A stretch of 40,689 nucleotides of DNA from Parafrankia discariae (GTDB lineage Bacteria; Actinomycetota; Actinomycetes; Frankiales; Frankiaceae), in the NCBI RefSeq assembly GCF_000373365.1, contig NZ_KB891238.1:1-40689 (forward strand), read 5' to 3'. The notes under the pieces are model-generated. The model searched no databases, was not told where the DNA came from, and saw only the letters and a program-made list of their open reading frames with translations. Below, one piece after another: positions 1-40,689 of this stretch; position 1 is the first letter of the stretch; the number at the start of each line of letters is the position of its first letter. Both the position numbers and the translations under genes were made by a program.

Positions 1-172
1 CCAGCAGCACCCGGTCCGGCAGAGGCAACGCCCACGGCCGTCCCGGCCGCCCGTCGGCGATCCGGTCCCCGCCGCGCTGGGCGACGAGACGGACCAGTCG
101 GCGGAACTGGGTCGGCTTCAACCCGGTGAACGGGAAGATCCACTGAGGGTCGGCGGCGGAGATGACCTGCAC
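1..172 (-). CDS. IS5-like transposase, N-terminal part (cut by window edge)
   Basis: The minus-strand frame starting at GTG (complement of 170-172) reads QVISAADPQWIFPFTGL, then FRRLVRLVAQRGG, then GRPGRPWALPLPDRVLL. This is the usual N-terminal helix-turn-helix region of actinobacterial IS5-type DDE transposases: a short 'FTGL...F..LV' segment, then 'GRPWALPLPDRVLL'. In-frame codons upstream offer no ATG before a TAA, so GTG is the simplest start, although CTG or TTG cannot be excluded. Only about 57 codons are visible and no catalytic residues are included. Confidence 0.55.
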   Translation of the reverse strand, partial: MQVISAADPQWIFPFTGLKPTQFRRLVRLVAQRGGDRIADGRPGRPWALPLPDRVLL

Positions 173-231
173 CCCAACATGATCTACCAGGCAGCCCCGA
201 GGCCCGGCATCCGGGTTACGAAACAGCCTTT
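1..231 (-). mobile_element. End of an IS5-like insertion sequence
   Basis: The window opens inside an insertion sequence read on the minus strand. Its transposase N-terminus occupies the first 172 bases. Outside it, on the minus strand, lies AAAGGCTGTTTCGTAA (about 216-231), which resembles the terminal inverted repeats of actinobacterial IS5-group elements. TTAG/CTAA at the outer edge would fit the target preference of that group. The other end lies outside the window, so neither the inverted repeat nor the target duplication can be confirmed. Confidence 0.45.
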
Positions 232-305
232 AGAAGCAAGACTATTCATTACCGCAATCAGTCAGAACAGTTCCCGGCCACCCAGACGCATGTTTGGAGA
301 ATCGC

Positions 306-1522
306 ATGACCATGGTGATGCAGGGTATTCGTGTCCTGGAGGTCGCCGAGCACACGTTTGTCCCGGCGGCCTCGGCACTGCTGGCAGACTGGGGTGCCGA
401 TGTCCTCAAGATCGAACACGTGGAGCGCGGCGATGCGATGCGGGCGCTGGCCTCCACCGGAGTCGCGGTGGTGCCCACGGACGTACACGCGCTGCTGGAG
501 CATTCCAATCGAGGGAAACGCAGCCTGGGTCTGGACCTGACGTCACCGGATGGGCTGGACATCCTCTACAAGCTCGCAGCGACGGCCGACGTCTTTCTGA
601 CAAACAAATTACCGGGGGTGCGGAAGAAGCTAAAAATCGGTGTGGAGGAGATACGCGGGCACAACCCGCGAATCGTCTACGTACGAGGCACCGGGCAGGG
701 CGAGCGGGGGCCGGATGCGGACAGGGGCTCGTATGACTCGCTCGCGTTTTGGCCCGCGCCGGAACCGCGATGGGGATCATGCAGCCGGAGTACGGGCATG
801 TGCCGGTTCCTCCGGCGCCGGGGTTCGGTGACTCGCTCGGCGCCATGACCATCGCCGGCGGCATCATGGGTGCGCTGCTCCACCGGGAGCGGACCGGCGA
901 GGCCACCGTGGTGGATGTGTCGCTGCTGGGCACCGGTATGTGGGCGATGGGCCAGGCGTTCGCTCTGTCGATGCTGCTGGGCATCCCGTGGACGCCGCCA
1001 CCGGTAGACGCGCCGAGGGCCAACCCGTTGGTGGCCAACTATCTGACCAAGGACGGCCAGTGGCTGGCGTTCTGCTGCTTGCAAGCCGGCTACTACTGGC
1101 CGCCTCTGTGCAAGGTCATCGACCGGCCGCAACTCGCCGACGACCCCCGGTTCGCCAACCACGCCGCTCTGACGACCAACAGTGGTGAGGCGATGCGCAT
1201 CCTTCAAGAAGCATTCGCCAAGCGGACCGTCGACGAGTGGCGACAGCGGCTGGCCACCTTCGTCGGCCAGTGGACCGTGGTTCAAGACACTCTGGCGGCC
1301 GCCGCCGACCCGCAGACGGTCGCTAACGGTTACATCCAGGACTGCCAGACCGCCGCTGGCGTCCCGTTCCAGCTGGTCGCCGCGCCCGTGCAGTACGACG
1401 AGAAGCCCGCTGTCCCGGGACGGGCGCCGCGTTTCAACGAGCACGCTGACGAGATTCTCGCCAACCTGGGTCTGGACGAGACCGCGGTCCTGGACCTGAA
1501 GATCCGCGGCGTTGTTGCCTGA
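306..1522 (+). pseudogene. CaiB/BaiF-type CoA-transferase (family III), single-base frameshift
   Basis: Family III CoA-transferases move CoA between carboxylic acids in the cytoplasm. The first segment (GIRVLEVAEHTFVPAASALLADWGAD, then KIEHVERGD) is the classic N-terminus. The second, frame-shifted segment (FGDSLGAMTIAGGIMGALLHRE) is the central domain and runs to the TGA at 1520-1522. The reading frame changes from phase 3 to phase 2 near 751-755. Adding one G to TTTTGGCCCGCG restores 'SLAFWARAGTAMGIMQPEYG', so a single base is missing. The restored protein would be about 405 residues, the normal length. The start is ATG 306 with GGAGA five bases upstream. It may be a true pseudogene or a sequencing error; nothing else in the gene looks decayed. 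Its neighbours suggest degradation of a CoA-activated acid. Confidence 0.85.
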
Positions 1523-1604
1523 CTGACACGGTCCGTCAGCATGGCGCGCTTCAGGCGGTAGCTCGTCGAGGACCCGTGGGTCGACGGGTGCCGTATCCGC
1601 GATG

Positions 1605-1640
1605 ACCTTGACCGGCCGGTGGGCGCCGGCCGGTCAAGGT
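1605..1640. terminator. Bidirectional terminator hairpin between convergent genes
   Basis: A perfect 15-bp stem (ACCTTGACCGGCCGG and its complement) closes a 6-base loop TGGGCG. It lies between the stop of the CoA-transferase (1522) and the stop of the opposite-strand binding protein (1650), as expected for a shared terminator. No U-tract is evident, which is common in actinobacteria. Confidence 0.8.
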
Positions 1641-1649
1641 GGTCACCTC

Positions 1650-2948
1650 TCAGTCCGGGATCGGGGTGGTCCCGCGTACCTCAAAACCTGTGGGCTGGCC
1701 CTGGCCATCCAGCGTGGTGGACAGCCCACCCCGCACGCAGACCGCTGGAGCTTCGGGGTTGGCCTTTCCGTTGCACCGGAACCGCAACCCTGCCGCGCCC
1801 GGCAGCTCCGTCTCCGGCATTGCTTTGATGGCGGCGATCACTGTTTTCGGCGTAATCTCGCCGGAGATGTCCTGAAGTGCCGCCTGGAGGCCGGCGAGCG
1901 TCATGAACATGCTCCTGCCGGTCGTCGAGCCGATGTCGATGTTTTTCCCGTAGGTCTTCATCGCGGCCTGGTAGAGGACGGCGGACGGGTCGGTACCGCC
2001 GGCCGGTGCGAGTGCGGCAACAACCATCTCAGCGAGAACGTCCGAGGGCACGGCCTTACGGGTCGCGTCTGTGATGCACTGCGAGATGGCGCTGATCTGG
2101 CCGTCGTACCCGACCGCCTTCAGACCGTTGAACGCGCTGATGCAGAAGGAGTCGTTCCCCACGACGAACACGAGCCCGGGATCCCCATCGACGGCGCTCT
2201 GCATCTGCGGCGTCATGTCGGCGGTGCCAGGTGGTACTCGCACGAGCTCGTAGTCGAGGCCCGCATCCTCGAACACCTTGGGCGCGAGATTCTGCTGGAT
2301 GTCGAGCGCCGCGGGCACGTCGATCACGACGGCGGTGACCTTCCTGATGCCTTTGTCCTTCGAGAGGTCGATCGGCAGCTGAAGCACCGAGAACATCGGA
2401 TCGCTCAGAGTGAAGGTCGATTCCGTGTCAGCCAGGAGCGCTGGGCTTCCGGCGGCGAAGAACATCACCGGTATGTTCGCGTCAGCCAACGGCTGCCAAA
2501 TGCTCTCGGCGACGCCTGACTCGGCGACGGTCACGGCCACCACATCTTCTTCGATCATCTGGTTCGCGCAGTCGGCGCCCTTGGCCGGATCCGCCAGGGT
2601 CTCGCACTCCACCAGTTCGATGGGCCGGCCACCGATGCCCGAGCGGCGCTCATTGAGGTAGCTGGCGGTGGCTTCGGCGACGTCGAACTGGATGGAGTTG
2701 TCGATCGCGGCGGACTGCCCGTCCGAGATCACTCCGATTTTGACGGGAGCTCCCGTGGCCTGTGCTACCGGTCCAAGCGCGTCGGCGTTTGCCACCGGGT
2801 CTGGCGATGTGGAGGTTCCGGAGTCGTCGGATCCACACGCGGTGGCGACTAAGAGGACGGCCATTAGCGCGGCTAAGAGTGCGCTCGCCGAGCGCCGTCG
2901 TCGTGGATGTCGTGGCGATCGGCCGATCGAGCGCAGTGGATTCCGCAT
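1650..2948 (-). CDS. ABC transporter solute-binding lipoprotein, Periplas_BP_6 (branched-chain amino acid) type
   Basis: An extracytoplasmic substrate-capturing lipoprotein of the LivJ/AmiC-like family (432 residues). The chosen ATG (complement of 2946-2948) gives MRNPLRSIGRS, an Arg-rich n-region, a hydrophobic stretch ASALLAALMAVLLVATAC and a lipobox ending at Cys (VATAC-GSDD). The frame stays open upstream to 3089, but that part has no signal-peptide character. The mature part opens with PVKIGVISDGQSA and contains CANQMIEEDVVAVTV and VFVVGNDSFC, typical of the two-lobed family. No permease or ATPase genes adjoin, so it is an orphan binding protein. In Frankia-like genomes such genes accompany catabolic loci, and here it lies between CoA-transferase and SDR genes. 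The ligand cannot be told from sequence. Confidence 0.88.
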   Translation of the reverse strand: MRNPLRSIGRSPRHPRRRRSASALLAALMAVLLVATACGSDDSGTSTSPDPVANADALGPVAQATGAPVKIGVISDGQSAAIDNSIQFDVAEATASYLNERRSGIGGRPIELVECETLADPAKGADCANQMIEEDVVAVTVAESGVAESIWQPLADANIPVMFFAAGSPALLADTESTFTLSDPMFSVLQLPIDLSKDKGIRKVTAVVIDVPAALDIQQNLAPKVFEDAGLDYELVRVPPGTADMTPQMQSAVDGDPGLVFVVGNDSFCISAFNGLKAVGYDGQISAISQCITDATRKAVPSDVLAEMVVAALAPAGGTDPSAVLYQAAMKTYGKNIDIGSTTGRSMFMTLAGLQAALQDISGEITPKTVIAAIKAMPETELPGAAGLRFRCNGKANPEAPAVCVRGGLSTTLDGQGQPTGFEVRGTTPIPD

Positions 2949-3110
2949 GGTGCTCTGCCCCCCAGAGTTGTCAGCCCCGCAGCGTGATGCCTGCCGGGGC
3001 GCTGTCGTTGTTGTCGTGATCTCGTCAAGGCCCGGAATATGCCGCGGGTCCGCGCTCTGCATCCCGGCCGTCCAGCTCCGCCTCACCACGACCGCGGGCG
3101 GGATCCGGAG

Positions 3111-3962
3111 TCAGAAGGCGGGTGGAGCCTTGAGCATGGCGCCCGCGTCGAGGCGAATGTTGAGCCCGGTCATGTATCGTGACTCGTCGCTGGCCAGGTA
3201 CACGATCAGCGCGGAGACGTCTTCGGGCTCGATGTAGGGAATCGGCATCGCCTGCATGACGGGGAATGCGAGCTCGGCGTCTTCCCTGGTCGGGTTCTCC
3301 AGGTCTGGGCGGAACGCCCGGTAGATGTCTTCGTTGTGGAGCAGCCGGGTGTTGACGTTGGTGGGGTGGACCGCGTTCAGGCGGATGAGGTGGGGGGCCA
3401 GCTGTAGCGCCAGCACCTCGATGTAGCGGGCGATGAGCTGCTTGGCCAGTGAGTAGCCGACTCCGCCCGGGGAGCCCATCGCGTCCGTCGTTCCCTTGAT
3501 CATTCCGGCGGTCGAGCCGGTCACGATGATCGATGAGCCCTTTCCCAGCTGTGGCAGGGTCACCGCGACCGTGTTCTGGACGCCGACGAGGTCGACGTCC
3601 ATGGCATCGATGAAGCTGCTGCAGAGCGTCTCGTCCTCGGTGGGGCAGATTCCCGCGTTCGCGCACACCACATCGAGCCGGCCGAGTGCGGCGAGGCCCT
3701 GGTCCAGGGCGGCCCGCAGCTGAGCGCGGTCACGGACGTCGGCCTGGACGGCCACGATGCGGCGGCCGAGCGCCTCGACCTCCTTGGCTGTCACGGCCAG
3801 GTCGTCGGGCGTGGCGAGGGGGTAGCGCACGCTGGCGATCGGCCCGCAGATGTCGATGGCGATGATGTCGGCGCCCTCGGCGGCGAGCCGGACCGCGTGG
3901 CTTCGGCCCTGTCCTCGTGCCGCACCCGTGATGAGGGCGACCTTGCCGTCTAGCTTGCCCAT
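3111..3962 (-). CDS. SDR-family oxidoreductase, mycofactocin-coupled type
   Basis: A short-chain dehydrogenase of 283 residues using NAD(P) or a tightly bound cofactor. The cofactor motif TGAARGQGR is at residues 12-20, followed by the acidic IAIDIC. The catalytic core is IIVTGSTAG followed by GYSLAKQ (Tyr-x3-Lys). The insert after IAIDICGPIASVRYPLATPDDL matches the longer mycofactocin-associated SDR class (TIGR03971), whose members typically act on alcohols. The C-terminal 'DESRYMTGLNIRLDAGAML' is standard. The start ATG has AGGAG six bases upstream. It lies about 100 bases downstream of a decayed SDR in the same direction and is divergent from the P450, so oxidation of a hydroxylated P450 product is a reasonable inference. 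No mft biosynthesis genes are in the window. Confidence 0.9.
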   Translation of the reverse strand: MGKLDGKVALITGAARGQGRSHAVRLAAEGADIIAIDICGPIASVRYPLATPDDLAVTAKEVEALGRRIVAVQADVRDRAQLRAALDQGLAALGRLDVVCANAGICPTEDETLCSSFIDAMDVDLVGVQNTVAVTLPQLGKGSSIIVTGSTAGMIKGTTDAMGSPGGVGYSLAKQLIARYIEVLALQLAPHLIRLNAVHPTNVNTRLLHNEDIYRAFRPDLENPTREDAELAFPVMQAMPIPYIEPEDVSALIVYLASDESRYMTGLNIRLDAGAMLKAPPAF

Positions 3963-4059
3963 TCGCTGCTCCTGTTCGTAGGCACTACATGGTTCCTGGT
4001 TCGGCTGACCGGTCTCCGCTCGGAGTACCGGGTTTCAGACAGTGGCCGGGGCGGGCCGC

Positions 4060-4426
4060 CGTGGAGGTAGTGGGTTTGGCCTGACCGGCGGCTGGTGGCA
4101 TCGAAGGTGAAGAAGGGACCGGCGTAGCCGATTTCCCAACTTCTCCGAGGTGTCCAGGGAGTGTCGATCATGCCGATCACTTCCGGGTCCAGGCATCGCG
4201 GCCTGCACGTGGTCAAACGCCGTGCCGCCGCGGCCTGATCTACGACGTCCCACCTGCCCCGCGGCCGTGCGCACACCTCGTACGCGCAGGTCGGAGGCTG
4301 CCTTCTCCGCCACGTTGGCGTCCAGGTCAAGCATCGCAACGTGTGTCGCACCTAGCTGGCCAGGTGCTTGCAGATCGACAGGCCCCGCGCAGACGCGCCC
4401 CCGGTCGCGACCGCCACCCGACTCAA
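4060..4426 (-). pseudogene. Decayed SDR oxidoreductase
   Basis: Three successive minus-strand frames give pieces of one short-chain dehydrogenase. From TTG 4426 (GGAGG just upstream) comes SRVAVATGGASARGLSICKHLAS, ending in a TAG near 4352. The next frame gives GATHVAMLDLDANVAEKAASD, then RTAA and AFDHVQAAMPGP. A third frame gives SWEIGYAGPFFTFDAT. These match the TGxxxGxG motif, the beta-2 acidic end and the helix-4 region of SDRs. The catalytic Tyr-Lys part is missing. It is a paralogue of the intact SDR that follows on the same strand. The fragment limits are approximate. Confidence 0.6.
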
Positions 4427-4494
4427 CCGTTCCTCCGTTCATGCAGCACGACCGCTGACCGCCGGACAGCGCCTGAGCCTCCCTCAACCTCTAT

Positions 4495-4525
4495 ACGGAT
4501 GTATGACACAGTGCTATACATCTGT
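4495..4525. promoter_or_regulatory. Operator-like inverted repeat before the P450 gene
   Basis: ACGGATGTAT and ATACATCTGT form an inverted repeat matching at 9 of 10 positions, with an 11-base spacer, centred about 38 bases before the P450 start. Two half-sites with centres two helical turns apart (21 bp) are typical for a TetR- or MarR-type dimer. The site lies between the divergent P450 and the decayed SDR and may have controlled both. No regulator gene adjoins; the nearest is the TetR at 11.7 kb, whose own candidate site has a different sequence. Confidence 0.5.
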
Positions 4526-4547
4526 AAAGACCACGCGAGGAGGGGCC

Positions 4548-5738
4548 GTGACCCAGGACGATCTCTACTACGATCCGTACGACGTCGAGATCGATGTCGA
4601 CCCGTACCCCACCTACCGGCGGCTGCGAGACGAGGAACCGCTCTACTACAACGAGCGCCTCGACTTCTGGGGCCTGAGTCGCTTCGCTGACGTCGGGGCC
4701 GCCCTGAAGGACCAGAAGCGCCTCAGCTCGGCGAAGGGGGACATCCTCGAGGTCATCAAGGCCGATCCCGTCATGCCGCCCGGGGTGTTCATCAACGAGG
4801 ACCCGCCGCTACACACGGTGCACCGCGTCCTGGTGTCGCGCGCCTTCACTCCGAAGAAGATGAAGGCGCTTGAGGACAAGATCCGTGCCTTCTGTATCGC
4901 CTGCCTGGAGCCCCTCGATGGAGCGGACCGGTTCGACTTCGTGGCCGACCTCGGTGACGAGCTTCCGATGCGCGCCATCGGCATGCTCGTCGGCATCCCC
5001 GACGCGGAGCAGCCGACGGTCCGCGACCACGCGCAGCGCGGGCTACGCAACGAGCGGGGCAAGCCACTGACGGTTACCAAGGACAAGTATTTCGACGGCG
5101 ACTTCTACGCCGACTACGTCGCCTGGCGGGAGAAGAACCCCTCCGACGACCTCATCACCGAGCTGCTCAACGTCGAGTTCGAAGACGTCTCAGGGACCAC
5201 CCGGCGGCTGACCAAGGAAGAAATCCTGATCTTCCTCGCTGTGATCGCAGGCGCCGGGGTCGAGACCACGGGCAACCTGTTCGGCTGGCTCGGCAAGGTC
5301 CTCGCCGAACATCCCGACCAACGCCGGCAGATCGTCTCCGACCGCTCGCTCATCCCGAACGCAATCGAGGAGCTGCTGCGCTACGAGCCGCCCGGCCCGC
5401 ACGTCGCGCGCTACGTCACCGAGGACGTCGAATACCACGGACAGACGGTGCCGGCCGGAAGCGCGCTGCTGCTCATGCTGTCCTCGGCCAACCGCGACGA
5501 GCGTCAGTTCACCGACCCCGGCCGCTTCGATATCCACCGCTCCATCAGCCAACACGTGACCTTCGGTATCGGCGCGCACTTCTGCCTCGGCGCCGCCCTC
5601 GCCCGCATGGAGGGACGCATCGCCCTCGACGAGGTCCTCAACCGATTCCCCGAATGGGACCTCGACATGGCCAATGCCCGCCGGAAACCCACCACCACGG
5701 TGCGCGGCTGGGACTCCATGCCGGCAATCGTCGGCTGA
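4548..5738 (+). CDS. Cytochrome P450 monooxygenase
   Basis: A soluble bacterial class I P450 (396 residues) that inserts one oxygen atom from O2 into a lipophilic substrate, with electrons from ferredoxin and a reductase. The I-helix AGAGVETT holds the oxygen-activating acid/Thr pair. EELLR is the ExxR motif and FGIGAHFCLG is the heme-binding loop with Cys346 as axial ligand. The N-terminus DLYYDPYDVEIDVDPYPTYRRL is typical of CYP families seen with steroid, terpenoid or alkyl-chain degradation in actinomycetes. GTG 4548 was chosen because AGGAGG (4538-4543) sits five bases upstream; the frame extends further upstream without a ribosome site. The amidohydrolase follows 147 bases later on the same strand. 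No ferredoxin gene adjoins, which is unusual for such operons. Confidence 0.95.
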   Translation: MTQDDLYYDPYDVEIDVDPYPTYRRLRDEEPLYYNERLDFWGLSRFADVGAALKDQKRLSSAKGDILEVIKADPVMPPGVFINEDPPLHTVHRVLVSRAFTPKKMKALEDKIRAFCIACLEPLDGADRFDFVADLGDELPMRAIGMLVGIPDAEQPTVRDHAQRGLRNERGKPLTVTKDKYFDGDFYADYVAWREKNPSDDLITELLNVEFEDVSGTTRRLTKEEILIFLAVIAGAGVETTGNLFGWLGKVLAEHPDQRRQIVSDRSLIPNAIEELLRYEPPGPHVARYVTEDVEYHGQTVPAGSALLLMLSSANRDERQFTDPGRFDIHRSISQHVTFGIGAHFCLGAALARMEGRIALDEVLNRFPEWDLDMANARRKPTTTVRGWDSMPAIVG

Positions 5739-5884
5739 CCCGGTACGGCCTGACCCACGACCTCCCGCACCACGACGGGCGCCACCCGCGCTCCTGTCGG
5801 CACATGACCCCGCGCACGACACGAAAGGGCTCGGCCTCGTGACCCGCTGTCCGGGCCCCTTCCCGGACCATCGAAAGGATCACC

Positions 5885-7174
5885 ATGCGCTACGACGACA
5901 TGATCCTTGTCAGCATCGACGATCACATCATCGAACCGCCCGACATGTTCGCGGACCACCTCCCCGAGCGGTACAAGCAGGACGCGCCGCACGTGGTGCG
6001 CCTGCCTGGTGGCGCCGACGCGTGGAAGTTCCGGGACACGGTGATCCCCAACGTCGCCCTCAACGCGGTGGCCGGCCGACCCAAGGAGGAGTACGGACTC
6101 GAACCACAGGGCTTAGACGAGATCCGTCCGGGGTGCTACCAGGTGGACGAGCGGATCAAGGACATGAACGCGGGCGGCATCCTCGCGTCGATGAACTTCC
6201 CGTCGTTCCCGGGGTTCGCGGCCCGGCTGTTCGCTACCGAGGACCCAGACTTCTCCCTCGCGCTGGTGCGGGCGTACAACGACTGGCACCTCGACGAATG
6301 GTGCGGCGCGCACCCAGGCCGGTTCATCCCGATGGCACTGCCCGTCATCTGGGACGCCGAGTTCTGCGCGGCCGAGGTACGCCGGGTCGCCGCGAAGGGA
6401 TGCCACTCGCTGACCTTCACCGAGAACCCCGCGGCGCTGGGATACCCCAGCTTTCACGACGCCTACTGGAACCCGTTGTGGCAGGCAGTGTGCGACACGA
6501 ACACCGTGCTGTCGATCCACATCGGCTCGTCAGGCCAGCTGACCATCCCCGCTCCCGACTCGCCGCCCGACGTGCTGATCACACTCCAACCGATGAACAT
6601 CGTCTCGGCCGCCGCCGACCTGCTGTGGTCACCGGTACTCAAGAACTTCCCCGACATCAGGATCGCGCTGTCCGAGGGCGGTACAGGGTGGATCCCCTAC
6701 TTCCTGGAGCGGGTCGACCGCACCTTCGACATGCACGCCACCTGGACGATGCAGGACTTCGGCGGCCGGCTCCCGTCCGAGGTGTTCCGCGAGCACTTCC
6801 TGACCTGCTTCATCAGCGACCCGCTCGGGGTCGAACTTCGCCACCGGATCGGCATCGACAACATCGCCTGGGAGTGCGACTACCCGCACAGCGACTCGAT
6901 GTGGCCGGGCGCTCCAGAGGAGCTCGGCGAAGTGATGAACCGACTCGCCGTGCCGGAACCCGAGATCAACAAAATGACCTACGAGAACGCCCTGCGCTGG
7001 TACTCCTTTGACCCCTTCGCCCATGTTCCGCGGGAGCACGCCACGGTGGGGGCGCTGCGGGCCCAGGCCGCCGGGCACGACGTCTCCATCCGGGCTCTGA
7101 GCCACCGCACCTACGAGCGCGGCGAGAAGCTTGCGGCCTACCAGGCGATGGCAGCCTCCGCACCTGAGCGGTAG
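5885..7174 (+). CDS. Amidohydrolase-2 family metal-dependent hydrolase
   Basis: A 429-residue TIM-barrel enzyme of the amidohydrolase-2 family (PF04909), which includes decarboxylases and hydrolases of ring-cleavage products. The N-terminal metal motif is SIDDHIIEPPDMF (family form D-x-H-x-x-E-P). A barrel His lies in SIHIGSSGQ and the late acidic residue in WECDYPHSDSMWP. The latter string is characteristic of a large actinobacterial subfamily found next to P450, CoA-transferase and SDR genes. ATG 5885 has GAAAGGA upstream. It is probably cotranscribed with the P450. The exact reaction cannot be read from sequence. Confidence 0.92.
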   Translation: MRYDDMILVSIDDHIIEPPDMFADHLPERYKQDAPHVVRLPGGADAWKFRDTVIPNVALNAVAGRPKEEYGLEPQGLDEIRPGCYQVDERIKDMNAGGILASMNFPSFPGFAARLFATEDPDFSLALVRAYNDWHLDEWCGAHPGRFIPMALPVIWDAEFCAAEVRRVAAKGCHSLTFTENPAALGYPSFHDAYWNPLWQAVCDTNTVLSIHIGSSGQLTIPAPDSPPDVLITLQPMNIVSAAADLLWSPVLKNFPDIRIALSEGGTGWIPYFLERVDRTFDMHATWTMQDFGGRLPSEVFREHFLTCFISDPLGVELRHRIGIDNIAWECDYPHSDSMWPGAPEELGEVMNRLAVPEPEINKMTYENALRWYSFDPFAHVPREHATVGALRAQAAGHDVSIRALSHRTYERGEKLAAYQAMAASAPER

Positions 7175-7263
7175 CCAGACCCCTAGCGGTCGAGCGCGAC
7201 GCTGGTACAGCTCCGGTCGGCGGTGGTACCCAGGTCAGGTGGTGGCGGGAGCTGTTCCGGCCG

Positions 7264-8631
7264 CTACGACGGTGCGTGGCTGGGAGCGACGGGTGCGGGG
7301 GCCGACATCGACGGTGCGGTGGGGGGTGGCACCATCGGTGACCACGTCGAGCTCGGTGGCGATGGTGCGGCGGATGGTGGCGAGGAGGCGGACGCCTCCT
7401 TCGGGACCGGCAACATCGCGGTGACAGCGAAGCCCCCCTCCGCGTCGGGACCGGCGTCCAGCCAGCCACCGACGGTCCGCGCTCTTTCTCGCATCCCCGC
7501 GATACCGTGGCCACCTGGAGTGCGTCCCGTTTCCGCCGTCCCGTCCCAGCCGGGGGTCATGAGGCGTGAGTAGCCGACGGTAGGTGCGACGCCGCCGGGC
7601 CTCGTGTTGTGGATGCGCAGGCGCACTTCGGCGCGGAAACGGTCGACCTGGACCGACGTCCGGGCATCGGGAGCGTGCCTGCGGATGTTCGTCAGCGACT
7701 CCTGCACGATCCGATAGGTGGCGAGATCCACCAGTGGGGGCAACCCGGATCCCGCCGCGGTCACGGTGCAGGACACCGTCATGCCGATCGCTTGAAAGGC
7801 GGAGATCAGCTCTGGAAGCCGGGCCAGCCCTGGAGGCGGCTCGGTGGATGTCGACTCGGGGGTGTCGCGCAGCACGCTCACCAACGACCCCAGCTCGTTC
7901 AGGACGGTGCGGCTGGACAGGCGGATGTGTGCCAGCGCCTCGTCCGCCTTGGCCGGCTGCTCGTACAGCAGATGCGAGGCGACGGCCGCCTGCGACTTGA
8001 CGAGAGTGATGTGGTGGGCGACAACGTCGTGCAACTCCCGGGCGATCCGCGTCCGTTCCTCGACCACCCGGCGCCAGGCTTCCTGCTCGCGGCTCTGCTC
8101 GGCGCGCAGCGCCCGGTCCTCCACCGCGGCCTGATAGGCCCTGCGATCACGCACCGAGCAGCCCGCGGAGGTCACGGTGACGACCCACAGGAACGCCCCC
8201 GCGACGGCCTGGATGACCGCGTCGTCGCGCGTCAGCGCAGGCGGCAGTAGTAAAGCGATGGTGCCCGACGCGGCGATCCACGCAGTCTTCCGCGGCCGGT
8301 ACGCCGCGACGCTGTACAGCGCGACCCAGATCGCGATCAGCGACGGCCCGTCACCCTGCCTGCCAACGACGACAGCCACGAGGGAAGACCACCCAAGGAC
8401 GAATCCGAGGACCACCAGCGGCCTGCACCGGCGGGCCACCAGCGCAGCGCAACTGATCGCACCTGTGACCAGATAGAGCCCGCTCGACCAGGAGTGACCG
8501 GTCGCGGTCTGGGTGGCGATCAGGACTCCCAGGCCGAAGGTCACGAGCGCGACAAGAACGTCAGCCAGACTTGGACGCCGCCACAGGCCGCCCTGGCAGA
8601 CATCCCGAAACCGTGAGAACCAGCCGAACAC
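7264..8631 (-). CDS. Orphan sensor histidine kinase, HisKA_3 (DesK/NarX) type
   Basis: A membrane sensor kinase. From GTG 8631 it has 455 residues. Several membrane segments come first (ADVLVALVTFGLGVLIAT, LVTGAISCAALV, LVVLGFVLGWSSLVAVVV, AGAFLWVVTVTSAG). A coiled linker leads to the phosphoacceptor segment RIARELHDVVAHHITLV (His about 201). The HATPase part has the N-box IVQESLTNIRRHAP and the glycine box GGHGIAGMRERA. The frame is open to 8844, so GTG 8754 is an alternative start. The C-terminal tail of about 40 residues is very rich in Pro, Ser and Ala and looks like a late extension. No response regulator is adjacent, although DesK-type kinases usually sit beside a LuxR-type one. Confidence 0.88.
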   Translation of the reverse strand: MFGWFSRFRDVCQGGLWRRPSLADVLVALVTFGLGVLIATQTATGHSWSSGLYLVTGAISCAALVARRCRPLVVLGFVLGWSSLVAVVVGRQGDGPSLIAIWVALYSVAAYRPRKTAWIAASGTIALLLPPALTRDDAVIQAVAGAFLWVVTVTSAGCSVRDRRAYQAAVEDRALRAEQSREQEAWRRVVEERTRIARELHDVVAHHITLVKSQAAVASHLLYEQPAKADEALAHIRLSSRTVLNELGSLVSVLRDTPESTSTEPPPGLARLPELISAFQAIGMTVSCTVTAAGSGLPPLVDLATYRIVQESLTNIRRHAPDARTSVQVDRFRAEVRLRIHNTRPGGVAPTVGYSRLMTPGWDGTAETGRTPGGHGIAGMRERARTVGGWLDAGPDAEGGFAVTAMLPVPKEASASSPPSAAPSPPSSTWSPMVPPPTAPSMSAPAPVAPSHAPS

Positions 8632-9031
8632 GAACCCACAGTACCGAGGGAATGCGATTCCTGCCGTCGAACCTGCCCCAAAGTACCGCCGTCTACTGCG
8701 GACGCAGTAGACGGCGACAGGGAACCCGGGCAGCCAAGGCAAGATGACCGTCACCGTCCGGCACCCTCCCGCACTGCCGCACAGTCGGCAAGTCGACTCA
8801 CAGGGCAGAACCGTGGGATGGATAGCCCGACGCCGTAATGACATCGGATCGTACCGTACTCGGCCCGATCTATTGGATTCATGCTACCCCGGCGTTAACC
8901 CGTCGCCCCCGCGGCCTGACGAGCGGTTACCTAATATCGTCGCAGCGTCCCCAGCGCATCGACGCGTCCAGATTCTTCCTGCACACCGTCCATTACGATC
9001 TTCGTTTTGATCACGGCTTCTTTGGCAAGAA

Positions 9032-9052
9032 AACGATCTTCCGAAGGTCGTT
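9032..9052. promoter_or_regulatory. Near-perfect 21-bp palindrome
   Basis: AACGATCTTC and GAAGGTCGTT flank one central base, with 9 of 10 positions paired (10 of 10 with a G-T wobble). It could be an operator for the divergent kinase or lipoprotein genes, or the stem of a hairpin. It lacks a T-run, so a terminator is less likely. Confidence 0.35.
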
Positions 9053-9222
9053 TCACGCTACGGCTACACGCCAACCCGCCTCGCACCATCAGCAGGTATC
9101 ACACGGCGCGACAGGTGGCGAGCGGAGACAACTTTTTCAGCAACGGCAGTAGAGGCGAGAGCCGTAGACGCGACAATCCAAAGTCCGAGCCCATTGGGCT
9201 ACACGAGCCCAGTGCAAGAATG

Positions 9223-9234
9223 GTACACTTGTAC
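9223..9234. promoter_or_regulatory. Small palindrome GTACA-N2-TGTAC
   Basis: A 5-bp inverted repeat about 240 bases before the beta-propeller gene. Its right side reads TTGTACAGC, close to the outer part of the larger palindrome at 12495-12533 (CTGTACAGC). This might mean a shared TetR-type regulator, but the similarity is short. Confidence 0.25.
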
Positions 9235-9475
9235 AGCACCAAGGGGAAACCCGCGGGGCCCACTCGGCGACAAGTAGTTGCGATCATCTTCGTGCTCGTC
9301 AAGCCCCCTGGTGTCGGGCTTTCTCCCGGGCGGAGGAGTAGCGCATCGAGGGAAACTCCGCGCACCCGCTTCCCGTCGCCCCGTCCGCCGGTTCGCCCGT
9401 GGCTGGCTGGGCTACAGGTCACCACTCCACGGTCCTTTCATCACCGTCCCCGCCGAGGTTTTTGAGGAGAAAGCC

Positions 9476-11464
9476 ATGCGGAATACAAGACCCACCCCAG
9501 CGCGTCCACGAACACGGTCGTCGCGATGGTTGCTTCCGTGCCTGGTGGTAGTCCTGGTGGCTGTTCCCGCGTGTTCGGACTCGAAGAAGGACAAGCCGGC
9601 CGCCGCCGAGGCCCCGGGCGCAGCAGTCCCCGCGCCACCGAAACCGGAACCGATCTCCGTGCGTGAGCTGCCGCTGCCGCCAGTGGCACCCAGCGACGAG
9701 CCGGGCGCGTGCACAGCCGCCATCAATCCGCACGGCACGGGGTGTCATCAGCAGGAGCGGGGGCTTCCAGTCAGGCGGCTACCTGCCGGACGGTGAGCAT
9801 GTCACCGCACGGGTCTCGTTCGTCGGCGCGCCTGCCGCGCCCGATCCCGCGAGCGTCTACAGCGGGGACCAGCTGATCATCGTGAGGACCGATGGGAAGA
9901 CCTTCCCCGACGGCGACGCGTGGAAGTGCGTCACCTGCGGGGTACCGGCAGCGAACGCGAGGAGCACCAACCAGGCGATGGACTACCCGCAGCCGTTCCG
10001 CGACGGCAGGCGGGTGCTGGTCGGCACCAACATCATCGATTGCGGGGACCATTCACTCACCGACGATGCATGCACCCCGGCCAAGACCCACATCTACCCG
10101 ATCCGGTGGAACGACACTGCGGACGGCGCTGGCAAGGGGGAAGTCTCCGGGAGCTGCGCATTCACCCGGACGGCGTGCACCTCGGCTTCAACAGCTTCAC
10201 GATCGCGAACGGACGGTTTGGTCAGTTCGCCTACCTCGGGCGTCTGGAGTTCACTCCGGCACCGACCACCGGTACACCGCTGGCGCCACGGTATGACGTG
10301 GTCAACGTGACCCGGCTGTTCGACCCCACCGACATCCAGCCGGTCTCCGTCGACCCGAAGAACCCCGGGGTGCTTGTGTACGACCGTGACGCGCTGTCCG
10401 TGGGTGAGCTGCGGGGCTTCAGCGCGGATGGCAAGGAGGTCACTTACATCGGGTACCCGGAGGAGTCGTCCAACATCGACGTGTTCGCCGCCGACCTAAC
10501 AACGGGCACGGTGCGCCGGCTGACCGCGAACCCGGAGTACACCGACCCAGTAGACCTCTCGCCCGACGGCAACTGGACAGTCGCGATGGACACCTGTGGC
10601 TCCGACCGCCAGATGTTCCTGGCCGCCATGCGTGACGTCCCGCCCATCACCGACGTGATCGCTACCAGTGTGACGTCGTCGACCCGCAACAACGGGCCGC
10701 GGCGGTTCTTCCAGCCGATCCTCATCGACCGCTACGGCGACCGCGGCGACTACCAGGGCCAGCGGATCAACGCCTCCGGTGACGGAAGCCCGGGAAGCGT
10801 CAACGACCCCAACTGGAACGGCATGGCCGACCCGAAGTGGTCACTCGAGGGCACCAGCATCGTCTACTGGCAGGCCCTCGCCGTCTCACCGGCCTGTGGC
10901 GGTGAGAACCCGCTGCCGTGCGAGACGCCCACCGCGCAGGGCGGCCGGACCTACCGGATGATGATCGCCGAGCTCACCAGCCGCAAGCCCACGCCGGCGC
11001 CGAAGGTCACGCCGATCTCGGACGATGTCCCGTGGGGCCTGAAGTACGAGCCAGGCAGCGAGATCCCGACCCCGCTGCACGTACCCGCGGGCGCCTACAC
11101 CTTCGCCGGCGCCAGGGGCGGCTCGGCGAAGGTAGTGGTCACCGAGACCGCGGACAAGATCGCGATCGAGACCGTGGAGATCACCTACACTGCCTACACC
11201 GATAACGGTGTCAGCACGCTCAACGGCACCGAGAAGGTGACGGCGACAGTCCCGGCCCTGACCACATCGAAGGTCGACTGGTACTCCGACCTCACCCAGA
11301 CCGTCCACGCCAAGGACGGGACCACCACGACGAACACGAAGAAGACCAGCTCTGACGGCTTTCACCTGAGCATCGACGTCCTGACCAACATCTTCGACGC
11401 CACCGGCACGCTCACGACCATCATCGATGGCAAGGCCTACCGGCAACCGGCGAACCACAGGTAG
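9476..11464 (+). pseudogene. Secreted beta-propeller (TolB/PD40-like) lipoprotein with two frameshifts
   Basis: The gene begins at ATG 9476 (GAGGAGA upstream) with a signal peptide RWLLPCLVVVLVAVPAC and Cys in lipobox position, followed by an Ala/Pro-rich linker. The propeller part is split over frames. Deleting one T near 9745 restores NPHGTGCISRSGGFQSGGYLP. Adding one G to the G-run at 10136-10140 restores GAGKGGSLRELRIHPDGVHL. After that one frame runs to TAG 11464, with PD40-like blocks such as GFSADGKEVTYIGYPEE and VDLSPDGNWTVAMDTCGSDR. Joined, it makes about 660 residues. Both lesions are one-base changes, one in a homopolymer, so sequencing error is a real possibility. Homologues are cell-surface proteins of unknown ligand. 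Confidence 0.75.
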
Positions 11465-11726
11465 AACCGTCCGGCGCGCCTTTGATCTCACCGAAGGCGG
11501 ACTTCCCACCTCGTGTCGAGGGCGGCCCGTCGACGGTGGCGCCGCGACTTGCCAGGCGGTGTCTCCTGGGTCTCGGCGCCCCGCCCGTACCATGGGCTGC
11601 GGGCGGGTGCTCCTCGTCGAGGCGGTACCGCTCGACGGGATGTTCCGGGACCGCCCCGGGCCCTGAGCGCAGGGTAGGCCCGTACGGTGCGGCGCACCGT
11701 CCTGCTGGCATGGGAATGGCCGTAAA

Positions 11727-12347
11727 GTGGCGAGAGATCAAGCGACCACGTCGAACCGCCGAGTCGGTTCCCCCACGTCCAAGACCCGGAACACCCTGCT
11801 TGACTGCACCCAGTCAATGATGATCGATCAGGGTTACGCGGCCGTTAGCTATCGCGCCCTGGCCGCGCGGGCCGGTGTTGCGTCGAGCCTCGTCCAGTAC
11901 TACTTCCCGACACTTGACGACCTGTTCCTGGGCCTCTTGCGCAGAAATACCGACGCGCTCCTGCGCCGACTCTCCGACGCCAGCGAGACCGACCAGCCGC
12001 TTCGCGCGGTGTGGAAGTACGCCAACAGTCGCGCCGGCGCCGTCATACTGCTGGAGTTCATGGCTCTGGCCAACCACCGCAAGGCCATCCACACCGAGAT
12101 CGGTCGCGGAGGCGAGCAGGTCCGTCAGGCCCAGCTTCAGGCCGTCGTCAGAGCGTGGGCGCGGTACGGGCTGGACGAAGAGGACATCACGCCGGCGGCG
12201 CTGCTGTTCATGATGAACGCTATCCCGCGGATGATGCTGTTGGAGAAGACGTTCGGCACCCACACGGGCCACGCCGACGCCGTCCAGATCATCGAGCGGT
12301 TCCTCGATCGGATCGAACCCGCTCCCCGCGCGGCGGCGGAGGGCTGA
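11727..12347 (+). CDS. TetR-family transcriptional regulator
   Basis: A 206-residue repressor-type regulator. The N-terminal helix-turn-helix is TRNTLLDCTQSMMIDQGYAA, then SYRALAARAGVASSLVQYYFP, which ends in the TetR signature 'YYFxxxDDL'. The rest is an all-helical ligand domain. GTG 11727 is the first plausible start, with GGGAATGG upstream. It is followed 213 bases later by a TauD-type dioxygenase on the same strand, with a long perfect palindrome between them that is the likely operator. The effector is unknown. Confidence 0.9.
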   Translation: MARDQATTSNRRVGSPTSKTRNTLLDCTQSMMIDQGYAAVSYRALAARAGVASSLVQYYFPTLDDLFLGLLRRNTDALLRRLSDASETDQPLRAVWKYANSRAGAVILLEFMALANHRKAIHTEIGRGGEQVRQAQLQAVVRAWARYGLDEEDITPAALLFMMNAIPRMMLLEKTFGTHTGHADAVQIIERFLDRIEPAPRAAAEG

Positions 12348-12494
12348 TCGCCTCGCCCCCGGGCGCCGGGGCTGGCCACCCCCGCCTCTTGGCCCGTCGC
12401 CGCCGCGGCACGACCGAATCGGCGGCCTACCCGTACGCCAACTGATCGCGTCCAGTTGTCGGCTGCCGCGTTCTGGTGCGTCCGCGATATCCCT

Positions 12495-12533
12495 GCTGTA
12501 CAGTCGTACCTACTCTAGGTACGACTGTACAGC
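12495..12533. promoter_or_regulatory. Perfect 39-bp palindrome, likely TetR operator
   Basis: GCTGTACAGTCGTACCTA is followed by CTC and then the exact complement of the first 18 bases. It ends 27 bases before the dioxygenase ATG and lies just after the TetR gene. A perfect 18-bp arm is longer than one TetR dimer needs and could hold two overlapping sites. The position between promoter and start suggests direct repression of the dioxygenase. Confidence 0.7.
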
Positions 12534-12560
12534 GACATACTGCGGAAGCCTGGGAGCGTC

Positions 12561-13397
12561 ATGTCCGTCACTGTCACACCTCTCGGCCCCCACCTGGGCG
12601 TGGAGATCACCGGTATGTCCGGTGGTGATCTGCCCACCACGGCAGCCGCCGCCGCGTGCCTGGAGACCCTGGCGCGGCACGGTGTCGTCATCTACCGGGA
12701 AGCTCACATCAGCGACAGTGACCTGGTCTCCTTCAGCAGGCTCCTCGGTCGGGTCGTTCCGAACCCGACCGGCGAACACGAGCGCGCCGAGATCGCCACC
12801 ATCACCCTGGATCCGGCGAAGACCGATGCGACCCTCGCGTGGTACCGCAAAGGCAATTTCCTCTGGCACATCGACGGAGCCACCGACCAGCTACCGCAGA
12901 AAGCGACGCTGCTGACGGCACGCGAGGTGGACGAAACCGGCGGCGACACCGAGTTCGCCAGCACATACGCCGCCTACGAGGCCCTGCCCGATACCGAGAA
13001 GGTGGCGCTTGCCGAACATCACGTGCTGCACAGCTTCGCCGCCGCGCAGAGACGCGCCCACCCCGATGCCACGGACGAACAGCAGGCCAACTGGGACCGC
13101 GTGCCCACGCGGAAGCACCCCCTCGTCTGGACCCGGGGCAACGGCCGCAGATCGCTCCTCCTCGGCGCGACCGCTGGTGAAGTAGTCGGTCTGCCGCCAG
13201 CGGAGGGCGAGGCGCTACTGCAGCGCCTGCTCGAATGGTCGACCCAGCCACAATTCGTCCTGCGGCATCGCTGGCGCGCCGGTGACCTGGTGATCTGGGA
13301 CAACACCGGCATGCTGCACCGGGCTCTGCCGTTCGCCGCCACATCACGCCGGCTCATGCATCGGACGACGCTTGTGGGCGAGGAGGCCGTTGCGTGA
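12561..13397 (+). CDS. TauD/TfdA-type Fe(II)/2-oxoglutarate dioxygenase
   Basis: A 278-residue cytosolic non-heme iron oxygenase that couples 2-oxoglutarate decarboxylation to substrate hydroxylation. The iron ligands are visible: His103 and Asp105 in WHIDGATDQ, and His253 in MLHRALPF. The Arg that holds 2-oxoglutarate lies in the RRLMHRTTL segment. The N-terminus VTPLGPHLGVEITGMSGGDL is the family's opening. ATG 12561 has GGGAG upstream. Relatives cleave sulfonates, aryloxyalkanoates and similar compounds by hydroxylation. Control by the upstream TetR is inferred from the palindrome. Confidence 0.93.
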   Translation: MSVTVTPLGPHLGVEITGMSGGDLPTTAAAAACLETLARHGVVIYREAHISDSDLVSFSRLLGRVVPNPTGEHERAEIATITLDPAKTDATLAWYRKGNFLWHIDGATDQLPQKATLLTAREVDETGGDTEFASTYAAYEALPDTEKVALAEHHVLHSFAAAQRRAHPDATDEQQANWDRVPTRKHPLVWTRGNGRRSLLLGATAGEVVGLPPAEGEALLQRLLEWSTQPQFVLRHRWRAGDLVIWDNTGMLHRALPFAATSRRLMHRTTLVGEEAVA

Positions 13398-13858
13398 ACC
13401 GCGTGCCTCGACAGCGCTCGAACGCCGCGTGATCCGTCCACGTGATCGACGCCATGAACTGGTCGGACAAGGGCAGCGTGACGCTGGCACCGCACGGCCG
13501 GGTGCAAAACCTCGAAGGAACTGTTGCATACGTCGAGGTCGGTCGATCTTGACAGCAGATCTTCCCGCGAGCGTTCCTTCTCGTGGCCTCGTCAACTTGG
13601 TCACGAGATCACTCTTAGATTCGTATCCAAACACGGCCGAGTGTGACGGATGTGCGCGGCTGACGCCAAAATTGAAGGAGTCATACGCTAATATTCCGGG
13701 GCAATATCACGGAAGCGCCGTACGCGCCTGATCTTCCTTGAAATCGACGCCCACACTACCAGCGATCTTCGCGCCCTTTTCGGCTCTCACCCGATAGATC
13801 GCGCTGCAGAGTCGGATAAGTACGGGGCGCACACTTGAGATCGAGGACGGTTAGATCT
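13398..13858. other. Intergenic region without a recognised gene
   Basis: About 460 bases lie between the dioxygenase and the secreted hydrolase. I see a direct repeat CGTGATC (twice near 13434-13450), a possible TTGACA hexamer near 13550 and a short AT-rich inverted repeat ATATT...AATAT (13691-13707). The latter two may belong to the promoter region of the next gene. Frames in this stretch lack family resemblance. Confidence 0.4.
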
Positions 13859-16024
13859 ATGGCCTCCCTGCGCCACCGAACTTCATATCGACCGAAAGTC
13901 ACGGCAACGCTGCTGACCGTTGTTGTCGTGGCCGTTGCGGCCTCGTGTTCATCTGATGAAAAGGCTGCAGCCGCCAAGTCACCACCCCCAACGAAAGCCG
14001 ACGCAGGGCACTCGCTGAAGATCGACTCGAAACCACTCTCGGGACCAGTCTGCAAGACGGGCGAGGGTGGCACGCTGTTCGTCACCACGTCGTGCGACGA
14101 CCCGCTTCTCAACCAGCCGTACGTAGATAAGGACGAACGGCGAACTGTCACCGATAAAGACACGGGTGTCACGGTTGGCTACCGGTATGTTCACGGTGGA
14201 TTCCGAGAGAGTAAGGGTAAGTTCTCTTTCTATTTCCCCAGCGAGTACCAGGGACGCTTCTTTCAGCCCACCTACCCGACCGTTTCTGTCGAGGATGCGG
14301 CGCCGAACGACATCGCGTTCGCCATCTCGAATAACGCCTACCTGGTGACGACCAACAACGGTGGGGGTCTCCCGCAGGCCGGCGAGATCGGGGGCGTCCG
14401 CGTCAATGCGGCGGCCGCGAAGTTCTCGCGCACCGTCGCGGCGCAGGTGTATGAGGACTCTGCCCGGTCACGGGGTTATATCTACGGCGCGAGTGGCGGT
14501 GCCTACCAGACTCTCGGCGCTCTGGAGAACTCCGAGGACGTTTGGGACGGTGGCGTGCCCATGGTCCCCGGTACTCCGAACGCCATCCCGAGCAGCCAGA
14601 CGGTGTCGCTCCTCGGCCTGCGTGTGCTTCACGACAAGCTCCCCCAGATCGTCGATGCGATGGAGCCAGGTGGCAGCGGGAAGCCCTACGCCGGGCTCAC
14701 CGACGAGCAGCAGGCGGTACTGCGGGAAGTGACCCGGATGGGCTTCCCGCCGCGCGGCTGGTGGGACTACAAGAACATGAACACCGACTCGTTCGAGGCG
14801 GTGGCCGGAGGCGTCCGCATCCTCGATCCGACCTATGCCGACGATTTCTGGACCAAGCCCGGTTATGCCGGCACGGATCCGGCCTCATCCGTCGGCGCCT
14901 CCCGAATTCAGGCTGAGGCCGACGTCAGTGGCATCACTGGCAGCCCGGTCACTGGGCTGACCCTCTCCAGCGTGCCCCAGGGGGACCTGACGGGTGTCGA
15001 CCTCGTCGTCCTCACCGGAGCGGCAGCCGGGAAGACCATCCCGTTCGTGAAGGTGAGCGGCACCGAGGCCACCTTCGGTAACGGCGCGGACACCGCTGTC
15101 ACTGGTGCGCTCAAACCGGGCGACCGGGTCCGCCTAGACAACTCCTGGTTCCTCGCGATGCAGTATTACCAGCGCTACCAGGTCCCCTCGAAGGACATGT
15201 ACGGCTGGAACCAGTACCGCGATGTGAACGGGAAGCTGCTATATCCACAGCGGCCGATACTGGCCGGCCCGACCTTCGCCTCCGCGGCCAGTGGCGGCGT
15301 ACCCACCGGAAAATTCCACGGGAAAATCATCATGCTGGCGTCACTGCTGGACACGCTGGCTTTCCCCTGGCCCGCCGACTGGTACCACCAGCAGGTAAAA
15401 TCCTACCTCGGGGCGGAAACGGACAGCAACTACCGACTGTGGTACATGGACAATGCCTGGCACGGTCCCACACCCACCAGGCAGGAGTCCACACCCGACA
15501 AGGGGGCCGAAACACACGTTGTCGGCTACTGGGGTGAGCTCCAACAGGCCCTGCTCGACCTCGATGCCTGGGTCGCCCAGGGAACCCCACCGCCGCCCAG
15601 CTCCGCGTACACAGTGGACGGCGATTCCCAGGTGCGGCTGCCGGCCAGCGCGGACGAACGCCACGGCGTGCAACCCGTCGTCAACCTGAAAATCGATCAG
15701 GTGGGGTCCCGCGACATGAACGCCGCCGTACGCGTCGACGCCGGAGTCGGCCAGGAGGTGACGTTCGCTCTGACCGCGGAAGCGCCATCGGGCACAGGAA
15801 AGATCGTAGGGGTGGAATGGGACTTCGCCGGGACCGGCGAATACGCAGACCGTTCCACGGTCGACCAGCCAGACCGCTCGGCGCGGCTGACCGCCAGCCA
15901 CATCTTCAGTCAGCCCGGGACCTACTTCTCGACGGTGCGGGTCACCTCCGAACGCAACGGTGACCCGAAGACGCCATTCGGTCTAGTGAAGAATCTTGGC
16001 CGTGTCCGAGTCATCGTGAAATAG
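13859..16024 (+). CDS. Large secreted alpha/beta-hydrolase-like protein with C-terminal PKD domain
   Basis: An exported protein of 721 residues. From ATG 13859 (GAGGACGG eight bases upstream) the signal peptide is TATLLTVVVVAVAASCSSDE, with a lipobox-like Cys that departs from the strict consensus. The hydrolase part has a nucleophile elbow IYGASGGAYQ (Ser212) and a late His in MDNAWHGPTP (His535), compatible with an alpha/beta-hydrolase triad. The general layout recalls tannase or feruloyl-esterase relatives, but I cannot name the family with certainty. The last 100 residues (VEWDFAGTGEY ... SQPGTYFSTVRVT) form a PKD-type beta-sandwich. A frame-internal TTG at 13835 is an alternative start. 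It probably works on the cell surface on a polymer or ester. Confidence 0.75.
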   Translation: MASLRHRTSYRPKVTATLLTVVVVAVAASCSSDEKAAAAKSPPPTKADAGHSLKIDSKPLSGPVCKTGEGGTLFVTTSCDDPLLNQPYVDKDERRTVTDKDTGVTVGYRYVHGGFRESKGKFSFYFPSEYQGRFFQPTYPTVSVEDAAPNDIAFAISNNAYLVTTNNGGGLPQAGEIGGVRVNAAAAKFSRTVAAQVYEDSARSRGYIYGASGGAYQTLGALENSEDVWDGGVPMVPGTPNAIPSSQTVSLLGLRVLHDKLPQIVDAMEPGGSGKPYAGLTDEQQAVLREVTRMGFPPRGWWDYKNMNTDSFEAVAGGVRILDPTYADDFWTKPGYAGTDPASSVGASRIQAEADVSGITGSPVTGLTLSSVPQGDLTGVDLVVLTGAAAGKTIPFVKVSGTEATFGNGADTAVTGALKPGDRVRLDNSWFLAMQYYQRYQVPSKDMYGWNQYRDVNGKLLYPQRPILAGPTFASAASGGVPTGKFHGKIIMLASLLDTLAFPWPADWYHQQVKSYLGAETDSNYRLWYMDNAWHGPTPTRQESTPDKGAETHVVGYWGELQQALLDLDAWVAQGTPPPPSSAYTVDGDSQVRLPASADERHGVQPVVNLKIDQVGSRDMNAAVRVDAGVGQEVTFALTAEAPSGTGKIVGVEWDFAGTGEYADRSTVDQPDRSARLTASHIFSQPGTYFSTVRVTSERNGDPKTPFGLVKNLGRVRVIVK

Positions 16025-16031
16025 CTGAAGC

Positions 16032-16092
16032 GATCGCGGCGCCGGCCGGGGCGGAAATGTTCAGTACCAATCGTCCGGTCGACGCCGCGATC
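16032..16092 (+). terminator. Possible terminator with long stem-loop
   Basis: GATCGCGGCG and its exact complement CGCCGCGATC enclose 41 bases, eight bases after the hydrolase stop. Inner GGCCGG and CCGGTC can pair as well. CGTCTTCT follows. The long loop makes it a weaker terminator candidate than the one at 1605. Confidence 0.4.
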
Positions 16093-16180
16093 CGTCTTCT
16101 AGCATCTACGCACAGTTCCGTTGTGGCCACTCATTAATTCTGACGGATCGGCGCCGGCCGTGGCGCGGAGAACCGTCTAA

Positions 16181-16300
16181 GAGGGTGTCTCATGTGGGGT
16201 GTGGGAGTTTCTTCCAGCAGGTGAGCGCGGCGGCCAGGGCGAGGAAGCCGAGGAAGTTCCGGCCGTGGCGTTCGTAGCGCACGGTCAGCCGGTGGTACCC
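16181..16300 (-). mobile_element. Remnant of an IS5-type transposase (3' end and terminal repeat)
   Basis: On the minus strand the frame ending at TGA (complement of 16190-16192) reads YHRLTVRYERHGRNFLGFLALAAALTCWKKLPHPT. In shorter pieces, 'VRYERH', 'FLALAAALTCWK' is the standard C-terminus of IS5-family DDE transposases including the last helix. GAGGGTGTCTCAT (16181-16193) resembles the family's terminal inverted repeat. Upstream coding sequence is missing, because integrase sequence begins near 16320. This is therefore a one-ended deletion scar. Confidence 0.6.
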
Positions 16301-16319
16301 GACCAGGGTTGAACTCCCC

Positions 16320-17048
16320 TCTGGGAAACGACCCAAGGCACTGCTGTGGACGACAGAACGCGTCGCCCGCTGGCACGCCACCGGCGAGGTCCCCTCACCC
16401 GTGATGGTCTGGACCCCGGCCCAGACCGGGGCTTTCCTCGACCTCGCAGAAACACGGAACGACCGCTACTACGAGCTGTATCACCTCATCGCGCACCGCG
16501 GTCTTCGCCGGGGCGAGGCCTGCGGTGTCCACTGGACCGACCTCGACCTCGACGAGGGCAGCCTCACCGTCCGCTGGCAAATCACCCAGCACGGCGGGGA
16601 AACCGTGATGGGTGCCCCGAAGTCCGACGCCGGAGACCGGCAGATCTCCCTCGACGCCGACACCGTCACCGTTCTCCGGCACCGCCGCTCCCGCCAGAAC
16701 GCCCACCGTCTCTCCCACGGGCGGCACTGGACCGATAACGGCCTGGTCTTCACCGAGCCGAACGGTGCGCCGCTCATCCCCGACGACGTCACCTCCCACT
16801 TCAAAGAACTCGTCACCGCCGCCGGTCTACCTCCGATCCGGCTGCACGACCTCCGTCACGGCGCCGCCACACTCGCCCTCGCAGCCGGCGCCGACATCAA
16901 AACCGTGCAGGAACTCCTCGGACACGCCAGCATCGCGATCACCGCCGACACCTACGCCCACATCCTCCCCGAACTCGCCCGCGAAGTAGCCGAGAACGTC
17001 GCCCGCCTCATCCCCCGCCAGAAAAACGCACGCCCCATCAAGGCATAG
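16320..17048 (+). pseudogene. Tyrosine recombinase/integrase lacking its N-terminus
   Basis: This is the catalytic half of a phage- or AICE-type integrase. The visible frame starts inside PKALLWTTERVARWHATG, where no start codon exists before the IS remnant. It continues through VMVWTPAQTGAFLD to a full catalytic domain: Arg in HRGLRRGE, HDLRHG (H-x-x-R), LLGHASI and the nucleophile Tyr in TADTYAHIL. The normal N-terminal arm-binding and core-binding domains (about 170 residues) are gone. An internal GTG at 16401 could yield a 215-residue catalytic fragment, but such a fragment should not recombine on its own. It once presumably acted on the tRNA-Thr site 1 kb downstream. Confidence 0.8.
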
Positions 17049-17057
17049 ACAGAAAGG

Positions 17058-17097
17058 GCCGAGGGCCGGGTACCACGCCAGGTGCCCGGCCCTCGGC
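17058..17097 (+). terminator. Strong terminator hairpin after the integrase
   Basis: GCCGAGGGCCGGGTACC pairs with GGTGCCCGGCCCTCGGC at 16 of 17 positions, with the six-base loop ACGCCA. It starts ten bases after the integrase stop. Confidence 0.75.
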
Positions 17098-17210
17098 ACG
17101 CTGCCCATCGGCAGACCCCACCCGTGCAGGACGAGCCACCGTGGGATGGGTTGTGTGTCACGGCGGCACCGATCCCCCCGGAAGGAGGTGCGGCGCGGGC
17201 CCCGGCCCGG

Positions 17211-17834
17211 TCAGGCCATCAACGGGTGCGTCAGGAAACTGCACACGCGCGGCGGCGGAGCTGCCAGGATGGTGACCATCCAGGTACCGCGGCGCAAGGT
17301 GATCGACCTGTCATCACCGATCCTCGCGTGAGCGCCGAGGAACGGACTCCTACCGTGGCGGAGCCAATCCTTCCGGACCTCGTCCAGGATGACCCAGAGC
17401 CGGCGGGGCCCACCCTGCTGCACCGTCGGTGGTTCGACCCCGACCGCAGTGGCGCGGGCCCAGGATCCGTCCGGGTGGGCCATCAACGCGGCGTGCCGGC
17501 CACCGCAGTCCCGCAGTGGTCGTTCGGGCGATGGGCCTGGCGAGGGATTCCTGTGACACCGGTCAGGCGCGAACGGGACGATCCGACCGGCCGCAGACCG
17601 CGCGGGCACCACGAATACCTTCCACGCTGCGGGAATCTTCGGCATCCGACCAGCTCCGCCGCCCTGTTCACACCCACGCCACCACCATCGCCCCTGGACG
17701 CGCCGCGAACGTCCGATCGCCACCCCGGCGGAACACGGGATGGGACGGCGCAACAGCCGCCGCCAGCCGGCACGCATCGCTCTTACCGGCCCCAGCCGGC
17801 CACAGAACCACAGATGATGACGGAGCGTGACCAT
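17211..17834 (-). pseudogene. Possible decayed ATPase of an integrative element
   Basis: In the minus strand near 17780-17830 one frame reads VVLWPAGAGKSDACRLAA, a Walker A-like string. Another frame near 17350-17410 reads GPRRLWVILDEVRKDWLRHG, which looks like a Walker B strand (VILDEV) of a VirB4/TraG-type or other mobile-element ATPase. The two lie in different frames with stops between. Assignment to one former gene is an inference, and the limits are only indicative. Confidence 0.25.
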
Positions 17835-17921
17835 CCTCCGAGTGGTATCGCAGCCACAGGTTCCGCCTCAGGCGCCCGAAGAGAACGCCCCATTCATGAT
17901 CTTTTGAGCACGAACCTGCCG

Positions 17922-17943
17922 AATGCGCTCACAATGCGCTCAC
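17922..17943. repeat. 11-bp perfect tandem repeat next to the tRNA half
   Basis: AATGCGCTCAC occurs twice without a gap. AATGCGCACAC, a one-base variant, occurs again on the far side of the tRNA half near 18182. Such pairs beside an attachment core are candidates for integrase arm sites. Confidence 0.6.
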
Positions 17944-18010
17944 AAACCCATTTCGATCTTGAAAAGATGATCTCTGACTTTGCAAAACCGCAGGTCAGGG
18001 GCCATCTGTC

Positions 18011-18055
18011 TGGAGCCGGCGAGGGGACTCGAACCCCTAGCCGCTCGATTACAAG
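18011..18055 (-). tRNA. 3' half of tRNA-Thr (anticodon TGT); attachment-site core
   Basis: On the minus strand the sequence runs from the anticodon loop CTTGTAA through the 3' anticodon stem TCGAG and variable loop. It continues through a complete T-arm (AGGGG-TTCGAGT-CCCCT) and the 3' acceptor strand CGCCGGC to T-CCA. The 5' half is absent: the bases before the loop (TCCGT) cannot pair with TCGAG. A tRNA truncated exactly at the anticodon loop is the usual footprint of a tyrosine-integrase att site (attL, attR or attP). The complete tRNA gene should lie at the other end of the element or elsewhere in the genome. Confidence 0.8.
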
Positions 18056-18076
18056 ACGGATCACCGCGTATCGGAG

Positions 18077-18165
18077 CATACCGGAACGTGCCGCCCCGTG
18101 CCGCAAAATCCGAGGTCGGGGCGTTTTCCGTGCCGGAACGTGCCGGCAAATGCCGCGCCGTGCCG
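18077..18165. repeat. CGTGCCG repeats on a 10-bp period
   Basis: CGTGCCG starts at 18087, 18097, 18129, 18139 and 18159. The degenerate AATGCCG at 18149 and CATACCG at 18077 fill the gaps, giving runs of three and four sites exactly 10 bp apart. All face the same side of the helix. They lie 20-110 bases from the tRNA half. Phased direct repeats beside an att core are typical binding sites for an excisionase or the integrase arm domain. Confidence 0.65.
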
Positions 18166-18297
18166 GGACATCCGCGCACACAATGCGCACACGCGCGGCC
18201 GGCACCCCCCACATAACAGTCATATCAGTTGATACAGGACACAGAAAGCGTGTCGGTTACAGCAGGTAGTCGATCGCGAGCCAGGGAGAGTCGGCCT

Positions 18298-18316
18298 GGT
18301 CTGTCCGGGACAGACC
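18298..18316. promoter_or_regulatory. Perfect 19-bp palindrome GGTCTGTCC-G-GGACAGACC
   Basis: Nine paired bases on each side of one central G. No intact gene begins nearby, so it may be the operator of a lost regulator or promoter of the integrated element. Confidence 0.4.
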
Positions 18317-18928
18317 CAGCGGGCAACCGACGACCGCGTGCGGGCCGGGCTGCATCGACGGTTACTGGTTGAACTCGTCATCGGCGCCCCCGGCGAAGGC
18401 GTCCAGCTCACCGGCGGGCGTGAAGACCAGGACGGGGACCGCAGTGCCACGCCTTCCGCGTCACGCTCAGATGCGGCGCCCGCTGGACCCTCGCGAGTTC
18501 TGGCGCCGCAGTCCAGCGCGCCGGGTGTGAAGACCACAACAGAGCCTGCGATGTTACGGGATGTAGACAAGGGCCTCGGCGTCGGTCGGGCCGTCCGGGG
18601 AGCGCCCGGTCGTCCCCGCACGCGGCGGATGCGAGGGCGACTGGTAATTCGTGGTTTCGAGGTCCGACGTCACCCCTGCGCCCTTGCGGCCTGCGGCGGC
18701 GGGCACGATGAGGTGTGTACGAGCCGACCACGAATGAGGAATTATATGGTTCCCCGGTCCGCCCGCCGCCCCGCCGACGCCAAGATCGCGATGCCCGTCG
18801 CGGATTCGGGCGGGAGGACACAGTGCTCAGCGTCGACTTGGCGCGGCCCGGCGTACCAGTCAGAGGCAGGCGATCAGGCGGAACCCGTCACCGTTAGAGT
18901 TGCTGCCACGCGGATGATCGGGGGGATC

Positions 18929-19369
18929 ATGAGGCAAGGCTGCTGCGTGACGCTGGCGACGATCGCCGGCACGGGCTTGATAGCTGGCTGTGGATCGTCG
19001 CCGGCAGCTGGGACACCGCCAGGGGCGCCGAGAACGACCGCGACGACGTTGATCGTGGCAGCGGCGGACCAGCCGGGCTTGGAGGCCGCGGTCCGGGCAT
19101 ACTCGCAGGCATATCTGGGCGGGCAGGGGTCTGCCGCATATGGCCTTCTGTCACAGCGTTGCCAGGCACGTATCAGCGCCACGGACATGGAAGCGTTGAC
19201 CGCAGCGGCCCAGACACAGTACGGCCCTGAGCCCATCACCACTCTGACTGTGAACACCCATGTGGATACCTTGGCCCGGGTCAGCTACACCTACCCCGAC
19301 CCGGCGATCAACCAGCGTGAAGAACCATGGGTTTTCGAGAACGACGCCTGGCATCAAGACGACTGCTAA
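18929..19369 (+). CDS. Small secreted lipoprotein, NTF2-like size
   Basis: A 146-residue exported protein. The signal peptide MRQGCCVTLATIAGTGLIAGC has a good lipobox (LIAGC) and is followed by a Ser/Ala/Pro/Gly/Thr linker. The mature part (ADQPGLEAAVRAYSQAYLGG, CQARISATDMEALTAAAQ, and a C-terminal strand region to DC) resembles the small alpha+beta lipoproteins of actinomycetes built on an NTF2/cystatin-like fold. Function is unknown. ATG 18929 and ATG 18914 are both possible; GGGGGGA lies only a few bases before the first. It stands alone between the att region and the Gabija-like pair. Confidence 0.65.
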   Translation: MRQGCCVTLATIAGTGLIAGCGSSPAAGTPPGAPRTTATTLIVAAADQPGLEAAVRAYSQAYLGGQGSAAYGLLSQRCQARISATDMEALTAAAQTQYGPEPITTLTVNTHVDTLARVSYTYPDPAINQREEPWVFENDAWHQDDC

Positions 19370-19535
19370 CCGCAATAGCGCGATACTTGGTGGTGGCCGT
19401 CGTGGCCAAGCCCTACGGGGATCGACCGCGACCAGCTCCCGGTCCGTTTCCTGGACCGCCCACCATGCCGGGGAGGTACTCGCTCAGAGCGCAGGATTGC
19501 TGGAGTAGTAATTCTCGAGCTTGAAGGATCGAATT

Positions 19536-19595
19536 GACTATCGCAACGGGCCAGGATCTGGACGCTGCGCCGATGGCTACTGAAATGCGATAGTC
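19536..19595. promoter_or_regulatory. Ten-base inverted repeat 40 bases apart before the Gabija-like operon
   Basis: GACTATCGCA (19536-19545) and its exact complement TGCGATAGTC (19586-19595) are separated by 40 bases, so the centres are 50 bp apart, close to five helical turns. TTGACT (19534-19539) overlaps the left arm and could be a -35 hexamer. The arrangement would suit a repressor that loops or a promoter-flanking pair of dimer half-sites. The right arm ends 43 bases before the nuclease start. Confidence 0.45.
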
Positions 19596-19638
19596 TGATC
19601 GCCGCAGCGCGGCGCCGAACACAGAGCGGTAGGGATCA

Positions 19639-21255
19639 ATGAGGATTTCACGGCTGCAGATCACGAATCATCAGCGTGTCACAGATCTCGACATCGAGGT
19701 TCGGCGCCATCTTGTGCTCGTCGGTGCCAATGACATCGGCAAGACAACGATCTTGCGATGTGTGGACTCGGTGCTGCGGGCATCGATGAGTCAGCTACAC
19801 GCATGGTTTGGGGCGGACCATTTCCGAGACCCAGCACGTCCACTGGTGGTCGAAACATCACTAGTCGACATCAAGGGGCAGGACCTGGGAAGATTCGCCG
19901 ACGACATCGAGGTCATCGGCAGCGGGGGTGAGGCGGTGCATCGCCTCACTGTACGATTGACTATCAACCTGGATCCAGAGGACCCTGAGTCGAAGTCGGT
20001 GGTCCGGCATTTCGTGAAGCCGGGTGTGGAGCGGCCAGTCCCTTACCGGGACTTGGAGGCGCTCGGTTGGACATATCTACCCGCCGGCCGCTCCGCCGAC
20101 CACGAGCTAGGATCCGGACGAACCGGGGCGGTACAGGCGCTGCTCGGCGAAGTCGATCTCGGCGACGACGAAGAGGTGCTGCGTACCGCCTTGGTCGACT
20201 ACCAGACGGGCCTGAACGAGGCCAAGTCGCTGGCCGAGCTGCGAAACGATGTCGCGACTGCGTTGACTGCGGTGTATCCGCGGTCTGTCAGCGACGACGC
20301 TGTATTGGTAAAGGCGCGAGATGCCAGTGACACGCTTCTCGGCCACGTGGACATTCATGTCGGCACGCCACGAGGTCAGGTGCGGTTAACTGAGCAGTCG
20401 GATGGCATCCGAGCGTTGACGACGATCGCGCTGCACCGCCTCGCCCGCCGGGCTGCCGGTATTATAGCGGTCGATGAGCCGGAACTACACCTTCACCCCC
20501 GCAGCCAGGCGCGTGTCGGTGCGGTGCTGGCCGCCGGGCCGGGCCAGACTGTAGTAGCGACCCACTCGCCGCAGGTTCTGGCCTCCTTCCTGCCGTCCGA
20601 CGTGGTGGCATTTGCGCCTGGCGGGACCAGCAGGCAGGTCGCCTCTACGGGGCTCGACAGAAACTTGAAGTTCCTGCAACATCATTGGCTGGACTCGGCG
20701 CTGGAACCACTGACGGCCCGTGCCGTGGTGGCCGTCGAGGGCCCCTCGGATCGGACCATGCTTCATGCGGCGGCTCGGGCGCACGGCCTGGATCTGGACC
20801 AGTCTGGTGTCAGCGTTGTCGTGGTTCGTGGCGCAGATAACTTCTCGAACGCGTACCGATTGTTCGGACCAGCCGGCTTCGACGTCGCCTTGCTCACGCT
20901 GGTCGACGAGCAGGAGGCGTCGATAGTCGCGAATGATCTGGGTTGCACCGAGGCGGACCTCGACAGTCGTGGGGTACTGATCTGCCGAGCCGATCTGGAA
21001 GACGAGTACGTGCGCGGGCTCGGCCCCGTGCGCTGTGTCGAGCTACTGGCCAGGTCGGGCCTGTACCAGGAACGGCAGATTCTTGGGGCATGCCATGTAA
21101 CGACCGCCGACACGATCCCTGCCGACGTTCTGGCCAGATGGTGCCGAAAGCAAAAGATTAATACCGCTATGGCTCTTGCCCAGGAAATCACGATGAGCGA
21201 CGCGGAGCAGATTACCGTTCTGGTGGACCTCGTTGCCCGGCTGGCTGCTCTGTGA
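19639..21255 (+). CDS. gajA: OLD-family ATPase/TOPRIM nuclease, Gabija GajA-like
   Basis: A 538-residue class 2 OLD nuclease: an ABC-type ATPase fused to a TOPRIM nuclease. Walker A is GANDIGKTT (29-37), the signature-like LTEQSDGIRAL is 250-260, Walker B with tandem acids is IIAVDEPELHLHP (275-287) and the H-loop is VVATHSPQ. The TOPRIM part begins VVAVEGPSD (Glu367), then LTLVDEQE (Asp423) and DLEDEYVRGLG (452-462). In Gabija, GajA nicks DNA when phage replication lowers nucleotide levels, working in a complex with GajB. ATG 19639 has AGGGA upstream. The helicase start overlaps its stop. The DxD of typical TOPRIM is replaced by DEQE, so the catalytic acids should be checked. Confidence 0.85.
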   Translation: MRISRLQITNHQRVTDLDIEVRRHLVLVGANDIGKTTILRCVDSVLRASMSQLHAWFGADHFRDPARPLVVETSLVDIKGQDLGRFADDIEVIGSGGEAVHRLTVRLTINLDPEDPESKSVVRHFVKPGVERPVPYRDLEALGWTYLPAGRSADHELGSGRTGAVQALLGEVDLGDDEEVLRTALVDYQTGLNEAKSLAELRNDVATALTAVYPRSVSDDAVLVKARDASDTLLGHVDIHVGTPRGQVRLTEQSDGIRALTTIALHRLARRAAGIIAVDEPELHLHPRSQARVGAVLAAGPGQTVVATHSPQVLASFLPSDVVAFAPGGTSRQVASTGLDRNLKFLQHHWLDSALEPLTARAVVAVEGPSDRTMLHAAARAHGLDLDQSGVSVVVVRGADNFSNAYRLFGPAGFDVALLTLVDEQEASIVANDLGCTEADLDSRGVLICRADLEDEYVRGLGPVRCVELLARSGLYQERQILGACHVTTADTIPADVLARWCRKQKINTAMALAQEITMSDAEQITVLVDLVARLAAL

Positions 21256-22973
21256 ACCTGCTGATTCCGACGTCCCGGCAAGCCAACGCCTCCGAAGTTG
21301 ATCAGCTACCCGCAGGCGACGTCCTCCTCCTCTCAGCGCCAGGTTGCGGAAAGACCGAGCGCCTCGCCCGGCACGCGGCGGCGCTGGTCCGTTCTGGTGA
21401 TGTCGCCGACCCACAGAAGATCCTGGCCGTCACATTCAGTATCCGCGCCCGGAGCAATCTGGCCACGCGGATCCGGACCCAGTTGGGTCCGAGGGCCGCC
21501 CGCCGGCACGTCGAGATCGCGACGTTCCACGGATTCGCCCATCGTCTGTTCCGTAACCACGGTCGGGCCGTTGGCGTGGATCCACTCCTCCTCGTGGCTC
21601 CGCAGCGCGGCTGGGTTGAGCAGCTCCGGTCCGAGGTGGCCCGGGAATACCGCGTCCTCAGGAACGACCTCGATTCCATTCTGACAGCTGTCAAGCGCGA
21701 CGTGATCTCCGACGAGGAGATGCGGAAACGACTGGTCCGCAGCGGGTCGCCGGCCGCCGTCGCCTACCAGGAACGCTTGGACGGGGCCAGCCGGATCGAC
21801 TTCGATGACCTCCTCCGGTACGGAACGCGGCTACTCGCAGTGCCGGCGGTTCGCGAGCTGTACCAGGCGCGGTTCGCAACCGTCCTGGTCGACGAGGTTC
21901 AGGACCTGGGCCGTCTGCACTACATCCTGATCGCTGATCTCGGAACCGGACGAACTGTGTTCGCTGGCGACCACGCCCAGGGGATCTACCGGTTCGCCGG
22001 TGCTGAGCCTGACTGGGTGTTCGCCCAGGTCCATGCCCGCAACCCTGCGATCGTGCCCCTAGGCCACTCCCACCGCTCCTCCCCACCAGTGTTGAGAGTC
22101 GTGGGTGCGTTGGCTACCGAGCTGGGTGGCGGCCCGCTCGAGTCCGCGGATCCGGCCCGGTGGGCCGGCCGAGGACACGTCGAGGTACTTCGCTTCCGGA
22201 ACGTCCAATCTGAGGCCGCCGCGGTGGTGCGCCTAGTTCAGGAGTGGCTGGCGCAGGACCCCACGCCATGTGTCGGGGTCATGGCCCGCACCGCCGCCCG
22301 CCGTGCCTACATCGATGACGCGGTACGCGCCGCCTCCATCGCGGCAGAAGTATGGGACGACCCGATCAGCACGGCTCGAGTCGTAGACCTGCTGCACGCC
22401 CACGCATCTGGTGCGATCGCCGCTGCCGACAACGACGCCAGCCGCATCGATGAACTACATCGACGCTGCCAGGCTGCTCTGGATCCTGACGATATCGAGG
22501 CCCGCGACGATGTCACCTCGGCATGCGTGTCCCTACGTGAACGGACCGCCGTGGTGTCGCTTGTCGACGCGCTCGACGGGATCCGCGTCGCAAGCGACCC
22601 GGACGAGCCCACTTCCCCTGGGTTACACCTCCTCAATGGCCATCTCGGCAAGGGTCAACAGTTCACAAAGGTAATCATTGTTGGACTGGAGGAGGATTTT
22701 ATTCCTCACTTCGCCGCCATTAAGAAGAACGATCCTGCCGAGATCCGTGATGAGTTGGCGGTGCTGCACGTTATGGCCTCACGCGCCGAAGAGGAACTTA
22801 TATTTACCGTGACCGAAAACGTGCCCACCCGCAATGGCTATCCTCGACTCCGTCAACCATCTCGTTGGTTCAATTCAATTCTTCAAGCTACTACAGTCGT
22901 GCCGAACGGCACCCAGCGCCCCTCCGTCACGTCGGACGGCCAAGCCAGCACTCTTCAAGATCAACTACGCTAG
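21252..22973 (+). CDS. gajB: UvrD/Rep-like superfamily 1 helicase, Gabija GajB-like
   Basis: A 573-residue partner of the OLD nuclease. Motif I is APGCGKTE (29-36), Ia region ILAVTFSIRARSNL, motif II VLVDEVQDLG (211-220), motif III VFAGDHAQGIYRFAGA, and motif VI region HVMASRAEEEL. The motif order and short length match GajB-type helicases, which lack much of the 1B/2B insertions of UvrD. GTG 21252 lies inside the last codons of the nuclease (4-base GTGA overlap), so the two are translationally coupled. In Gabija the helicase senses DNA ends and stimulates GajA. 'MASRAEEEL' is a drifted form of the usual VALTRA motif. Confidence 0.85.
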   Translation: MNLLIPTSRQANASEVDQLPAGDVLLLSAPGCGKTERLARHAAALVRSGDVADPQKILAVTFSIRARSNLATRIRTQLGPRAARRHVEIATFHGFAHRLFRNHGRAVGVDPLLLVAPQRGWVEQLRSEVAREYRVLRNDLDSILTAVKRDVISDEEMRKRLVRSGSPAAVAYQERLDGASRIDFDDLLRYGTRLLAVPAVRELYQARFATVLVDEVQDLGRLHYILIADLGTGRTVFAGDHAQGIYRFAGAEPDWVFAQVHARNPAIVPLGHSHRSSPPVLRVVGALATELGGGPLESADPARWAGRGHVEVLRFRNVQSEAAAVVRLVQEWLAQDPTPCVGVMARTAARRAYIDDAVRAASIAAEVWDDPISTARVVDLLHAHASGAIAAADNDASRIDELHRRCQAALDPDDIEARDDVTSACVSLRERTAVVSLVDALDGIRVASDPDEPTSPGLHLLNGHLGKGQQFTKVIIVGLEEDFIPHFAAIKKNDPAEIRDELAVLHVMASRAEEELIFTVTENVPTRNGYPRLRQPSRWFNSILQATTVVPNGTQRPSVTSDGQASTLQDQLR

Positions 22974-23017
22974 CGGTGCTGGGAGGGTCCGACGACAGTA
23001 GCGGGCACCGGGTCGAG

Positions 23018-26000
23018 TCACGTTGTCGCGATCCAGCAGGTCAGGTGAATGTCGGATTCTTCGATCTGGGGTAGTGGTTCCGGGGCAGGTTGCTTGGTGA
23101 GGCCGAGCTGGTCGGCTAGTTCGGATAGGCGGTCGACGCGGGCTTTCGGGTGTGCGTCGCTGATCAGGACTTTGCGGATTTCGGTTTGGATGCGAGGGCT
23201 GTAGGGGGCTTCGAGGCGATCGACCAGGTCGTCCTGGTGGTCGAGGTGGGTGCCGTGGCGGCGGACCAGGGCGGCGGCCTCGCGCATGGGCTTGGGGATG
23301 TTGACCTGGTAGTTGGCGGGGTCGGTGTTGCGGGTCCAGGCCTCGTAGATGTGGCGGCGGGCGTGTTCCCAGGCGCCGAAGACGGCCTGCCTCAGCGGTT
23401 CGGGCAGGTCGACGGGCGTGGCCTCGTCGAGGGGGTCTGCGGCGGAGAGGCAGGAGAGGGTGTCGTCGACGATTTCAACGTTGCCGTTCTGGTCGCGCTG
23501 GACGTCGAGCGCGGCGGTGAGGGGGACGTAGCGGAACCAGGGGCGGGGATGGTCGCCGATCCGGGCGCAGAAAATCAAACCTGGCTGGGTCCCACCCGCA
23601 GATCCGCCGCTGCTTCCTACGGCCCCACCACCTGCTGCCTGAGTGCGGATGAAGCCGGTGCCGCTGCCCCAGGGGAGGCCGAGGACGGCGTCGGCGAAGG
23701 TTGGGCTGGCCATGGCCTTGCGGAGGCGGCGGCGGTATTCCTCACCGGAGAGCGAGGATGCGCCGCCCGATTCGAACAGGGTGGCGTCTTCGTGGCGGAG
23801 GCTGTCGATCTCGTCGCGGCCTTCGGTGAGGTTGACCTCGTAGCCCTTGAAGCCGGGGAGGACTTCACCAACGCCGGTCGCCGCGGCGGCCTGCTTGAGC
23901 TTCCGCTGAAGACGTTCCTCCAGGCCGAGAAGCCGCTCGAGTTGCTCGTCGGGAAAGAAGCAGCGCAGGAAGACTTCGGCGTGTTCGGAACCGATGCGGT
24001 CGATGCGGCCGTGGCGCTGGACGAGGCGCATCGGGTTCCAGGGCAGGTCGTAGTTGATGATGTGTCGGGCCTGCTGGAGGTTGACGCCCTCGGCGAGGAC
24101 ATCGGTGGCGACAATCAGGTCGTAGAGGTCGGGCTCGACACCGGTCCCGGCTGTGCGAGGCGCGAAGCCGGTGATGACGCTGGCACGGCCGACTCGGTCG
24201 GGGCCGGCGGCTGTGGCGACCCGGCCGCGGTAGGCAGCGAGGCGAGCATCCGTGGCGATCGCGGCGGTGAGCCGGTCGTGGACGAGCGTGACAGTGTCGG
24301 AGTAGTAGGAGAAGATCAGGACCTTGCGCCTGTCGCGGGTGTTCTGTTCGCCGATGCCCTGCGCCGCCGCCTCGGCGGCGATCGTGGCGAGCTGTTCGAC
24401 GAGCACGTCAATCTTCGGGTCGATGCCTGCCTGGTAGGGGACGTCAGCACCGGGCTCGGTCGCGTGTGCAGCGACGTCCTGATGAAAGGCGGCCAGCAGC
24501 GCCAGGTCGGCCTCGACGGCAGCGGTCAGCGCGGCCACGTCGTAGAGCGTGGCGTCGGCGACGCGGTCGGCCGCTTCCTCGCTGAGCGACTCCAGAAACT
24601 CGTCGATGTCATCGGTGTCCGAGACCGCCCATTCGCGCAGCGCCTCGCCGGTCATGACCTTGCCCTGGTCGAGTGCGTGCAGGAAGAACTTGTGGCTCTC
24701 GATCATCTTGTCGACGGTCCGTCCGAAGGCGTAGGCCGACGACTCGAACCGTTTGAGCAATGCGGAGCGAAGCAGGCCGGCGTTCTGCTGCTCGTACTGC
24801 TCCTCCGTCGCGTCACCAAGGCGGAATCGCGACGGGACGTAGCGGGCCAGGGTGAGGACCTTGCCCGGGTCGTCGAGGTAGACCGCATGCGGTTCACCCT
24901 CGTCGTCGGGGAGGTGGGCACCTAGCGCGGTTGCCAGCCGGTCGAACATCCCCGGCAGGGCCTCGTCGAGGTTGTAGTCGACGCGACGCACCCGCGGAGT
25001 CGGGAAGGCGATCTGTCGTTCGACGCCGCGGATCCGCACGGTGTCGCCGACGTAGTGGTGGCGGACGAAGCGGCGGGTCCGGCGGACCGCGACCTTGTCG
25101 AGCACGTCGAACAGGTGCTCCGGTGACAGGTCGTCCGGGTTCATGCGCATCGCCCGGTCGAAGTAGGCCTTCAACGAAGGCACGCCGCTGTCGGCGAACG
25201 TCGCGTCGTTCGTGACGAAGTACGAGATCAGGTTGTAGAGGTCGTACAGGCTGTTGTTGACCGGTGTCGCCGTCAGCAGCACCAGCCGTTTGGGCACTTT
25301 TCCCGTCAGCAGCAGCCGCATCGCCTCCGCGCGCTGGGTCCCGAGGCTACGCAGCGCGTGTGCCTCGTCGACGATGACCAACGCGTAGGCGTCCGGGTCC
25401 TGCAGGGCCGCGCCCTGCTGGCCGGCGGCCGGCATGCCGCGGGTGAGCTCCTCGTAGGAGACGATGTCGGCCGGGAGGTTCGTCTCCCGCAGGAACGGTT
25501 TCCAGGTCGAGTCCCGCAGCGTCGCCGGCGCGACGACCAGGGCCTTTTGCCGGTTGAGGATCACCGCTTCGTGGAGCAGTTCGCCAGCGATGTACGTCTT
25601 CCCGAGACCGACCTCATCGGCAATGATCACGCCTTGGAGGTGGTCGAGGATACGCTGTGCCCGCCACACCCCGTCCGCCTGGAAGTCCGTCAGCCCCAGA
25701 TTCGACCGGCGTGGATCGGACTGCTCGGCGGCCACGTCCACGCCATAGAGCTCGTGGAGCATCCGTAGGAACACGTCCCATGGCCGGTGCGGCTCGAACC
25801 GCGACTCGTAGATCGCCGCCAGGTCGAACGGCGCTGACGCCGCCCACGCCTCCTCGAACCATTCCCGCACCGCCACGACGGTCTCCGGCTGGTACTGGCC
25901 GAGGTTGAGCTCCTTGTTCAGCGCCAGCCCGGCATAGGTGAAGTTGCTCGACCCGGCGATCACGCCGGCATACGGGCCCTCGACGATGAACGCCTTGCCA

Positions 26001-26449
26001 TGCAGGAACCCGGCCTCGTAGCGGCGGACCTCGACGTTTCCCGCGCGCAGCCAGCTGACCAGCCGGCGGGCCTGAGCGTCCGCCTCCATCGTGAAGCCGA
26101 GCAGGTCACGGTCCTGCGACAGCCGACGCAGATGCCCTTCCATCGCCCGGCGCATCCGCTGTTGCTCACCCCGACGACCCGTCCGAGTCCCGAGGGGTCG
26201 CACCGTGGGGCGGTCCTGACCTGGCTCAGCGCCCAGCAGAAGGCGTACCGGCCCGAACTGTTCCAGTTCGTCCGCCAGCAGGCCGAACCCGCCCGGGTTG
26301 AAGTAGGCCGACGCGATAGACACGCCGGGCACCTGGACGAGGTGCTGCCGCATCCCGCCAAGGAGCGTGTTGATCGCATCGACGACCCGCTCCGTGGCGC
26401 CAGGCCGGTTAGTTGCGAAGGTGGGCTGAAAACTTCCCAGCGTGGTCAC
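23018..26449 (-). CDS. PLD-SNF2 helicase fusion (restriction-like)
   Basis: A 1143-residue protein. The N-terminal phospholipase D-like domain has one HKD-type motif (His150-x-Lys152 in FLHGKAFIVEG, then GVIAGSSNFTYAG 163-174). The rest is an SNF2-class helicase: IIADEVGLGKT (275-285), VIVDEAHALR (358-367), LVLLTATPVNN and the C-lobe QRHGRIDRIG. GTG 26449 overlaps the stop of the upstream methylase (GTGA), and GGAAGG precedes it, so the two are coupled. Stand-alone pairs of this kind resemble parts of DISARM (drmC PLD, drmD SNF2 helicase, drmMI methylase), but DrmA and DrmB are absent here. A restriction role with the methylase is inferred. It converges on the Gabija-like operon with only 44 bases between stops. 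Confidence 0.88.
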   Translation of the reverse strand: MTTLGSFQPTFATNRPGATERVVDAINTLLGGMRQHLVQVPGVSIASAYFNPGGFGLLADELEQFGPVRLLLGAEPGQDRPTVRPLGTRTGRRGEQQRMRRAMEGHLRRLSQDRDLLGFTMEADAQARRLVSWLRAGNVEVRRYEAGFLHGKAFIVEGPYAGVIAGSSNFTYAGLALNKELNLGQYQPETVVAVREWFEEAWAASAPFDLAAIYESRFEPHRPWDVFLRMLHELYGVDVAAEQSDPRRSNLGLTDFQADGVWRAQRILDHLQGVIIADEVGLGKTYIAGELLHEAVILNRQKALVVAPATLRDSTWKPFLRETNLPADIVSYEELTRGMPAAGQQGAALQDPDAYALVIVDEAHALRSLGTQRAEAMRLLLTGKVPKRLVLLTATPVNNSLYDLYNLISYFVTNDATFADSGVPSLKAYFDRAMRMNPDDLSPEHLFDVLDKVAVRRTRRFVRHHYVGDTVRIRGVERQIAFPTPRVRRVDYNLDEALPGMFDRLATALGAHLPDDEGEPHAVYLDDPGKVLTLARYVPSRFRLGDATEEQYEQQNAGLLRSALLKRFESSAYAFGRTVDKMIESHKFFLHALDQGKVMTGEALREWAVSDTDDIDEFLESLSEEAADRVADATLYDVAALTAAVEADLALLAAFHQDVAAHATEPGADVPYQAGIDPKIDVLVEQLATIAAEAAAQGIGEQNTRDRRKVLIFSYYSDTVTLVHDRLTAAIATDARLAAYRGRVATAAGPDRVGRASVITGFAPRTAGTGVEPDLYDLIVATDVLAEGVNLQQARHIINYDLPWNPMRLVQRHGRIDRIGSEHAEVFLRCFFPDEQLERLLGLEERLQRKLKQAAAATGVGEVLPGFKGYEVNLTEGRDEIDSLRHEDATLFESGGASSLSGEEYRRRLRKAMASPTFADAVLGLPWGSGTGFIRTQAAGGGAVGSSGGSAGGTQPGLIFCARIGDHPRPWFRYVPLTAALDVQRDQNGNVEIVDDTLSCLSAADPLDEATPVDLPEPLRQAVFGAWEHARRHIYEAWTRNTDPANYQVNIPKPMREAAALVRRHGTHLDHQDDLVDRLEAPYSPRIQTEIRKVLISDAHPKARVDRLSELADQLGLTKQPAPEPLPQIEESDIHLTCWIATT

Positions 26450-29400
26450 GTGGCCTTCCTCTCAGCCCAGGAGTCGAAGTGGTGGAGCGTCGCGGCGAGG
26501 GCGTCCACGTGGCCCCAACCCCGGTGGAACGTCTCGAAGATGTGCTCAACGGCCGCCCGGCCGAGGCCGTAGAGCAGCGCGACAACCGCGTCTAGTTCGG
26601 CGATGAGGTCGGCCTTTTCGCTGGCCGTACGTACGGACCCGACTAGTACACCGACCTCCCTAGCCCAGGCGGCGTAGCGGTGATCCACCGCCGCGAGCCG
26701 ACCCGCTATCTCGACGGCGCGGCGGCGCAACGGATCGTCGGCGGCGGGCCTCGGGATCGGCAGCGACGACATGATCCCCGCGGTGAAGTGCAACTCGACG
26801 TAGCGACGGGAGTACCAGTCCAGGATCCGGCTGGACAGGACACCCAGCAGGTAAGCCTCATCGGCCGCGGTCCCGGCACGGCGGAGGAGGTACGGGGCCG
26901 AGTGAACGGTGGTGGTCCCACCGGGCACGAGCGCGACGATTGCCGTCCGAGAGTCCACGGCTCGGGCGGTGTCCCGGAAGACTATGCGCGGGTGTTTGGC
27001 CGGCAGAGTCTCGGGGTCCGCGGCCCAGGCGGTGGGCATCCCGAACATGGCGCTATCGGACTTCCTGACCTGCTTCCGGCGCCGTGGTTGCAAGTAGGCA
27101 TAGACGTCGGTGGACTTCGCATACGCGTACGGCAGACCGAAGTAGGGATCCCACAGGTGGAACGACCGCACGGTCAGCACTGGCATGTCACCGCGCGGGT
27201 GGTCCAGGTCGAAGTCGAACAGCTCCTTGTTGCCGGTCGAGTGAAGCTCGCGGAGCGGCACGAAGTGCCAGTCGCCCGGAGTGTCGAGCCGTGGGTGGGA
27301 GCGCAGCGTGAGGAAGACATCGAGGCTGGCCGGCGTCGGCAGCACTGGGAACGCGGCGTCCTCGGACCAGGACGCGAAGGCACCGGCCTCGATGACATGC
27401 CCGGTCCGGTGAGCAGCACCGTCGAACTCGGTCAGCGAGAAGAATGGGCCACGCAGCTCCACGGTACGAGGATGGGCTCGGCCCTTTACCAGCGTCGTAA
27501 GCCCGATTGTGTACTGCGGGTGCACCTCGTCGAATACCCACCGGCGGCTGTTGACCAGCATCGTGACGGTCGCAAAAGCGCCGTTCTCAAGGACTGTGTG
27601 CCTGAATTTGGTGCCACCTTTGCCGCCGAGGATCGTACGCGGCAGGACGACGCCGACCCGTCCGCCGGGCCGCAGTACCTGCCAGAACCGCCAAGCGAAG
27701 GCAAGTGACAGTTCGGTGTCGGTCGCGGCCCGCAACCCGGGGAACGGCCCCTTTGCTAGCAGATCCTTCAGGTCCTGCACGGCCGTGACCTCGGTCTCGT
27801 ACTCGGCCCGGAGATCCGGCCGCTCGCGCCGGTACTTGGCGATCGCGGCGTCTCGCTGCTTCTGCGGCATCGAAGCGAGGCCGGGGAACCGAAGGCCCCA
27901 CCACTGGTCCTGCTCGACCTTGACCTTCTCCCACGGCGGGTTGCCGATCAGCACGTCGAACCCCGGCCGCTCCCGCAGGAACACCTCCGGGAAGCGCAGC
28001 GGGAAATGCGCGACCCCGAGCCTCGCTACCGCGTCGCGGACCTGGTCGGTGTGGCCCATCTCGATCGCCTGCTCCGGCGTTACCAGGGACACTCCAATTC
28101 CCAGCCGGACTGCGATCATCGTGTCGAACAGAGCCTGGGCGTCGGCCGCCGCCTCCAGCGCCGCGGTGTAAGCGAGCGCGGCCTCTTGGACCTCCTTCTT
28201 GGTGGCCTCCAATGTCCGTGCGACCCGCGCCAGCTGCTTGCTTGCCTCACCTAGCGTCTCCCGGATCGCGTCCTCATAGAAACTTCTGACTCCCACCCCC
28301 TCGGCGCTCGGGTCGAGCGTGGTGACCACTTCGTCGATCGTGCCGATGCCCGTGAGGCTGTTGCCAACAATCAGCCCGTGGTCGAGCGACGACATCGGCA
28401 GTCCGGGAACGAAGGTGTGGATCCAGACGGCCAGCCTGGCGAGCTCGACTGCCATCAGGTTCAAGTCCAGGCCGTAGATGCAACGCCTGGCGATCTGCCG
28501 CCGTAGCAATGACGACGTCTCAACTTCGACCCCCTCGCCCGAGGTTCCCAGCGCGTCACGGGCTGCCTGCGCCAACCGCGCAAGCTCATCTCCAACCGCG
28601 GCGATCGGTCTTTCGCCGAGGAAGGCAGTGAACCGCGTTTCGATCCGGTCGATGGCCGCGATCAGGAAATGGCCCGATCCCATCGCCAGGTCCGCGACCC
28701 GGAAGTCGAAGAAACTCTCGCCGGCCGCCGCGTCGTCGCCGACGTCCAGGAGCGTCCTGACTCGGTGGAGGTGCTCCTTGATCGCAGGTTCGAGGGCGGT
28801 GTCTAGCAGATGCTCGACTGCGAACGACTTGGTGAAGTAGGAACCCGTGGCCTTGCGTTTTCCCGAACGGTTGTGGGAGTAGACCTCGCCGACCTTGACC
28901 TTTATGAGATCCCGTTCACCGGCTGGGACATAGCTTCCCTCGCTGTTGATCGTGAGCGGCGACGACGCGATCGACAGCGATGACTCAAGCAAACCCTCGT
29001 AGAGGGTACCGAACTCGCGGACAGACAGGGACCGGAAGTCAACCGGGCCTTGCGTACCGTCCGGTCCGGCATCGACGAGTAGGGCACGTAGGACGGGGCC
29101 GAACTCGGCGTCGGTCAGCTGCGTCCTGCGCAGCGCGGCACCGGACGGGCTGGTACGCGGATCGTGGGTGAACAGACCGCCGTTGTACGCCGGGACGTCC
29201 CAGCCGGTGTTGCCGCTGTCGACGGCTTTCCAGACGGCCTGCATGTCGTCCCAGAGCGAGGTCGCCTCGCGGTCGAAGACCAGCTTGGGCTCGTCGGCGA
29301 ACATCCTCGCGAACGTCTTGAGAGCGTGCCGGTCGTAGCTACGGTTCCGGCTGTACGGAAGCAGCGCCCGGTCCTCGGCGTATGCGACGAACAGCAGCCG

Positions 29401-30615
29401 GAACAGGACCATCAGGGTGCGGTGGTAGGCCTCCTGAAGGTCAGCCTCGCTGGTTGCGCGCATCTGCCGGGCGATCGCGACGGCGAGGCCGGGCACGACC
29501 TCCGTGTAGACCCGCTCGCGTAGGCGACTACCGAGATCAGCGGCGAAGTTCGCTGAGTCGCGGAGGATCTCGATGACGGAGCCCTCGGGAGCGAGCGCTG
29601 TCGGCGAGAACAGCAGGTACAGGAAGGCGGCATGCTCGGCAGAAAGCACGTCCAGATCGAGCTCGGTGAAGGTCTCACCCTGACTCTTGCGTCCGACGCC
29701 GATGGTCGGGTTGACCGGGTGCAGCCGGATCTGGCTGCCACGCAGCACGATGACCCAGGGCAGGTTCTCCCGTGCAGCCACCGAGATCGCGTGTGACACC
29801 GGTGAGACCGCGCCGAATCGCAGCGACGGCCGGTCGAACGTCTCCCCAGCTTCAAGAAGCACCGCGATCGCCCGCGACGTCCCCTGGTGCGTTAACAGCG
29901 TCGCGGTGGAACCGCGCTCTGTGGTGCCGTAGCCCAACGCGCGGATCAGCGTCATACCCCGCAGGCCGAGCAGCGGCCGGGCCGCCTGACCAGCCTCAGC
30001 CCACGCCTTGCCCGCCGGGACACCATTGCGGAGTTGGTGCTCTGCAAACAGGCCACGGTTGTCCAGCCCTGAAATTCCCTGCCCGTTACTGATCGCGGCC
30101 AGCAGCCGCTCGAGCTTGCGCTGGCCGTCGTGCCGGTTGGGCTCCCGCAGCGCTGTCGCACACACCCGGTCGAGTTGGCCAGGGTCCAGTGACATGAGCG
30201 GGTTCTCGACGATCCCGCAGGTGGCCGCCTTCGTCGCGGTGCCCTCATCGTAGAGCGCAACCAGTAGGACCGGTGACGCCCGGCTGCCCTGCCGCAGCTT
30301 CCACAGCAGGCGCAGGTCTGGAATCCTCGGCGGACCCGCAGGGCTGACCGCGACCGCTACCTCAAGCGCCGCGTCACCGTTTCCGAACAGGAACCGCTTG
30401 GTGACGAGCTCGCGCGGTGCGCCGGCCGGCGCGGCCCACTCCCGCTCCTCGGCATCGGCGTCTTCCAGGAACCGTTCCACCGCGTCTGCGAGCACGCCCC
30501 GCGCCCCATCTCTCTGAGGCGGGATCGCCTGTCGCGCCCACCAGGCGCCGCTCCCCCGACCAGCCCCACCCGCGTCAATAGCGGAGGCAAGCTCGCGCCG
30601 ACAGCAGGATCTCAA
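26446..30615 (-). CDS. Eco57I-type adenine DNA methylase, large (PglX/DrmMI-like size)
   Basis: A 1389-residue N6-adenine methyltransferase. The SAM motif is VADLAMGSGHFLIAAIDRIE and the catalytic motif IV is FDVLIGNPPWEK (NPPW). Around them are the DLNLMAVELARLAVWIHTF and GLIVGNSLTG strings of the Eco57I/PglX group. A long N-terminal part (about 600 residues, with FRLLFVAYAEDRALLPY) and a C-terminal target-recognition region (LLRRAGTAADEAYLLGVLSSRILDW) complete it. The listed start is TTG with no ribosome site; GTG at 30495 (VLADAVERFL) is an alternative. It overlaps the PLD-SNF2 gene by four bases. It should methylate host DNA at a specific site so the helicase partner attacks unmodified DNA. 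No separate endonuclease is seen. Confidence 0.9.
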   Translation of the reverse strand: MRSCCRRELASAIDAGGAGRGSGAWWARQAIPPQRDGARGVLADAVERFLEDADAEEREWAAPAGAPRELVTKRFLFGNGDAALEVAVAVSPAGPPRIPDLRLLWKLRQGSRASPVLLVALYDEGTATKAATCGIVENPLMSLDPGQLDRVCATALREPNRHDGQRKLERLLAAISNGQGISGLDNRGLFAEHQLRNGVPAGKAWAEAGQAARPLLGLRGMTLIRALGYGTTERGSTATLLTHQGTSRAIAVLLEAGETFDRPSLRFGAVSPVSHAISVAARENLPWVIVLRGSQIRLHPVNPTIGVGRKSQGETFTELDLDVLSAEHAAFLYLLFSPTALAPEGSVIEILRDSANFAADLGSRLRERVYTEVVPGLAVAIARQMRATSEADLQEAYHRTLMVLFRLLFVAYAEDRALLPYSRNRSYDRHALKTFARMFADEPKLVFDREATSLWDDMQAVWKAVDSGNTGWDVPAYNGGLFTHDPRTSPSGAALRRTQLTDAEFGPVLRALLVDAGPDGTQGPVDFRSLSVREFGTLYEGLLESSLSIASSPLTINSEGSYVPAGERDLIKVKVGEVYSHNRSGKRKATGSYFTKSFAVEHLLDTALEPAIKEHLHRVRTLLDVGDDAAAGESFFDFRVADLAMGSGHFLIAAIDRIETRFTAFLGERPIAAVGDELARLAQAARDALGTSGEGVEVETSSLLRRQIARRCIYGLDLNLMAVELARLAVWIHTFVPGLPMSSLDHGLIVGNSLTGIGTIDEVVTTLDPSAEGVGVRSFYEDAIRETLGEASKQLARVARTLEATKKEVQEAALAYTAALEAAADAQALFDTMIAVRLGIGVSLVTPEQAIEMGHTDQVRDAVARLGVAHFPLRFPEVFLRERPGFDVLIGNPPWEKVKVEQDQWWGLRFPGLASMPQKQRDAAIAKYRRERPDLRAEYETEVTAVQDLKDLLAKGPFPGLRAATDTELSLAFAWRFWQVLRPGGRVGVVLPRTILGGKGGTKFRHTVLENGAFATVTMLVNSRRWVFDEVHPQYTIGLTTLVKGRAHPRTVELRGPFFSLTEFDGAAHRTGHVIEAGAFASWSEDAAFPVLPTPASLDVFLTLRSHPRLDTPGDWHFVPLRELHSTGNKELFDFDLDHPRGDMPVLTVRSFHLWDPYFGLPYAYAKSTDVYAYLQPRRRKQVRKSDSAMFGMPTAWAADPETLPAKHPRIVFRDTARAVDSRTAIVALVPGGTTTVHSAPYLLRRAGTAADEAYLLGVLSSRILDWYSRRYVELHFTAGIMSSLPIPRPAADDPLRRRAVEIAGRLAAVDHRYAAWAREVGVLVGSVRTASEKADLIAELDAVVALLYGLGRAAVEHIFETFHRGWGHVDALAATLHHFDSWAERKAT

Positions 30616-30713
30616 AATACCGCGACCCAGACATCAGGATCACCACACTTGACTCAAGGCCCAACAAAAAGCTGATCGCGAGTGAACTGCTGCGCGCATC
30701 GGCCACTCTTCGG

Positions 30714-30767
30714 AAGATTGATGGCGCGACAGCCGACGAGACGGTCCGGTTCGGGCTGGACGGCGGG
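30714..30767 (+). pseudogene. Fragment of an lsr2 gene
   Basis: One frame reads KIDGATADETVRFGLDGG, 16 codons of which match the N-terminal signature of the intact Lsr2 in this window (DDLSGETADETVRFGLDGA). Nothing before or after aligns. It sits in the 257-base gap between the divergent methylase and sce7726 genes. It marks former recombination or gene loss at the island's centre. Confidence 0.6.
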
Positions 30768-30872
30768 ACTGTGTCGCCAACGTGCGGACGCATGACGGTC
30801 CGTTGTTGGAGAGATGCGCCAGCCGGTGCCAGAGTAGGTCGCCGTGGGTGAAGATGCGATCACAGGGGTGGC

Positions 30873-31436
30873 GTGGTGCTGCGGGATGCTGATGTCCGAA
30901 GAGTCCTTCTGGGTGGTCTCGCTCCTCACCTCGACGCGGACACCCTCGTGGTCGACGAGCTCGACTTGTGCGGACTGACCCGGGTAGATGTCGCGGTCAT
31001 CAACGGCCATCTGTCTGGCTTCGAGATCAAGGGCTCCACGGACACACTGCGTCGACTGCCCGGCCAGGTCGCCGTCTACTCCCAAGTGCTCGACTTCGCT
31101 GAGCTGGTCGTGGCCGAGAACCACTACGAGCGCGCCCTGGATCTCCTTCCGGCCTGGTGGGGCGTCCGCATCGCCTCCGGAATCGAGCAAGTACGTCTCG
31201 ACAGCGCGCGTCCACCTCAACCGAACGACACGGTCGATCCGGGAGCGCTCGTACAGCTGCTGTGGCGGGACGAGGCTCTCGCCGAGCTCGCGGTGCGCGG
31301 CCTGGATCGCGGGGTCCGGTCCAAGCCACGGTGGATCATCTGGGAGCGTCTCGCCGCCGAGGTCCCTCTCGAGGAGCTGAAGACCGCGGTGCGCACCCGG
31401 CTCAAGGGCCGAACAGGCTGGCGAGCTGCTCGCTGA
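30873..31436 (+). CDS. sce7726-family protein, PD-(D/E)XK-like
   Basis: A 187-residue member of the sce7726 family. The N-terminus VLRDADVRRVLLGGL is the family's 'RDxDVR' opening. The core VDELDLCGLTRVDVAVINGH followed by LSGFEIKGSTDTLRRLPGQ carries an Asp ... Glu-x-Lys pattern like PD-(D/E)XK nucleases, then a Gln and an 'AVYSQVLDFAELVV' strand. GTG 30873 has AGGGGTGG upstream. Its 3' end overlaps by 35 bases the 3' end of a convergent beta-family (sce7725-like) gene; in other bacteria sce7725 and sce7726 are neighbours. A role in defence is suspected from such context only. Confidence 0.85.
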   Translation: MVLRDADVRRVLLGGLAPHLDADTLVVDELDLCGLTRVDVAVINGHLSGFEIKGSTDTLRRLPGQVAVYSQVLDFAELVVAENHYERALDLLPAWWGVRIASGIEQVRLDSARPPQPNDTVDPGALVQLLWRDEALAELAVRGLDRGVRSKPRWIIWERLAAEVPLEELKTAVRTRLKGRTGWRAAR

Positions 31437-32490
31437 CCGTCGTCAGGTGGTGCAGGGTTCCGTACCGGCGCCAGGTCTTCCCGTTCCCGCCCTTCGCGCC
31501 CTTGGCTACCCCCTCGATCCAAAGGTCGGCAGGACAATGCTCCCGCCCGGCGAAGTGGGGCGAGGTATGAAGCAGGTCAGCCACCGGGTTCATCGCGGCC
31601 CCGCCTATGCCCTCTCTGTTACGACCCCGGAACAACGCGGCACTCCGGCCGATGATCCAATGACCTTCACTCGTGTAGCGCAGTGAGGCCTTCTGGGGAG
31701 CCCATGGCGGAGGTGGGTCGGCGTCCGCATCCGGGTTGGCAACGGCATAGTCGCCGAACGCTGGAGGCAGGTCAGGCAAGCTCGCCACGAGTTCGCGGTA
31801 GGCAGCCCACTCCGTCCGTTCGATGAGAGAGAGGCCGTCGGGTGCCCCAGACAGGCTCGCGGGGAAGGCGGTACCCGCAACCGTGGCACTGCGCCAGCTG
31901 TGGGGAAACGGAAGGTCAAGCAGCTCGGACCTGAACGCAGCCGATTGTTGGCCAGGGCCACCCTGGGGGTGTGTGCCCAGGTCCAAGACGAGGTCGACCT
32001 CGCCAGGTGGGACCCGCAGAAGCGCCAAGAGCTCCGTCAGTCTGGCCCCGCCGTCGATGGAGGGCCACTCGTCGGGGGGCAGTCGGAGGCAGACGCCCAG
32101 CCCGTGTCGGTGGTGCAGCTCGGCGACGGCCGCGTTGTAGAGACCGGGTCGTTTCAGGGACGTCGTGGGGATGGGGGCAAGGCCGAACTGCGCGAGGTCG
32201 TCGACAAAGGCCTCAAGTGGGTGGCTGCCGGCACCCGACTGTTCGTCCTGGAAGTACCGGAGATCGATGAACGCCGGCCCGGTCCAACTGTCAGCGATGC
32301 CCTGGACCAGGCCATCGAGGTGCTTGCCGACAGTCGTCGTCGGTTCCTTCGTCTTGAACTCTGTCGGCACCGGCGGGGCCACCAGCATGGGGAACATCCC
32401 CGAGCGTGTCTGGGAGGACACCTCCTGGAGAGCTGCCCGTTCGCCACTTCTTGCCAGCAGGATCGGCACATAGCGCAGGCCACCAGTCAC
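31402..32490 (-). CDS. Beta-family (T4 beta protein / sce7725-like) protein
   Basis: A 362-residue protein of the beta family (PF14350), first described from a T4 phage protein and common beside sce7726. The opening LRYVPILLARSGERAALQEV is the family signature. A repeating beta-alpha pattern (FIDLRYFQ, LGVCLRLPPDEW, EVDLVLDLGTHP) suggests a TIM-barrel-like fold. The C-terminus WRRYGTLHHLTTVSEQL is also typical. GTG 32490 was preferred to GTG 32508 because GGGAG lies seven bases before it. Biochemical function is unknown. Pairing with the nuclease-like sce7726 suggests a two-part system. Confidence 0.82.
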   Translation of the reverse strand: MTGGLRYVPILLARSGERAALQEVSSQTRSGMFPMLVAPPVPTEFKTKEPTTTVGKHLDGLVQGIADSWTGPAFIDLRYFQDEQSGAGSHPLEAFVDDLAQFGLAPIPTTSLKRPGLYNAAVAELHHRHGLGVCLRLPPDEWPSIDGGARLTELLALLRVPPGEVDLVLDLGTHPQGGPGQQSAAFRSELLDLPFPHSWRSATVAGTAFPASLSGAPDGLSLIERTEWAAYRELVASLPDLPPAFGDYAVANPDADADPPPPWAPQKASLRYTSEGHWIIGRSAALFRGRNREGIGGAAMNPVADLLHTSPHFAGREHCPADLWIEGVAKGAKGGNGKTWRRYGTLHHLTTVSEQLASLFGP

Positions 32491-32812
32491 CAGGAGATCT
32501 CCCGTCACGTTCAGGGATCAGGATCACTCAACCGGTAACACCATCTCATACCTTCAGCGACAGGACTGCCACTTTATGGCACTTGGGTAGCAGTTTGCTC
32601 TACGACACGGGCCAGCATGTTACTGCTGGTGGGCGAGTCTTCCCCACGCTCGCCGGGGTGATCCGGCACCCTACCGGGCCCACCCGAATAACCTGGAGTC
32701 TTCTCGCGCTCGCGGAGGGTAATCCAAAGCCGGAGAGGCAGGATCTCAGAACGGCGCCTGGAGACACCGGACGACTGGTAATAGCGTCTTTCGTGGTCGG
32801 CCTGGTGCGGAA
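32491..32812. other. Intergenic region between the beta gene and the CHAT module
   Basis: About 320 bases with no recognisable gene. It should carry the promoter of the beta gene on the minus strand and perhaps that of the CHAT operon on the plus strand. I see no clear hexamers or strong hairpin. Confidence 0.35.
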
Positions 32813-32908
32813 GGTAGGATGATCGTGCCGTAGGGGCACATGTGGACTGGGGGGTCCGATGCCGGCGACCTATTAGCTCGCCTGGTGGAACCTGGAGAAC
32901 CTCTTCGA
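32813..32908 (+). repeat. Direct repeat copy 1: truncated 5' end of the EEP nuclease gene
   Basis: These 96 bases match 37834-37929 at 90 positions without gaps. In the intact copy they comprise the leader and first 16 codons of the endonuclease/exonuclease/phosphatase gene. Here codon 6 is TAG instead of TAC and similarity stops abruptly after CTCTTCGA. This is therefore a dead partial copy just before the CHAT gene. The conserved leader TGGACTGGGGGGTCCGATG may still provide a ribosome site or transcript start. Confidence 0.85.
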
Positions 32909-33007
32909 GAGAAACGTATGGTGACACCGCAGTACGTATCGCGTCCTCCGCGTGAGCGGGGGCGTGTCGTCGATGGTGATGAGTACGTTGACGCCGGGGG
33001 CCGGGGA

Positions 33008-36000
33008 ATGCGGATGCTGAAACGGAGGCGCCTGCTCGCGAAGGTGCGGGCACGGGTGAAACAGTTCGACGGTGACCGGAATCCGGCCACGGTACTGGCT
33101 GCCGAGGCGGTCGCCGAGGTAACCGCCCTGCTGGAGTCGGTTCCGGACCCGGCCGCCGACCTTCAAGTCGCCCACGCGGCCGGGTGGCTGTACTGGTTCC
33201 GTTACCTCGTCCTCGACCGCAGCGACGACGACTACGAGCAGGATCTTGCCGCGGCGTTGGCTTTGTTCGTTCCGGTGTATCAGGCACATCCGGGCTCCGT
33301 GCCCCACCGGGTCCGCACCCGCTTCGACAGAGGTCCGCTCACCTCTGCCGGCGACTCGGAGGCGTTGGCAAGCCGTGGTATCAGGCTTCTGGAGGAAACG
33401 CTGCGGTCCGGTGACCGTGCCGTATTGGACACATCCATCGGGCTGCTCCGGCAGGCAGTGGCCGCCACCGCGCCCGACCACCCCAACGTGGCCGCGATGC
33501 TGTCCAGCCTCAGTAGCGCGTTAGTGACCCGGTTCGACAGCACCGAAGACCAGGCGGACCTGGACGCAGCGGTCGACGCCGGCCGGCAGGCAGCGGCCGG
33601 CGCTCCTGCCGGCCACCCCGACCGGGCTGCAATGGTGTGGAACCTCAGCATCGTTCTGCAGACCCGGTTCGAGCGACTTGGGGACCAGGCGGACCTCGAC
33701 GAAGCGGTCGACACCAGCCGGCAGGCAGTGGCCGCCACCCCACCCGACGACCCCGACCGAGCTGCGAGAGTGTCGCACCTCAGTAGCGTCCTGCGGACCC
33801 GGTTCGAGTTCTCCGGGGACCAAGCGGACCTCGACGCAGCGGTCGACACCAGCTGGCAGGCAGTGGCCGCTACCTCATCCGACGACCCCGACCGAGCTGC
33901 GAGAGTGTCGCACCTCAGCATCGTTCTGCAGACCCGGTTCGAGCGACTTGGGGACCAGGCGGACCTCGACGAAGCGGTCGACACCAGCCGGCAGGCAGTG
34001 GCCGCCACCCCACCCGACGACCCCGACCGGCCCGGGGTGGTGTCGAACCTCGGTTACGTCCTGCGGACCCGGTTCGAGCGATTTGAAAACCAGGCGGACC
34101 TCGACGAGGCGGTCGACACCAGCCGGCAGGCAGTGGCCGCCGCCCCACCCGACCACCCTGGCCGGGCCGCGATGCTCTCCAACCTCAGCGCCGCCTTGGG
34201 GACCCAGTACCGCCGCTCTGGGGAGCAGGCGGACCTGGACGCAGCGGTCGACACCGGCCGGCAGGCAGTGGCCGCCACACCATCCGACCACGCCGGCCTC
34301 GTCCTAAACCTCTCCAACCTCGGTCTCGCCCTGCGTATCCGGTTCGAGCGACTTGAGGAGCAGGCGGACCTCGACGAAGCTGTCGACACCGGCCGGCAGG
34401 CGGTGGCCGCCACCCCACCCGACCATGCCAGTCTCGCTACTACCCTCTCTAACCTCGGTAACGCCCTTCAGCTTCGGTTCGAGCGCTTCGGAGAGCAGGC
34501 GGACCTCGACGAAGCTGTCGACACCGGCCGGGAGGCGGCATCGGTGGAGGCGGCGTCGCCTCGGGTACGGGCAACGGCCGCACGCAACTGGGGGCGCGTC
34601 GCCGCGGCGAACGGGCGGTGGCTGGAGGCCGTGGACGGTTTCACGGCGGCAATCACGCTGCTGGACCGGGTCGCGCCGCGCAGCCTCGCCCGCGGCGACC
34701 AGGAACATCTACTCGACGATCTAGGCGGTCTGGGGTCGGATGCGGCGGCGTGCTGTGTGCACGCCGGGCTGACACACCGTGCGGTGGAACTGTTCGAACA
34801 GGGCCGCGGGGTACTGCTGGGCCAGGCGTTGGACAGCCGCACCGACCTGAGCGCACTCACCGAGCTGCACCCCGATCTGGCCGGTCGGTTCAGCGCCCGA
34901 CGCGACGAACTCGACAGCGCTGATGACCGGAGCCGACCGCTGACAATGACAGGTACCGACGGGCCCGCCCTCCCTACTCGGGCCGACCTGGCCCGCGAGA
35001 CGGCGCGGCGGCGGCGGGCCGCCACAGCGTTCAACCGGGCAGTCGCCGAGATCCGGAAGTTGCCCGGGTTCAACGGTTTCCTCCAGCCGCCTCAGGCACG
35101 TGAGCTCACAGCGGCGGCCAGCGGCGGCCCGGTTGTCATCGTCAATGTCTCCCGTTTCGGCTCGCACGCCCTGATCCTGACCAGTGGCGGTGTTCTGGAA
35201 CCGGTGCCGCTCACCGCGCTCACACCGGAGGTGGTGTACGAGCGGGTACTCGGTTTCCTTCTCGCGCTCGACGAGGTGTCCTCACCGTTTGCTCGTGCCA
35301 GCAGCCGGCTCGCGGCGGAACAGTGGATCACGGACACGTTGGGCTGGCTGTGGGACGCGGTCGCCAGTCCGGTCTTCGGCCGTCTGGGGATCACTGCCCC
35401 GCCCGAGAAGGATGAGCCGTGGCCGCGAGTGTGGTGGTGTGTGTCGGGGTTGCTGTCGTTCCTGCCGTTGCACGCCGCCGGCCGTCATGACACCCGCTAC
35501 GACGCCGCCCCCGCCACCGTGATCGACCGAGTGGTGTCCTCCTACACCCCGACCGTCCGGGCGTTGAGCCACGCTCGACGCGACAACCCACACAGCACCA
35601 GCGGCCGTGATGATGAGGGCATGCCTGCCGGGGGTCGCGTGGTGGCGGTGGCGATGCCCCACACCCCCGGCGAGTCCGACCTACCAGGGGCGGCAGCCGA
35701 GGTCGCCGGGTTGCAGCGGCGTCTTCCCGGCCAGGTCAGCGTGCTGACGGGGCCTGCGGCCACCCGGGGGGCGGTGCTTGCGGCGTTGCCGGGTGCGCGG
35801 TGGGCGCATTTCGCCTGCCACGGCGCGGCCAACCCGGCCGACCCGTCCGCCAGCCATCTCCTTCTGGCTGACCATCAGCAGCGGACATTAACCGTGGTCG
35901 ACGTCGCCCGGCTACATCTGGACGGTGCCGAGCTGGCATTCCTGTCCGCCTGCGAAACAGCCCGCCCAGGTGGCCGGCTGACCGACGAGGCGATCCACCT

Positions 36001-36217
36001 GACCTCCGCGTTCCAACTCGCCGGCTACCGGCACGTGATCGGTACGCTGTGGCCAATCGGCGATGTGCACGCGGTCGCGATCGCCGCCGACATCTACACC
36101 ACCCTCACCAATAGCGGGGATGTGGCCGGTGCGGTCCACACCGCGACCCGCCGGCTGCGCAATCGGTGGACGGACACCCCGTCAGTATGGGCATCGCACA
36201 TCCACGCCGGCGCCTGA
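33008..36217 (+). CDS. TPR-like repeat protein with C-terminal CHAT protease
   Basis: A 1069-residue soluble protein. After a helical N-terminus (KRRRLLAKVRARVKQFDGD) come eight 45-residue TPR-like repeats and a degenerate ninth (residues about 138-530), then a linker and a CHAT caspase-like domain. The catalytic dyad is intact: His938 in WAHFACHGAAN and Cys982 in AFLSACETARPGG. QLAGYRHVIGTLWPI is also typical. CHAT proteases act in bacterial conflict systems, for example by cleaving gasdermins or, in Craspase, Csx30. The repeats probably sense a partner. ATG 33008 was chosen because family members begin close to the KRRRLL segment; ATG 32918 and GTG 32840 also keep the frame open. Two further genes follow as an operon. 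Confidence 0.88.
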   Translation: MRMLKRRRLLAKVRARVKQFDGDRNPATVLAAEAVAEVTALLESVPDPAADLQVAHAAGWLYWFRYLVLDRSDDDYEQDLAAALALFVPVYQAHPGSVPHRVRTRFDRGPLTSAGDSEALASRGIRLLEETLRSGDRAVLDTSIGLLRQAVAATAPDHPNVAAMLSSLSSALVTRFDSTEDQADLDAAVDAGRQAAAGAPAGHPDRAAMVWNLSIVLQTRFERLGDQADLDEAVDTSRQAVAATPPDDPDRAARVSHLSSVLRTRFEFSGDQADLDAAVDTSWQAVAATSSDDPDRAARVSHLSIVLQTRFERLGDQADLDEAVDTSRQAVAATPPDDPDRPGVVSNLGYVLRTRFERFENQADLDEAVDTSRQAVAAAPPDHPGRAAMLSNLSAALGTQYRRSGEQADLDAAVDTGRQAVAATPSDHAGLVLNLSNLGLALRIRFERLEEQADLDEAVDTGRQAVAATPPDHASLATTLSNLGNALQLRFERFGEQADLDEAVDTGREAASVEAASPRVRATAARNWGRVAAANGRWLEAVDGFTAAITLLDRVAPRSLARGDQEHLLDDLGGLGSDAAACCVHAGLTHRAVELFEQGRGVLLGQALDSRTDLSALTELHPDLAGRFSARRDELDSADDRSRPLTMTGTDGPALPTRADLARETARRRRAATAFNRAVAEIRKLPGFNGFLQPPQARELTAAASGGPVVIVNVSRFGSHALILTSGGVLEPVPLTALTPEVVYERVLGFLLALDEVSSPFARASSRLAAEQWITDTLGWLWDAVASPVFGRLGITAPPEKDEPWPRVWWCVSGLLSFLPLHAAGRHDTRYDAAPATVIDRVVSSYTPTVRALSHARRDNPHSTSGRDDEGMPAGGRVVAVAMPHTPGESDLPGAAAEVAGLQRRLPGQVSVLTGPAATRGAVLAALPGARWAHFACHGAANPADPSASHLLLADHQQRTLTVVDVARLHLDGAELAFLSACETARPGGRLTDEAIHLTSAFQLAGYRHVIGTLWPIGDVHAVAIAADIYTTLTNSGDVAGAVHTATRRLRNRWTDTPSVWASHIHAGA
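33419..34498 (+). repeat. Eight tandem 135-bp coding repeats
   Basis: Units begin at 33419, 33554, 33689, 33824, 33959, 34094, 34229 and 34364, each exactly 135 bp (45 codons). A degenerate ninth unit starts at 34499. The consensus unit begins ADLDEAVDTSRQAVAATPPD. Units three and five share a 118-base identical block (33642-33759 and 33912-34029), a sign of recent duplication or conversion. Confidence 0.9.
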
Positions 36218-36278
36218 CCGGCCGCCACCACGCCCAACACACAATGATCAGCATCGTACGAACGCCAAGGGGAAGCCG

Positions 36279-36698
36279 ATGAGTACGGGAGACGACGGGG
36301 TACTTGAAGCTGCGCGGGCCATCCGCCCCTACCTTCAACGCCTCGTCGCTCCCGCAGCCGCCGCGAGCCTTGACCACGAGATCGCCCACCAGCTCGCCGG
36401 CACACCTGAGCTGCCAGCGGCCGCTCGACGGTTACGGGACCTCCTCGACAGTCATGAGGACACAGCCTGGTTCCTCGCCGAGGTGCTGGAAGACGCACCG
36501 GACTATCGACCGCCCTATCAGCAGCCCCATTACCTCCATCGCCAAACAGGAGGTACAGCCTTCCCCGCAGGGGACCCCGGGCCGATTGCTGCGGTCCGTT
36601 ACGCCTGTCCCCACGACGACTATGTGTGGTACCGACCCGACGTCGGCACCCCAATCCCGGTCTGCAGGACCCACCACATCGCGCTGATACGTACCTGA
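36279..36698 (+). CDS. Small CHAT-operon protein with Cys/His C-terminus
   Basis: A 139-residue protein of unknown family. The first 70 residues are helical (GVLEAARAIRPYLQRLVAP, AAARRLRDLLDSHEDTAWFL). The C-terminus reads AVRYACPHDDYVWYRPDVG, then TPIPVCRTHHIALIR, with C-x-H and C-x-x-H pairs that could bind zinc. ATG 36279 has AAGGGGAA upstream. It lies 61 bases after the CHAT gene and one base before the membrane-protein gene, so the three form one operon. It could be an adaptor or protease substrate; this is inference. Confidence 0.8.
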   Translation: MSTGDDGVLEAARAIRPYLQRLVAPAAAASLDHEIAHQLAGTPELPAAARRLRDLLDSHEDTAWFLAEVLEDAPDYRPPYQQPHYLHRQTGGTAFPAGDPGPIAAVRYACPHDDYVWYRPDVGTPIPVCRTHHIALIRT

Positions 36699-36699
36699 C

Positions 36700-37629
36700 G
36701 TGCTCACCGCGTTCTGGGAGGCGGTCGGCAGCAAGTTCGCCGACCGGTGGGCCGCCGTGTCCGTTCCGGCGCTGGTGTTCTGGCTGGGGGGACTGGCCAC
36801 CTGGAGCTACCACCGCGGCGGGCTACACACCCTGACCACGCAGACCCAGTGGCTGGACCGCCAAACCACCGCCATCCAGCTCGCGGCCATCGGGACCGTC
36901 CTGCTCGCCGTCGCCGCCTCCGGAATCGTCATTGCCGGCGCCGCAACCCCGGTCCTGCGGCTGCTGGAAGGCTACTGGCCGTCATGGGCCAGTCCGCTAC
37001 GCCGCCGCCTCATCGGCTGGCTCGCCGCACGGGCCGCCGCCGAAGCAGCGGCCTGGCAGGCCGCCCACGAGCTCGTGCAGCCTCCCGCCATCCCCACCGA
37101 CGACGACATCGCCACCTACACCCGGCTGGAACGTCGCCGCCGCCGCCGGCCCTCCGCAGCCGGTTACTTCCTGCCCACCCCGATCGGCAACATCCTGCGC
37201 GCCGCCGAACGCCGCCCATCGGACAAGTACGGCCTGGACACGGTCGCCCTGTGGCCCAGGCTCTGGCCCGCGCTTCCCGACACCCTTCGCCAAGACCTGC
37301 TCGCCGCCCGCAGAAGCCTCGACAGCGCTGTCATCACAGCGATCTGGGGAGTGCTGTTCTGCGCGTTCACCCCCTTCACCCCCCTGGCCATCCTGGTCGG
37401 ACTCACCGTCACTCTCACCACCGTCACCGTGGTCATCCCAGGCCGGGCGCAGGTCTTCGGAGACCTGATCGAAGCCGCCTACGACCAGCACCGCACCGTC
37501 CTCTACCAGCAGCTCCGCTGGCCACTCCCCAGCAACCCCCAACAAGAACAGATCTACGGACAGCAGCTGACCGCCTACCTGTGGCGCGGCTCCGATGACA
37601 CCACCCCTACATTCACCCCACCCAACTAA
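36700..37629 (+). CDS. Integral membrane protein of the CHAT operon
   Basis: A 309-residue protein. Membrane segments lie at residues about 20-36 (VSVPALVFWLGGLATW), 62-88 (AIGTVLLAVAASGIVIAGAA) and 210-247 (two closely spaced: VITAIWGVLFCAFTPF and LAILVGLTVTLTTVTVVI). Between them is a cytoplasmic, Arg-rich helical part (LERRRRRRPSAAGYF). GTG 36700 starts one base after the stop of the small gene. I recognise no family. Its tight coupling to a CHAT protease suggests it is the effector or the protease's target; cleavage could open a pore. The EEP nuclease gene starts 250 bases later. Confidence 0.8.
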   Translation: MLTAFWEAVGSKFADRWAAVSVPALVFWLGGLATWSYHRGGLHTLTTQTQWLDRQTTAIQLAAIGTVLLAVAASGIVIAGAATPVLRLLEGYWPSWASPLRRRLIGWLAARAAAEAAAWQAAHELVQPPAIPTDDDIATYTRLERRRRRRPSAAGYFLPTPIGNILRAAERRPSDKYGLDTVALWPRLWPALPDTLRQDLLAARRSLDSAVITAIWGVLFCAFTPFTPLAILVGLTVTLTTVTVVIPGRAQVFGDLIEAAYDQHRTVLYQQLRWPLPSNPQQEQIYGQQLTAYLWRGSDDTTPTFTPPN

Positions 37630-37833
37630 TACTCCGACGCGACCTTTGTGATCAGTTGAGTTCTGCGGCCGATCTCGGCATTGTCCTTCTGTCTGCCCCT
37701 GGTGGCCACCGAGCCGACGCAAGGGCCGCCGGGCTGATCATCGGATGACGATGAACGGGATCCCGTGGAAAACCGGTGACGGACACGGCGGCGTTTCCGC
37801 GGGTCGGAACTCCAGCGAACGGGCTCGACGCGG

Positions 37834-37929
37834 ACGGTAGGGTGATCGTGCCATTGGGGCACGTGTGGACTGGGGGGTCCGATGCCGACGACCTATTACC
37901 TCGCCTGGTGGAACCTGGAGAACCTCTTC
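37834..37929 (+). repeat. Direct repeat copy 2: leader and first codons of the EEP gene
   Basis: The intact counterpart of 32813-32908 (90 of 96 identical), 5021 bases downstream in the same orientation. It includes the GGGGGG ribosome-site region and ATG 37882. Confidence 0.85.
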
Positions 37930-38862
37930 GACGAGGAGAACTCACCGCGGCGGACCGAGAAACTCGCCCGCACCCTCGGTGACGACCTCGCCGGCTGGTC
38001 ACCACAGCTGCGGGACCGCAAGATCTCCCAGCTGGCGTCGGTGATCGCGCGGATGAACGGCGGTGCGGGCCCGGACCTGCTCGGGGTGTGCGAGGTGGAG
38101 AACCGGTTCGTCCTCGAGCTCCTCGCCGCCGCGGTCGCCGACCGGTTGGGTGGGCGGCGCTACGAGATCGTGCATGCCGACACCGACGATGCCCGCGGGA
38201 TCGACGTCGCGTTCCTCTACAACCCGGCCCTGCTGACCGCCCCGACGGGGCAGGTGTTCTTCCACGTGGTGATGCGCCGCAACGCCACCCGCGAGATCGT
38301 CCAGGTCAACTTCCAGACCCACACCGGGCGGACCTGGGCGGTGTTCGGGAACCACTGGCCGTCACGGTCCGGCGGGCAGTACGAGTCCGCCGGCTACCGG
38401 GCCATCGCCGGGGAGACCCTGGCCTACTTCCACCAGCGGGTCCGCGAGGAACACGGCCAGGACACCCCGGCGCTGGCGATGGGTGACTTCAACGACGAAC
38501 CATTCGACACCTCCCTCGTCGCCCACGCCCTCTCGACCCGGCAGGCCGTCCGGGTGATCAACGCCGACACTCCGCGGTTCTGGAACCTGATGTGGCCCGC
38601 CGCCGGCACTCCCGAGGGCACGTTCTACTTCCAGAACGAACCGAACCTGCTCGACCAGTTCCTCGTCAACGCCACCATGGCCCACCCCACCAGCCCCCTG
38701 CACGCCAACCCCGACAGCGTGCAGATCCTGCGGTTCCCCGAACTCGTCCACACCGGCGACTACCCCCGGCCCCGTCCCTTCGGTGGGATGGGCGCCACCG
38801 TTGATGAGACCGGCTACTCCGACCACTTCCCCATCGGGATGACCGTCACCGAAAGCGACTGA
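37882..38862 (+). CDS. Endonuclease/exonuclease/phosphatase (EEP) family protein
   Basis: A 326-residue member of the DNase I/exonuclease III-like fold. The catalytic signature is complete: Asn in WWNLENLF, Glu in GVCEVENR, FGNHWPSR, GDFNDEP and C-terminal GYSDHFPIG (Asp-His). These bind a divalent metal and hydrolyse phosphodiester or phosphomonoester bonds. There is no signal peptide, so it acts in the cytoplasm. ATG 37882 has GGGGGG six bases upstream. It may be an independent gene that the CHAT module inserted in front of, or part of the module. The dead copy of its 5' end before the CHAT gene favours the first view. Confidence 0.92.
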   Translation: MPTTYYLAWWNLENLFDEENSPRRTEKLARTLGDDLAGWSPQLRDRKISQLASVIARMNGGAGPDLLGVCEVENRFVLELLAAAVADRLGGRRYEIVHADTDDARGIDVAFLYNPALLTAPTGQVFFHVVMRRNATREIVQVNFQTHTGRTWAVFGNHWPSRSGGQYESAGYRAIAGETLAYFHQRVREEHGQDTPALAMGDFNDEPFDTSLVAHALSTRQAVRVINADTPRFWNLMWPAAGTPEGTFYFQNEPNLLDQFLVNATMAHPTSPLHANPDSVQILRFPELVHTGDYPRPRPFGGMGATVDETGYSDHFPIGMTVTESD

Positions 38863-39183
38863 CCTCCAGGGCCGCCATCACGCTCGTGGTGATTGGCTTT
38901 CGCTGGCCATGGGGCATGATCGGCGCGGGCCTACCCTCAAGGGCGGGATGCATCAGTGATGCCGGCGACTTGTGGGTGAGGGTGCCGTTTCACTCTGGAG
39001 GCGGTCCAGTCTCATGAGCCACCCAAGGGTTCTCCACAATCCAGATGTGGTGCTCCTACGAGGAAAGCCTTCCTGTCATGTTTGACGGCTTTGGATGGCT
39101 GCGGCGGGCCGGTTTGGGCGGTCACGCGATACGGTACGGAATACATCGCGGATGCACGATCCACGGGTAGGAACGGGGAACTC
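38863..39183. other. Intergenic region upstream of lsr2
   Basis: About 320 bases with no gene that I recognise. A small hairpin GAGGAA-AGCC-TTCCT lies near 39059-39074, and the 39125-39150 inverted repeat precedes lsr2. Confidence 0.4.
39125..39150. promoter_or_regulatory. Inverted repeat CGCGAT-N14-ATCGCG upstream of lsr2
   Basis: A perfect 6-bp inverted repeat whose 14-base spacer ACGGTACGGAATAC is relatively AT-rich. It ends 33 bases before the lsr2 start, where a promoter or an autoregulation site would be expected. Confidence 0.35.
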
Positions 39184-39525
39184 ATGGCACAGAAGACTAT
39201 CGTTTCACTGATCGATGACCTCAGCGGAGAGACCGCGGATGAGACCGTTCGGTTCGGGCTGGACGGCGCCCAGTACGAGATCGACCTGTCGGAGGCGAAC
39301 GCCACGAAGCTGCGGGAGGCACTGGCCTCGTTCGTTGCGGCGGGTCGCCGTTCCGGTGGCCGTGCGGCCGGTGGGCGGCGCGGCGCGCGTACCGCCTCAC
39401 CGCGCTCCGCGAGCACGGACCGTACCGCGGACATCCGGGAGTGGGCGCGGAACAACGGCTACACGGTGAGTGACCGGGGTCGTATCGCGTCGAACATCGT
39501 CGAAGCGTTCGACAAAGCTCACTGA
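39184..39525 (+). CDS. lsr2: Lsr2 nucleoid-associated protein / xenogeneic silencer
   Basis: A 113-residue Lsr2. The N-terminal dimerisation domain is AQKTIVSLIDDLSGETADE, then TVRFGLDGAQYEIDLSEANA. A basic Gly/Arg linker (residues about 58-80) follows, then the DNA-binding domain ADIREWARNNGYTVSDRGRI, whose RGR loop enters the minor groove of AT-rich DNA. Lsr2 bridges DNA and silences foreign genes in actinobacteria, the counterpart of H-NS. ATG 39184 has GGGGAA upstream. A second, fragmentary lsr2 lies at 30.7 kb. Frankia genomes often carry several lsr2 copies, and one inside an accessory island may be element-borne. Confidence 0.95.
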   Translation: MAQKTIVSLIDDLSGETADETVRFGLDGAQYEIDLSEANATKLREALASFVAAGRRSGGRAAGGRRGARTASPRSASTDRTADIREWARNNGYTVSDRGRIASNIVEAFDKAH

Positions 39526-39920
39526 CCGCACCGACTCGGGGGTCTGGTGGTGCCCCACCCCGGGACGCCACCAGACACTCCGACCTCGAAACCGCGGGTT
39601 ATGCGGTTCGCCGGCGGACCGGGCCGGCGTGGTCACGGCCGTGGGCGGGAGCGATGTGCGCCGGGCCGAGCCCCCGCGGTGGCCCGGCGCCTGGCCACCG
39701 TAGGCCGCGCAGGAAGGCCGTGGTGTTGACCTTCCGTGAACGGATCATCTTCGGATTGAACGGCATGACCGTGAGACGACGGCCTGGCAGTGGGCGGCGG
39801 AGAACAGGGTGACCGTCTACCAGCTGTGGCCGGCCGAGGTCCCGGGCGGACGCGGCTTGCGTCGCTATGGGTCCCACCGGCCGGGTGTCTGCGGCGTGCC
39901 GCGGGCATCATCCCGCGGTG
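39526..39920. other. Intergenic region after lsr2
   Basis: Apart from the lsr2 terminator candidate at 39542-39576, I see no gene in these 395 bases. Open frames on both strands lack family resemblance. The stretch may include degraded sequence, like the methyltransferase remnant that follows. Confidence 0.4.
39542..39576 (+). terminator. Terminator hairpin after lsr2
   Basis: GTCTGGTGG and its exact complement CCACCAGAC enclose 17 bases that contain a further GC-rich inner pairing (CCCC/GGGG). It begins 17 bases after the lsr2 stop. Confidence 0.6.
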
Positions 39921-40190
39921 TTACGGGAGGCGGGCGAGTGCGCCGTACACGTTGACCTCGGCGTCGGTCGGGCGATCCGGCCCGCTGGTGTCGTCGGGCC
40001 GCCAGCGGTGCACGGGCCGCACCCCGGGCTCGACCAGGTCGAGGCCGTCGAAGAACCGCGCGACCTCGTCGCGGGAGCGGACGGTGGCGGGGATGCCCTG
40101 GCTCCGGTAGACCTCGACGACACGCGCCCTGCACTCGGCGGAGGGGTGTGGGTCGAGCGCTCCGGGCTGCGTCACGCTCAGGAGGCGCGG
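39921..40190 (-). pseudogene. C-terminal remnant of a SAM-dependent methyltransferase (DUF574/PF04672 type)
   Basis: The minus-strand frame ends RSRDEVARFFDGLDLVEPGV, then RPVHRWRPD and EVNVYGALARLP. This is the conserved C-terminus of the actinobacterial DUF574 methyltransferases ('EV.RFFDGL.LV.PG...WRPD'). The SAM-binding first 180 residues are missing; sequence before RLLSVTQPG is unrelated. It is therefore a truncated gene. The 3' stop is intact. Confidence 0.7.
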
Positions 40191-40305
40191 CTGCCGCTGT
40201 ATGAACGGCAACGGCAACCGGCCGCTGACGGAAGGCAACGGCGCCCGATAGCTTCATCGTGAACGATAGAGGCGTCCGCAGTCCGACCAGATGGGAGGGA
40301 CCCGC

Positions 40306-40397
40306 GTGCCGATCAGGTCGGTGTTCTTCGACGTAGGCGAGACGATCGTGGATGAGTCCCGGGAGTACGGGACGTGGGCGGACTGGCTGGGGGTGGC
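40306..40397 (+). pseudogene. 5' end of a HAD-family hydrolase, truncated near an IS30 insertion
   Basis: From GTG 40306 (GGGAGGGA upstream) the frame reads VPIRSVFFDVGETIVDES, then YGTWADWLGV. FFDVGET is motif I of HAD hydrolases. Family resemblance ends near 40397, and the next recognisable sequence is the tail of an IS30-type transposase on the other strand. The rest of the gene may continue beyond the element outside the window. Confidence 0.7.
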
Positions 40398-40417
40398 GAG
40401 CTCAACCCGTCAGTGCA

Positions 40418-40689
40418 TCAACCGCTCTGCGAGAGTAGCAGGTGATTGAGTCTTTCGGCGGGTGTATCCCAGTCCAGGGTCTGACGCGGGCGGCGATTCA
40501 ACAGGTCGGCGACACGGTCGAGTTCCGCCTGTGTGTGATCCGACAGGTCGGTGCCCTTAGGGAAATACTGGCGGAGCAGCCCGTTGGTATTCTCGTTGCT
40601 CCCACGCTGCCATGGTGAATGCGGGTCGCAGAAGTAGACAGGGATACCGGTCGTGACGGTGAATCGGGCGTGCTCGGCCATCTCGGTGC
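40418..40689 (-). CDS. IS30-family transposase, C-terminal part (cut by window edge)
   Basis: The minus-strand frame reads [20 protein letters not shown], then [18 protein letters not shown] and [20 protein letters not shown]. These are the hallmark C-terminal strings of IS30 DDE transposases. The Glu of NEN is the last catalytic acid. The stop lies at 40418. The gene runs off the window. The element interrupts the HAD-hydrolase gene. Confidence 0.92.

Follow-up and report, generated by a model that had tools for sequence, protein, structure and literature searches.

A putative two-gene, ATP-dependent restriction-modification system combining an adenine methylase with a PLD-SNF2 fusion protein

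Here, we analyse two overlapping genes of Parafrankia discariae, which lie in a window of 40,689 nucleotides (contig NZ_KB891238.1, the whole stretch of DNA considered) and encode an adenine methylase and a fusion of a PLD nuclease to an SNF2 motor. On the basis of their sequences, we consider it rather likely that they constitute a self-sufficient, ATP-dependent restriction-modification (RM) system, with an organisation like that of the Type III mod-res pair, assembled from other parts. The pair would probably mark the cell's own DNA and destroy unmarked invading DNA.

Both open reading frames (ORFs) are on the minus strand according to the ORF list, within the span of 23018 to 30615 that the first-pass annotation had assigned to the locus. 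The upper end of that span is less secure. The methylase ORF (26446-30615) opens at TTG 30615, and since the ca 40-45 residues that this start adds are missing from six plasmid relatives, GTG 30495 or GTG 30480 is a likelier start. The features of the locus, all on the minus strand, are the following:

23018..26449, minus strand: PLD nuclease-SNF2 motor fusion protein, 1143 residues (ORF; Pfam; AlphaFold2 model, pLDDT 83)
23870..25702, minus strand: SNF2-family ATPase core, residues 250-860, with GLGKT, DEAH, TATP and QRHGRIDR (Pfam; alignment; structure comparison)
25829..26419, minus strand: single PLD nuclease domain, residues 11-207, with H150-x-K152, S167, N169 and E180 (PLDc_2; conservation; AlphaFold2 model)
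26446..26449, minus strand: stop/start overlap GTGA of the methylase and helicase genes (sequence)
26446..30495, minus strand: N6-adenine methyltransferase with C-terminal specificity region (ORFs; Pfam Eco57I; PADLOC PDLC03620; starts of relatives)
26476..27558, minus strand: putative swappable target-recognition/C-terminal module, methylase residues ca 1020-1380 (identity decoupled from the helicase; swap between two Microbacterium systems)
27931..27942, minus strand: catalytic motif IV, NPPW, residues 892-895
28663..28692, minus strand: SAM-binding motif I, DLAMGSGHFL, residues 642-651
29716..29958, minus strand: strand order resembling PD-(D/E)XK, catalytic residues not conserved, methylase residues ca 220-300 (AlphaFold2 model)

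The four-base overlap of the two genes noted earlier is thus present, and it recurs as annotated in three of the six plasmid relatives. Promoter and terminator scans of the locus gave no excess over shuffled sequence. A Gabija pair, recognised by PADLOC models, adjoins the locus.

The pairing of the two genes is more than chance. Among the group-1 loci, 52 have 1.5 kb or more of DNA upstream of the helicase, and in 51 of these a homologous methylase is found there on the same strand; the exception (L071) has a truncated helicase. Five group-1 loci without such room stand outside this strict count; a looser one, in which little-room loci are included when the methylase is matched, gives 53 of 54. 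The last methylase match lies at most 100 bp from the helicase in 38 of the 53 loci with a match and farther away in 15 (more than 1 kb in six), some of these with intervening ORFs. No third gene family occurs in more than 5 of the 59 loci, in a clustering where the methylase and helicase ORFs merged into one large component that may mask a homologous third gene. Because of this pairing and the lack of a recurrent third family, we treat the two genes as a unit, which lends support to the earlier suggestion of an independent two-gene restriction system.

The pair occurs in haloarchaea as well as in actinobacteria and other phyla of bacteria, and in six cases on plasmids. A homologous pair is present on plasmid pCRE138 of Rhodococcus erythropolis R138. 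Searches starting from the methylase find close homologues on the six plasmids and on three viral contigs, each accompanied by the helicase; in the viral collection, the methylase and helicase searches reach the same three contigs, 77 of the 80 viral loci having been dropped as generic helicase-core matches. Beside eight more distant methylases on viral contigs (25-30%), a helicase match was seen once (L213) and was missing from the available DNA of the other seven. Close to the host, relatives of the pair are rare. Among 58 genomes, the methylase has only partial matches outside the host, at 25-41% identity (one of 62% over 40 residues), and at E 1e-60 the helicase is found in one of 296 genomes, the host itself (two candidates scored per genome). 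The literature searched, with subscription papers and REBASE outside its scope, yielded no description of a two-gene methylase and PLD-SNF2 system.

The assignment as an adenine methylase, already made in the first-pass annotation, agrees with a Pfam Eco57I match above the curated cut-off; Eco57I and N6_Mtase are the only Pfam matches at E 0.001. The NPPW motif singled out there is intact and invariant in 7/7 and 28/28 alignment rows, and nine of the ten residues of motif I are invariant in 7/7. In structure comparison with VIA-align, the methylase model resembles CamA (Z 25.6), BrxX (24.6), LlaGI (22.1) and M.TaqI (19.9), with residues 1-312 barely covered; folds not listed may still match. 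A phmmer search of the PDB with the methylase gave no match.

That the partner protein is a PLD-helicase fusion is borne out by PLDc_2, SNF2-rel_dom and Helicase_C on one chain, all above the curated Pfam cut-offs, and its SNF2 core model, in which K284 is the Walker A lysine, resembles SNF2 remodellers (VIA-align Z ca 19). Residues H150, K152, S167, N169, N178 and E180 of the PLD domain are invariant in all 34 helicases, His150 among them as proposed earlier. The single HKD motif described in the annotation holds as regards one PLD half-site per chain, but it is not a canonical HKD: the motif is H-x-K-x4-E, and the residue at the place of the D varies. Dimerisation, also suggested there, is made plausible by analogy with SauUSI, which has the same HxKx4E motif and dimerises through its PLD domains according to PMC7913695. 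On the PLD-SNF2 chain, Pfam gives no match to a recognition domain. The best library labels are PADLOC C3a139 'HKD+Snf2' (153 bits), a name not found in the literature searched (subscription papers outside scope), and NCBIfam NF042964 'phospholipD_antiphage', whose 152 bits are far below its cut-off of 1100.

We now consider the source of specificity. Over the group-1 loci, 26 of 59 being omitted for a methylase shorter than 1250 or a helicase shorter than 1050 residues, the identity of the methylase C-terminal module correlates poorly with helicase identity (Spearman 0.15 and 0.25), compared to 0.87 and 0.71 for the rest of the methylase. In two Microbacterium systems (L043 and L044), the DNA is 91% identical over 2546 bp of the methylase and 90% over 3428 bp of the helicase, and the methylase C-termini have no blastn match to each other, i.e. 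the cassette has been replaced and the helicase kept. The swap begins nearer to NPPW than the module of residues ca 1020-1380. Some relatives also have phase-variation-like tracts in this region. These comparisons indicate that the specificity region evolves separately from the helicase. As the helicase was kept under the swap, recognition of the site by the nuclease protein itself is not required, although the swap also fits a methylase that merely marks self DNA.

In the mechanism that we propose, the methylase would methylate adenine, to give m6A, at a site picked by its C-terminal recognition region. The PLD-SNF2 protein, SNF2 being a double-strand-DNA motor, would dock on the methylase; its ATPase would fire at an unmethylated site, after which the complex would translocate, and cleavage would take place upon pairing of two PLD half-sites in a dimer. 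Phage and plasmid DNA would be restricted in this way. A counterpoint to this RM mechanism is that the helicase might act as an effector independently of the sites of its methylase, a possibility that has been discussed for DISARM.

Type III RM systems have two genes, for a methylase with its own recognition domain and then a helicase-nuclease with an ATP motor. The same order is found here, with the differences that the methylase is Eco57I/TaqI-like with a C-terminal recognition region, the motor is of the SNF2 family and the nuclease is an N-terminal PLD domain. The Type III Mod belongs to the N6_N4_Mtase (beta) family, which is not among the Pfam matches of our methylase. Precedents for PLD nucleases driven by SF2 ATPases are SauUSI and CglI. 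SauUSI, a Type IV enzyme (PLD, SF2 ATPase and SRA) retrieved here by both sequence profile and Foldseek (7clg), has its HxKx4E PLD domain N-terminally fused to the motor (PMC7913695); unlike the present protein, which is accompanied by a methylase gene, it reads methylated DNA through a recognition domain of its own. CglI and NgoAVII (R2H2) likewise combine a PLD nuclease with an SF2 motor in ATP-dependent restriction, which is predicted here, and have one nuclease site per complex, but in their case a B3 recognition domain is joined to the PLD, and a subunit of its own provides the ATPase (PMC7913695).

The first-pass reading of the locus as a reduced DISARM-like system can be rejected. DISARM class 1 (DrmMI, DrmD, DrmC, DrmA, DrmB) does share the adenine methylase, SNF2 helicase and PLD nuclease; there, however, these are separate genes, DrmA/DrmB form a core, and helicase and methylase belong to other clades. 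The helicase scores 151 bits with the DrmD model (cut-off 610), and its SNF2 core falls outside the five DrmD and five HmaA proteins used for comparison (support 99/99, with 16 of the 59 group-1 loci in the tree), so that the tree does not group it firmly with DISARM or Hma, an outcome that would have spoken for a named system short of its other genes. Of the genes expected for Hma/Type-1 BR, neither HmaA (at E 1e-100) nor DUF499 is found in the host genome. With the DrmMI model, the methylase scores 187 bits, compared to 1272-1822 for the DrmMI genes of the five DrmD genomes, and the methylases of groups 1 and 2 stand apart from DrmMI (92/89, group 1 thinned to 17 of 59).

The annotation was right that DrmA and DrmB are missing: sequences of both, taken from a verified DISARM operon, match neither the window nor any of the 58 related loci, and since this holds for all of these, the two genes are absent throughout the family and not lost here. 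For DrmB, the verified sequence has no tblastn match in the window; the only MZB/DUF1998 match of the host genome is on another contig (C184), and in a control genome (G138) the MZB match, C52:10341-10649, falls inside the verified DrmB. The verified DrmA (978 bits), in a test covering the window and the 58 loci, matches nothing in the window and does recognise a control locus (L221), at 50%. The PADLOC 'DrmA' model PDLC02572 is unfit for this purpose, its best match being the DrmD gene in five control genomes; the verified DrmA matches other models. As regards the YprA-like helicase expected in an ARMADA operon, the window's contig has no MZB/DUF1998 match, in a search for which the control was DrmB rather than an ARMADA YprA.

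Another option considered was two-gene exclusion akin to BREX or DISARM, with methylation marking self and the PLD-SNF2 protein attacking phage DNA without reading the methylase's sites. The proximity of the methylase model to BrxX and the DrmD models among the helicase's next-best matches are in line with this, as are the indications in PMC9142583 that DISARM can restrict phages without its methylation sites and that its PLD protein DrmC is apparently non-essential. We nevertheless judge exclusion unlikely, considering that the window has no DrmA/DrmB match and the host genome no DUF499, that the helicase is outside DrmD, and that the PLD residues are invariant. Quite improbable is a classical single-chain Type IIG self-cutter with the PLD-SNF2 gene as an accessory, despite the best methylase model in PADLOC being PDLC03620 'REase_MTase_IIG' (847 bits, nearly full length). 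By sequence pattern, in a chain whose N-terminal fold is barely covered by the structure comparison, there are no conserved catalytic residues of an active nuclease: of 23 close relatives, 22 lack (D/E)xK in the PD-(D/E)XK-like stretch and the remaining one (L038, DRK) has it in the turn preceding the strand, and no lysine is 90% conserved upstream of model residue 543. The stretch probably has a structural role, and because no nuclease motif is conserved, the Type IIG label fits poorly. Moreover, the helicase accompanies every close methylase on the six plasmids and three viral contigs.

A branch of Type-2 BR, or of another HKD-SNF2 system such as Pbe, stripped of its other genes is very unlikely. 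The order of HKD and Swi2/Snf2 is shared by Type-2 BR helicases (PMC12839542), so that an N6-methylase together with an HKD nuclease (here with E at the D place) N-terminally fused to Swi2/Snf2 is common to both. As named systems, the helicase tree represents DrmD and HmaA, and its outcome does not extend to Type-2 BR, Pbe (PbeA), DpdE, BrxHII, ArmA or 'phospholipD_antiphage' helicases. According to the same source, BR systems have a DUF499 ATPase and DUF1156-carrying methylases, and Type-2 also DUF3780. DUF499 is not found in the host genome (the T. maritima control was detected), DUF1156 is not among the Pfam matches of the methylase at E 0.001, and no third gene recurs in the 59 loci; the DUF3780 and DpdE searches were silent in all genomes, controls included, and so carry no weight either way. 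Finally, in an abortive-infection module, disturbed methylation or binding of a phage inhibitor to the methylase would turn the PLD-SNF2 protein against the DNA of the host. This has a very low probability: the plasmid-borne pairs are compatible with an addiction role, but nothing in our results specifically favours it.

Returning to the RM reading, there is about an even chance that the pair represents a separate, widespread class of ATP-dependent RM systems, now filed under 'Type IIG', with a methylase-specificity protein and a PLD-SNF2 restriction protein. Its specificity would change by C-terminal cassette swaps while the nuclease stays constant; in some relatives, phase-variable tracts and tandem recognition modules would contribute as well. 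If this is true, the large methylases of this family would no longer count as single-chain Type IIG enzymes but as part of an ATP-driven class with two proteins, and the view of such pairs as DISARM remnants would be corrected. The natural swaps of the recognition region make the specificity directly testable, and the compact, plasmid-borne pair is suited to heterologous tests and would be relevant for the transformation of actinomycetes and haloarchaea.

The two ORFs of the first-pass annotation are real, and so is their four-base overlap: GTGA at 26446-26449 is shared by the PLD-SNF2 fusion gene (23018-26449, minus strand; 1143 aa, called the helicase here) and the methylase gene directly upstream (26446-30615, minus strand). 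Their domains were recovered as first read, with an Eco57I-type adenine methylase upstream and PLD and SNF2 ATPase fused in one chain downstream; the domain search places one PLD domain per chain, at the N-terminus. Both AlphaFold2 models are of good quality, with predicted scores of pLDDT 85 and pTM 0.81 for the methylase (residues 46-1245) and pLDDT 83 and pTM 0.79 for the helicase.

The pairing of the two genes is conserved. A tblastn search of 72,556 plasmids found the helicase covered to at least 80% in six records (Rhodococcus erythropolis, Mycobacterium gallinarum, Euzebya pacifica, Paenarthrobacter aurescens, Halalkalicoccus and Halorubrum lacusprofundi), and in 6/6 a homologous methylase adjoins it upstream on the same strand. 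Scanning genome contigs with the helicase alignment gave at least 79 loci. The relatives were divided by helicase identity into group 1 (roughly at least 38%), group 2 (about 31-36%) and group 3 (25-30%), with group 1 comprising, among the matches listed, 59 loci: besides the window, these are 6 on plasmids, 49 on genome contigs and 3 on viral contigs. Among these listed matches, the methylase lies upstream on the same strand in 51 of the 52 group-1 loci that have 1.5 kb or more of DNA ahead of the helicase, the sole exception (L071) having a truncated helicase, and in 9/9 group-2 loci. The distance from the end of the methylase match to the helicase, again for the group-1 matches listed, is at most 100 bp in 38/53, 101-1000 bp in 9/53 and more than 1 kb in 6/53, several of the last with other ORFs in between. 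When viral contigs were scanned with the methylase, three matched at 41% or more, and they are the same three that bear the helicase. When the ORFs of group 1 and of 23 group-3 loci were clustered, no third gene family appeared in more than 5/59 group-1 loci. Since the pairing is conserved and no third family recurs, the pair, judged from sequence, does not look like a remnant, in line with the independent two-gene unit suggested earlier.

The alternative offered by the first-pass annotation was a reduced DISARM-like system. It correctly noted the absence of the core genes: searches with verified DrmA and DrmB matched nothing, either in the window (E 1e-3) or in the other 58 loci of group 1 (E 1e-10), whereas the control, another DISARM locus, was matched by this DrmA at 50%. 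The comparison operon was completed from a DrmD-bearing genome, with DrmMI, DrmA and DrmB confirmed by PADLOC. The phylogeny does not favour the DISARM reading either. In a tree built on the SNF2 core of 63 proteins (with DrmD and HmaA represented by five each; verified Type-2 BR, DpdE, BrxHII, ArmA and PbeA helicases not among them; long branches flagged), DrmD and HmaA split from group 1 (100/99), from groups 1 and 2 (100/99) and from all PLD-SNF2 proteins (52 rows, 99/99), so that the helicase does not group with any of the five DrmD; its sister is that of Nonomuraea solani (100/98). In the methylase tree, two DrmMI, taken beside DrmD, lie apart from groups 1 and 2 (92/89, not starred). None of the eight window ORFs scanned has a DISARM gene as its best PADLOC match, and in the host genome neither DrmD nor HmaA is matched at E 1e-100, DUF499 was not found, and MZB/DUF1998 gives a single match, on a contig other than the window's.

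Two observations concern DISARM itself. The PADLOC model PDLC02572, named DrmA, has DrmD genes as its best matches, and verified DrmA matches other models; the label looks wrong. In the DISARM operon of genome G138, a kinase-like ORF of PD-T4-6 type (L222:1173-2825, minus strand, 314 bits) lies directly past DrmB.

In group 3, among the matches listed, a large ORF bearing NPP[YWF] lies downstream of the PLD-SNF2 gene in 14/23 loci and upstream in 3/23, and the five group-3-type methylases scanned match other 'IIG' models. At L082, L085-L100, L203 and L204 the PLD-SNF2 gene is mostly followed by a different large methylase, the reverse order, and one plasmid each of Rhodococcus ruber and Pelobacter also carries a member of this set.

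We now consider where the nuclease sits. PADLOC labels the methylase Type IIG, and the strands in the N-terminal half of its model follow a PD-(D/E)XK-like order. The strand expected to bear (D/E)xK reads RAIAVLLEAGE in the window; the motif is absent from this stretch in 22/23 close methylase relatives, and in the single exception, L038, a DRK sits before the strand. No Lys reaches 90% conservation in the methylase alignment ahead of model residue 543. In the PLD, H150, K152, S167, N169, N178 and E180 are invariant in 34/34 helicases from all three groups. The HxKx4E motif is common to this PLD and that of SauUSI, which was recovered from the helicase by both sequence profile and Foldseek; for SauUSI, PMC7913695 describes, besides this motif, a PLD site formed by a dimer and translocation powered by ATP.

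The specificity was addressed with 33 intact methylase-helicase pairs. Spearman coefficients against helicase identity are 0.87 for the methylase N-terminus, 0.71 for the core, 0.15 for residues 1020-1205 and 0.25 for residues 1206-1380, values reached by 0, 0, 5 and 1 of 200 permutations, respectively. Helicase identity is therefore a predictor for the first two regions but hardly for the last two. Window and Nonomuraea share 72% in the helicase and only 24% in methylase residues 1020-1205. Between two Microbacterium loci, L043 and L044, 2546 bp of methylase DNA align at 91% identity and 3428 bp of helicase-gene DNA at 90%, and the remaining C-terminal part of the methylase has no blastn match; by this comparison, the C-terminal cassette is swapped between otherwise about 90% identical loci. 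The methylase C-terminus is exchanged under a nearly unchanged helicase, and the nuclease protein thus tolerates a swapped recognition region, which would be expected of a protein that is given its target by the methylase, as happens in Type I and III enzymes.

Judged by G+C content and by the nearest relatives, the host is probably an actinomycete. The surroundings of the pair look like a defence island, with the following features.

16401-17048, plus strand: tyrosine-recombinase (phage integrase) ORF, 215 aa, to the left beyond the Gabija pair
19639-22973, plus strand: Gabija pair GajA and GajB (PADLOC PDLC00075, 460 bits; PDLC00121, 405 bits)
30873-31436, plus strand: sce7726-family gene, right of the methylase gene
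31402-32508, minus strand: Beta-protein (PF14350) gene, right of the methylase gene
32840-36217, plus strand: TPR-CHAT protease-like protein, 1125 aa, adjoining the defence genes on the right

GajA and GajB overlap by 4 bases, and the pair, to the left of the PLD-SNF2 gene, is convergent with it. The TPR-CHAT protein is a possible defence effector. The sce7726-family and Beta-protein genes are convergent with a 35-base overlap and match PADLOC cll and PD-Lambda-2_C; elsewhere such genes have the same orientation.

We consider it fairly probable that the methylase protects its own recognition motif and loads the PLD-SNF2 motor onto unmodified sites; the motor would then translocate along the DNA, and cleavage would occur once two PLD domains meet. 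The motifs, the pairing and the modularity are seen directly in the alignments and loci, and we infer complex formation, translocation and cutting by analogy with SauUSI and CglI. PLD-SF2 restriction components are already known (SauUSI, CglI, Type-2 BR, Pbe); a two-gene class of methylase and PLD-SNF2 protein was not found described in the literature searched.

Specificity may also vary within the family. The window has no homopolymer of 7 or more. A total of 20 homopolymer or dinucleotide tracts, G21, C15, (TC)28 and C51 among them, occur at L025, L029, L031, L035, L066 and L084, six group-1 loci of which four bear the title Acidimicrobiia or Acidimicrobiaceae and the other two are untyped MAGs. 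Of the tracts, 15/20 are inside the methylase, 3/20 are at the L066 contig end just ahead of the first methylase match, and 2/20 are within about 125 bp upstream of the L084 methylase; tracts occur in 2/53 of the remaining group-1 loci (L041, inside the methylase; L018, outside). The methylase regions of L025, L035 and L066 also contain 65-nt repeats. Several of the six loci carry their C-terminal recognition modules as separate or tandem ORFs, and the sequence pattern of tracts and modules resembles phase variation of specificity.
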